DNA from: a virus
Virus record (IMG/VR): IMGVR_UViG_3300018411_000041
Location: 1 to 41,608 of that record
Length of the DNA: 41,608 bases
Reading direction: 5' to 3' (one strand)
The translations under genes and the position numbers were made by a program. The notes beneath the pieces are model-generated. The model did not search any database. It saw only the letters and a list, made by a program, of their open reading frames with translations, and was not told the DNA's origin. Positions 1 to 41,608 of this stretch are shown here, one piece after another; the first letter of the stretch is position 1; each line of letters begins with the position of its first letter.

Positions 1-60
1 CCAGATGCTTCACAGCAAGAAACTCTTATACCTGGTGTATTTAGATTTATAAAGACTTAA
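1..60 (+). CDS. C-terminal end of an unknown gene (partial)
   Basis: The first frame reads open from base 1 to a TAA stop at 58-60, giving a 19-residue C-terminus ending in GVFRFIKT. A strong hairpin begins five bases after the stop, as expected at the end of a real gene. The rest of the gene lies outside the window, so no function can be given. Confidence 0.5.
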   Translation, partial: PDASQQETLIPGVFRFIKT

Positions 61-64
61 GACT

Positions 65-100
65 AAGTAACAAGGTGGAGTAATATCCACCTTGTTACTT
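65..100. terminator. Convergent-junction hairpin, 15-bp perfect stem
   Basis: Bases 65-79 pair perfectly with 86-100 around a 6-nt loop (GTAATA). The hairpin sits between the converging end of the partial + gene and the 3' end of the beta-subunit gene, so it probably ends both transcripts. Neither side carries a clear U-tract, unlike a textbook intrinsic terminator. Confidence 0.7.
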
Positions 101-108
101 ACACTATT

Positions 109-3100
109 TTACTCGAAATATATATCAGCTACAGTCTTACTCTTTAACCTTAGTAATCGGTTTAACATACCTGTTATTAAGGGTGATAAAGTAATTCTAT
201 TTAATATAGACTTATAGCCAAAGAAAGCATCTATGGTGTCACCACTATCTGTAGTTACCTTATGTGTATATACATCAGCTATAACTGATTTAAGTTGTGT
301 ACTAAATACACCCTTATCTCCTACACCAGCTGAGATGTTTGTAGTAATGTATACCTTAAGTTCTAGTGTATCTAACAGTAGATTCTTTCCACCTACTCTA
401 TATTCAGAAGAGACTTTACCTGATTTGATCTCATATTCAGTACCTTTAGTTCTATCGTACATATCTTTGTTTATTTTGGTTACAAGTTTTTTAAGAGTAG
501 GAGACATATCAGCTATATCTCCGTTATACCTTACTTCGTATCTCAGTATTTCACCTTTAAGCTTTGCTTTGGGCGAGATGTTAGTTAGCGTCTGTAGCAT
601 CTGTATAGTGTTTTTTTCTAAGTTAGTATAGTCTGTATGTTCATCAAGTATAGTAAAGAGTATGTCATTTGGTTCTACATGTGTATTTTCAGGAACTAGA
701 TTGATAACGTTGTTTGTAAACTCTATTACAAAAGACTTCTCTTTTACTACTGGTGTAGACATTTGTTTAGATACGTCTATAGATATAGCTGAGCTATCTT
801 CATATACGTTATTAGTCATTGAGAGAGCAACTGTTACCATTCTACTCATCTTTGGTATAAGTACTTTATTATCTAGCCAGTCTTTTTCAAAGAAGCTTGA
901 GTTATAGTAGATGTAGTCATTCTTATTGAACTTACTATTGAGTTTTAGATCAGTTACTAGGTTATGTGTATAGATAGAACCTTCTGCTCTTCCTAACACA
1001 GTTCCTATGCTAAAAGCTTTTACTTTTCCTGATGTATACTCTATAGTAATAAGCTTATTTGTTAATTCAGTTACTTTTCCATCTTCTTCAGCTATAAAAC
1101 AAAATAGAGAACTTACTCTGTATGGAAGTATATATTCATATTCTGTTCTTATAGATGGTTGTTGATATCCCTCTGTAGCTATAACGTGTGAGTTTTGTAC
1201 GTTTACGAAGTTTACACGCTTTGGATCGTCGTGAAGTATAAATGGTGAAAGTAATGCCGATGTTGAAAGTAGCTGAGCTTTATTTTCTTTATAGTCAACT
1301 TTATTCTTTTTAGTTAATCCTCTTGTGCTATCAAACTTAGCAAATGGTGTTAGATATGTGTTTATACCTACATCTGAACTATCTACAGTTGCTTCAGATA
1401 TAAGACCCATTTCTGTTCTATGATATTTACGAAGACCTTCAGGCATGGCGTCTTTACTTAAACCATCGCCTCCTGTTAGCGTTACTGCTTCGACTTCTTT
1501 TAGATCCATGATAGGGTTAATGTCTTCAGTAATCTTTACGGTATTATCTTGAGTAGTTAAGTTCCATATCTTATATGGATCGATATTTATCTTTGATTTA
1601 GCTGAGTATTTGAACTTATATTCTCGTACTGCTTCTGCTAATCCTTTATAGACCATAGCAGGAACTCTATCATAAAGTCTTATACGAGAATAGTCTGCAT
1701 CGTTTATATCTGGATGATGATGTGTGGTAAGTAACTCATTTGCTCTTAGTAAAAGAGGTAGATAAGTTATAGGTTCATTTATCTCTTTTAGCACAGAAAC
1801 TGTTATAGGGTCTAGAAATAATTCTCTTAATAGATCAAGCTCTTTTAAATGTATCAACATATAATCTCTAAACTCAAAGAGAGCAAGATAGGTATTTCTG
1901 TCGTTTAGGTCATTATAGCGTATAGTCTTAATGTAGTCTTTAAAGAATATAAAACCAGAGAAGAGAAGAAAGGCTTCTTTATCTCTCTTATTCAGTATAA
2001 CCTTATAGTCTTTAAACTTAAGCATATACTCGTGTTCAGTAAGCTTATACTGCTTATTTGCTTCTATGTATTTAATCTGTATCTTAAGTATAGAGATAAG
2101 GTTAGATATACCTATATAGTATCCTAACACAGGGCCAAGAGGTATGTCTTTTCCAAGTACTTTTATAGTAGAGAAGTTTACTGGAAGTTTAGTTAGATCT
2201 ATATTAAGTAATGACGGTATAGAGCCTATGCTTGTTAGTTGTGGAGAGGTGTATGTAAATACTTCATTATCGTAATTTATGACTAATAACGTCTTATCGC
2301 TATTGACATAGCCTATCGGTATAAGTTGTTGTTTAAGTATTTGTTCGTACGTCTTTTGCTCTATGAACTTTTGTGTTCTATCAAGGTCAAAGACTAGAGT
2401 ATATTCTTTTAGTTCAATTTGTACAAAGTGGTTTGTAAGATGAGAGAACATTGTAGGTAGTACTTTTAGATTATCGTAAGTATTTCCAAGTTCTATAGCT
2501 ACTATATTTCCATTTCCTTCCATATAGCTTTTCTTAATAAAGTCTGATACATAACCATATGAATCAAATGCTTTTCTTTCAGTTCTTGCTATAAAGAGTT
2601 TACTATAATTAGAAGTAAGAGCTACTTTAATAGGAGATATTTTGCGTATAGGTAGATCTGTCTTCTGTTTTCTCATGATGTACTTTACACCAGAAACCAT
2701 AAATCTACCTTCTGAATCTAGTATAGGTACTCTAAAGTAAATAGTAGATTCTTTTCCATCTAAAGGCTTAATTGTAAGCCTATGCATTTCGTATTTATCA
2801 ACTGCTGATATTACTTGCTCTACGTCATAGCTCTTTACGATAAGACCTGAATCTTCTAATTTAAGCACTACACTTACGATATCTTTATGTAGTATATTTT
2901 CTATATACTTTTTATTAAAGGCTTTAATTGGGTCTTTTGCTAACGTAATATTTACCTTAGTGTTATTTGACCCTATAGTTATCTCTTCATCTGTTAACTT
3001 GTATTTAGCTAGATCTATTTGTTTAAACTCATCTATAGGTGTTTTATTACCGTATGGAGTTTTGAGATTACTTCTTTCTTCTTCAAGCTTTCTTATGTTT

Positions 3101-4446
3101 CTTATCTCTAGAGAAGTAAGTGTTTTAAACTCTACTGCTTCGTCGATATACTTAGTGGTCTTTGTTTTTTTGGTTAAGTCTTGAAGTACTTGTTCTATAT
3201 GTTCTTCTGAACGATTGATACGTATATGTGTTTCTTCATCTTCAACTTGATCTGTAGGTTCACTATCTACCTTTACCATAGTTTCTTTAAAGAGTATATC
3301 TACTTCATCATTATCTACAGACTTATTGATAAGTCTATTTATCTGATAGATATTATCACTAACATCTAGTCCTTCTTTATCAAAGGTTATGCCGTCTATA
3401 TCTAAAGGCTTTTCTTTAGTAAAGAATCCTTTTACTTCTATCGGTTTAGTTGTTTGTATATTACTTTGTTCGTTAGGAGTAATTGGTTCTTCTGTTTCAT
3501 CTTCATTACCTGCTGCTTGTAACTGTTGATCTAGTTCTTCGTCTGGTTCTATATCTCTTTGTTCTTTGTCTAATTCACTATTTACATAGTTCTGAATTCT
3601 AAGTAGAAACATAACAAACAGCTTATGCAGTTTATCATTGTTTAGCTTTAATTTAGAAGGTAAAGCTGATTCTATCGATACTGATCTTATAATGTGCAAC
3701 GGAAGAAAGCAAGAGTAACCTTTGTATTTAAACTCAATTACTATGTTATTTGATTCTTCGTCAGTAATATCTTTCATTATAGATGTTTTTCTATTTGTAT
3801 TTGTTAACCATTTATATATATCGATAAGTAACTTTAGCTCTGTAGTCTTTGCTACTCGTGCATACTTTATTGCATTAAACTGAATTAACTTATCTATGAT
3901 AAAGTAAGACGGTATAGCATGTGGAAGCTCTACAGATACAAACTGGTGATTAGTAGGATTTACTTCTATGTACTTCTTTACGTAGAAAAAGTATGTTCTG
4001 TATAAGTTCTGGTATTTGTTTATATCTGCGTATAAAGAAGATGAGTAGTTGTATAACTCTGGTAATAACCCGTAGTTAAATACAGCTACGTTAGTTGCAT
4101 CTGTACTTGGATTCTCTATAAGATCAACTGTTCTAAACTGCTTTAGATTCTTTAATGTCCATTGTTTAATATCTCTTCTTAGGTACTTGTTCCTTAGACT
4201 TGTAGTACCTTCTTTTTCTATTAGATCTTCTACATGGTGTATAGGTATCTTTTTACCAGAAGAGATATTCTTAAAGTAACTCAATTCTCTTGAAGGAAAA
4301 GTTAAATTATGTTCTGTATCTAGATAGTGTAATGTAGAGTCTTTCGGTATCTCGATAAGGTTACTTAAAAAAACACGTGGACTTAATAGAAATACAGGAG
4401 ATTTTATAGCTTGACGAGCTACAAACTGCGTGTAAAAAGACAACAT
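109..4446 (-). CDS. RNA polymerase beta subunit-like protein, lacking the C-terminal clamp region
   Basis: This 1445-residue protein resembles bacterial RpoB in its catalytic half. Around residues 570-600, the stretch with FRVPILDSEGRFMVSGVKY matches the RpoB region 'P.MT..GtFvInG.ervivsQ'. Around 1000-1030, RTEMGLISEATVDSS matches 'ERIGLISSLA'. Around 1055-1085, SALLSPFILHDDPKR matches 'aaSLIPFLEHDDanR'. Near 1375, GVGDKGVFS matches the catalytic 'GrHGNKGVvS' lysine motif. The protein stops soon after the region equivalent to 'GVPSRMNIGQ', so the RpoB C-terminal anchor/clamp part is missing; a matching piece is encoded at 32031-32696. The first ~450 residues are not recognisable, and residues ~300-430 are acidic and low in complexity. 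ATG start preceded by AAGGAAT. Phage multisubunit polymerases transcribe phage genes independently of the host enzyme. The beta assignment is strong; whether it belongs to a virion or non-virion enzyme is unknown. Confidence 0.85.
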   Translation of the reverse strand: MLSFYTQFVARQAIKSPVFLLSPRVFLSNLIEIPKDSTLHYLDTEHNLTFPSRELSYFKNISSGKKIPIHHVEDLIEKEGTTSLRNKYLRRDIKQWTLKNLKQFRTVDLIENPSTDATNVAVFNYGLLPELYNYSSSLYADINKYQNLYRTYFFYVKKYIEVNPTNHQFVSVELPHAIPSYFIIDKLIQFNAIKYARVAKTTELKLLIDIYKWLTNTNRKTSIMKDITDEESNNIVIEFKYKGYSCFLPLHIIRSVSIESALPSKLKLNNDKLHKLFVMFLLRIQNYVNSELDKEQRDIEPDEELDQQLQAAGNEDETEEPITPNEQSNIQTTKPIEVKGFFTKEKPLDIDGITFDKEGLDVSDNIYQINRLINKSVDNDEVDILFKETMVKVDSEPTDQVEDEETHIRINRSEEHIEQVLQDLTKKTKTTKYIDEAVEFKTLTSLEIRNIRKLEEERSNLKTPYGNKTPIDEFKQIDLAKYKLTDEEITIGSNNTKVNITLAKDPIKAFNKKYIENILHKDIVSVVLKLEDSGLIVKSYDVEQVISAVDKYEMHRLTIKPLDGKESTIYFRVPILDSEGRFMVSGVKYIMRKQKTDLPIRKISPIKVALTSNYSKLFIARTERKAFDSYGYVSDFIKKSYMEGNGNIVAIELGNTYDNLKVLPTMFSHLTNHFVQIELKEYTLVFDLDRTQKFIEQKTYEQILKQQLIPIGYVNSDKTLLVINYDNEVFTYTSPQLTSIGSIPSLLNIDLTKLPVNFSTIKVLGKDIPLGPVLGYYIGISNLISILKIQIKYIEANKQYKLTEHEYMLKFKDYKVILNKRDKEAFLLFSGFIFFKDYIKTIRYNDLNDRNTYLALFEFRDYMLIHLKELDLLRELFLDPITVSVLKEINEPITYLPLLLRANELLTTHHHPDINDADYSRIRLYDRVPAMVYKGLAEAVREYKFKYSAKSKINIDPYKIWNLTTQDNTVKITEDINPIMDLKEVEAVTLTGGDGLSKDAMPEGLRKYHRTEMGLISEATVDSSDVGINTYLTPFAKFDSTRGLTKKNKVDYKENKAQLLSTSALLSPFILHDDPKRVNFVNVQNSHVIATEGYQQPSIRTEYEYILPYRVSSLFCFIAEEDGKVTELTNKLITIEYTSGKVKAFSIGTVLGRAEGSIYTHNLVTDLKLNSKFNKNDYIYYNSSFFEKDWLDNKVLIPKMSRMVTVALSMTNNVYEDSSAISIDVSKQMSTPVVKEKSFVIEFTNNVINLVPENTHVEPNDILFTILDEHTDYTNLEKNTIQMLQTLTNISPKAKLKGEILRYEVRYNGDIADMSPTLKKLVTKINKDMYDRTKGTEYEIKSGKVSSEYRVGGKNLLLDTLELKVYITTNISAGVGDKGVFSTQLKSVIADVYTHKVTTDSGDTIDAFFGYKSILNRITLSPLITGMLNRLLRLKSKTVADIYFE

Positions 4447-4530
4447 AAGCTTCTATTCCTTGTAAGTAAAAGATCAAAAAATTAAAAATAAAGAAAGTAA
4501 AATGTTTTGCCAGAAGGCGAGAAACACACT

Positions 4531-4537
4531 AAAGGAA
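4531..4537 (+). promoter_or_regulatory. Ribosome binding site that sets the nrdJ start
   Basis: AAAGGAA lies 5 nt before the ATG at 4543. The frame extends upstream to a TTG at 4507, but that codon has no comparable site, so the ATG is preferred. Confidence 0.6.
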
Positions 4538-4542
4538 CAGCT

Positions 4543-7500
4543 ATGACGATGCAAAAACAAGAGATTTGTACAGAGGTTTTGATTCAGAAGTATGCTAAGA
4601 ATAACGAGACTACTGAAGAAGAAGTTAAGGCAAGAGTTGCAAAGTGTTTAGCTTCTGTAGAGAAAGAACCAGAAGCATGGGAACAAGAATTTCTATGGGC
4701 TTTGAACAACGGCTTTATACCTGGTGGTAGAATTAATAGCGCTGCTGGTACTGATCTAACCGCTACACTTATTAACTGTTTTGTTCAACCTGTAGGCGAT
4801 AGTGTTCTTACAACTACAGATGGTTACTTAGGTATCTATCCTGCTCTTACACAAGCTGCTGAAACTATGCGTAAGGGTGGTGGTGTTGGTTATGACTTCT
4901 CACGTATACGTCCTAAAGGAGCTTTTGTAAAGACTACAAACTCTTTTGCATCGGGACCAATTTCCTACATGAGAGTATTTGATCGTTCGTGTGAAACGAT
5001 TGAGTCAGCTGGTAGCAGAAGAGGTGCTCAGCTCTCTTCTATGAGATGCGATCATCCTGATATCTTTGAGTATATTCATGCAAAAGATAAAGGAGATCTG
5101 ACAAATTTCAATATGTCTGTAAACGTTACAGATAGTTTTATGGAAGCAGTTATTCTTGAAAAAGATATAGAGCTTGTTCATAAGGTAGAACCGTTAAAGA
5201 GTAGATACCCTGATAGTTACCAACGTAAAGATGGTCTTTGGGTATATAAAAAAGTTCCAGCAAAAGACATCTGGAACGAGATGATGAAATCTACGTACGA
5301 TCACGCAGAACCTGGAGTACTCTTTATTGATACTATTAATAAAGATAACAACCTTAAGTACTGTGAAACAATCGAAACCACTAATCCGTGTGTAACTGGC
5401 GATACAGTTATACTAACTAACGCAGGACATATTCCAATTGAATTACTAGTAGGAAAAGAAACTACTATTTGGAATGGAAAAGAATGGAGTAACGTAACTC
5501 CGTATGTAAGTGGTGAAAACGAATATATTTACGATATAGAGTTTAGTGATGGATCGAGTCTTTCTTGTACACCAAATCATCAGTTTGTACTTCACAACGA
5601 ATCAAAGATTACTGCAAAAGAACTTCAGGTTCAAGATAAACTAGTTGAATTTACTTATCCTTTAATCGAAGGATATAAGGAGCATGATACAGAACAAGCG
5701 TATATAAGTGGCTATAACTTTTTAGTAAAGCCATCCTCTGTTCCTTTTACTAAGTTAAGTGGATTAAAGAAAAGTATTCTTGAGTCTGTGAAGACTAAAG
5801 GACAAGTATCCTATACTCCAAAACCACCGACCGTTACAGCTGTTCGATCAAGTAATGAAAGTATACTTGATGCTACGTATACTATTAAATCCAGACTCGC
5901 TTGGATAGCTGGTCTTATTGATTCTTACGGAGTAATCTCTAAGGATCAGTTAGTAATACGTTGTGGAAATAAAAGTAAACTACTTCAGATAAAGTATCTG
6001 TTAAGTACACTGAGTTGTAATAGCATATTAAGGTGTACTGAAAAAGATACCTATGTATTAACTATATGCTCTTTTACATTGGTGTGTTTAGGTATACAGA
6101 ATTTTAATATAGATCTGTTATCCGTTAATTCAAAAGCAATAAAGAACACGCTACGTGTAGTAAGTAAAACACTTAGAGAAAAGACTGAAGCAAAAGTATA
6201 TTGCTTTACTGAACCTCTTAGAAATACAGGTATATTTAACGGTGTACTTACCGGTAATTGTGCAGAACAACCTTTACCGCCCTATGGGTGTTGCTGTCTT
6301 GGTTCAGTAAATCTTACTGTCTTTGTAGAGAAATACTTTACTTCAGAAGCATATATTAACTATACTAAACTTAAAGAAGTAGTTAAGTTAGCTGTAAGAA
6401 TGTTAGACAATGTTCTTGATGCAACTCAATGGCCTCTTCAGGAACAGAAGAGAGAAGCTCAGTTAAAAAGACGTGTAGGGTTAGGGTTTACTGGATTAGG
6501 TAATGCTCTCGCTATGTTATGTCTTAAGTATGATACGCAAGAAGCTCGTAATAAGGCTACTGAAATAGCTGAAGCTATGAGAAACTTTGCATATGAAGCT
6601 TCAGTAGAACTTGCTAAAGAAAAAGGAGCATTTCCTTTGCTTGATGCAAATAAGTACTTGACAGATACATTTGCTTCTAGATTGCCTACTGAAATTAAAG
6701 ATAAAATCAGAAAAACAGGTATAAGGAACTCTCATTTACTTAGCGTGGCACCTACTGGATCAATCTCTATAGCTTTTGCAAATAATGCAAGTAACGGCAT
6801 AGAACCACCGTTCTCTTATTTCTATACAAGAAAGAAAAGAAACCAAGATAATACAACTACTGAACATAAAGTATGTGACTACGGATATTTGTTATATAAG
6901 CACACCTATGGTGAAGAAGCAGAACTTCCTTCATACTTTACTACTGCATTAGATATAAGTGCAACTGACCATGCCGCTATGGTTGCAGCTGTAGCTCCTT
7001 ATATCGATTCAGCTATTTCAAAGACTATCAACGTACCTGAAGATTATAGTTATGATGACTTTAAAGATATCTACCTATATGCTTGGAAGAATAAGATTAA
7101 AGGTATAGCTACCTATAGACCTAACTCTGTGCTTGGTTCTGTTCTTTCTGTAGAACCGAAAGAAGTAAAAGAGGTTAAGAAAGAACATCCGGTAGTGGAT
7201 CTGAATACACGCTTTAAGCATGATAAGATTCATTCAAGTCTATCTGAACTTAAATGGCCAAATAGACCTTTATTTGAAAAAGGTAACCCAGCTTGGTGTT
7301 ACATGATTGAAACCAATGAAAATAAGTTTACTGTCTTTATAGGCCATGTAGAGAATGGTAAGCCGTTTCCGTTTGAAGTATGGGTCAACGGGCCACATGA
7401 ACCAGAAAGCCTCGCAGCGGTCGCTAAAACGCTTTCTATGGACATGCGTGTAAAAGACAGAGCTTGGTTACAATATAAGTTAGGTCTTCTTGCAGAGACA

Positions 7501-8223
7501 TCTGGAAGTCCGGTTGATGTACAGCTATTTGACGGTAAGTTTAAACGGTATAAAAGTATACCATCGGCTTTAAGTCATATGGTAACAGATAGATGTAATG
7601 AGCTTCAAGTCTTTAATGATATCAAAGAAGATGAAAGCTCAATGATCAATAATCTACTATTTCTACATGAACCAAATCTCGGTACCACCGGAACACTATC
7701 TTGGACAGTAAATATAAATAACCACATGACTAATGATAACTTTACTCTTGGTCTAAAAGAGATAGATGTACGCATCAATGTAAACAATGAAAGTAAGCTT
7801 ATTACTGTTCCATATTCTATTTGGTTAGCTGGCGAGTATTCTACTTCCTTAAACGGATTAACAAGTCTTCTTTCTGGAGATATGCGTATAGCTGACTTTA
7901 ACTGGATTGGATTAAAGTTAAAGAAACTTCTTACGTATAAAGAACCTTCAAGTGAATTCTTTGCCACTATACCTGGTGAAAACAAACAGATGGTATATCC
8001 AAGTACTGTAGCTTATATGGCTGATCTTATTTTGTATAGATATCAAGTATTAGGTATATTAAATAAAAACGGTAATTCATTACTAAGTACAAATACTGAC
8101 TTTATTTCTACTCCAGCTAGTGAAGTAGGAAAAGAATGTCCTGAGTGTTTTCATAATACTCTTATTAAAAAAGATGGGTGTAATTTCTGCACTACTTGCG
8201 GATATATCGGTAATTGTGGATAA
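4543..8223 (+). CDS. nrdJ: Class II (adenosylcobalamin-dependent) ribonucleotide reductase with intein
   Basis: It reduces ribonucleotides to deoxyribonucleotides for phage DNA synthesis. The precursor is 1226 residues; removing a 290-residue intein (residues 283-572) leaves about 936. Recognisable parts are the first redox cysteine in LINCFVQP (C79), the joined block [12 protein letters not shown] with the radical-forming cysteine at C573 and the partner cysteine in GCCCLGS (C584), and SVAPTGSIS plus [10 protein letters not shown], matching the class II 'iAPTGtIS...GIEP.Fa'. The extreme C-terminus is a four-cysteine cluster (CPEC...CNFCTTCG) typical of NrdJ, where it re-reduces the active site. 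Class II enzymes need no radical-generating partner subunit, and none is seen nearby. The usual 'GACNLGS' is GCCCLGS here. A U-tract terminator follows directly. Confidence 0.92.
5389..6258 (+). other. Intein within nrdJ (290 residues)
   Basis: The insertion begins with Cys1 in CVTGDTVIL (block A), contains a block B motif [11 protein letters not shown], and ends with NGVLTGN directly before Cys+1 of the extein (blocks F/G). The removed segment separates NP from [10 protein letters not shown], a block otherwise continuous in this enzyme family. One LAGLIDADG-like motif, IAGLIDSYG, lies near 5905-5931. A second copy is not evident, and the 290-residue length is short for an intein with a full two-motif endonuclease, so the homing part looks reduced. 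The residue before the terminal Asn is Gly rather than the usual His. The intein sits immediately before the radical cysteine, so the enzyme should be inactive until splicing. Confidence 0.92.
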
Positions 8224-8228
8224 GTAAG

Positions 8229-8260
8229 TAAGGAGCAGAGGGTAATTCCTCTGCTCCTTA
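8229..8260 (+). terminator. Intrinsic terminator after nrdJ
   Basis: A 13-bp perfect stem (8229-8241 with 8248-8260) has a 6-nt loop GTAATT and is followed by a T-rich tail (TTTTTATTTTTTG). It ends the nrdJ transcript. Confidence 0.85.
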
Positions 8261-8308
8261 TTTTTATTTTTTGTTTCATAGTCTGGTTATAAAAAAAGAG
8301 TACTGAAC

Positions 8309-10726
8309 ATGCGCATAACTTACATTAAACTTTCAAACTTTAAGAGGTTTCCTTTATCAGATATAGAGGTGTTTGAGAAAGACTTCAACACTAAGTTAAT
8401 TACTATAGTAGGTTGTAACGGAAGTGGTAAGTCATCGTTACTTCGTGAACTTTCACCTCTTCCTTCTTTAAAGGAAAATTACAACTTAAATGGTTACAAA
8501 GAAATACACATCAAGCATAACAATAACTTCTATGTACTTATATCAGACTTTACTTCTGGAAGTAGATTTAGTTTTGTAGTAAACGATGAAGAACTCAATC
8601 CTTCAGGGTTAATAAGTATACAGAGAGAACTTGTAAATAAACACTTCTCTATAACAGAAGAAGTCTATGAGCTACTGATAGGTTTAACTTCTTTTTCAAA
8701 GCTAACCATGCAACAGAGAAAGAAGTTGTTTAACAACATCAGCCCTATCAACATAGATAGTCTACTAGAAAAATATGATGCTATCAAAACAGAAATAACC
8801 ACCTACGATAACTTACTTAAAATACAACAGAATACTTATAACGTAGAGAAGGAAAAACTTACAGACGCTTCTCATATCACTAAGCTTCAAGAACAAAAGT
8901 CATTTATACTTTCAGTTACTGAATGTTTACTTACATTAAAAACACAACTTCTTACGTTTTCAAGTACATTCGAACTTGAACAGGTGTATAAAGTATATGC
9001 AGAACAGATAAGTAAATTAGAAAAATTTCTTACTCGATACTCTACTTATATTACAGCTTATCCTATAGCAAATCACGAAAAACTCTATACTACATTTACT
9101 AATCAAAAGGCAGATATAGAACTTAAGTTACAACTGCTATATAAGCAGCTTGAAGGTTATATACAGAAGCTTACTGACGCAGAGCTTATACAGAACAACG
9201 ATAAAGTTGAAATAGAAAAAAGAATAGAGCATCTACTTAACGAGAACAAACTGCTTCTAAGTAGAAGAACATTTGACGTAAGTACGGATATAGATATCGA
9301 TAGTTACTTAACAGCTATCTATAAAGCAGAGACACAGCTATCTCTATTTTTACATGAAGTAAAAAGTAACGAGTATAAGGAATTTACAACTTCTAAGCAA
9401 GAAGAGATTGAAAGAACTAAACAGTCTTTACTAAATGAACTTAGAGGTATAGAACACGAAGAGAATAAGCTTAGACAAGAGATACAGCATATGAATGAAC
9501 ATACGCTAAATACAGACGCTACTTGTCCAAAATGTAATACTACCTTTAACGTATCATTTATACAAGCATTTCAAAACAAAGCAGAACATACACAGAAACT
9601 TATACAGACAAAGAAACAAGAGATCAGTAGACGTATAGAAGTAATTGATGTAGAGCTTAGTAAGTTCTATACATATTTTACTCAACTAAAACAGTTTTCT
9701 GCTATTAAGAGTTCGTTACCTGTACTAAATACTCTATGGAAATATATAGAAGTAAATAACCTATACAACATTAACCCTTCAAACATACTCTCATTAGTAA
9801 GAACATTTAATAACGATGTAGAGTACATACGACTTATACAGACAAATGAAAAAGAGTTAGTATCTTTACGTAAGACATTGAGCATACTTAACATATCAAC
9901 TCACGATTCTAAAGTACAGATCACTTCTTCTATAGCAGAGACAGAAAAAGAGATCGATGAGTTATTTTTACAGAAGAGTTTAGTAACTAACAATCTGACA
10001 AATCTTAACAACTCCAAGATAGTCTATAACGCGTTAAAACAGCTCTTAGAGACGTTAAAAACAAGTTTGAGTAATCTGTATAGTGTTAATCAAAATTATG
10101 TCTCTAGAAGCCTTTTAAACGTTCTTAATGAGGAGCTAGTGAAACAGAAGACACTATTACTTGAAATAGATATACAACTTTCAGATTACAGTAAACTTAC
10201 CTCTATACTCTCTAAGTATGAAAAGGATATAGAAGATACACAACTTACTCTAAACTCTCTTAACCTTATACAAAAAGAACTTTCACCTAAGAATGGTCTT
10301 ATAGCAAAGATACTTAGTCAGTATCTAAACTCTATCATTAAGTTCATGAATACAACAATTAACTCTGTAATGGAATACAAGCTAAATATCGATCTAATAG
10401 ACGTAGATGAAAATGTACTTGACTATAAGTTTAGATTTACTGTAGAAAATAAGGTTACAGTTATCGATATCAGCAAAGCAAGTAGTGGTATGCAAGAGAT
10501 CATTGACTTAAGCTTTAAGTTAGTGTTCTATAAGTTACTAAAGCTTGATAATTACCCTCTGTACTTAGACGAGTTTGGAGTACGATTAGACAGTACACAT
10601 AAGACAAAGATACATAACCTTATCTTTAAATTCATTAACAACTCAAACTTCTCTCAGGTGTTTTTAGTAACACATACAGATGTAGGGTTTTTGAACTATA
10701 AGGAATCAACAGTCATAACGCTGTAG
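8309..10726 (+). CDS. Rad50/SbcC/T4 gp46-like ATPase
   Basis: An 805-residue SMC-type ATPase, the expected partner of an SbcD/gp47-like nuclease in DNA end processing and recombination-dependent replication. The N-terminus starts with the family pattern 'i.l.NFkrf', and the Walker A is GCNGSGKSS at residues 35-43. Long Glu/Lys/Gln-rich segments on both sides of the centre look like coiled coils. A CPKC zinc hook lies at residues 406-409. The ABC signature is SSGMQE around 725-730, and the Walker B is YLDEFG with D754 and E755, followed by a THTD switch-like motif near the end. Start ATG 8309 is preceded by AAAGAG. The nuclease partner is not in this window. Confidence 0.88.
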   Translation: MRITYIKLSNFKRFPLSDIEVFEKDFNTKLITIVGCNGSGKSSLLRELSPLPSLKENYNLNGYKEIHIKHNNNFYVLISDFTSGSRFSFVVNDEELNPSGLISIQRELVNKHFSITEEVYELLIGLTSFSKLTMQQRKKLFNNISPINIDSLLEKYDAIKTEITTYDNLLKIQQNTYNVEKEKLTDASHITKLQEQKSFILSVTECLLTLKTQLLTFSSTFELEQVYKVYAEQISKLEKFLTRYSTYITAYPIANHEKLYTTFTNQKADIELKLQLLYKQLEGYIQKLTDAELIQNNDKVEIEKRIEHLLNENKLLLSRRTFDVSTDIDIDSYLTAIYKAETQLSLFLHEVKSNEYKEFTTSKQEEIERTKQSLLNELRGIEHEENKLRQEIQHMNEHTLNTDATCPKCNTTFNVSFIQAFQNKAEHTQKLIQTKKQEISRRIEVIDVELSKFYTYFTQLKQFSAIKSSLPVLNTLWKYIEVNNLYNINPSNILSLVRTFNNDVEYIRLIQTNEKELVSLRKTLSILNISTHDSKVQITSSIAETEKEIDELFLQKSLVTNNLTNLNNSKIVYNALKQLLETLKTSLSNLYSVNQNYVSRSLLNVLNEELVKQKTLLLEIDIQLSDYSKLTSILSKYEKDIEDTQLTLNSLNLIQKELSPKNGLIAKILSQYLNSIIKFMNTTINSVMEYKLNIDLIDVDENVLDYKFRFTVENKVTVIDISKASSGMQEIIDLSFKLVFYKLLKLDNYPLYLDEFGVRLDSTHKTKIHNLIFKFINNSNFSQVFLVTHTDVGFLNYKESTVITL

Positions 10727-10728
10727 TG

Positions 10729-10764
10729 CACTCAAGACCTGGTGTAGTTACCAGGTCTTGAGTG
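10729..10764. terminator. Convergent-junction hairpin, 15-bp perfect stem
   Basis: Bases 10729-10743 pair with 10750-10764 around loop GTAGTT. The hairpin fills the 42-bp gap between the ends of the gp46-like gene (+) and the terminase (-). No U-tract on either side. Confidence 0.7.
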
Positions 10765-10768
10765 TTAC

Positions 10769-12922
10769 TTAGTACAACTGTCTTCTAAAGCTTCTCTGTA
10801 TTCTCTTTTCTCTTTTTATATCATCGACCATATGCTCTACCGATATGTTCTTATTGAAGTTAAGTACAAGATCATTCGTGATATACCTTATCTTATTTTC
10901 AAGTTGAGTTGAAACGATATCATCTCTTTCTTTCTTATAGTCTTCTAGTAATTGTATAAGCTCATCTTCTTTTTCTTTTAGTTCACTCTCTTCGTAGTAA
11001 GAATCTGAGTATTTTTCATTTAAGTAAACCTTGTTACTCTTTAGCAGAAGTTGAGTGTTTATGTTATAGTAGTATAGATTCTTTCCATTAAGAAGTAACC
11101 AGTAACTTAATAGACTTGCTATCACTAAGTCATCGTTACCACCTTCGGAGTGATCTATTCTTCCGTTCTTAATTACTAGTCCAAGTATTTGGTGTGAAAG
11201 CTTACTATCGTATAACGATGAAGAGGTATATTTTAACATGTGGTTAAGAGTTGTGCTATAGAGTTCTGATCTTGATGTTATACCAGAACCAGAAGTACTA
11301 AACCCTATGTACTTTCTTAACTTAGTAAAGAGTTCTTCGTTGTAGTAACTTGCTCTCTCTAACTGTTTAAACATATCTTCGTTTTTTTCTCTTTCCTGTA
11401 TAACCATACTAAATAATCTTCTAAAAGGATTAATCTGATGTACTATAAGTTTTTGTATGATGTAATCTATTATAACGCTTGCGCTACTTCTTCGTTCGAT
11501 GATCATTACTAAATTTTCATGTGTAAGTAGAAAGCTTACAAAAAAATCTGCAAGACTAATAAGATTAAGTTCATTAAATACCGCTGTACAAATGACTTCA
11601 CCTGAAGATGAATCGCGTACAACCATAGCTATATCGTCTCTTCCTATGCCTTCTGAAGTATCTATACCAGCTATAAAAGATATACCTTGTGCTTTATATC
11701 GCTCTATAGTTTCTTCAGAAATATACCAGTTAAGTATATAACCGTATGGTTTGTATATCTCTATTCTTGGATTTTCTACTATACTGTTTTTGATACACTC
11801 TATATGTTCTTTTGCTATAGGTGAAGATGAAGTACCTGCCGTCCATCGATTAAACAAATCTCTATCTGCACTTTCACCGTCAGCGATAGTCTCACTTAGT
11901 TTTTCTCTCATCCATTCGTCACTATACCCTAGCTGTCTATAGCTCATGGTGATATTTACTATAGCTTTTTTAGTTTCATTTGATGCTGCTCTACTGTTCT
12001 TATATACAAAATCAACTAGAGAAGCATTGTTTTCAAGATCAAAAAAGTTTTCATTCCATACTGTTGCTGAATTCCATAGTTTATAGATATAAGACGAATC
12101 TCTATCTTCTAGATTTCCTGTAGTAGTTGTAAGTATAGTTCCATATGGCTTATTGTTTTCTTTTGCTGATTCACGTGCGGCGTTACCCGCCATAAGAGCA
12201 GCCGATAAAGCTATAGAAATATTTGGTATAAAACACGCTTCATCAACGTGAAGTATAGGGCTTGTAAAACCTCTACCTACGTTGTTTGCAAGCTTAGGAG
12301 ACATATTTGAAAGGTTTCCCTTATACATGTTTCCTAACTGTTTTAATTGGATCTCTTCTGTGTTAAAGATGTCTTCTCTTGATTTGAAGTTAAGGTATAC
12401 TGGAAGCTCTTCTTGTATCTTCTTGATGCGGTCTAAGTTCTGAGAACGAAGATCATCGGAACGTGTTAACATGTTTATATGTGTGTTTACTGTACCATAA
12501 TTTAACAGGTAGACCATTAACATATCTGTAGAAAACGATTTACCTGTTTGTCGTGGTTGTATAAGTATAGAAGTTATATGATTAAAGAAACTCCAGTATA
12601 GAGCTATGTTTGCTCTATTTGCTTTAAATGGTAGTCCTTCTGTTCCAGCTAAAGGCGGAGCTTTTGCTATTTCTCTAAAGAAGTACCATGGGTTATTTTT
12701 TACTTCATAGAGAATCTTAGTCATCGTATCGATATCTAACTTCTCTACGTCATGAGGATCTACAAACTCTAGTTCTGGTTGAAGTAGAGCAAGATGAAAC
12801 GCGTGATTTACTATACCCATATCTCTATACAGATTTGCTAATCTTAAAAAGTGTTTATTAGGTGTATTTACATGAACTATAGCTGTAGGGTATTTCTTCC
12901 AATCATTTAAAAATAATATCAT
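10769..12922 (-). CDS. terL: Terminase large subunit (DNA packaging ATPase/nuclease)
   Basis: This is the motor that pumps and cuts DNA at the portal during head filling. The 717-residue protein has a Walker A-type QPRQTGKS at residues 122-129 and a Walker B ILHVDEA with D227 and catalytic E228. A coupling-like TTTTGN lies at 265-270. The C-terminal RNase H-fold nuclease has D421 (AGIDTSEG), E476 (MIIERRSS) and D597/D598 (GGNDDLVIA), the usual three acidic clusters. This is the T4 gp17 type layout. The last ~100 residues are charged and look like coiled coil. ATG start is preceded by GGAAAGG. It lies 12 bp after the DNA polymerase fragment, so the two are probably cotranscribed. No small terminase subunit can be named with confidence in the window. 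Confidence 0.92.
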   Translation of the reverse strand: MILFLNDWKKYPTAIVHVNTPNKHFLRLANLYRDMGIVNHAFHLALLQPELEFVDPHDVEKLDIDTMTKILYEVKNNPWYFFREIAKAPPLAGTEGLPFKANRANIALYWSFFNHITSILIQPRQTGKSFSTDMLMVYLLNYGTVNTHINMLTRSDDLRSQNLDRIKKIQEELPVYLNFKSREDIFNTEEIQLKQLGNMYKGNLSNMSPKLANNVGRGFTSPILHVDEACFIPNISIALSAALMAGNAARESAKENNKPYGTILTTTTGNLEDRDSSYIYKLWNSATVWNENFFDLENNASLVDFVYKNSRAASNETKKAIVNITMSYRQLGYSDEWMREKLSETIADGESADRDLFNRWTAGTSSSPIAKEHIECIKNSIVENPRIEIYKPYGYILNWYISEETIERYKAQGISFIAGIDTSEGIGRDDIAMVVRDSSSGEVICTAVFNELNLISLADFFVSFLLTHENLVMIIERRSSASVIIDYIIQKLIVHQINPFRRLFSMVIQEREKNEDMFKQLERASYYNEELFTKLRKYIGFSTSGSGITSRSELYSTTLNHMLKYTSSSLYDSKLSHQILGLVIKNGRIDHSEGGNDDLVIASLLSYWLLLNGKNLYYYNINTQLLLKSNKVYLNEKYSDSYYEESELKEKEDELIQLLEDYKKERDDIVSTQLENKIRYITNDLVLNFNKNISVEHMVDDIKREKRIQRSFRRQLY

Positions 12923-12934
12923 AGATACCTTTCC

Positions 12935-15061
12935 TTAAGTTCTCTTAAACATTTCAGATACAAGTAGATTGTTATCTAAAAGTACTCCAAGAGATTCAAG
13001 TACGATTCGATGTTGTATAGTGATATCAAGTATGATCTTTTTGATATCTATAGTAGCAGCTATCTCTTTCGGTATACCATTTGACTCAATTAAAGATGTT
13101 TCTAGATATATAGTAGGTAAATATTTCTTCTCTGTTCTTATAGCCCAGTCTGTTAATTTAGTTTGTATCTCTTTATCTTCTATAGTGTTTATCCAGTTAG
13201 TAAACGTACTCTTGTTTATTAGAGTAGTTGGTATCTTGATTACGTTGTAAGGTGGATTTGGTATAGTACCATACTTACTACTAAATACATCCATCCAAAA
13301 TGTATGACGTTGAAAAGGTGAGTCTTCTTCACCTTTTACATATGCTTCTTTATTCTTAATACTTGATTTCTTAAAGTATACAACATTACCTTTACGTACA
13401 TTTTCAGCTATAGAGTTTTCTACATCTATAACGTGATTGATTACTGAAAGTACTTTTACTCTTTGATTGTTATGAACTGTTTCAAGTATACTTTTAATAA
13501 GATTACTACAGTCTTTTACAAGTACTTTTGGTGTAGCTGAGTTCTTGAGATGTACACCTTTAATTTCAAGCTCTGGTGTTTTATAAACACTTCCTTCTTG
13601 CATAACGGTATAAGCTGCGTAGTGTTTAGATACTTCAGCAGGCATATGTACAGTCCATAGATACTCGTTTTTCATAGCAAGTATGTTAATATCTTCATCG
13701 CTAATATTTAGATTCTTAGATAGCTGTGCAAGTATATGAATGATTACTTGAGTAGACATAAATGCTACACAAGAAGCAACTGCTATAGTCTTTGGTGTAA
13801 TATCATAGTTACCATTATACCAAAGAACCCATTTATCTAATGTAAAACAAGTTGAGTCTGTATCGCTAAGTACTACAGCTTTTCTTCTCATGTACCCGAT
13901 ACGATGAGCATTTACTGGCATGATAGTTGATAGAAAGAAGCAAGATATAAAGTCTTGATACTTATTTAACACGTTATAAACATTTAAGGAAGTGTTGTAG
14001 ATATTAGACGTTAACCCTAACGCATTCATCTTTATATAATCTTTACCATATCCTTGTACTTCATAGAAGAACAACTCATGTACATAGTTGAGTATGTTAC
14101 TATCGATAGAGTTAATCTTCTCTATATATTCATCGTTAACTTCATTCGTTATAACCTTATGTGTAAGCTCATCTATATAGTTACGTATGAACTTACTATT
14201 AAACTCTTTTAGATGGTATAGATCGTTAGTGTAACATATAGCTGCTCTGTGGTAAGGTGTTAACTTACTTAAAAAAGAGTATACCTTTTCTCTATAGAAA
14301 GTGGGATTTTCAAAGTACAGATCAGAAGAATACATAAGTACGTGTATAGTATCTTCTACAGTTGGTAAATGTAGATTATACTTAGTCACAACTTGTTCTA
14401 TGGTCTTTACATCTGTATTTGAAGCTATGTAAACTATATTGTTAAATACGTCAGAAGGAGTAGGGTAATATCTATTTCCTGCTATGATATTTTCATTACT
14501 TGCATTTGCTAATGAAGTAACTGTTCTTGTAGTTGAAGTAAGAGTACTATGTCCAGTAAAGTTATATAGAGCACAAGCACTTTGAGCAAAAGAACCAGAT
14601 AAAGAGTTGTTATAGATCTTCATCATGTTCTGCTCATTATTCTTTGCAGTAAAGAGATCTTTATTGTTTTCAAGTTTTGCTTTATGAGCTAATTTTTTAG
14701 CTATAGATCTTTTCTTTACGTTAGTTGTAATAAACTCAGAGTGTACTGATTTCTTTACATTCTTACTTAAGTACGTAGTGAAGGTAGGAGTTATGATGTT
14801 ACCTTCTTTTACTGTATCTGTAATGTACTTTAACAATGAACCCGTCTGTACAGTTCTATCTTGATTCTCTTCTCTTTGAAAGTACTTAATGTTCTTATCT
14901 TTAAAAGAAGAACGTAGTAGATTTTTAGCTTCTACTTCAGCTTGTTCTATAGGTAAGTTCCTTGTTACTGAAAGATAGAATGACGTTTGCTTAATATAAG
15001 ACTCAAGTAAGTTCATCTGAGACTTATAGAAGCTTGCAGGAAGGTTAAAGATTGTTTGCAT
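12935..15061 (-). CDS. DNA polymerase family B, C-terminal (palm motif B/C) fragment
   Basis: The 708-residue protein carries two of the three family B polymerase signatures. Motif B is KIYNNSLSG at about residues 148-156, where 'KxxxNSxYG' is usual. Motif C is VVLSDTDS with D400 and D402. Further on, EIKGVHLKNSATP resembles the 'KKG' thumb-side block. Motif A (DxxSLYP) and the 3'-5' exonuclease motifs were not found, so the N-terminal half is presumably encoded elsewhere and the polymerase works as two chains. About 240 residues separate motifs B and C, far more than in compact family B enzymes. The motif B Tyr is Ser. ATG start is preceded by AAAGAG. A beta' identity was considered and rejected, because the aspartates sit in DTDS rather than NADFDGD. 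Confidence 0.72.
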   Translation of the reverse strand: MQTIFNLPASFYKSQMNLLESYIKQTSFYLSVTRNLPIEQAEVEAKNLLRSSFKDKNIKYFQREENQDRTVQTGSLLKYITDTVKEGNIITPTFTTYLSKNVKKSVHSEFITTNVKKRSIAKKLAHKAKLENNKDLFTAKNNEQNMMKIYNNSLSGSFAQSACALYNFTGHSTLTSTTRTVTSLANASNENIIAGNRYYPTPSDVFNNIVYIASNTDVKTIEQVVTKYNLHLPTVEDTIHVLMYSSDLYFENPTFYREKVYSFLSKLTPYHRAAICYTNDLYHLKEFNSKFIRNYIDELTHKVITNEVNDEYIEKINSIDSNILNYVHELFFYEVQGYGKDYIKMNALGLTSNIYNTSLNVYNVLNKYQDFISCFFLSTIMPVNAHRIGYMRRKAVVLSDTDSTCFTLDKWVLWYNGNYDITPKTIAVASCVAFMSTQVIIHILAQLSKNLNISDEDINILAMKNEYLWTVHMPAEVSKHYAAYTVMQEGSVYKTPELEIKGVHLKNSATPKVLVKDCSNLIKSILETVHNNQRVKVLSVINHVIDVENSIAENVRKGNVVYFKKSSIKNKEAYVKGEEDSPFQRHTFWMDVFSSKYGTIPNPPYNVIKIPTTLINKSTFTNWINTIEDKEIQTKLTDWAIRTEKKYLPTIYLETSLIESNGIPKEIAATIDIKKIILDITIQHRIVLESLGVLLDNNLLVSEMFKRT

Positions 15062-15143
15062 GTCTGTACTCTTTTGTTTTTGAAGATCATCGAATTTTCT
15101 ACTAAATATTTTTTAATGTAGCTTAGTACTATTACAGAAAAAA

Positions 15144-15176
15144 CCAGCCACTCAACTTCCAAGGTTGAGTGGTTGG
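15144..15176 (-). terminator. Intrinsic terminator after the beta' fragment
   Basis: A 13-bp stem (15144-15156 with 15164-15176, one G-T pair) has a 7-nt loop. On the - strand it is followed by a U6 run (A-run at 15138-15143). It separates the beta' gene from the DNA polymerase gene. Confidence 0.8.
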
Positions 15177-15187
15177 TTGAAGGTAAG

Positions 15188-16495
15188 TTAACTAAAGAGT
15201 TCGTCTACAGATAGTTGTATAGAGTTCTTTTCTACACCATGCATAAGCGATAGAAACATCGATGTAACAGTTGACGTTACTTCTGTGGATAGGTTAAAGA
15301 TAGCGTTTGGTTGATTCTTATAACCTATATTAGTACAATGATAACATATGTTGTTTTCCTTAGATAAACAGTACATAGCTGATCTTATTTCAACTTCTTT
15401 ATTCTCGAATTGTTGTATGTCTTTTACATCTTTAATAAGCGTCCATTTATTGTTTACCTTAATCTCTCTACCTATAAGTTTACTAAATAGGTCTTTATTT
15501 ATCACGCGAAATAAACCGCGAGTAGTTCCGCAATCTTCGTCTTTAATTACAAGACTACCTAATGATCTTAACATAACTTTACTTTGTACGCCTCCAAGCT
15601 GTGTAAGAGCTCCTCTAGAGTAGCTGCCATATCTCATAGCCTGAATGTACTGTGGAAAGTTTTTCTCATCTGTCTGTAATCCTTCTTCAAGAGTATTTAC
15701 TATAGGAGAAGGAGAAGTTCTTTCTTTAAAAGCATCTTCACTTCCATAAAGCAAATACATCTTTTTTCTTGCTTTTCTTGACTTCTTGTTTAAAAGTACA
15801 TCAGCAGAAGGATCATCTTTTAGATATTCGGTATCTAAAGCACTAAGTTTCTTTTCAAGCTCTACAACCTTTACAGGATCATTTAATTGATCCTTATATT
15901 CGTCTAATAAAGCTTTTCTATTTACATCGATATTAGTCGGTCTAGAGATGTTTTTCTCTGTAGCAGCTATATTAGTTAACTCAGCTATACACGTAAGGAA
16001 GAACACACGGTTTGTAATTTCTATCATTTCTTTTACCGATATATCGTTAGTCGTCATATCTTGTATATTCTTTACCTTTTCTACAAAGATATCTTGAATA
16101 ACACTTGCAGTTATCCTTGAATTAATATAAGGTACTCTGTCTAAAACTACAGAATGGAAGAGAAGTTTATTTACAATTAATCTTCCTACTTTAGTAGTAA
16201 GTTTTTCAGTTATACTTGACATCCAAGTAGAATCAACCTCTACTTCACTATCTACTCTAAATAAAGGTTCATTATTCTTTGCATCTACTATAGGTGAAAG
16301 AGTGTTTGTGCTATTTATATAGCTTAACCCATTGAGCTCTTTTACTAACATAAAAGGAACTATATTCTTTTTCCACTTTTCACTTGTATCGGGTAAAAGA
16401 GTGGAGAAAATAGATATGTACCAGTTTTTATTTTTGTACAAATCTGTATAAGTTAAACAGTACTTTAGGTACTCAAGTTTGTTCATACTGAGCAT
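15188..16495 (-). CDS. RNA polymerase beta'-like fragment (post-active-site part)
   Basis: The 435-residue protein follows the order of RpoC blocks downstream of the catalytic NADFDGD motif. LTTKVGRLIVN at ~99-109 matches 'TTvGR'. RYGSYSRGALTQLGGVQSK at ~288-306 matches 'SGARGs..Q..QL.GMRG'. EDCGTTRG at 320-327 matches 'DCGT..G'. VEIRSAMYC...CYHC at 368-387 matches 'VRSvLtC...GvCakCYG'. The last ~40 residues (STEVTSTVTSMFLSLMHG) line up with the start of the trigger loop, after which the protein ends. The catalytic aspartates and the C-terminal jaw are therefore in other genes, not seen here. ATG start with GAGG upstream; its 5' end overlaps the upstream gene by 23 bp, suggesting coupled translation. 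Confidence 0.8.
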   Translation of the reverse strand: MLSMNKLEYLKYCLTYTDLYKNKNWYISIFSTLLPDTSEKWKKNIVPFMLVKELNGLSYINSTNTLSPIVDAKNNEPLFRVDSEVEVDSTWMSSITEKLTTKVGRLIVNKLLFHSVVLDRVPYINSRITASVIQDIFVEKVKNIQDMTTNDISVKEMIEITNRVFFLTCIAELTNIAATEKNISRPTNIDVNRKALLDEYKDQLNDPVKVVELEKKLSALDTEYLKDDPSADVLLNKKSRKARKKMYLLYGSEDAFKERTSPSPIVNTLEEGLQTDEKNFPQYIQAMRYGSYSRGALTQLGGVQSKVMLRSLGSLVIKDEDCGTTRGLFRVINKDLFSKLIGREIKVNNKWTLIKDVKDIQQFENKEVEIRSAMYCLSKENNICYHCTNIGYKNQPNAIFNLSTEVTSTVTSMFLSLMHGVEKNSIQLSVDELFS

Positions 16496-17390
16496 GTGGC
16501 GTTACCTCTACAAATCCTTTTGCTTTTTGTGATCTAAATTGTAAAAAGTCTTCATACATAGTTGTAAGTACTCGAGATAAAGCTATGTACTTATCCTTTT
16601 TTGTCAAAAAGAGTAGAGAGTTTTCTTTAAAATACTCTAGAGGTTTTTTATAACTATCTTTACCTATAATAAGTATAGATAATATGTCTAATACAGCTTG
16701 AGGTGTTTTTACTTCTATATTACTTTCAATGTACTTATATACATCGATCTTTGTTATAGCAAGTATATCTTCTACATCAAGATTTACGTATCCTTGACTA
16801 AATAACACTCTTCCTAACGAAGCTGTTTCTTGAGTAAATATAAAGAAGTCATCGATGGTGTTTCTATGTTCTATACATAAGTCAGATGCGTCAGACAAAT
16901 CAACCTTATCTTCTATATACATGTGTATAGCAAACAACAGATTCTCATGTACATTTTTAAGCAATTCATGTAATCTATGTTCAGGTATATAGGTATAGAA
17001 CTCAAACAAATCACGTAATATATTTATAGGAGTATCTTGAGCGTATATTCTATTCTCAAGTACCGAATAGTCTTCTAATGACTGAAACAAATATAAACAG
17101 TCCGCTAAAGCAGTAACCTCTTCTAATGTGGGATTACTTTCATTATCTATAGTTATAGAGTGTTCATTAAGTATCTTCTCTACTTCTCTATACACTATAA
17201 ATTGTACTTGATCTTGTAGGCTATCTGTAGAGTGGTACTCGTTTACAGCAATTAAGTCAAGTATCTTATCTTGATAACTACTTAAACCAAACTTATTACA
17301 TACTTCAGTAGCTTTATATAGAGCCTGTTTTCTACCTTCAGAATAAACCGTCTCTATATAATAAACTATAAGTTCATCGAGGTGTTTCAC
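16473..17390 (-). CDS. Unknown protein upstream of the beta' fragment
   Basis: A 305-residue, mostly helical, acidic and leucine-rich protein without a signal peptide, membrane segment or recognised motif. The start is GTG with AGGA about 10 nt upstream. Its end overlaps the start of the beta'-like gene by 23 bp, so the two are almost certainly translated from one message. A role near transcription is possible from context only. Confidence 0.75.
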   Translation of the reverse strand: MKHLDELIVYYIETVYSEGRKQALYKATEVCNKFGLSSYQDKILDLIAVNEYHSTDSLQDQVQFIVYREVEKILNEHSITIDNESNPTLEEVTALADCLYLFQSLEDYSVLENRIYAQDTPINILRDLFEFYTYIPEHRLHELLKNVHENLLFAIHMYIEDKVDLSDASDLCIEHRNTIDDFFIFTQETASLGRVLFSQGYVNLDVEDILAITKIDVYKYIESNIEVKTPQAVLDILSILIIGKDSYKKPLEYFKENSLLFLTKKDKYIALSRVLTTMYEDFLQFRSQKAKGFVEVTPHAQYEQT

Positions 17391-17431
17391 TTTGTTCTAT
17401 CCTGTTGAAGTTGTTCTTTAAAAAAAAGAGC

Positions 17432-17459
17432 ATGAGAAGATCGGCTAGAATCTTCTCAT
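17432..17459 (-). terminator. Probable terminator of the 465-residue gene
   Basis: A 10-bp perfect stem (17432-17441 with 17450-17459) has an 8-nt loop. On the - strand it is followed by four bases and then U8 (A-run 17420-17427). It lies between two - strand genes and ends the upstream one. Confidence 0.65.
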
Positions 17460-17473
17460 ACTTCTTCCGTACA

Positions 17474-18871
17474 TTAGCCAGCTATTACATCCGTCTGAGA
17501 TAACAAATACTTCGTTAAGTACCTAATACAGCTATATAAAGCTGCTTCTTTTACATCTAACTTACTATCAACATCCATCATCTGTTTCATATCAAATAAC
17601 AGATCCCATGCGTTTGAATATCTATAGTGAATCTTTGCAATGATTGTTAACGCTATTTTTTCAATATCGTTCAGATCTAAAAGAGTAAGTTCGTCTAAGT
17701 ACTCGTTAACAAGTTTATGCGTTTCTTGTCTGTACGTTTCAGAGTTAATACCTAAAAACTCATGAGCTTTTTTATCTTCTTCATGCATATTATAAAAGAC
17801 GCTATCATAAGCTTGAGCTATAAGCAGTCTTACAGTACTTAACTTATCCTTATTTAAAGACAAAGCGTATAACGACTTGATCTTATTCCACTTATCTACA
17901 TACTCTTCTTTCTTTGCAATAAGAGTATTTGTGTTGATAGACGTAGAGTTTTCAAAAGCTATAAATCCAAAAATAGCTTCAATAGGTACTTCTTTTTCAA
18001 CAAGTACATCAAATGACTCTTGGTAAATAACGATATTTAGCTTTTCAGACTTGTTCAAGTAGCTAAACTTAACATTTGACTTTTCACTCAGTATGGTGCC
18101 TTGACGAATATTTGATTTATATAGATCCAAACTCAGTAACAACTTCCTAGCAAAGAAACTCTTATTTGAGTTTGCTTTAACTTTTAGTTGATTTAATGTC
18201 AAACCAAACTGAATGTCTAACTTCTGTAGAAGATTTCTATAGAATATATAGTTAACTAAGTTATAGTAGATGTAGTCGGGTAAATCGAGATCTATTTCAT
18301 TTACAGACATCTTAATAAAAGACATTACACGAGCTTCACCTACCGTGTTTAAAAACTCAGTAAGATCCGTATCTATATCTTCGTCTTCAGTAAGAAGATA
18401 TTGTATAGGGTTAAACTCTGGTAAGCTTAACTTAGCTACGGGTAATGTTTCGTAGAACGTAGAGTTAATAGAGTTATTTTTTAGCTCATCTTGTATAAGT
18501 TCTGTATTAAATATACCTGGTAAGCTAAAGTACGTAACGTTAAAGAACTCTTCAGGTTCAATTTCTTTATGTCTAGAGATAGTCTTTTGTAGCTCTTCAG
18601 AGAACAATACTACGTTCTTTTTTACAGTATTTCGTGCAAAAGCAATATGTTCGCTAAACAACTTAGTTAAGTCATCTATATAGTTATCCATGTAAGCATC
18701 GTGCTGTACCGTCGCTTGACCGGCAAGCATAGTCTGACGACTATCTTCATTACAAGAAGATAATACTAACTCATTTAATAGAGTAGTTTTCTTTGGTACT
18801 AAACGTATACCTCTGTCTTTAAAAGCAGGAAGTAAATTAAAAGCGGTGTCGATAGAGATTGAGGTTAGCAT
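17474..18871 (-). CDS. Unknown protein, possibly structural or replication-associated
   Basis: A 465-residue soluble protein that I do not recognise. It is rich in helices and charged residues, with no transmembrane segment, nucleotide-binding loop or cysteine cluster. The ATG is preceded by a strong AAGGAGT. It is followed by a terminator and preceded, 15 bp upstream, by a small gene on the same strand, so the pair is likely one unit. Confidence 0.75.
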   Translation of the reverse strand: MLTSISIDTAFNLLPAFKDRGIRLVPKKTTLLNELVLSSCNEDSRQTMLAGQATVQHDAYMDNYIDDLTKLFSEHIAFARNTVKKNVVLFSEELQKTISRHKEIEPEEFFNVTYFSLPGIFNTELIQDELKNNSINSTFYETLPVAKLSLPEFNPIQYLLTEDEDIDTDLTEFLNTVGEARVMSFIKMSVNEIDLDLPDYIYYNLVNYIFYRNLLQKLDIQFGLTLNQLKVKANSNKSFFARKLLLSLDLYKSNIRQGTILSEKSNVKFSYLNKSEKLNIVIYQESFDVLVEKEVPIEAIFGFIAFENSTSINTNTLIAKKEEYVDKWNKIKSLYALSLNKDKLSTVRLLIAQAYDSVFYNMHEEDKKAHEFLGINSETYRQETHKLVNEYLDELTLLDLNDIEKIALTIIAKIHYRYSNAWDLLFDMKQMMDVDSKLDVKEAALYSCIRYLTKYLLSQTDVIAG

Positions 18872-18886
18872 TTCTTACTCCTTGTA

Positions 18887-19102
18887 TTATTTAAACATTG
18901 CTTGTTTAATCTCATTACAAGCAATGTTGATTACTAACTGCTTGGTAACGATACTTGACTCTAAACTACCCGACACGTCTTTATTTGCAACTCTACACAT
19001 AACAGAAGATACAAGTTCAAGTACGTTTGCTAAACAACATACGGTAGCTTTATCTTCTAACGAATACGGGTTATCGGTTGGCGATACAGTAATGTCTGAC
19101 AT
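18887..19102 (-). CDS. Small unknown protein (71 residues)
   Basis: The frame is open upstream to about 19138, but the best start is the ATG at 19102 (protein begins MSDITVSPTD), which has AGGAGA seven bases upstream. The protein contains three Cys in short order (VCCLANVLELVSSVMC) and a hydrophobic middle. It is the first gene of the leftward unit and starts opposite the tRNA-Arg gene. Function unknown. Confidence 0.65.
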   Translation of the reverse strand: MSDITVSPTDNPYSLEDKATVCCLANVLELVSSVMCRVANKDVSGSLESSIVTKQLVINIACNEIKQAMFK

Positions 19103-19150
19103 AAAAAATCTCCTGAGAACTAAGGAACAACGAATCAAAATATAGTTTTT

Positions 19151-19178
19151 ATTACTTTAATTTTTAATTAAAAGTAAT
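19151..19178. promoter_or_regulatory. AT-rich inverted repeat in a divergent promoter region
   Basis: ATTACTTT (19151-19158) pairs with AAAGTAAT (19171-19178), with further A/T pairing inside. It lies between the start of the small - gene and the tRNA-Arg gene on +. TAATAT/TATACT at about 19176-19183 could be a -10 element for the tRNA. It may be an operator or simply promoter AT content. Confidence 0.3.
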
Positions 19179-19206
19179 ATACTGTAGACACATACACGTC
19201 TAACTT

Positions 19207-19283
19207 CTGTCGATAGCTCAGTTGGATAGAGCAACGGCCTTCTAAGCCGTAGGTCGCTGGTTCGAACCCAGCTCGACAGGCCA
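19207..19283 (+). tRNA. tRNA-Arg (anticodon UCU)
   Basis: A 77-nt cloverleaf. The acceptor CTGTCGA pairs fully with TCGACAG, the D stem is GCTC/GAGC, the anticodon stem ACGGC/GCCGT encloses loop CTTCTAA, and the T stem GCTGG/CCAGC encloses TTCGAAC. CCA is encoded. It reads AGA (and AGG), the main arginine codon in most genes here. Confidence 0.96.
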
Positions 19284-19298
19284 AACATTTTTGCTTTT

Positions 19299-19337
19299 CA
19301 CACTTCCCACACGGTTTAAGGCCATGTGGGAAGTGTG
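19299..19337. terminator. Convergent-junction hairpin after tRNA-Arg
   Basis: Bases 19299-19311 pair with 19325-19337 (13 bp, 13-nt loop). The hairpin sits between the tRNA (+) and the end of a - strand gene. No U-tract follows in either direction. Confidence 0.65.
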
Positions 19338-19345
19338 ACTCTCAC

Positions 19346-20080
19346 TTAAGAGTAAAAGCCAATAAGCCTATTCTTCTGATTTTCATTTAACGAATACATA
19401 ACTCTCTCAAGATTTAATGTCTTAAAGGCGTTAGTACGATTAGAGATATCGCAAGTATCGAGAACTAAAAACATCAGTCTAGAATAGTTAGTGTACTCTG
19501 TCTCAGTACCAGGCCAAAGTCCAGGTTCAGTATATACCTTGTACTCATTAAAATGCTTTACACGGTTATTATAAACAACTTGAAGCAATGTACCCCATTC
19601 TTTATTAAACTCTGACTGATCAGCAAAATTTAACATATCTCTCATAACCTTATAAAGACTGTAGTGTCTTTTTGCAATATTTACTGGTGTGTCGGTTTCA
19701 TGATTCGCAACAAAGTCAGCTACTACGGCTCTAAGTTTTTCATTTGCTATAAAGACGTCTACTGGATTAGTTCTATTTGCAATTTGTAGAGTTTCAGTAG
19801 AAGGAATAGTGCCAGAAGTAAACATATTTATCTCTTCAGTAACAGGTGGTTGAATAACAGGAGAATCTTCTACTATAGATGGAATAGTAGGAGAACTAAC
19901 TAAAAGCTCTAAAGACTCTACAGCTACCTTAGCAGAATCTTCTTCTATCACATTGACTTCATAGTCAACATCGCTATTCTCTTCTACTTCTTTTACTTCT
20001 TCGGTAGTAGAAGATTTAACTAACTGGTTATGATATCTCTTTGGCATAGAGTTCTCTTCACTTTCGTTTAGGTTTAACAT
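19346..20080 (-). CDS. Unknown protein with acidic, proline-rich N-terminus
   Basis: A 244-residue protein. Residues ~15-100 are acidic, Val/Ser/Pro-rich and probably disordered. The C-terminal ~140 residues look folded (motif KRHYSLYKVMRDMLNFAD). It starts one base after the stop of the SLOG-like gene, so translation is probably coupled. An alternative start at the internal Met of MPKRYHN (about 20044) is possible. Function unknown. Confidence 0.7.
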   Translation of the reverse strand: MLNLNESEENSMPKRYHNQLVKSSTTEEVKEVEENSDVDYEVNVIEEDSAKVAVESLELLVSSPTIPSIVEDSPVIQPPVTEEINMFTSGTIPSTETLQIANRTNPVDVFIANEKLRAVVADFVANHETDTPVNIAKRHYSLYKVMRDMLNFADQSEFNKEWGTLLQVVYNNRVKHFNEYKVYTEPGLWPGTETEYTNYSRLMFLVLDTCDISNRTNAFKTLNLERVMYSLNENQKNRLIGFYS

Positions 20081-20081
20081 C

Positions 20082-20729
20082 TTAAGTGATTCCGTAAGCA
20101 GCTAAAAATGCCTGTAAAAGTTGTTCTTTTTTAAGATTAATTACAGGTATACCATGCTTATGTGCAAAGGTAATAATATACGATAATCTACCAGTATCTT
20201 TATTTATTTCAGCTGGACGAGTAGCTCCGTCTTTAGTCCAGAGTAAAATACAATTTGTACAACTATCGTTTTTATCTCCAAGAATCATTCTAAAGTTTCT
20301 TGTTACTATAGACTTAACCGAGTCAGGAATCTTATCCCATCCAGCAAATCTTGCTTGAGCTATATGTTTTAAAGCATCGTGATTGTAGTAGAATTTAGTT
20401 TCTATATTGTTAAACTTCTTCCAAGGAATATACACCTCAAGGTGTTCCTTAGATAAACTTTTAATTCTGTCGTAGAATTCAACATCATCGCCATTTAACC
20501 TTACCGTGTACTGAAGATTAAGTAACTTATCAATGATGTAATACATCTGATTTTTTACTTCAATAGGTAGTTCTCTCTCTACAAAAACACTTATGGGTAA
20601 ATAAGGTTCTTTTTTGAGTTCTTTCTTTGGAAACTTATTAGGTTTACTTGAAGAAGAGGGAGCATCGATATAAGTAACTTCTGCTGGTTTGTCTTCAGTT
20701 GATGGCATGCCGAATAGTTCAGAAAACAT
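20082..20729 (-). CDS. SLOG (YspA/DprA-type) domain protein
   Basis: A 215-residue protein. After a ~45-residue Ser/Pro/Lys linker comes a Rossmann-like domain. VYIPWKKFNN corresponds to the 'yLPW.gFN' block of SLOG/YspA-like phage proteins. VKSIVTRNFRMILGDK corresponds to 'l.aRN..qvLG', LLWTKDG to 'l.WT.dG', TGRLSYIITFAHKHGIPVINL to 'TGGt..ai.iA...gIPV.NL'. The first glycine-rich segment, usually 'SGGA.GAD', reads RLNGDDVEFYDR and is degenerate. These domains bind nucleotides or nucleotide-derived ligands; the phage role is not known. ATG start with AAAGGAAT. Confidence 0.6.
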   Translation of the reverse strand: MFSELFGMPSTEDKPAEVTYIDAPSSSSKPNKFPKKELKKEPYLPISVFVERELPIEVKNQMYYIIDKLLNLQYTVRLNGDDVEFYDRIKSLSKEHLEVYIPWKKFNNIETKFYYNHDALKHIAQARFAGWDKIPDSVKSIVTRNFRMILGDKNDSCTNCILLWTKDGATRPAEINKDTGRLSYIITFAHKHGIPVINLKKEQLLQAFLAAYGIT

Positions 20730-20743
20730 GTGTTATTCCTTTA

Positions 20744-20771
20744 AGTATAGAGTCACAAAATAATTCACCAA
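20744..20771 (-). promoter_or_regulatory. Possible sigma70-like promoter
   Basis: Read on the - strand, TTGGTG (20766-20771) and TATACT (20744-20749) are 16 bp apart. They lie just upstream of the SLOG-like gene and downstream of a terminator. Seen by eye only. Confidence 0.3.
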
Positions 20772-20782
20772 ATAAAAAACAA

Positions 20783-20816
20783 CTAACTCCTTCAGCTTAA
20801 GAACTGAAGGAGTTAG
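20783..20816 (-). terminator. Intrinsic terminator of the tandem-domain structural gene
   Basis: A perfect 13-bp stem (20783-20795 with 20804-20816) has an 8-nt loop and, on the - strand, a U-rich tail (TTGTTTTTTATTT). Confidence 0.85.
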
Positions 20817-20825
20817 TATTACATG

Positions 20826-21500
20826 TTAAACAAGAACAACAACACCGTTTAAGAAGTATTCGGTATTTGCTCTATTCGATTGAATAAAGATACGCTCATT
20901 AGGAGCAAGAAGCATGTTCTGTATGATGGTTGTGTCTTGAGCAGGAATAGTAAATCTAAAGACTTTATCATTAGCACTTGGAACAGTAGCCGAAGTAATC
21001 CAGCCTTCCACATCAGCGTTGTTATTTGTAGTAGTGTTAAAGATAGTCAAAGAAGCAGCAACATAAGCCGTGTTAGGAATAGTGTTAGAATAGATTTCAA
21101 CAGGAGTCAAAGAAGGAACCGAGACAGCTGCAAGTCTACCAGCTTTACCTACTTTACTATTTGTTTCTTCCATAGAAACAGTACGAACGCTTACAGGCGA
21201 ACCACTTACCGTTCTAACAAACAACCTTTCATTTCTACCTACCATTACTTTTTCTAACGAAGCAATGTTAGTCGTATCGATAAGCTCAATGTCATCAACA
21301 AAGAAATCAACCGAAGTCAAAGCAGCTGGATCAGCATTAGCAGTCAAAGCAACAGCAATTAAACTCGAACCAGGATTTGCATCCTTATAGAAGTTTAAGT
21401 CAACAAAAGCATGGCTGCGGTTAGCTGGACACACATAGACTTCAACAGTATTACCAGTCGAAATCAGAAACTTAGAAAATGCAGGAACTAAAGCGCTCAT
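20826..21500 (-). CDS. Probable virion structural protein with two repeated beta domains
   Basis: A 224-residue protein, Ser/Thr/Asn/Val-rich with few charges and no membrane segment. It is two similar halves. The first half runs from TVEVYVCP through VMVGRNERLFVRT; the second from PVEIYSNTIP through MLLAPNERIFIQS. Both follow the pattern 'veiy...n.a.v.l.if........v...i...d...i.....vl.pNERlFv'. Such 'NERlFV' beta domains are common in small phage head or tail proteins. It has its own AAAGG start and U-tract terminator. Isoleucine codons are nearly all ATT/ATC (one ATA seen), unlike neighbours, suggesting high expression. The exact virion position is unknown. Confidence 0.65.
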   Translation of the reverse strand: MSALVPAFSKFLISTGNTVEVYVCPANRSHAFVDLNFYKDANPGSSLIAVALTANADPAALTSVDFFVDDIELIDTTNIASLEKVMVGRNERLFVRTVSGSPVSVRTVSMEETNSKVGKAGRLAAVSVPSLTPVEIYSNTIPNTAYVAASLTIFNTTTNNNADVEGWITSATVPSANDKVFRFTIPAQDTTIIQNMLLAPNERIFIQSNRANTEYFLNGVVVLV

Positions 21501-21559
21501 AATAAAAAACCTTTCAAAGAAGTAAAAAACAAAAGCAACTGTTCAGACAATTATGATAT

Positions 21560-22990
21560 TTACAGTAAGAACTTATTCGTGATGTTACAGGTAAATATCT
21601 CTCTATTCAAACACTTGATTCTAAAGTAACAAGTAAGAGCACGAGTATCGATGTTCGGTTCAAAGACTATAGAGATACTCTCAAGCTGCTCTTCTATGCT
21701 CTTTAACGATAAGTAACTTGGTAGATCATGGCCTAGCCTTACTATCAATTTAGACTTAATTGAAGTAAGAAACTTCTCTAACTCTACTTTTTCAGCATCG
21801 CCTAATATAGCTCCTTCTCTAATCATAGGAAGAAGTACACTAAAGTCTACATACTCATCACTATTCATAATCGTAAGTTTTCCATCTTGTAAAAAGATAG
21901 GAGTTATATCGATAGTACAATTAGACAATTCATTCACATGTTCATATGCATTTACCATATGAGTAAACGTCTTTGAAACATTTAACAACAAAGGTAGAGT
22001 AGGATTTGACTTAGTAATAAAAGCAGCTTCATCCTTACAGATATAGTAGCTATTTCCTTCTCTATATAGAAAATGCCTTATATCGATACGACTAAACAAC
22101 CTCAGCTTATCCTTATTACCTAACCTACTTAACTTAATGCAATAGAAGCTAAAAGGATCTAACTCCAAATCTATAAAAGACTTAATACTCTCTATATACT
22201 TAGGAACAAACCCTACGTTGATAGCAAATATAGATTCAGTACTCTTCTTACCGATATTGATATTCTCTTTTTCAATATTCGATAGAAAGTAATAGCTTGT
22301 GTTACTTAACCTTGATGTATAGAACATATCCCTAAATGTCAACACAAAGTCTTTTTCTACGTAGGACTTTCTATAGTCCTTCAAAGGAGAGACACAACTG
22401 TAGATGACCTTAGAGCGTTCTTGGTCTTTATATTGAAAAGAAGCATTTACAGCTATAGCAGCAAATAGATCAGCAACTTCATTTCCATAACTTCCATTAT
22501 GACCTTTAATCCACTTAATATTTACTAAAGTACTACTGCTATTAAGGAAAGTCAATAGTTCAACTATCGTTAGCCATTCTTCTCTATGAGTAATGATCTG
22601 CCCATCTTGTCTCTTCCATCCATTCACTTTCCATTTGTCTAAATTCTCTATAGAAGAAACGATATAGTTACTATCCGTATAGATACAAACACTACTCAAC
22701 TTTTCTAAGTTACAAGCGTACTGTAGAGCACGTATAACGCCATATAACTCAGCAGTATTATTCGTAGTTTTACCAGAGATATACTCGATATGTTCGTATA
22801 TACTTTCAACTGTAATTTTACTATCTTTTTTCTCTACAGAAAAACCTTCTTCAGTAAAGAAACAACCATGTACAGGGTGTTTATTATACTTACTTCCTTC
22901 TAACGTATAGGTATAACCAAATACACCAAAACCACCATAACCAGGATTTGGTTTACACCCACCGTCCGTATAAGCAATAAAGTTAAGCAT
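21560..22990 (-). CDS. RNase HI domain fused to an unknown C-terminal domain
   Basis: Residues 1-~180 are a type 1 RNase H. YTDGGCKPNPG contains D9, NTAELYG contains E81, IYTDSNYIV contains D106, KGHNG contains H164, and EVADLFA contains D174. The domain degrades RNA in RNA-DNA hybrids such as replication primers and R-loops. The remaining ~295 residues are not recognisable; they contain no cysteine cluster or membrane segment. Usual bacterial RNase HI is ~155 residues, so this is nearly three times longer. The start overlaps the end of the upstream gene by 8 bp. Confidence 0.88.
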   Translation of the reverse strand: MLNFIAYTDGGCKPNPGYGGFGVFGYTYTLEGSKYNKHPVHGCFFTEEGFSVEKKDSKITVESIYEHIEYISGKTTNNTAELYGVIRALQYACNLEKLSSVCIYTDSNYIVSSIENLDKWKVNGWKRQDGQIITHREEWLTIVELLTFLNSSSTLVNIKWIKGHNGSYGNEVADLFAAIAVNASFQYKDQERSKVIYSCVSPLKDYRKSYVEKDFVLTFRDMFYTSRLSNTSYYFLSNIEKENINIGKKSTESIFAINVGFVPKYIESIKSFIDLELDPFSFYCIKLSRLGNKDKLRLFSRIDIRHFLYREGNSYYICKDEAAFITKSNPTLPLLLNVSKTFTHMVNAYEHVNELSNCTIDITPIFLQDGKLTIMNSDEYVDFSVLLPMIREGAILGDAEKVELEKFLTSIKSKLIVRLGHDLPSYLSLKSIEEQLESISIVFEPNIDTRALTCYFRIKCLNREIFTCNITNKFLL

Positions 22991-23555
22991 GATCTTTAGT
23001 CTTTTCGACCTCTGAGTTAAACATTCCGTACATCGACTTAATCACAGGTAAGTTGTTGTTCATAAAAGCATTCAAAGTTCTATTGATATGACCGTTAAAC
23101 TTCTTATACTTACTTGTAACTAAAGTAACCGGATACTTACCTACCTTAATCAGATCATACAAGTAAATCACACCAAGTAACTTATCCGTATTTAGCTTAT
23201 CATTTCCACTGTACAAAATACTCTCTAGCTCTTTCATGTAAATAGACTCAAATCTACTTCCACTCAAAAACACCAAATTACTCGGTATCAATCCACTCTT
23301 ATCAATATTTACCGTGTGTTTACAGCCAAGTTTAAAGTAAACTACACTTCCCTTCTCTATAGCTTTTTCCTGAATAAATTCCATAGCTTTTTTCTGAAGT
23401 ATAGCATTTAGTTCAGGATTTACAACTTCTCCTACCTTAGTATCTACAATAGGAATAGTTTTTACAGGTTCTTCTGTCTTATTAAATCTTTCTACTATAT
23501 CACTAAAAGTTACTTCTTCTAACATTGCTTTCTTCTCATCAAATAGCTTCTTCAT
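22983..23555 (-). CDS. Unknown protein, first gene of the RNase H unit
   Basis: A 190-residue, Lys/Glu-rich soluble protein of unknown family. It begins just left of the 1-kb non-coding region, with AAGGA before its ATG, and ends overlapping the RNase H start by 8 bp. Its partner status with RNase H is inferred only from this arrangement. Confidence 0.75.
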   Translation of the reverse strand: MKKLFDEKKAMLEEVTFSDIVERFNKTEEPVKTIPIVDTKVGEVVNPELNAILQKKAMEFIQEKAIEKGSVVYFKLGCKHTVNIDKSGLIPSNLVFLSGSRFESIYMKELESILYSGNDKLNTDKLLGVIYLYDLIKVGKYPVTLVTSKYKKFNGHINRTLNAFMNNNLPVIKSMYGMFNSEVEKTKDHA

Positions 23556-23663
23556 ACTCTAGTCCTTAGTTAATAAAAACACCACCTACATAATGTTACG
23601 ATATTTTATTTTTAACTTAGAACCATAACTACAGACATGTAAATCTAAGCAAGAAACACGTCT

Positions 23664-23772
23664 ACAGACACACTCTAAAATGCGTTAAAACACACTCAGG
23701 AGAAGTTTCTTTACAAAACTAATACCGACACCTTACATTGTTTAAAAATCGCTTATAACGCGTTTTTATTCA
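23664..23772. repeat. 109-bp direct repeat, copy 1
   Basis: It begins ACAGACACACTCTAAAA and ends with a block at about 23744-23772 that is identical in copy 2 (AAAAATCGCTTATAACGCG followed by TTTTTATTCA). The middle is diverged but keeps the same length. Confidence 0.75.
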
Positions 23773-23797
23773 CACTGTGTGTTAAAACATCGGCGAG

Positions 23798-23827
23798 CAG
23801 AGTAATACACGTCGTGGTATTACTCTG
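23798..23827. other. 11-bp perfect hairpin between the repeats
   Basis: CAGAGTAATAC (23798-23808) pairs with GTATTACTCTG (23817-23827) around ACGTCGTG. Downstream on + is ACTAGTTTACTCTATTTTT, so it may be a weak + terminator or a structured RNA element. Confidence 0.5.
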
Positions 23828-23878
23828 ACTAGTTTACTCTATTTTTATAGGTATATAAAAAGAATGTAAAACATACTC

Positions 23879-23987
23879 ACAGACACACTCTAAAACACGT
23901 TAAAACGACTCTAGAGAAAGTTTTTAGAGTAAGGTGATAACGACATATCACTTTGCAGAAAAATCGCTTATAACGCGTTTTTATTCA
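23879..23987. repeat. 109-bp direct repeat, copy 2
   Basis: It matches copy 1 at both ends (ACAGACACACTCTAAAA at the start, AAAAATCGCTTATAACGCG then TTTTTATTCA at the end) with exactly the same length, 215 bp further on. Confidence 0.75.
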
Positions 23988-24006
23988 TTTCGTTACTTTT
24001 TTTACC

Positions 24007-24040
24007 CATAGTATCGCGCGCGCGCCCGCGCGGTAGTATG
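24007..24040. other. GC-rich near-palindromic hairpin
   Basis: Bases 24007-24020 can pair with 24027-24040 over 14 positions with one mismatch and one G-T pair, around CGCGCC. The core is alternating CG (24015-24024), striking in such AT-rich DNA. No U-tract follows. Confidence 0.5.
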
Positions 24041-24394
24041 TGCTGTTGGTGCTCTGTTTTCTTTAACCCCTAACGGTGTACTTTTATTTAACTATAGTGT
24101 GTGTTTGTACTTTTTCCTTTTTAAGGGGTATAGGTAGAGGTTTTAGTATATGTGTTATTTGTTGATTCGACGTATGAGCGTACTTTCTGCGTATTTGGAG
24201 GTTTTGAAGGGGTTTCTTGTTTCTTAACCTATTTACGATAAGTAAACACTTTTGGTTTTGTTCTCTAGTAGAGGAGGTTGTTGGTGTTTTTGACGGACTG
24301 AGTAGCGATGTGTTTTTATGTTTATTTTTTAAAAAAGATAGTGGTACAGTAGTGTTGTTTTTTTCTATGGCAGTAGAGCTGCGTTGCTTTAATA

Positions 24395-24475
24395 GAAGAG
24401 AGAGAGATATCGCTTCGCTCATCTCTCTCTCTTTCTTCCTTCCATCCTTCCCCCCCTTTCCCCCCTTCCTCAGAG
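24395..24475. other. Purine/pyrimidine hairpin and polypyrimidine tract
   Basis: A GA-rich arm (24395-24408) pairs with a TC-rich arm (from 24421) over about 13 bp. It continues into a nearly pure C/T stretch to about 24470 that includes two C6 runs. The complementary strand therefore carries two G6 runs. Confidence 0.5.
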
Positions 24476-24620
24476 AGTTTCACAGTATGTATTTTTGATA
24501 AAAAATCAATATGGTAGTAAATCTTATATGTAAAAAGTAGCTATTGGGTAACTTTATAACACCATATATTGTACTTGTAGCATACTACACCCGTTCCATC
24601 TATTCGTGAAAGAATACACC

Positions 24621-25607
24621 ATGCATGTCGTAGAGAAAAGCTTCGTTGAACAACTGAAAGTTATCGATCAGCACAGCTCTTTTAAATCAAGATACAAAAA
24701 CATCAACGTGATGTGTTCAGGCGGAGTAGACTCTATGGTTCTACTTCACCTGCTATACAAATATAAGAAAGAGTACGGGTTAGCCATCAACGTCATACAT
24801 GTGCTTTTTGATGATGTAGTTAACTTTAAAGAAGTTGATGATCTTATCTACGATACTACATACAAGTTTCACATCTCATATACCAAGTACCTGGTTAACT
24901 CAAACAACAAACCAATCAAGAAGACAGAAGCAAGAGCTTTATTAAAGGAATACGGAACTATAACGAGTTCTGACGCTATCTTTACAGCTCATCACGCTTC
25001 TGATCAAGCAGAGACTATTCTATACAGAATCTTTGCAGGTAGAACCGGTATAGAAGGACTAAAAGGTATGGATGTTATCTGTCCTTACATTACACCAAAA
25101 GGTACATTCACATATATCAAACCTTTACTTCAAGTAACTAAAGATCAAATCTACGACTATGCAAAAACACATAAGGTAAAATACATAGAAGATCTAAGTA
25201 ATCTCGATACAGACTTCTCTGATAGAAACTTCATTCGACATAGAGTTATTCCTCTACTTGAAGAGAGGTTTAACATTAGTCAAATGGTAAGAGGATTACA
25301 TGTGATTCAAAAGTCATATGTAGACGCTATGAAAACTGATGAAGTAAGTATCGAGTATACTGAAAAAGGGTGGAAATTTGAAGAGATGCATAAACTTACT
25401 GAAGAACAAAAATTGTTCCTAGTAAAGAGTAAGATTAAAGAAGAGTTCGGTATCGCTATCTCGAAAAGAAACATCGACTTCCTCAAGGTAAGGTTAGCAG
25501 ATAAAATCAACTGTGACTTTATTCTACTAAGAAGGAAGTCAGGAACACTTCGATTTAAACAAACTAAAGACTACGTTCAGGCTTATATTCTAGAACATAA
25601 AGAGTAA
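24621..25607 (+). CDS. tilS: tRNA(Ile)-lysidine synthase
   Basis: It attaches lysine to C34 of tRNA-Ile2(CAU), changing its reading from AUG to AUA and its charging from Met to Ile. The PP-loop SGGVDSM lies at residues 33-39. TAHHASDQAETILYRI and GRTGIEGLKGM match the TilS-specific 'a.a.Hh.dDq.ET.l.rl.rGtg..Gl.gm'. RNFIRHRVIPLL matches the family 'R...R..ilP.L'. At 328 residues it is shorter than E. coli TilS (about 430) and has only a small C-terminal part. I chose ATG 24621 (GAAAGAA upstream) over GTG 24606, which has no ribosome site. A tRNA(CAU) gene lies 11.5 kb away at 37099. A U-tract terminator follows. Confidence 0.9.
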   Translation: MHVVEKSFVEQLKVIDQHSSFKSRYKNINVMCSGGVDSMVLLHLLYKYKKEYGLAINVIHVLFDDVVNFKEVDDLIYDTTYKFHISYTKYLVNSNNKPIKKTEARALLKEYGTITSSDAIFTAHHASDQAETILYRIFAGRTGIEGLKGMDVICPYITPKGTFTYIKPLLQVTKDQIYDYAKTHKVKYIEDLSNLDTDFSDRNFIRHRVIPLLEERFNISQMVRGLHVIQKSYVDAMKTDEVSIEYTEKGWKFEEMHKLTEEQKLFLVKSKIKEEFGIAISKRNIDFLKVRLADKINCDFILLRRKSGTLRFKQTKDYVQAYILEHKE

Positions 25608-25618
25608 GATAGAACCTA

Positions 25619-25653
25619 CGCCACCTATACCTATTTTACGGGTATAGGTGGTG
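25619..25653 (+). terminator. Intrinsic terminator after tilS
   Basis: The core stem is 25621-25631 with 25641-25651, extendable by two pairs, followed by TTTTTGTTTTG. Confidence 0.85.
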
Positions 25654-25706
25654 TTTTTGTTTTGTAAATTTGTTCTAAATGTTATAACTACTACTGTAAA
25701 AAGGTC

Positions 25707-26096
25707 ATGAACAGTTATTCGAGGAAGATCAACATCAGTAATATCTATAAAGAGCTAAGTAGTAGTTATGCTGCTTATAGTTACTTTGTGAATATATTTA
25801 ATAATCTGCTTATAGATGTAGCTATCAATCACTCATATATTACGAGAACAAACAACTTTGCTTTTGATGATGTAGGTCTACAGCAGTTGTTTCTACATAA
25901 GAAACTTCACACTACTGAAAACTACATAAGTTTCTTTAGTAGTATACAGTCAAGAGAACATCTATCTGTAGCTCTAGACGTGTATACAGAACTTTCAGAC
26001 TTTATAAGTATGTACTATAGAGCAAATAAGGTAAACGTATTTAGCTTATCGATAAGAAAAGCGGATACGCTTGAGATAATTCTTAAACATTTTTAA
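25707..26096 (+). CDS. Unknown protein (129 residues)
   Basis: Tyr/Asn/Ser-rich soluble protein of unknown family. AAAAGG precedes the ATG. It is the first of five closely packed + genes up to 28035 that look like one operon in the baseplate-spike neighbourhood. No motif seen. Confidence 0.7.
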   Translation: MNSYSRKINISNIYKELSSSYAAYSYFVNIFNNLLIDVAINHSYITRTNNFAFDDVGLQQLFLHKKLHTTENYISFFSSIQSREHLSVALDVYTELSDFISMYYRANKVNVFSLSIRKADTLEIILKHF

Positions 26097-26116
26097 GAAA
26101 GCAAACCCATCGCATC

Positions 26117-26536
26117 ATGAGTACAATTCTGATTTCGTTAGAAGATCTTAAGATCTATACCGTAGAAGATTTTATTCGATTCCAAAAAACGCTTGAGCTC
26201 TTTATAATTAGTGACATACAAAAGTGTTTATTTGACGAAGGGCTAAATGATATCTATAGCGGTTACATATATCTAAACGGAAACAACATACCGTTAGAGC
26301 ATGTGGATATAATGAATACTTCTATGTACTTTGAGGTATCCACGTATAGTGTAGATACACTTGCAACTATACAACTTGATCTATACAAATATGTAAAGAA
26401 CACTATAGTAAAGTATCACATAAACAACATAAACAAAAGAGTAAAAAGAGTATTGTGGTTCTCGTGTATGATAGTTGAAAGAACTATCTGTTTTACCTAT
26501 AAGGAGCTTAGTACGAATGAATATACACATTTTTGA
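26117..26536 (+). CDS. Unknown protein (139 residues)
   Basis: Second gene of the five-gene cluster, 20 bp after the first. No recognised motif. The C-terminus overlaps the next gene's start by 20 bp. The codon for its Met start has only a weak AAGAAAG upstream. Confidence 0.65.
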   Translation: MSTILISLEDLKIYTVEDFIRFQKTLELFIISDIQKCLFDEGLNDIYSGYIYLNGNNIPLEHVDIMNTSMYFEVSTYSVDTLATIQLDLYKYVKNTIVKYHINNINKRVKRVLWFSCMIVERTICFTYKELSTNEYTHF

Positions 26537-27122
26537 CACGCAAAGTACAGTAGTGGAATTATTCCTCCTATTTAGACGCCTGTATATTTCCGATAACATC
26601 TATATGGTGCATACAAATACATACAAACGCACTATAGAGTATCTAGAACAGATAGAAGAACAAAAGGTTCTAACTTACGAAAATCCAGAAGACTATAAGG
26701 ATGTAATGAGTACAGGAAACAAATTCGATAGAGCTCTTATTGAAATATCTGTTAAGTGTGTGCTAAGAACTGTATTTTATAACATTCGAGCGTATACTGT
26801 AAATAACTTTATAAAGCTTCTTGACGAAGACATCAGTATAGCAAATCTCTGCTATCTTGAAAATTCAGATATTGATACCTTGTTCGATGATTTTACAAAT
26901 CTTACCGAAGAACAGAAAAACTATCTAAGGTATAATGTATCTTATATAGCTAGAACATACATAGAACACACGTATAATCTTGCAAGACAAGAGTTTGTAA
27001 CGTTGCTTATGACGCTATTTAGTGAAATAGCAAATCAAGCAAATAATCCAGATAGTAGAGTTGGTCGTATAGAGTTATACGGAAAACTTCTACACCCACT
27101 TCTTATAGAAAGCTCCGTGTGA
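26517..27122 (+). CDS. Unknown protein (201 residues)
   Basis: The frame opens earlier, at 26475, but ATG 26517 has AAGGAG about 10 nt upstream and is preferred, giving a protein starting MNIHIFDTQ. It is Tyr/Asn/Leu-rich, mostly helical in appearance, with no membrane segment or motif. It ends in a 4-bp GTGA overlap with the next gene, a sign of translational coupling. Confidence 0.7.
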   Translation: MNIHIFDTQSTVVELFLLFRRLYISDNIYMVHTNTYKRTIEYLEQIEEQKVLTYENPEDYKDVMSTGNKFDRALIEISVKCVLRTVFYNIRAYTVNNFIKLLDEDISIANLCYLENSDIDTLFDDFTNLTEEQKNYLRYNVSYIARTYIEHTYNLARQEFVTLLMTLFSEIANQANNPDSRVGRIELYGKLLHPLLIESSV

Positions 27123-27667
27123 GTACGGCGTCACCATACGTGTTTAGATCTCTTGTAGTTTCAGAAGAGTATCTTCGTTCTACTGTAAGAGATGTAATTC
27201 ACGATACACCTCATATACAGGTTATCATAGATAGCTTTATACAAAAAGACTATGGAAGCTATATTAACTTTATAGACTTCTTAATAAGAAACTTCTCAAA
27301 CAACATAAGTAATGTAACTATAACTGAACCGACATCTGTTAAGTACCAAAATGTCTGTGGGTTATTTAAGCATAGCGAAATATACGAAATCAACTACTAT
27401 GACTTTATGTTTGCAAGTTTTTCAGACATGAGGTATACTGTGCTTAACGCAGACTTTTACGACATAACATACGATGCTCTTAGCGGTTATGGTGTAGATA
27501 ACGATACTATAGAACAAGTATTAGATACTCTTGACATACTGTATAAGTACGTAGAGAACTATTTATACTATGCAGCTTTGTCGATATTCTCTCAAGATGA
27601 GCAGGATATATACTTAGTTCCAGTAAAAATACCAGAACGAAAACTTCTCTTCATTAAGTTTATATAA
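27119..27667 (+). CDS. Unknown protein (182 residues)
   Basis: It starts with GTG inside the GTGA overlap with the previous gene; no strong separate ribosome site, so it is probably made by coupled re-initiation. Tyr- and Asp-rich acidic protein without a recognised motif. Confidence 0.7.
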   Translation: MSTASPYVFRSLVVSEEYLRSTVRDVIHDTPHIQVIIDSFIQKDYGSYINFIDFLIRNFSNNISNVTITEPTSVKYQNVCGLFKHSEIYEINYYDFMFASFSDMRYTVLNADFYDITYDALSGYGVDNDTIEQVLDTLDILYKYVENYLYYAALSIFSQDEQDIYLVPVKIPERKLLFIKFI

Positions 27668-27669
27668 AC

Positions 27670-28035
27670 ATGAACGCTTCGCCAGACAACATACTTGTTC
27701 GAATCAAGAACAAACTTATGTTAAAACTCAATATAGATTCTTATAAGCTGAAATATCTTATAAGTTCCTTTGTATCAGCTGCATTTAAAGGTGTGACTGG
27801 TTCAAAGATGCATTATACAGTTATCAATCTCACAAACGAACTTACTAACGCACAGATGACTATAAAGGTCTTCTTTAAGTTCCTTAATATCATACGCGCA
27901 AAAAAGATCATACTCACAGTAACTGTAATTACAAGAGACGATAAAGAAGTTTCTGTCTCTGAAGAAATCTTGATCGGAGGATTATTGGCGTTAGAGGAAG
28001 AAGATGCCAGTAATAAAGCTTCTACTGAAAAGTAA
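27670..28035 (+). CDS. Unknown protein (121 residues), last of the cluster
   Basis: Two bases after the previous stop. Lys-rich in its first half and acidic at its C-terminus (GLLALEEEDASN). A strong terminator follows at 28041. Function unknown. Confidence 0.7.
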   Translation: MNASPDNILVRIKNKLMLKLNIDSYKLKYLISSFVSAAFKGVTGSKMHYTVINLTNELTNAQMTIKVFFKFLNIIRAKKIILTVTVITRDDKEVSVSEEILIGGLLALEEEDASNKASTEK

Positions 28036-28040
28036 CATTA

Positions 28041-28091
28041 CCAACCAGCAGACCCATATATCGGGATCTGCTGGTTGGTGTTTTTTTTTTT
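28041..28091 (+). terminator. Strong intrinsic terminator
   Basis: CCAACCAGCAGA (28041-28052) pairs with TCTGCTGGTTGG (28067-28078), extended by CCC/GGG inside with a bulged A. GTG and a long T run (about 28081-28091) follow. The T run overlaps the stop codon of the - strand gene. Confidence 0.9.
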
Positions 28092-28341
28092 ACAGTTGCT
28101 TACATGTTGAGGGTATATATACACTAGAACTCTCTTTTAAAAGAGCACACTTATCTTCTACAATATAATACATCTCTACTACAGTAGAAACAAAGTATAA
28201 GTTAAGAATTACCGAAAATATCAGTAATAGAGTAACAGCTAACGATATACTACTAAAGTATCTACTTTTATAGTTAAACTTATCCTTCTTAAGCAACACA
28301 TTAAATACAAATGTTTCAATTAAAATAAACAAGAAATGCAT
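28090..28341 (-). CDS. Small membrane protein (83 residues)
   Basis: The best start is ATG 28341 (MHFLFILIE) with AAGGAA 8 nt upstream; the longer frame to 28386 lacks one. There are two hydrophobic segments: residues ~1-17 (MHFLFILIETFVFNVLL) and ~31-52 (SLAVTLLLIFSVILNLYFV). A Lys-rich turn lies between, so it is probably an inner-membrane protein. It is the only - gene among + neighbours. A lysis-related role (holin or spanin part) or superinfection control is possible but not shown. Confidence 0.6.
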   Translation of the reverse strand: MHFLFILIETFVFNVLLKKDKFNYKSRYFSSISLAVTLLLIFSVILNLYFVSTVVEMYYIVEDKCALLKESSSVYIPSTCKQL

Positions 28342-28370
28342 ATAGTCTTTTCCTTCCCTTAAAGTACTTA

Positions 28371-28393
28371 AGGAATAATTTGGCACTATTCCT
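28371..28393. promoter_or_regulatory. Small inverted repeat in a divergent gap
   Basis: AGGAATA pairs with TATTCCT around a 9-nt loop, between the starts of the - membrane protein and a + gene. Possibly an operator; weak. Confidence 0.2.
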
Positions 28394-28429
28394 AGTCAGA
28401 GCATTCTTACTTTAAAGGCACTTTTAATC

Positions 28430-29752
28430 ATGAAACTTATAAAAGCTTTCTGTACTAACGATAAGTTTATTGACAATAACCTAAACACCGTAGCACCTAT
28501 ATTTGAAATATCTGATCTCTCTTTAACCTTTGCAAAGCATAAGCAAACGTTTACATTTACAGAAGATAGATCGTACTCTCTTATACTTTTTCACGTAGAG
28601 AACGGAACAACTCTTTCTCCTTCTGAAAGTGAAACTATATTTTCAGTAGTAACTGAATTTAACACCCTACTTACTACTGCTTCTATAACAAACAAATCAC
28701 AGCTTATACAGATGTTTATAAGCGGATTTAATCGTACAAGAACAGTAGGTCAATTGACTTCATTTAACTATAACACAACTATCGAGTACTTAGGAACAAG
28801 AACATCAGATTCTATATCTTTTCGTATAGATAACACGTTTGAAGCTTATGTGTGGTTAGCTGATTCGTACTTTAGGAACTTTTACCCTAACTACGAGATA
28901 GACCTTATTTTACCAGTAGAAAACTTTTCTACACTTATAAATCGTCCAGCTGAGTTCGTTCAAGCTTTAGATAACTTCAGTATCATAGAGTTCAACACAC
29001 GAATAGAACAAGCAAAGAACTTCACTATAAACACAATCACCATTATACTTGAAATACCGTATAAGATACCAAATACCTCTATCTTTAAAAAAGCTTACTT
29101 TGCTTTTAACATATACGGACAACAAGGTAACTACGAGTTCATACTTCGACTTAAGCTATTTGACCACCTAGTAAATAACTTAAACCTAAGAGAAGACTTT
29201 GTAGAAACTATATTTCCTTCTATACTTAACATCAACGAGTTCTTTGTTATTCCAAGATGGGATAATATCGCTATACCAAGTTTTGTAGGAAGAAGTGCAA
29301 TCAACTCACAAGTACAAAGAACGTTTAGAGACGATATCGATATACAAAAGTTTATACCAAATATACAAGACATTATCTTTTTAAGGAACAATACAAATAG
29401 TGTACCTATAGATTATAATAACCTTATGCTACATATAGTTAACGGGTACTATAGTGAAGAACACTTAAGAGACTTTAGAGCTCTTTATAGTGATATTATA
29501 ACTGTATTTTCTAAACATCCAGACTTTAATAGAATGTCAAGAGAAACACAACACATACTTACTTTACTTGAAAATGCACTTGTAGTTTCAGACGTAGATA
29601 ACTCCATAGAACTTCTAAATAACATCATAGCAAATACTAACTTTAACTTTAGAGTACTAAGAAGAATGAATGTAGAATATCTCACTATCTTTAACGATAA
29701 GCATCAGTTCTATATTTTACCAAAATACGAATTGTTTAAGTTAAACCACTAA
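28430..29752 (+). CDS. Unknown 440-residue protein, probable virion/baseplate component
   Basis: Phe/Asn/Thr-rich with alternating hydrophobic stretches that look like beta structure, no membrane segment and no enzyme motif. AAAGG precedes the ATG. It is followed 13 bp later by another unknown gene, then the baseplate spike on the opposite strand. The structural role is inferred from composition and location only. Confidence 0.75.
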   Translation: MKLIKAFCTNDKFIDNNLNTVAPIFEISDLSLTFAKHKQTFTFTEDRSYSLILFHVENGTTLSPSESETIFSVVTEFNTLLTTASITNKSQLIQMFISGFNRTRTVGQLTSFNYNTTIEYLGTRTSDSISFRIDNTFEAYVWLADSYFRNFYPNYEIDLILPVENFSTLINRPAEFVQALDNFSIIEFNTRIEQAKNFTINTITIILEIPYKIPNTSIFKKAYFAFNIYGQQGNYEFILRLKLFDHLVNNLNLREDFVETIFPSILNINEFFVIPRWDNIAIPSFVGRSAINSQVQRTFRDDIDIQKFIPNIQDIIFLRNNTNSVPIDYNNLMLHIVNGYYSEEHLRDFRALYSDIITVFSKHPDFNRMSRETQHILTLLENALVVSDVDNSIELLNNIIANTNFNFRVLRRMNVEYLTIFNDKHQFYILPKYELFKLNH

Positions 29753-29765
29753 TAGGAAAAAGATC

Positions 29766-30392
29766 ATGGTACCTATAACGGTCGAAGCACCCTTTTTAGG
29801 GTTTACTTCCTACTTCTATTTTAAAGAACCCTTTAATAGATATATAGAGAATACATATAACTTTAGATCAAATCGCTATAAACTAAAAGTAGTAAGCATC
29901 ATCTCTATACGCGATATGATCAAAAACGATCATAGAGACGCATTTACACACATCTACGATCCTGCTGGTGTAGACGAAGTTGACTACACTCAAGATCTTG
30001 CAGATAACATACCTATACTATCCCTTTCATTTTATAACGAAAGAGATCTAGAAGTTATCTTTAGAGTACCTCTTAACTACGTAGAACATATAGAAAGCTT
30101 AGACGTAGTTGAGTACGTAAATAAGCTTATAGTTATAGATCTAAATCGAAGACATGTAGACTTTGATCTAAGTCTACACTTTAATGAACTTACAGAGTTT
30201 ATACGAGATAGATACGGAGTTACTCCAGATATAAAAGAAGTTAGCATAGGTAACATTGAGCTTATAACTAACGATGAACACAATATACGAGAAACCATAC
30301 GTAAGAATCTTACACTAGTGCGTAAGACCATCTATACTCGTTTTAGAGAGCTTGAATTATTATACAACAGCTTAATCAACAGAACACCTTAA
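29766..30392 (+). CDS. Unknown 208-residue protein
   Basis: Soluble, Asp/Arg/Tyr-rich, ending in a helical Arg-rich tail. AGGAAAAAG precedes the ATG. It shares a transcript with the 440-residue gene. A baseplate role is possible by location; no motif identified. Confidence 0.7.
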   Translation: MVPITVEAPFLGFTSYFYFKEPFNRYIENTYNFRSNRYKLKVVSIISIRDMIKNDHRDAFTHIYDPAGVDEVDYTQDLADNIPILSLSFYNERDLEVIFRVPLNYVEHIESLDVVEYVNKLIVIDLNRRHVDFDLSLHFNELTEFIRDRYGVTPDIKEVSIGNIELITNDEHNIRETIRKNLTLVRKTIYTRFRELELLYNSLINRTP

Positions 30393-30399
30393 AAAACGT

Positions 30400-30437
30400 C
30401 TCTACTCCTTCTTGACCTAAATCAAGAAGGAGTAGAG
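30400..30437. terminator. Convergent-junction hairpin, 16-bp stem
   Basis: Bases 30400-30415 pair with 30422-30437 around CCTAAA, between the 208-residue gene (+) and the spike gene (-). Going leftward it is followed, after ACG, by U6; going rightward there is no U-tract. Confidence 0.75.
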
Positions 30438-30444
30438 TACACAC

Positions 30445-31242
30445 TCACCTACATGGACACCCTATAACAGGATTACCGGTAACGCTACCTGCTGCTGAAA
30501 CATTTCCACTTACAGATACACTTCCTGCCGCTGAAACATTTCCACCAGAAGACATACCGCCTTTTACAGTTAAATCACCAGTAATAGTAACATTTCCGTT
30601 TAATGTTATATTTGGAGAATTTACAGTAGTAGAATTTACCGTAGTTACTACAGCCGAATTTGAACTACTGTCTAAAACTATAGAGTTACCTTTTGAATCC
30701 TTTATAGTAACATTTCCTGCTTTAGTATTTACTTCTATATCATACTTACAATGTTCACCATCGTTATCACTTGTATGTAGCTTTACTTGTTTACCTCTAG
30801 TGTCAAATAAAGACCAATAACTTGTAGTTAAGTTATAAGAAGAACCAAAAGCTTTTACATTCGAATAACTACTTAATACAGTCTCTTGTTTACGTAAAGA
30901 TGGTTCTCTAAATAAAGATGTCCAGTAATACTCTTCAACATTTGCAAATTTAAAGACTATAACTGTTTCATTTGCATAGACATCTGGAGCAGTAGTTCTA
31001 TTACTATCAGCTAGAGGTAACCACTTAGCTGATAAGTAATTTGAAGAAGCTATTTCAGCACTAAATCCTTGATTATCTATATTTTTAGTAGTAGAAGTAT
31101 AGGTCTGTGAACTTTCAGCTATACTTCCACTTGGCTGTATACTCATACTCTCTATAGGACAAATAATAGCTTCGTCACTTCCCGGTACTTTATCCCTTAC
31201 TACTATACCTATAGAGTATAGCTTTAGGTTACTCTCATTCAT
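30445..31242 (-). CDS. Baseplate central spike protein (gpV/gp5 C-terminal type)
   Basis: The membrane-piercing tip of a contractile tail. Of its 265 residues, the first ~40 (LYSIGIVVRDKVPGSDEAI...PIE) resemble the N-terminus of jumbo-phage spike proteins. KLHTSDNDGEHCKYDIEVN then GNVTIKDSKGNSIVLDSS begins the triple-stranded beta-helix. It continues as short repeats (NITLNGNVTITGDLTVKGG, then GNVSAAGSVS twice). The end, NPVIGCPCR, has two Cys that could bind metal or a PAAR-type cap. It overlaps the upstream gene by 4 bp (ATGA) with GGAAG nearby, so the two are coupled. Confidence 0.72.
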   Translation of the reverse strand: MNESNLKLYSIGIVVRDKVPGSDEAIICPIESMSIQPSGSIAESSQTYTSTTKNIDNQGFSAEIASSNYLSAKWLPLADSNRTTAPDVYANETVIVFKFANVEEYYWTSLFREPSLRKQETVLSSYSNVKAFGSSYNLTTSYWSLFDTRGKQVKLHTSDNDGEHCKYDIEVNTKAGNVTIKDSKGNSIVLDSSSNSAVVTTVNSTTVNSPNITLNGNVTITGDLTVKGGMSSGGNVSAAGSVSVSGNVSAAGSVTGNPVIGCPCR

Positions 31243-31640
31243 AGCTCTTCCTTCTTAAAAATGTAGTCAAAGGTATTCAGTATCTCTTCTATATCCTTTT
31301 TTGCTTCTATATTAATTTCATTAGTAGAAGTCACTTCATATATTCTTACTAAAAATACGTTAAGGTTTATATCTCCACGTACAGACTTAAAGAACTTCTC
31401 TATAGATACAGCTGACACTATACCTGAAGTTTTCTTACTTAACAATCTATCTAACAAATAGTTAAAGTCTTCGTTGTAAACATTGAGTATAATTAATCTG
31501 TTAAGACTATTCATAGCAGTATGGTTAAGATCTATTCGTTCTTTATACTCATTTATACGTTCACATAGGTATTCGTTAAAAGTCAACTCTTCAGTTACTT
31601 TAGGTATAGAGGTAAATAGTTTTTTTAAATATTCGAACAT
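31239..31640 (-). CDS. Unknown protein coupled to the spike, possible baseplate component
   Basis: A 133-residue protein with AAGGATA before its ATG, ending in a 4-bp overlap with the spike gene. Helical, with the segment VSIEKFFKSVRGDINLNVF followed by acidic residues. A gp25-like wedge role would fit the position, but the diagnostic residues were not found, so it is left unnamed. Confidence 0.65.
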   Translation of the reverse strand: MFEYLKKLFTSIPKVTEELTFNEYLCERINEYKERIDLNHTAMNSLNRLIILNVYNEDFNYLLDRLLSKKTSGIVSAVSIEKFFKSVRGDINLNVFLVRIYEVTSTNEINIEAKKDIEEILNTFDYIFKKEEL

Positions 31641-31710
31641 ACGATGGTATCCTTCTTTGTACTAACCAAACTACAAAATTTTCTGAATAAGTTTTTTTTA
31701 AAAGGTATTT

Positions 31711-32028
31711 ATGATGTCAGACACTCAAGACGTAAACTTAACTGTTGAAGTTATAAGACTACTTAGACAACAAGAAGTATCAGAGAACATTATACACGCT
31801 ATAACTTCTCATAACCAATTTGCTTATGCACAAGATAAGCCGCCACAAGTACAAAGAGCTCTAATCACAAGTATACTCTTTAGACTTCTACTTTCGTTAA
31901 ACGTACCGGTACCAAAAGAGATACGTCTTTCTTTAAATGTAGCTACAAACACCTTAGGATGGTTATCTGATCTAAATCTCGTTATAGTTCCGTTTATTAA
32001 ACTGAATGAACAACATTATAGAGGTTAA
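31711..32028 (+). CDS. Unknown protein (105 residues)
   Basis: It starts at one of two adjacent ATGs (31711 or 31714) with AAAGG upstream. Small, helical, Leu/Arg-rich, with no motif. It is the first gene of a + unit and ends two bases before the RNA polymerase clamp gene. Confidence 0.65.
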   Translation: MMSDTQDVNLTVEVIRLLRQQEVSENIIHAITSHNQFAYAQDKPPQVQRALITSILFRLLLSLNVPVPKEIRLSLNVATNTLGWLSDLNLVIVPFIKLNEQHYRG

Positions 32029-32030
32029 GT

Positions 32031-32696
32031 ATGCCAAATAGAAAGAATGCAGAAGAGTATATACTTACATTAATGAAAGACCTTGATTCTACCGGGTACA
32101 ACACACAAAAGTATCTAGAGATATTTAAAGAAATGTCAGATACAGACTTTCATAACTATATGCTAAAGCTTCAGAATAAACAAGCTAAACTTGTATTCTT
32201 TGCGCCACATAATCAGGATATAAGACTTACTACCGAAAAGCTTCTTGTAATTGGTCAGAAATATAACGTAGAGTTTTTTGAGTACCTAAACTTTACTGAA
32301 AATAAAGATACTCCAGATCATAAAACACCTATTAAGTATATGGTAGTTGATCTACCCTATAAACGACAGTCTCAAAATCTAGTTAAGAAAATCTCTATAC
32401 CAGAACACAACAAGACTATAGATTACTTAACCTATCAACCAACAGGTGATAGTAAAGGTGCTCGTATTTCTTATCCTGAACTTCAACTACTATTGGGGTT
32501 AGGATTAGAAAGAAGTCTAGACGAGATGGTAAGATTTAGAGGTGGTGATAAAAATGGATTTGCAGCATATAACTCTATGTTTCTAAGATACGGAAATGCA
32601 AACATAAAAACACTTAATAATTACTCATCAGGAGTTGAATCAACTAAAAGTCTAAAAGTATACCTAACTTCCATGCATATATCAAATACTATCTAG
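32031..32696 (+). CDS. RNA polymerase beta subunit C-terminal (clamp) fragment
   Basis: A 221-residue protein. Its second half matches the RpoB C-terminus. YQPTGDSKGARISYPELQ (residues ~135-152) corresponds to 'QQPLGGKaqfGGQRfGEmE'. LLGLGLERSLDEMVRFRGGD (~154-173) corresponds to 'AleAYGAAytLqEmLTvKSDD', followed by NG and a Tyr as in 'vnGR.k.Y'. This is exactly the part missing from the beta-like protein at 109-4446. The first ~100 residues (LDSTGYNTQKYLEIFKEMSD) are not recognised. Start ATG with AGAGG 6 nt upstream. It lies among structural-type genes, not next to the other polymerase genes. Confidence 0.72.
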   Translation: MPNRKNAEEYILTLMKDLDSTGYNTQKYLEIFKEMSDTDFHNYMLKLQNKQAKLVFFAPHNQDIRLTTEKLLVIGQKYNVEFFEYLNFTENKDTPDHKTPIKYMVVDLPYKRQSQNLVKKISIPEHNKTIDYLTYQPTGDSKGARISYPELQLLLGLGLERSLDEMVRFRGGDKNGFAAYNSMFLRYGNANIKTLNNYSSGVESTKSLKVYLTSMHISNTI

Positions 32697-32698
32697 CC

Positions 32699-33439
32699 AT
32701 GGAAACAGCAAAAATTTACGTAGATCTAAATTCACTTTTTGATACGAGACAAGGAGCTTTGAGCTCTTTACTAAAGGCAAAAGAGTTAGCAGACCTTATC
32801 TCGTCTGAAGCATACAACTTTAGAACTATAGACGAGTTTTCTATAGATATGGAGAAGTTTAAAGAACACTATACAAAGTTCTCACTCTCTTCTTTTAAAA
32901 TGTCAAGCATTACGTATATAGTAAACGTTATACAGCATAAGTTTAAAGCTATAGAAAATAAGAACGCGTATACAAACGAATCAAAAAGACCAGAGCTTAT
33001 ATTAAACACCTACCCTCTGGTCTTTACTGAAAGAGATGCAGAACTAATAAAAGACCTACTCTTTATAAAAATGAAGCTAAAAGTATACATATCTATAATA
33101 TCGCAACCTATAACAGAAATCTCTCCGTCCTTTATTAAGAATACAAACACTAACTTTGTATTTATTTACGAGTTTAAAGAATGGATAGACACACATTTAA
33201 TGCATTTACAACTTACACCGCTAAAAGACACAGTCTTCTTCTTTCCAAGTAAGTACTATAAACAACCTACTAAAGAAGAGCTTGAAGGTCTAAAGAAAAA
33301 AGGATACGAAGATCCGTTTTCCTTTATGGAGCTTATCGTATCTGAGTATACAAAGTTTCAATTTCTTCCTATATTCTTTTACTCAAATTTAATTACTGCT
33401 ACTTCATATACAGAACTTTTCGCTATAGAATACAAATAG
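32699..33439 (+). CDS. Unknown protein (246 residues)
   Basis: It begins two bases after the clamp-fragment stop, with no clear own ribosome site, so it is probably coupled. Soluble, Lys/Phe/Thr-rich, no motif. Located between the clamp fragment and a hydrophobic structural-type protein. Confidence 0.7.
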   Translation: METAKIYVDLNSLFDTRQGALSSLLKAKELADLISSEAYNFRTIDEFSIDMEKFKEHYTKFSLSSFKMSSITYIVNVIQHKFKAIENKNAYTNESKRPELILNTYPLVFTERDAELIKDLLFIKMKLKVYISIISQPITEISPSFIKNTNTNFVFIYEFKEWIDTHLMHLQLTPLKDTVFFFPSKYYKQPTKEELEGLKKKGYEDPFSFMELIVSEYTKFQFLPIFFYSNLITATSYTELFAIEYK

Positions 33440-33475
33440 CTTTGACTTAACCATTTAAACAAGAAAGGTAAAAAC

Positions 33476-34693
33476 ATGGCCATAGCTGCACAACGGTTTA
33501 GATTTCTTGATCAAGAAACAAACGTACCTATCGTAGACTTTAATAAGATATCAGATAACTTTGCTTACAATATACCAGAAGAAACACTAACTGAATTACA
33601 ACAAGTTACTAACGAAGATGCAAAAGAAGTACTTAACAAACTTCAAGCAAATCTACAGAGCGTAACAGAACAACTTAACGAGTTTCCATCTAAACTTAAC
33701 GAAGAGATTAATAACGCGCTCTCCTCTATAAGAAATTTAGATCTTCCAACCACTATAAGAGATGCATTAAACTCTCTAACTGATCTTGATCTAGATGGAC
33801 TAAAAGGGTTTATAAAAAACGCACTTAATCTAGGTAAAGCAGTTCTATGCGGTAACCTAGGTTTTCTAAAATTATTTCTTCTAGGCTTTAGCTTAAACAA
33901 AAACATACTTTCAGGTTTACTTATAGCTCTACTTCTATCGTGGTTAGATCGCATATGTTCTTCTCAAGTAACACCTCAATCAAGACAAAAATCTACTCGT
34001 AGAGAACTTACACATACTCTTTTTCCATATAAACAGAATATTCATAACGATAACGCATTTAGACTAATGCAGACATATCACGCAGACCATATACGTAAAT
34101 CAAGAGCATTACCACCGCCAAGACCTTTCGATACAACAAACTTCCTTAGCTCTATAGTAAACGTAAATACGCGACAAGTAAGGCTTTCAGTACAAGATCT
34201 AATTAAAGACGAACTTCCACCTATCACAAGAGAAAATATAAGAAGAGAAATATCTTCAAGTTTAAGAACAACTACAAGAGGTTCACAACAACACTCAAAT
34301 CTTCTTATAGCAAGAAGAGAACTAAATAGACTTCCACCAGTCTCTCCAGAACGTATAAGAAATGAAAGACGCTATAGACATCTTCCAGAAAAACTCGGCC
34401 ATACACTAGTAAATCTACCAAACGTAGAACTTAGAATAAATACTCCAATAGGTAGTGCCCCTAATCCTATACAGATAAGTCTATATAATAAATATCAAAA
34501 TCTAAGAGACTCTCTTCAAACAAGAGAATTTAGACCAGTACCAGGTGAATTTGGTACATTTAGACACCATAACTTTACTCAAACTCTTCCAGCGCTTACG
34601 CCAGAAGAAGAACAATACCTTCTAAACGAAAAACTTAATTCAGACTCTCATAGATGGAGAGATTTACATCCTACATCAGAGGTATTCATATGA
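33476..34693 (+). CDS. Unknown 405-residue protein with hydrophobic centre and Arg-rich C-terminal half
   Basis: Residues ~40-120 look like coiled coil (LNKLQANLQSVTEQLNEF then NALSSIRNLDL). A hydrophobic stretch at ~118-160 contains GFLKLFLLGFSLN and SGLLIALLLSWLDRIC. The remaining 240 residues are rich in Arg, Pro and Ser. This coiled-coil plus hydrophobic patch layout suggests a membrane-interacting virion or tail-tip protein, but nothing proves it. AGAAAGG precedes the ATG. It ends in a 4-bp ATGA overlap with the next gene. Confidence 0.75.
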   Translation: MAIAAQRFRFLDQETNVPIVDFNKISDNFAYNIPEETLTELQQVTNEDAKEVLNKLQANLQSVTEQLNEFPSKLNEEINNALSSIRNLDLPTTIRDALNSLTDLDLDGLKGFIKNALNLGKAVLCGNLGFLKLFLLGFSLNKNILSGLLIALLLSWLDRICSSQVTPQSRQKSTRRELTHTLFPYKQNIHNDNAFRLMQTYHADHIRKSRALPPPRPFDTTNFLSSIVNVNTRQVRLSVQDLIKDELPPITRENIRREISSSLRTTTRGSQQHSNLLIARRELNRLPPVSPERIRNERRYRHLPEKLGHTLVNLPNVELRINTPIGSAPNPIQISLYNKYQNLRDSLQTREFRPVPGEFGTFRHHNFTQTLPALTPEEEQYLLNEKLNSDSHRWRDLHPTSEVFI

Positions 34694-34929
34694 CATCAAA
34701 TAAACTAAATGACTTTCTAGCTCTTCTTCCTATAGAAGCTCTCTCACGTCTACAACTTGAACCACACAAAATAGCCCTCTATACAACTCTTGATTCCGTA
34801 GATGTTCTAAATACATTTTCAGAAGAGATAAATACACCTACTCTTACATATGAAAAATGTATGTACATAGCAGCAAAACACCCTATACAGCCACTAAAAA
34901 CATATAATGATCTTCTTACCTGTAAGTAA
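34690..34929 (+). CDS. Small unknown protein (79 residues)
   Basis: The frame extends up to 34654, but ATG 34690 forms the classical ATGA overlap with the previous stop and has AGAGG just upstream, so it is preferred (MTSNKLNDFLALLP). No motif. Confidence 0.65.
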   Translation: MTSNKLNDFLALLPIEALSRLQLEPHKIALYTTLDSVDVLNTFSEEINTPTLTYEKCMYIAAKHPIQPLKTYNDLLTCK

Positions 34930-34966
34930 CACGTAACGACTACTTCTTACAGTAGTCGTTACGTGT
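34929..34966. terminator. Convergent-junction hairpin, 16-bp perfect stem
   Basis: Bases 34929-34944 pair with 34951-34966 around TCTTAC, between the 79-residue gene (+) and a - strand gene. No U-tract on either side. Confidence 0.7.
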
Positions 34967-34972
34967 ACTAAT

Positions 34973-35356
34973 TCACCCAGTAAAGTCTTTTATATTTATC
35001 TCATCTATACCCACTAACTTCTCGTCCTTATTTACTTCATAAGAAACAGAAGTAGGTAAACTTACGTCCTTATCCTCAACTAAAGATACTTCAGAAGACT
35101 TTTTATGCATAATCATAATCATCTCCTTCAACGCTTCCTTAGTCTCTTCCATATTCTTATTCTCAACATCCTTAACCTTAATCTTCACTTTTCCAAGTAC
35201 GCTTCTGTCCATGCTCTCAAGTAAGTTAGTTACAGCTAAAATATCCTTCTCGTTCTCAGGTAACTTTCGAGTAAGTAGATTATCTACTATTCTCTCACGT
35301 ATCTGCATCGTTTTTTCAAGTATACGCTTATCTTCAGATGAAAATAACTTCGACAT
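34973..35356 (-). CDS. Small helical protein (127 residues), function unknown
   Basis: AAGGAG precedes the ATG. The first ~65 residues are helical, with RERIVDNLLTRKLPENEKDILAVTNLLESMDRSVLGK seen as two amphipathic helices (split here only by naming). The second half is charged and Val/Asp-rich. Similar short helical proteins in large phages are sometimes packaging-related (small terminase-like), but there is no diagnostic motif. It is isolated on the - strand. Confidence 0.65.
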   Translation of the reverse strand: MSKLFSSEDKRILEKTMQIRERIVDNLLTRKLPENEKDILAVTNLLESMDRSVLGKVKIKVKDVENKNMEETKEALKEMIMIMHKKSSEVSLVEDKDVSLPTSVSYEVNKDEKLVGIDEINIKDFTG

Positions 35357-35414
35357 ATAGTCTTCTCCTTATATAAAAGTACAGTCACTGTATTTCCTAT
35401 ACACACAAGTACTT

Positions 35415-35443
35415 TTGATTTTTTAAACTTTAGCACATAGAAT
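35415..35443 (+). promoter_or_regulatory. Possible promoter before the RecA-like gene
   Basis: TTGATT (35415-35420) and TAGAAT (35438-35443) are 17 bp apart and lie 30 bp before the start codon. The block GATTTTTTAAACTT recurs at 39403-39416 before another + gene. Confidence 0.4.
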
Positions 35444-35473
35444 GACTTCAAACGCTATAAGGAAATATATAAT

Positions 35474-36928
35474 ATGTTAAATGATCTCTTCAAAATAAAA
35501 CCAAACTTTAAGGAAGTAGAACCAGTTAAACTCTACTACAACGTAGGTTGTCTACTCGATATACCTACAGGAACATATATTAAAGGTCAAAAAGGTGAAA
35601 ATATACTTAACGGTGGATTAGGTGTACTTACAGCTATAGCAGGTAAAGGTAATACTTTTAAATCTACTCTAGCTCATTACATGATGTTATCGGCAGTAAG
35701 TAAAGTCATATCTTCCGGAACAGGAACATATATCAATACTTACGATACAGAAATGAATATACACATCGATCGTCTAAAAACATTTGCATCAAACTTTCCA
35801 GAGTTTAAGAATAACGATATCATTCAATCAGGCATGTGGAATATTACTGACAAGACACTTCATACAGGTAATGAGTGGTACAAAATACTTAAAGAGTTCC
35901 TAAGAAACGAAAAGCTTAAGAACAGATCAGGATACGTATTTGAAACACCTATAATGGGTGCAGACGGAAAAACTATTAAAACTCTGTTTCCTACCTTTGG
36001 TGAAATAGATAGTATATCAGAGTTTGATACAGCAGATACAGAAGAAATGCAAAATAAGAACGAGTTAGGTGAAAGTGGGGGTAACACCATACACATGAGA
36101 TTAGGTCTAGCTAAAACAAGACTTCTTATGGAACTTCCAGGTCTATGTAACTCAGCAGCACACTACATGCTACTGACTGCACATCTTGGAACAGAAATAC
36201 CTATGCAACAAGGTCCGTATGCCGTACCTACTAAAAAACTTCAACACCTTAAAATGGGTGATAAGATCAAAGGCGTAACAGATAAGTTCTTCTTTCTACC
36301 AAATATTTTCTGGCAGACAGTTAATTCATCGTTACTCATTAATCAAAATACCAAAGGACCAGAGTACCCAAAGACTCGTGATAAAGTCGATGAAGGTTCT
36401 ACTGATCTAAACATAGTCACTATACGTCAACTAAGAAACAAAGCAGGTCCATCAGGTATAACACTTGAAATCATTATCTCTCAGACAGAAGGCGTACTTC
36501 CTTCTCTAACAGAGTTTCACTTTATCAAAGAGAATGAAAGATATGGACTTGAAGGAAACAACACGCAGTACAACCTTGTACTCTATCCCCAAGTAAAACT
36601 TTCAAGAACTACAGTAAGAAGTCAGATAGACTCTGATCCTCTTCTAAGAAAAGCTATTAAGTTTACAGCTGATCTACTTCAGATTAAGCAGGTGTATAAA
36701 ACACTCGACATGGAGATTCCTTCATTGAAGACTCTCTATGAAAAATTAAATAATAAATATGACTTTAATATATTGTTGAACACACGCGATTTTTGGACAT
36801 TTAATAACTATGAACATTCTGTACCTTTTCTATCAGCCTTTGATCTGTTAGAGATGTACTATGATAAATATGAACCGTATTGGTTAAATAAGACACCTTC
36901 TACTACTAGTAAGAAAAAGGTAGTTTGA
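35474..36928 (+). CDS. RecA-like/UvsX-type recombination ATPase with unusual P-loop
   Basis: A 484-residue protein. Residues ~48-70 read GGLGVLTAIAGKGNTFKST, matching a RecA/DnaB-type Walker A but with Phe where the invariant Gly before Lys is expected (GKGNTFKS). YINTYDTEMN follows the P-loop at the position of the 'yiDtE' strand of RecA proteins. HYMLLTAHLG and LNIVTIRQLRNKAGPSG resemble the strand and DNA-loop region. Such enzymes pair homologous DNA during phage recombination, together with the gp46-like ATPase. A DnaB-like helicase is the alternative. ATG start with AAGGAAA; a weak terminator and two tRNAs follow. Confidence 0.6.
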   Translation: MLNDLFKIKPNFKEVEPVKLYYNVGCLLDIPTGTYIKGQKGENILNGGLGVLTAIAGKGNTFKSTLAHYMMLSAVSKVISSGTGTYINTYDTEMNIHIDRLKTFASNFPEFKNNDIIQSGMWNITDKTLHTGNEWYKILKEFLRNEKLKNRSGYVFETPIMGADGKTIKTLFPTFGEIDSISEFDTADTEEMQNKNELGESGGNTIHMRLGLAKTRLLMELPGLCNSAAHYMLLTAHLGTEIPMQQGPYAVPTKKLQHLKMGDKIKGVTDKFFFLPNIFWQTVNSSLLINQNTKGPEYPKTRDKVDEGSTDLNIVTIRQLRNKAGPSGITLEIIISQTEGVLPSLTEFHFIKENERYGLEGNNTQYNLVLYPQVKLSRTTVRSQIDSDPLLRKAIKFTADLLQIKQVYKTLDMEIPSLKTLYEKLNNKYDFNILLNTRDFWTFNNYEHSVPFLSAFDLLEMYYDKYEPYWLNKTPSTTSKKKVV

Positions 36929-36961
36929 CTGCTATATAACTCTATATATATTTACTGAACT

Positions 36962-36984
36962 AGCTTATACAAATAAGCTTTTTA
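36962..36984 (+). terminator. Weak intrinsic terminator
   Basis: AGCTTAT (36962-36968) pairs with ATAAGCT (36973-36979) around ACAA, followed by T-rich TTTTAA. It sits between the RecA-like gene and the tRNA pair. Confidence 0.5.
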
Positions 36985-36991
36985 ATACAGA

Positions 36992-37078
36992 GCCGCTGTG
37001 ATGAAATTGGTAACCATAGAAGACTTAAAATCTTTCGGCGTAAAAGCCTTGCCGGTTCGAGTCCGGCCAGCGGTACCA
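36992..37078 (+). tRNA. tRNA-Leu (anticodon UAA)
   Basis: An 87-nt class II tRNA. The acceptor GCCGCTG pairs with CAGCGGT, the anticodon stem GAAGA/TCTTT encloses CTTAAAA, and a variable arm (TCGGCG...AAGCC region) and T stem GCCGG/CCGGC around TTCGAGT follow. CCA is encoded. It reads UUA. Confidence 0.95.
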
Positions 37079-37098
37079 TCTAACGTTAGTAAAAAAAA

Positions 37099-37175
37099 GG
37101 GGGGTTAGCTCAGTTGGTCAGAGCGAAGAACTCATAATTCTTGGGTCGCTGGTTCGAACCCAGCACTCCCCACCA
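37099..37175 (+). tRNA. tRNA with CAU anticodon (probable tRNA-Ile2, else Met)
   Basis: 77 nt. The acceptor GGGGGGT pairs with ACTCCCC (one G-T), the D stem is GCTC/GAGC, the anticodon stem AAGAA/TTCTT encloses CTCATAA, and the T stem is GCTGG/CCAGC. CCA is encoded. CAU can mean Met or, after lysidine modification, Ile reading AUA. The phage carries tilS and uses ATA codons heavily, which favours Ile2; identity elements cannot be settled by eye. Confidence 0.93.
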
Positions 37176-37202
37176 GTCATATACACTTAAGGAAACTTTT
37201 CT

Positions 37203-37655
37203 ATGACCTCTTTAGCAGTATCGTCTAAAGACGATCTAATGCTTCCCCTAATCTTTGAAGCTCTTCAAGAGTTTCATGCTCTAAGGAACTTTATTGAGAC
37301 AAGACAAGTCAACACAGCAAATATCTTCACACCCGTGTATCTAAATACACTTGCTACCGAGATTGAAACACATAAAGCTTTTGTAGAGGAATGTATCGCG
37401 TTTCTAGATATCGTAAACCTATACAGTTTCATGGTATATGATTCAGAAGAAAAGTTTGTAACTGGAATTAAAAAACTTATTCTATCTAGTCGGTTAGTTA
37501 AGCATACAAGTTTACAGCTTAATGTAACCGGTATGGATGAGTATGTTTTTGAAGAAAGACAGAGTGGGTTAGACTTTATTGAGTCAAATTCTACTCTTCT
37601 TAGTGTTTTCATAGCCTGTCTGGTTGTGAAAATATTCACCGCTGATAAGCGGTAA
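37203..37655 (+). CDS. Unknown protein (150 residues)
   Basis: It starts 28 bp after the tRNA pair with AAGGAAA upstream. Helical, Leu/Phe/Val-rich, ending in a short hydrophobic stretch (LLSVFIACLVVKIF) that could be a C-terminal membrane anchor. No recognised family. Confidence 0.7.
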   Translation: MTSLAVSSKDDLMLPLIFEALQEFHALRNFIETRQVNTANIFTPVYLNTLATEIETHKAFVEECIAFLDIVNLYSFMVYDSEEKFVTGIKKLILSSRLVKHTSLQLNVTGMDEYVFEERQSGLDFIESNSTLLSVFIACLVVKIFTADKR

Positions 37656-37689
37656 TTCGTTGTTTGTAATTAGTTAAAAAGGACCTAAG

Positions 37690-38403
37690 ATGAAAAAGCA
37701 AAAGATCTCGTTCGCTGATCTCAAAAAGCAGTATGAAATGCAAAGCTATCTGTCAGAGCCAAATTCTGCCGGTAGCGAAGAAGGACCAGACAAGACCCAT
37801 ATCAACGTTTCTATTCAGTCTAAGAATGAATTAGGTCGCATTCTTAGTCCTGAATACTTGAAAACGTTTGCTTATCCAAATTTGGGTAAGTTTAGTTCAG
37901 TTACCAGTTTATGGTACTGGATTCGAAACACTCCTAAAGACGACAACATTCGTCGTCTTAGCGGCATTAAATTGCGCGCGTATGTTGCCGCCAACCAACT
38001 GTACGGCGGATATGTTCGTAACTTTAAGGCTATTATCGCGTATGCCACGTGGCTAAAGCTGAAGAGCTTCCCCGACCTTCTGAAAGAACTTGAAGAGTTC
38101 GATGGTGCGTTTATGTGCTACACCATCAATCGTGAAACCGGTCTTCGTATCGCGTCTAAAAACGCTGTTCTGATGACTGATACAGCTAAAGAGATTCGTA
38201 GCGCTCTTCGAGAAGGACGTGAGCCTTGCTTTGATTTCTTGGCTGACGGTAAAGATCAACTTTACTACGTGCAACACATTCTTGTTGAACTTATCGGAGC
38301 AGATAAAGTTAAAGCTCTGCTTGAACCTAAGGAAAAAGCTCAAGAAGAAAAAGTTGACAGCAAAGAAGCTCAACAAGAGCTTACTATCGATCAAGAGCCA
38401 TAA
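37690..38403 (+). CDS. Unknown conserved-looking protein with atypical codon use
   Basis: A 237-residue protein. The central part has a dense aromatic/basic pattern (GKFSSVTSLWYWIRNT, then RRLSGIKLRAYV, then YVRNFKAIIAYATWLKLKS) that looks like a defined fold, and the last ~30 residues are a Lys/Glu/Gln tail. I do not recognise the family. Of 15 isoleucines none uses ATA, and no arginine uses AGA (all CGN), whereas neighbours favour both. That suggests very high expression with host-optimal codons, or a different origin. AAAAGGACC precedes the ATG. Two hairpins, the second a strong terminator, follow. Confidence 0.8.
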   Translation: MKKQKISFADLKKQYEMQSYLSEPNSAGSEEGPDKTHINVSIQSKNELGRILSPEYLKTFAYPNLGKFSSVTSLWYWIRNTPKDDNIRRLSGIKLRAYVAANQLYGGYVRNFKAIIAYATWLKLKSFPDLLKELEEFDGAFMCYTINRETGLRIASKNAVLMTDTAKEIRSALREGREPCFDFLADGKDQLYYVQHILVELIGADKVKALLEPKEKAQEEKVDSKEAQQELTIDQEP

Positions 38404-38418
38404 CAGATTCCTCCCTGT

Positions 38419-38437
38419 CTAGTAGCTTGACTACTAG
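38419..38437 (+). other. Small hairpin upstream of the terminator
   Basis: CTAGTAG pairs with CTACTAG around CTTGA, directly after the gene and before the main terminator. It could protect the mRNA 3' end. Confidence 0.4.
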
Positions 38438-38442
38438 TTCAT

Positions 38443-38488
38443 ATAACCAGAAGCAAGCAATAACGCTTGCTTCTGGTTATTTTTTTTA
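38443..38488 (+). terminator. Strong intrinsic terminator
   Basis: A perfect 16-bp stem (38443-38458 with 38465-38480) around AATAAC, followed by T8. Confidence 0.92.
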
Positions 38489-38526
38489 TACTTTGAACCA
38501 AGGAATACACTAGAAAGGACGAGTTA

Positions 38527-39354
38527 ATGAATGCACTCATATACTCTATCAACGAGATCAATAGACAAATACCCAAAGAACTATTACACGCGGCGTTATA
38601 CGTAGATGAACAACCTGTAACTGCAAATCTTACAAGTACCGATGAAAAGATTAGACTAAAGATTATTAAGAATAGAGTTGCTTTAGATACGAATATCGTC
38701 GGCGGTATACAGATGATCATATCGTTAGGTAACGTTGCTCCTGCTTTTGCTGAAGCGTATTATACTCTTTATTATATAGATCCTTCTTTAACAAATAATA
38801 AAGAGATCGTGTCTGCTTTAAACATTACTTACTTACCCGGACAAGGGTTTTTTGGTCCAAATAACATCTTCTATTCAAATACTTCTTTCGGTGGATATTC
38901 GAACTTTAACTCAACTTTAAACGTTGCAAATAGAGTAAGTTCTTCTGCTTCTGATATGAGTATTATTAACAATGCTCATTTAGAGTTAGTTGCTTATAAT
39001 ACTATTTTAGTATATGCAAACTATAGAGCTATCATGAACTACGGTATACGTGTTATGCTTGAGAACAACGAAGACTTTTCGAACATATCTACTCGAAGCT
39101 TTAAGAACTTTTCTTATCTTTGTGTATTAGCTGCTAAGTCTTATATATACAATAAACTAATTGTAAAGATCAACTCTGGTTATTTGCAAGCTGGTCAAGA
39201 GTTAGGTACTTTTAAACAAATACTTGATAGTTATGAAAGTGCTGAAGAAGAGTATAGAACTTATCTAAAAGAAGTATGGTCACCTACGGCTTTTATGGCC
39301 GATACTACTCGTTATAATAGATACCTAAAAAGTATGTTATCTCCCGATGTTTAA
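38527..39354 (+). CDS. Probable virion structural protein (275 residues)
   Basis: Ser/Asn/Tyr/Ala-rich. The C-terminal segment (residues ~225-275, containing ILDSYESAEEEYRTYLKEVW and FMADTTRYNRYLKSM) looks like a conserved helical end seen in large-phage neck or tail proteins. That comparison is from memory and unverified. AGAAAGGA precedes the ATG and a U-tract terminator follows. No membrane segment or enzyme motif. Confidence 0.7.
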   Translation: MNALIYSINEINRQIPKELLHAALYVDEQPVTANLTSTDEKIRLKIIKNRVALDTNIVGGIQMIISLGNVAPAFAEAYYTLYYIDPSLTNNKEIVSALNITYLPGQGFFGPNNIFYSNTSFGGYSNFNSTLNVANRVSSSASDMSIINNAHLELVAYNTILVYANYRAIMNYGIRVMLENNEDFSNISTRSFKNFSYLCVLAAKSYIYNKLIVKINSGYLQAGQELGTFKQILDSYESAEEEYRTYLKEVWSPTAFMADTTRYNRYLKSMLSPDV

Positions 39355-39365
39355 CTTTTTTTTAC

Positions 39366-39410
39366 CAAGGAAAAGCTTCTGTTGTGGGAGCTTTTCTTTG
39401 TTTGATTTTT
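39366..39410 (+). terminator. Intrinsic terminator
   Basis: CAAGGAAAAGCT (39366-39377) pairs with AGCTTTTCTTTG (39389-39400), one G-T pair, followed by TTTGATTTTTT. Confidence 0.75.
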
Positions 39411-39428
39411 TAAACTTGTGTAGATAAT
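39402..39428 (+). promoter_or_regulatory. Possible promoter before the tail chaperone-like unit
   Basis: TTGATT (39402-39407) and GATAAT (39423-39428), 15 bp apart. It shares GATTTTTTAAACTT with the element at 35417-35430. It overlaps the tail of the preceding terminator. Confidence 0.35.
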
Positions 39429-39475
39429 GTGGCCTAAGTATGTTCGTTTTTTTATAAGACAAGGAAGTTTTTGCT

Positions 39476-40000
39476 ATGAAGAACTTAGAGAAAAAGAAGT
39501 TAAACGCTGAAATTGAAGCTATCGTTGATAACAATTTCGAGGTAGTTACTAATGATCAGAGTGAGATTAATAAGCTACTTGAGGATCAGGATGTAAACTG
39601 GGATGATCTTGAGAAACTCAAGCAAGAGCTTGGTTCTAAGATTATGGAGTTTACTAAGAACATTGTAGATATTATTGGTAGAAAAGATATCATCGATAAT
39701 CTTAAAGGTCAAACTGCTGAGTTTAATCAGCTTATCAATTTGTTCTTTACGGATATTAATAACTTTAGTCTTAAGGTAAAAGACTTAATTAAGCAGCATG
39801 AAGGTAAGAGTGGTCCTGTAAAGAATATAGATGAAGTGTCTGAGTACAACCGAATTGCTATTCAGTATAACTTCTATTTTTCAGAACTTCTTACGTTAAT
39901 TGCTCCTACTCTCGCTGAAATCCTTATTTTGATTAAAGAGGTTTCGTTAGAGGATATTTCTAAACAAGCTATTACAGACGTAGAGGTAAAACCAGCATGA
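39476..40000 (+). CDS. Unknown protein (174 residues), likely tail assembly partner
   Basis: An acidic, helical protein with coiled-coil character (SEINKLLEDQDVNWDDLEKL). AAGGAAG precedes the ATG. It ends in an ATGA 4-bp overlap with the gp26-like gene, so the two are coupled. A tail assembly role is inferred from this neighbour only. Confidence 0.7.
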   Translation: MKNLEKKKLNAEIEAIVDNNFEVVTNDQSEINKLLEDQDVNWDDLEKLKQELGSKIMEFTKNIVDIIGRKDIIDNLKGQTAEFNQLINLFFTDINNFSLKVKDLIKQHEGKSGPVKNIDEVSEYNRIAIQYNFYFSELLTLIAPTLAEILILIKEVSLEDISKQAITDVEVKPA

Positions 40001-41511
40001 GTACCGAGAACTTAAATGAAGAGAATGTTGAGCCTATTAAGGAATCGATTCCAGAGGCTTTAGAACAATTCACAAGCGAGTTAAAACAAGAAGAAGTACC
40101 AGTAGAACAGTTTAACTCTTATCAACGCTATACGTACTTTAAAACAGATAAAGAAGTATCTAAAGCTATCTATTCCTTTAAGCTTCCTTCAGTACCTTTA
40201 ACAGTACTCAATAAGAAGTTAAGCGATCAGCAGAATCTTGATATAGATGAAAAAGATGTAAAGTATAAAGAATGGAAAGAAGCTACCGAAGAAGCTCTTG
40301 AATACTATACGCCTTTTAGTCTTTATCAGAATTGCTTTACTGATAAGACACGCTCATTTAAACAAGGCGTAGAAAAAGACGATCAATTAAAGTCTATCTC
40401 TGACTTTAAGTTCAAGAAGACTGAAGGTGAAATTAAAGGAGAACTTGCTCTTTTAAAAGTATCTAAGTTATTAGGGTTAGGCGATGTAGTAAGTGTACCT
40501 TTACCTCATTCAGGTATTTCAGTAACTATTAAACCGCCTACAGAAAAAGACTTAATTGATTTTTACAATATTATCTTTAGAGAAAAAGCTATACTTGGAA
40601 GAGCTACTTCCGGTTTAACTCTTTCAAACTTTTCTGTTTTTGTAAATAGTAAAGTACTTGAGTTTATCATTAAACATGTGCATAGTGTAAACTATAGCGA
40701 TATCAATAAAAGTGATCTTGGTAACTATATCGTTATACACGATTTACCTATACTTGCATGGGGCTTTGCTGCTTCTGTTTATCCGAATGGATTTAATTTT
40801 AAGAGATCTTGCGTAGAAGACTTGTCTAAATGTAACCATGTACTCTCTGGTTTAGTTGATGTAAAGAAACTTCTCTGGGTAGATAATACAGCATTTACTT
40901 CTGTACAAAAAGACATCTACTTTGAAGATAGACCAAACAAGCATACACTTGAAGTATACAGAAAGTATAAAGCAGAACATACTCGAGTAAAATCTCAATC
41001 ATTTACTACTGGAAATGGTCTTAAGTTTTATCTAAGGTTACCTACTTTAAACGAGTATTTTTCTGACGGCCTTAGCTGGGTAAATAAGATCAATAATGCA
41101 GTTGAAAACGTTATACTTGAGTCTTCTGAAAAAGAAGAAGACGCTAAGAGAGAATTACTTACTCAGTATGTAAAATCATCCTCACTAAGACAGTACAGTC
41201 ATTTTATTGACTATATTGAAGTAGATGAAAGTGTTATTAATGATAGAGAAACAGTAAACTCTGTACTTGAAGCATTATCTTCAGATGACAGTTTAAGAAC
41301 TGATATACTTGAAAAGCTTCATAAGTTTATTGCAGATACAACTATAGCTGTTGTGGGTATACCTGAGTATAAATGCCCTAATTGTGGAAAAGAACAACAG
41401 GTAGATACCATCAATGAACGTTTTGTGAACGTTATTCCTTTAGATACTATAAACCTTTTTTTTGGCCTCATTACTCTTCGTATAGCCAAAATAACGGAGA
41501 GGGCGATATAA
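39997..41511 (+). CDS. T4 gp26-like baseplate/tail assembly protein (frame 0 product)
   Basis: A 504-residue protein. After an acidic ~150-residue N-terminus, the central part begins VSVPLPHSGISVTIKPP, which resembles the start of the T4 gp26-type baseplate domain ('LPSkG...i.irp'). Near the end, YKCPNCGKEQ is the two-cysteine knuckle seen in gp26/gp51-like hub proteins, followed by VIPLDTINLFFGLITLR. These proteins help assemble the baseplate hub and tape measure. Frame 0 ends 48 bases after an 8-T run, and the -1 frame stays open past it (see the frameshift entries). The gp26 assignment is from motif memory and moderate. Confidence 0.55.
   Translation: MSTENLNEENVEPIKESIPEALEQFTSELKQEEVPVEQFNSYQRYTYFKTDKEVSKAIYSFKLPSVPLTVLNKKLSDQQNLDIDEKDVKYKEWKEATEEALEYYTPFSLYQNCFTDKTRSFKQGVEKDDQLKSISDFKFKKTEGEIKGELALLKVSKLLGLGDVVSVPLPHSGISVTIKPPTEKDLIDFYNIIFREKAILGRATSGLTLSNFSVFVNSKVLEFIIKHVHSVNYSDINKSDLGNYIVIHDLPILAWGFAASVYPNGFNFKRSCVEDLSKCNHVLSGLVDVKKLLWVDNTAFTSVQKDIYFEDRPNKHTLEVYRKYKAEHTRVKSQSFTTGNGLKFYLRLPTLNEYFSDGLSWVNKINNAVENVILESSEKEEDAKRELLTQYVKSSSLRQYSHFIDYIEVDESVINDRETVNSVLEALSSDDSLRTDILEKLHKFIADTTIAVVGIPEYKCPNCGKEQQVDTINERFVNVIPLDTINLFFGLITLRIAKITERAI
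41458..41464 (+). promoter_or_regulatory. Candidate -1 ribosomal frameshift site
   Basis: In frame 0 the codons CTT TTT TTT GGC contain the slippery heptamer T TTT TTT (inside the T8 run 41456-41463) followed by G. Slipping back one base joins frame 0 to the -1 frame, which is open to the window end. Confidence 0.5.
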
Positions 41512-41608
41512 AGTATATCGCTGATGCAAAGTTTGGTTTGAATATAGATTATAATGAGTTCTTAGAACACATACTTACTAATGTAAAAAGAATACCTAAT
41601 TACATATA
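41463..41608 (+). CDS. Frameshifted (-1) C-terminal extension or next gene (partial)
   Basis: The -1 frame reads open from 41418 to the end of the window. After the T run it gives WPHYSSYSQNNGEGD followed by IKYIADAKFGLNIDYNEF, which has coding character. There is no ATG, GTG or TTG start in this frame after the upstream stop. Alternatives are a rare ATA start at 41508, which has GGAGAGG just upstream, or a sequencing slip in the T run. Confidence 0.5.

Follow-up and report, generated by a model that had tools for sequence, protein, structure and literature searches.

A lysidine synthetase gene and a candidate tRNA-Ile2 in an AUA-rich phiKZ-like phage genome fragment

A lysidine synthetase gene (tilS), a tRNA gene with a CAU anticodon and a heavy load of AUA codons were found together in a phage genome fragment, the 41.6-kb IMG/VR record IMGVR_UViG_3300018411_000041, whose whole length (41,608 nt) is referred to here as the window (Table 1). 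Lysidine at C34 switches both the charging and the decoding of tRNA-Ile2 (PMC11938285), and the phage's own lysidine synthetase probably supplies enough lysidine-tRNA-Ile2 to translate the AUA-rich phage genes. The activity, substrate and timing that we infer for the enzyme are as follows. AUA-poor tilS would first be translated with the tRNAs already there; TilS would next join lysine to C34 of CAU tRNAs, namely host tRNA-Ile2, possibly together with the CAU tRNA of the window or one encoded elsewhere in the genome, beyond the sequenced fragment; the modified tRNA would be charged with Ile and read AUA, and the AUA-rich genes would finally be translated at speed. Given this mechanism, it is slightly more likely than not that the CAU tRNA of the window is itself among the substrates.

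Table 1. Positions of the features of the window discussed in the text.
Feature	Position	Strand	Basis and remarks
RNA polymerase beta subunit, phiKZ-like type	109..4446	-	phrog_3148, 1113 bits
Terminase large subunit	10769..12922	-	37-44% identity to FLC9, PhiPA3 and phiKZ; phrog_2
tRNA-Arg (UCU), reads AGA	19207..19283	+	ARAGORN and Rfam
tilS, tRNA(Ile) lysidine synthetase, 328 aa	24621..25607	+	ATG start; TIGR02432, PF01171
Intrinsic-terminator-like hairpin, strong	25618..25654	+	15 pairs followed by a T run; directly 3' of tilS
tRNA-Leu (UAA), reads UUA	36992..37078	+	ARAGORN and Rfam
tRNA with CAU anticodon, candidate tRNA-Ile2	37099..37175	+	CCA encoded; ARAGORN and Rfam

From its gene sequences the window is assigned to a phiKZ-like jumbo phage: the kinship of the terminase large subunit placed it there, and phiKZ-type terminase, multisubunit RNA polymerase and DNA polymerase were all present. 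Genomes of this phage type are approximately 230-325 kb, so the list of tRNAs from the fragment is incomplete. An origin of tilS from contaminating host DNA was rejected because the gene is flanked by phiKZ-type genes. IMG/VR searches with one window protein at a time (RNA polymerase, TilS) recovered no relatives, and alignments were required; many TilS matches on unannotated phage-collection records, several of them probably bacterial, were left out. The tRNA-Arg (UCU) gene lies outside positions 24621-37175, to which the initial annotation had assigned the tRNA set.

The lysidine synthase named in the initial annotation was borne out by the TilS equivalog model TIGR02432 (118.1 bits against a cut-off of 93.6), by PF01171 (E 5e-31) and by fold: the six top PDB matches to an AlphaFold model (pLDDT 80) were all TilS (TM 0.60-0.70), among them 1ni5 (E 1.9e-16), 2e21, 1wy5 and 3a2k. 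With an alternative GTG start at 24606, the product is 328-333 aa depending on the start chosen, and tilS, with the hairpin 3' of it, looks like a single-gene unit. The protein consists of the catalytic domain and one further domain; the acceptor-stem-reading CTD2 (TilS_C, PF11734), which E. coli TilS has, was not detected by domain search, and on its predicted domains the window TilS would thus not be classed as type I. The PP-loop SGGxDS, HxxDxxET and RNxxRxxxxP motifs were kept, with S33-S38, D128, E131, R202, N203 and R206 invariant across 43 sequences. The near-invariant arginine pair of an ExxARxxRY motif, flagged for its conservation and not part of the published definition of the TilS family, was replaced by L107 and E110; the pair was retained in all 88 other TilS sequences and lost only in the window protein, whose activity the replacement might impair. 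Compensating frameshifts were rejected as the origin of the missing arginines, as around codons 91-130 both other frames are interrupted by stops and lack an RY motif.

Thirty-five other phage TilS proteins formed one short-form clade in the TilS tree, whereas the window TilS lay on a very long branch (2.17) and looks like a separate acquisition. In several short-form lineages a CAU tRNA stands directly beside tilS. Where the nearest tRNA was within 300 bp of phage tilS it carried CAU in six of six lineages, and over all loci the nearest tRNA was CAU in 9 of 21, against 2.8-5.1 expected; most of these CAU tRNAs scored as Ile2. In the window the two genes are 11.5 kb apart and therefore form no cassette.

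The identity of the window CAU tRNA was the least certain part of the AUA decoding kit proposed in the initial annotation: its TilS, AUA-rich genes and AGA- and UUA-reading tRNAs all stood, whereas the CAU tRNA is only a candidate for Ile2 and for a TilS substrate. With isotype models, the check proposed there, elongator Met scored 82.6 bits and Ile2 77.8, and this lean of 4.8 bits towards Met, where a clear call is ~14 bits apart (E. coli metT as benchmark), leaves Ile2 neither confirmed nor clearly refuted. There is accordingly a substantial, though less than even, chance that the tRNA serves as elongator Met and has nothing to do with TilS; the enzyme, if active, would then act only on host tRNA-Ile2 or on a phage Ile2 encoded outside the fragment. 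As regards TilS this explanation partly coincides with the preferred one, from which it departs as regards the tRNA. It is favoured, besides the isotype scores and the distance from tilS, by a position weight matrix score of -7.0, closer to the scores of bacterial Met tRNAs (no higher than -2.3) than to those of Ile2 (11.4 or more), and by the stem. The pairs C4:G69 and C5:G68 are identity elements for E. coli TilS (PMC12514573), and bacterial Ile2 tRNAs have C:G at 4:69 in 30 of 33 cases and at 5:68 in 33 of 33; the window tRNA lacks both pairs and has G4:C69 and G5:U68, which, like its A30:U40, occur in none of the 33. The CAU anticodon, C32, A37, A38 and A73, features of tRNA-Ile2, are all present. 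Against an elongator Met identity, the hallmark C3:G70 (27 of 29 bacterial elongator Met tRNAs, U3:A70 in the other two) is missing, and the G3:C70 and U7:A66 found instead occur in none of the 29; a Met tRNA would also bring no gain in codon usage, AUG being 1.6% of window codons. Moreover, the tRNA that adjoins tilS in another phage (locus L017) scored similarly Met-like, so the bacterial models transfer imperfectly to phage tRNAs. The features of an initiator Met tRNA are missing (1:72 paired as G1:C72; anticodon stem AAGAA/UUCUU without three G:C pairs), and by these features the tRNA is not an initiator. A near match to the tRNA body on a Pseudarthrobacter plasmid (94.8% over 58 bases) was set aside, as it belongs to a plasmid tRNA array, has a different acceptor stem and has no known identity.

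A codon count over the window genes agreed with the earlier statement that AUA is used heavily in most of them: AUA made up 549 of 1039 Ile codons (53%), or 44 per 1000 codons. In 21 of 35 genes its share of Ile codons was 50% or more; it reached 69% in the RNA polymerase beta subunit gene and fell to 0-18% in several genes, tilS included (4 of 29). Among Arg codons AGA accounted for 63%, and among Leu codons UUA for 30%. An AUA share of ~45% is expected from third-base composition alone, which the observed value exceeds moderately. Compared with phiKZ-like relatives the excess is large: the window lies 0.09 above its composition expectation, whereas the mean of its kin lies 0.14 below (sd 0.07, 60 phiKZ-like loci), and phiKZ itself has 14% AUA.

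Across 27 loci, AUA was used in phage tilS at 0.4 times the level of neighbouring genes (50 codons observed, 123.8 expected) and was low in 26, whereas AGA, UUA, GUA and ACA were not avoided (observed/expected 0.86-1.05) and bacterial tilS showed the opposite, an AUA ratio of 1.5. An equally low ratio was reached by 5 of 37 other gene families in the same loci, so tilS is not alone in being poor in AUA. General translational optimisation was rejected as the cause of the low AUA in tilS because other AUA-poor families of these loci also avoid AGA and mostly UUA, and tilS does not. Avoidance of AUA only fits a start-up constraint, in that AUA cannot be a requirement of the very gene by which AUA becomes readable, and it suggests that the reading of AUA is limiting until the enzyme is made.

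That the AUA richness is mere AT-rich base composition and tilS an inert gene, carried along or in decay, is distinctly unlikely. The composition estimate, the long branch and the lost arginines fit such an account; however, relatives of similar AT content (L228, L229, L238 and L240) lie mostly below their expectation where the window lies above, the reading frame is intact with the catalytic SGGVDS, D128/E131 and RNxIRxxVIP retained, and the window tilS avoids AUA as other phage tilS genes do. Still less probable is a counter-defence role, in which TilS and the tRNAs would make good the host's destruction or alteration of tRNAs during infection, by replacement or renewed marking, and codon matching would play no part; works cited in PMC12482277 and PMC13191261 report that phage tRNAs offset host tRNA degradation and evade tRNA-cutting defences. 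However, among those window proteins that were scanned there was no recognisable enzyme of tRNA repair (ligase, kinase), and the AUA-specific avoidance in tilS indicates AUA decoding. We also know of no tRNA-cutting nuclease that targets CAU tRNAs. Since tilS is essential in bacteria, the enzyme could instead maintain host viability through a long infection. This role, proposed by its authors for phage MIJ3, which is reported to lack phage-nucleus genes (PMC6892783), is very improbable here, as the host almost certainly already has TilS and neither the AUA richness nor the link between tilS and CAU tRNAs is explained.

The preferred mechanism, translation of AUA-rich genes with phage-supplied lysidine, is supported by the family and fold of TilS, by the AUA load, by AGA- and UUA-reading tRNAs that match the A-ending codons this phage prefers, by the CAU tRNAs near tilS in other phages and by the avoidance of AUA in phage tilS. 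Against it stand the Met-leaning tRNA with its missing C4:G69 and C5:G68, the gap between the genes, L107/E110 and the behaviour of other phages: many TilS phages use AUA below composition expectation, a textbook tRNA-Ile2 occurs without TilS in phiKZ-like phages such as PA7, and TilS is also missing from the sequenced part of the AUA-rich phiKZ-like contig L234 (110 kb), so TilS is not required for an AUA strategy. In a stronger version, rather unlikely as a whole, AUA would be near-unreadable early, AUA-poor tilS would be a self-starting switch, phage TilS without CTD2 would modify a phage CAU tRNA that host TilS ignores for want of those two pairs, and expression of AUA-rich genes would wait on phage TilS. 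If the mechanism is true, some phages bring a modifying enzyme that alters how their tRNAs are read and not just which ones there are, AUA-only avoidance in phage tilS offers an easily read genomic sign of translation being limited by lysidine formation in infection, and the long-standing puzzle of why tRNAs and their modifying enzymes occur in phage genomes becomes directly testable.

The idea of viral TilS serving AUA is not new, having been published for chloroviruses, and TilS itself has been described in the jumbo phages PA5oct and MIJ3. Chloroviruses have TilS, tRNAs for AU-rich codons and AUA-rich genes, with the same proposed role (PMC7589089); AUA is there much commoner than in the algal host, and unlike these green-algal viruses the window phage is of the phiKZ tailed type with only a candidate Ile2. 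PA5oct and MIJ3 likewise combine TilS with an AUA-rich genome (PMC6892783); their TilS, unlike that of the window, is a short form of ~200 aa in the separate clade. Two PA5oct genes labelled tRNA-Met were of Ile2 type by cloverleaf and isotype tests, and phage CAU tRNAs so labelled merit re-examination. A CAU tRNA of a T4-like phage was read as lysidine-modified Ile2 (PMC1524935), and lysidine was detected in a vibriophage tRNA(CAU) (cited in PMC13191261); as far as these sources describe, both phages, unlike the window phage, rely on host TilS. A near counterpart of the enzyme is the type II TilS of Aquifex aeolicus (1wy5, 2e21, 2e89), of similar length (317 aa) and fold and also without CTD2, at 20-22% identity by structure alignment, from which the window protein differs in the two lost arginines. 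What appears new is TilS in a phiKZ-like phage, found in none of 43 phiKZ-like contigs searched, its probable separate acquisition, and a short-form phage clade with CAU tRNA neighbours.

The window (41,608 bases, virus class in the IMG/VR record) gave phage-family matches for an RNA polymerase beta subunit, a terminase, a DNA polymerase, an RNase H-like protein and a baseplate protein. The best named relatives of the polymerase subunit and the terminase were phiKZ-like jumbo phages, with the terminase of Burkholderia phage FLC9 highest among named phages at 44% identity. Since phiKZ-like genomes are usually ~230-325 kb by record length, the window is a fragment. Its tilS was the first gene of a rightward run, downstream of a 1-kb non-coding stretch, and a 15-pair terminator-like hairpin lay directly 3' of it.

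Positions of features in the window and in other phage loci
Sequence	Feature	Position	Strand	Basis or observation
Window	ribonucleotide reductase large subunit	4507-8223	+	intein-like insert at aa 325-554 (PF14890, below cut-off)
Window	tRNA UCU	19207-19283		ARAGORN + Rfam
Window	AUA-poor gene	20826-21500		1/14 Ile codons AUA
Window	~1 kb between divergent gene runs	23556-24605		no convincing gene; direct repeats of 28 and 70 nt, 215 nt apart; GC-alternating run near 24023
Window	tilS	24621-25607		TIGR02432, 118 bits vs cut-off 93.6
Window	tRNA UAA	36992-37078		ARAGORN + Rfam
Window	tRNA CAU	37099-37175		ARAGORN + Rfam
Window	AUA-poor gene	37203-37655		2/11 Ile codons AUA
Window	AUA-poor gene	37690-38403		0/15 Ile codons AUA
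Window	AUA-poor gene	39476-40000		1/21 Ile codons AUA
PA5oct (L004)	two annotated tRNA-Met	5559-5632, 6040-6113		score as Ile2-type
PA5oct (L004)	third CAU tRNA	8168-8241		initiator-like in appearance
L013 (359-kb viral contig)	tyrosyl-tRNA synthetase gene	11261-12508		directly after long-form tilS
Phage loci L032/L033/L035/L036	tRNA CUA	12439-12512		near tilS
Phage locus L058	tRNA CUA	9192-9269		near tilS

The heavy AUA use claimed in the initial annotation was borne out by codon counts: AUA made up 549 of 1039 Ile codons across 35 genes, with ~45% predicted from four-fold sites. Among 61 phiKZ-like loci (each at least 12 kb, window included), AUA minus expectation averaged -0.14 (sd 0.07) for the 60 others and was +0.09 for the window, exceeded only by L234; phiKZ itself had 14% AUA. 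L234 (IMGVR_UViG_3300026484_000105, 110 kb), also phiKZ-like, matched the window with AUA at 53% of Ile, and TilS was not found in its sequenced part. The AUA share differed sharply from gene to gene in the window (0-81%), and the four genes tabulated as AUA-poor despite the AUA-rich genome are possibly early or highly expressed.

The AUA fraction of tilS was below that of its neighbours in 26 of 27 phage loci (48 observed, 117.3 expected), by simple gene calling and with related loci not fully independent. When the ORF set was limited to those of 100 aa or longer, the ratio was 0.40 (50 vs 123.8 expected); with genes conserved between loci as the comparison it was 0.39 (P = 4e-5). AGA, UUA, GUA, ACA and GCA were unchanged. 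Bacterial tilS had a ratio of 1.5 (57 loci), in line with AGA at 1.56, so the avoidance in phages does not stem from the TilS protein as such. An equally low ratio was seen in 5 of 37 other phage gene families; other AUA-poor families also shunned AGA and mostly UUA, whereas tilS did neither. The window tilS fits this phage-wide avoidance, with AUA at 4 of 29 Ile codons (P = 1.4e-5 vs neighbours) and AGA at 9 of 14 Arg codons, like the remainder of the window.

The predicted structure of the window TilS (mean pLDDT 80, pTM 0.80; model from 43 sequences) had TilS of E. coli, Aquifex and Geobacillus as its six best PDB matches. The TilS_C domain (PF11734) was looked for and not found, by which the protein resembles type II TilS; in type I TilS, CTD2 contacts the acceptor stem (PMC12514573). 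By alignment, SGGVDS, D128, E131 and the RNxIRxxVIP segment were retained. L107 and E110, which replace two arginines retained by the other 88 aligned TilS, are the sole sequence feature that counts against normal activity.

The IMG/VR scan yielded 49 TilS loci, and flanking protein families (RIIA, topoisomerase, tail fibre and tyrosyl-tRNA synthetase among them) confirmed phage contigs. A tree of 89 TilS put the short phage forms, 35 in number and including PA5oct, into one group (support 100); L013 and the further locus L055 stood apart, among bacteria, and the window and locus L012 attached near proteobacterial TilS, the window branch being long and its placement unsure; tilS was thus probably acquired by phages more than once. 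No TilS match was obtained in 43 phiKZ-like contigs. A search with family models, run on eight of these and on FLC9 and phiKZ, gave the same result and detected its positive controls. CAU tRNAs occur in several of the TilS-less phiKZ-like contigs, and at least two of these tRNAs are clearly of Ile2 type.

A CAU tRNA lay within 300 bp of tilS in six lineages, and the nearest tRNA was CAU in 9 of 21 loci, against 5.1 expected from each locus's own tRNA content (P = 0.008) or 2.8 from pooled content (P = 0.0009). One 270-kb viral contig, IMGVR_UViG_3300023283_000076, carried two short tilS (L014, L018), each with its own CAU tRNA, 1.6 and 3.3 kb off. The tabulated CUA tRNAs suggest that those phages may translate amber codons into an amino acid, and the L013 gene pair is a translation-gene island.

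CAU tRNAs were compared with 33 Ile2 and 29 elongator Met (Met-e) references from at most 37 named bacterial genomes plus E. coli, labelled within the analysis with E. coli ileX/ileY and metT/metU as anchors. Leave-one-out pair-based scores separated the sets, with no Met above -2.3 and no Ile2 below 11.4. The initial annotation had read the window CAU tRNA as one that TilS would make into an AUA-decoding tRNA-Ile; the anticodon stood, and the tRNA is a candidate for either Ile2 or Met-e, with a lean to Met-e that is not clear-cut. Its pair-based score was -7.0 and its covariance-model scores 77.8 bits (Ile2) and 82.6 (Met-e), with controls ileX at 95.2/80.4 and metT at 82.0/96.1; it combines features missing from the Ile2 set with others missing from the Met-e set. 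The T4 tRNA-Ile gave 58.7/55.6 and a PA7-like phage CAU tRNA 100.7/84.5. The majority of CAU tRNAs of TilS phages favoured the Ile2 model; those of locus L017 and the window did not.

Unmodified CAU tRNA-Ile2 is Met-charged and reads AUG; once TilS has added lysine to C34, the tRNA takes Ile and reads AUA instead (PMC11938285). For AUA supply we infer the activity, substrate and timing of TilS as follows. At 44 AUA per 1000 codons, a phage would sharply raise demand for tRNA-Ile2, and extra TilS would most likely meet that demand, whether or not the phage also supplied an Ile2 tRNA; tilS itself would have to be translated first, with which its AUA scarcity fits.

One pattern in the analysis was unexpected and is testable. 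In the papers covered by a limited literature search, TilS was not described from any phiKZ-like phage, and neither a recurrent placement of tilS beside tRNA(CAU) in phages nor an avoidance of AUA by viral tilS genes was reported. Already published are the concept of virus-encoded AUA decoding, for chloroviruses (PMC7589089), jumbo-phage TilS in MIJ3/PA5oct (PMC6892783), a lysidine tRNA in T4-like phages (PMC1524935) and a vibriophage lysidine tRNA (cited in PMC13191261).

Follow-up and report, generated by a model that had tools for sequence, protein, structure and literature searches.

Short and long tail chaperones in other phages

Phage lambda makes a tail assembly chaperone in a short form, gpG, and a long form, gpGT, which carries an extra domain (reviewed in PMC5009743). 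In the jumbo myophage G, gp181 and gp182 were named tail chaperonins from a frameshift signature, and they lie in a tail gene block together with the tape measure gene (PMC8570332). For T4-like phages, too, chaperone genes of a short and a long kind have been published, according to the account given in PMC10885494 of Vladimirov, Gautam and Davidson 2022 (pmid 34826709). T4 itself has two separate paralogous genes, 26 and 51, on opposite strands; gp51 consists of a PF12322 domain plus a C-terminal extension.

A probable slip site near the end of a PHIKZ077-type gene

The window, by which we mean the whole 41.6-kb virus record analysed here (41,608 nucleotides), encodes parts of an RNA polymerase beta subunit, a split DNA polymerase, and baseplate and virion proteins. 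This gene content, together with the relatives of the gene described below, places the window among the phiKZ-like jumbo phages. The features of the locus are as follows.

39476-40000, + strand: upstream gene, PHIKZ078-type (phrog_14050), with a 4-nt overlap with the 39997-41511 ORF
39997-41511, + strand: frame-0 ORF of 504 aa, the short product, a homologue of PHIKZ077 (phrog_4585) with a CPNCG motif
41457-41463, + strand: slippery heptamer T_TTT_TTT, in phase, inside the T8 run 41456-41463
41463-41608, + strand: -1 frame extension with a phrog_12109-type domain; first new codon TGG at 41463-41465; 48 aa, cut off at the window end
41474-41501, + strand: putative stimulatory hairpin, CTCTTCGT (41474-41481) pairing with ACGGAGAG (41494-41501), 10 nt after the slip site
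41509-41511, + strand: frame-0 stop codon TAA, end of the short product

The PHIKZ078-type gene and the frame-0 ORF are probably in one operon. Eight Ts occupy 41456-41463, and frame 0 reads AAC CTT TTT TTT GGC, with the CTT codon at 41455. The original prediction described this run in frame 48 bases 5' of the frame-0 stop, which is correct if counting begins at the last TTT; 45 nt separate the end of the run from the TAA at 41509. It had further claimed that the -1 frame is open, looks coding and has no usual start codon, and each of these points held. A stop at 41415-41417 precedes the frame, which runs open from 41418 to the window end; ATG and GTG are absent from it, and its sole TTG, at 41538, lies inside a conserved block. 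Past the stop its codon-usage score is +0.39, within the 5-95% range of in-frame pieces of this phage's own genes (+0.16 to +0.50; out-of-frame pieces range from -0.85 to -0.16). We looked for a contig that would extend the sequence past the window end and found none.

Conservation of the site and of the second frame

Searching with the frame-0 protein by tblastn returned 228 phage records, all below 60% identity and with phiKZ-like phages prominent, and an alignment-based scan added 39 viral contigs. The comparison with related phages that the original prediction had suggested shows that each of the 44 complete relatives has a T-run and that the frame-0 stop follows it after 24-52 nt. In the same 44 the -1 frame runs on past that stop for another 136-164 codons without interruption; the +1 frame is usually closed after a few codons. 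phiKZ (PHIKZ077 then PHIKZ076.4), SPN3US and EL have the same layout. The site takes the canonical form T_TTT_TTN at 27 of 38 distinct loci, TTT_TTT at 10 and CTT_TTT at one; one relative (L007) has five Ts only, and the nearest relatives of the window (L008 and L009) have eight Ts in the same phase. A slippery T-run within the last 75 nt, combined with a long open -1 frame, occurs in 0 of 352 control ORFs from the same loci, versus 44 of the 44 relatives, and in the same genes, with 20,599 codon positions scanned, no other in-phase T_TTT_TTN is found. The slip site is in phase and near the 3' end of the first ORF, and the second ORF lies in the -1 frame and needs no start of its own. In the genome records examined, the frameshift is not marked.

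The -1 extensions of the relatives, about 150-181 aa long, can be aligned as a single family that shares a GHV..FG block and an S..EFL.LPR motif. They match phrog_12109, phrog_7580 and phrog_13274, all three of unknown function. The truncated -1 piece of the window shares 45% identity over 47 residues with the extension of the nearest relative, L008 (E 1e-13); tblastn of the 48-aa piece directly against phages gave chance matches only. In close pairs, substitutions fall mostly at third positions of the -1 frame. Third-position substitutions drop from 0.34 upstream to 0.03 in the two-frame overlap in one clade (about tenfold), and from 0.53 to 0.15 in another. From the -1 alignment, the third-position bias and the overlap constraint, both frames are under protein-level selection across the phage family.

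In seven relatives (L004, L032, L033, L036-L038, L044), the DNA from the slip site to the frame-0 stop is almost invariant (TTTTTTACCTTGGCGGGCCAGA...). This exceeds what two frames may need, and an RNA element is possible there.

A downstream hairpin in one clade

A hairpin of 7-11 bp lies 7-10 nt after the heptamer in the window and in L008, L010, L011, L012 and L013. Compared with shuffled sequences, its single-sequence P ranges from <0.002 to 0.018 across these six genomes. Two pairs have changed on both sides (A-U to U-A, and G-C to C-G or U-G), and the covariation score was reached by 0 of 500 shuffles; for this analysis we removed the loop and aligned the arms by hand, as MAFFT had misplaced the loop gap. 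We also considered a downstream structure shared by all members of the family and rejected it, since across all clades folding was not stronger downstream than upstream (mean z -0.94 vs -0.61, P 0.30). The hairpin is therefore supported for the window's clade only.

Frameshifting and its alternatives

Comparison strongly supports the programmed -1 frameshift that had been predicted: an in-phase site, a single -1 family, missing starts, constraint on both frames and a covarying hairpin all point to it, and a conserved, programmed shift is very probable on this evidence. The site, the -1 coding frame, their conservation, the missing usual start and the hairpin are read directly from the aligned sequences; the shift on the ribosome and its efficiency we infer. 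Most ribosomes would follow frame 0 to the TAA at 41509 and make a short, gp26-like chaperone of 504 aa. At T_TTT_TTT, the peptidyl-tRNA and aminoacyl-tRNA for Phe would re-pair one base back, helped in the window's clade by the hairpin 10 nt downstream, and a fraction of ribosomes would continue in the -1 frame to give a protein longer by about 160 residues. We hold with considerable confidence to this reading as a whole, namely that in this phiKZ-like jumbo phage a tail assembly chaperone gene undergoes programmed -1 ribosomal frameshifting.

The second frame could also be reached during transcription, if RNA polymerase adds one U on the eight Ts so that part of the mRNAs carry the -1 frame. 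The run is long enough for a polymerase to slip, and phiKZ-like phages have their own unusual RNA polymerases; yet the layout is kept in relatives with only five or six Ts, and runs of that length are too short for much polymerase slippage. The conserved unit is moreover a set of in-phase Phe codons, and in the window's clade the hairpin stands at ribosomal spacing, which makes transcriptional slippage improbable. Another reading takes the downstream ORF as an ordinary gene with its own start, next to an incidental T-run. Several phages have it annotated as a separate gene, and at some loci an in-frame start does lie between the run and the conserved block. However, the -1 frame lacks any ATG, GTG or TTG 5' of the conserved FG block at 18 of 32 loci, among them the window, L008 and the phiKZ-like L005, and at these loci the conserved part cannot be the product of an ordinary separate start. 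In addition, the T-run never changes phase and the overlap is under constraint in both frames; we regard a separate gene as very improbable.

A sequencing error or a broken gene in the contig, with one T missing or two extra, would be conceivable in a homopolymer that lies 146 nt from the contig end. The same eight Ts in the same phase in the nearest relative exclude it, L009 has them too, the same break is present in all 44 relatives, and the frame-0 tail is itself conserved; the probability of an error is practically negligible. Of these readings, a conserved programmed -1 frameshift has the best support.

Identity of the frame-0 protein and its extension

The original prediction called the frame-0 gene a gp26-like tail gene, and both profile and fold comparisons support this. 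The window protein scores 25.6 bits against PF12322 (T4_baseplate), just above the cut-off of 24.5; both T4 gp26 and gp51 belong to PF12322. Only 2 of 29 members of the frame-0 family reach this model at E 0.1. In a profile comparison of the family with T4 gp51 the aligned part is the CPxC region only, and in the phiR1-37 homologue the Pfam model and the phiKZ-type alignment touch the same place, each weakly. An AlphaFold2 model of the frame-0 protein (pLDDT 81) matches predicted T4-like baseplate hub assembly proteins in BFVD with E about 1e-4 to 1e-5 and a TM-score by target of about 0.5, in what is a comparison of predicted with predicted structures. A fold search of the PDB with either model gave no significant match, and a second look at the -1 domain also gave none. 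HK97 gp13 (2ob9) aligned with the model at Z 3.0 and rmsd 3.9 over 92 of 107 residues, which is level with unrelated rows. Between the -1 domain and the gp51 C-terminal extension, hhalign aligned only a short motif, S-x-x-E-F/L (E 0.003, probability 11%), and against a close gp51 profile the -1 domain had no match. Taken together, we consider a tail-chaperone role of the frame-0/-1 pair likely. The short and long forms would act on the tape measure and tube subunits, as lambda gpG/gpGT or T4 gp26/gp51 do, and would be absent from the virion.

Gene neighbourhood

The expected position upstream of a tape measure gene was not borne out. The window ends within the pair and the genes 3' of it were therefore examined in the relatives, where they are DNA polymerase or small genes, with no tape measure gene directly 3' of the pair. 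Gene order is thus not evidence here. In L008 a pyrophosphohydrolase and a DNA polymerase follow the pair, and in phiKZ RNA polymerase and helicase genes surround it. The SPN3US tape measure is gp239, located elsewhere than the pair, and the main text of the same paper does not name gp39 or gp40 among the virion proteins (PMC5694885); we deduced the numbers gp39 and gp40 for the SPN3US pair from record order.

Two other elements of the window were recorded. The gene for the ribonucleotide reductase large subunit (4507-8223) has an insert of ~280 aa that looks like an intein, judging by CVTGDT..., a LAGLIDADG-like motif and an end before NC. At 39356-39400, eight Ts right after the stop of the 38527-39354 gene come before an inverted repeat (AAAAGCT/AGCTTTT) and a T-rich stretch, an element that looks like a terminator.

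Cyanophages and other phages with gp26-type genes

The gp26 gene of cyanophage P-SSM2 (L068) ends in AGT TTT TTC GTA TAA, and the peptide in its -1 frame, annotated as a separate 'gp51', resembles the T4 gp51 C-terminus (E 2e-7). In all 80 related cyanophage contigs (L081-L160), NNT TTT TTC (T_TTT_TTC) stands one codon before the gp26 stop, and the -1 frame encodes the gp51-like peptide. What is annotated as gp51 in cyanophages may be the end portion of a gp26-51 fusion protein; re-initiation is also possible in these phages because of an ATG just after the gp26 stop. Slip-like ends followed by -1 extensions occur in RaK2, AR9, phiR1-37 and phiA8-29 as well. In Bacillus phage SP-15 (L071, 1465-2238) the gp26-type gene ends near GAA TTT TTT CAC; the gp51-like extension, 67 codons long, is here in the +1/-2 frame, a hint of a -2 or +1 shift. 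Campylobacter phage CP81 (L073, L076) has two adjacent T4_baseplate-family genes, the T4-style two-gene arrangement in tandem.

We lean slightly towards frameshifting as the ancestral route to tail chaperones in contractile-tailed phages with a gp26-type gene. It would have been kept in phiKZ-like, AR9-like, RaK2-like and Ackermann-type phages and in cyanophages, sometimes far from the tape measure gene, with T4 and the Campylobacter phages having swapped to gene duplication (gp26 short, gp51 long). If so, many annotations of 'gp51' or of small unknown ORFs are only frameshifted tails of fusion proteins. A simple evolutionary test offers itself in comparing T4, with its separate gp26 and gp51, to the cyanophages and jumbo phages with their single frameshifted gene.

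Comparison with known systems

We found no paper on frameshifting in phiKZ-like phages in the open literature. The system is of a known kind, and what is new, as far as that literature tells, is its presence and conservation in every complete phiKZ-like relative read, the long first product and the place away from the tape measure. The pair (PHIKZ077 plus its -1 extension; SPN3US gp39/gp40) is a candidate tail-chaperone pair for the nucleus-forming jumbo phages, a group in which little is known about how tails assemble, and several annotated small ORFs would not be genes of their own. A classic frameshift signal can also sit far from the tape measure gene, where rules based on gene order miss such pairs.

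The likeness to lambda gpG/gpGT lies in the short form and the long form with an extra domain; the phiKZ-type system differs in a frame-0 product of about 500 aa, in the site T_TTT_TTT and in relatives that have no tape measure gene next to the pair. Phage G is likewise a jumbo myophage with chaperones named from a frameshift signature, although its pair lies in a tail gene block with the tape measure gene and it belongs to another phage group. The cyanophage gp26/'gp51' arrangement resembles the locus in its slippery site (in cyanophages T_TTT_TTC), then a stop and an extension in the -1 frame, which in cyanophages is similar to the T4 gp51 C-terminus; the cyanophage extension is short, at 60 aa, and an ATG stands 5 nt downstream of the first base of the stop codon. 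With T4 gp26/gp51 the likeness is that the window frame-0 protein reaches PF12322 and that its predicted fold matches T4-like hub assembly proteins. In contrast to the two genes of T4, the phiKZ-type phages have one frameshifted gene, and its extension is longer than that of T4 gp51, with a homology between the two that is only suggestive.
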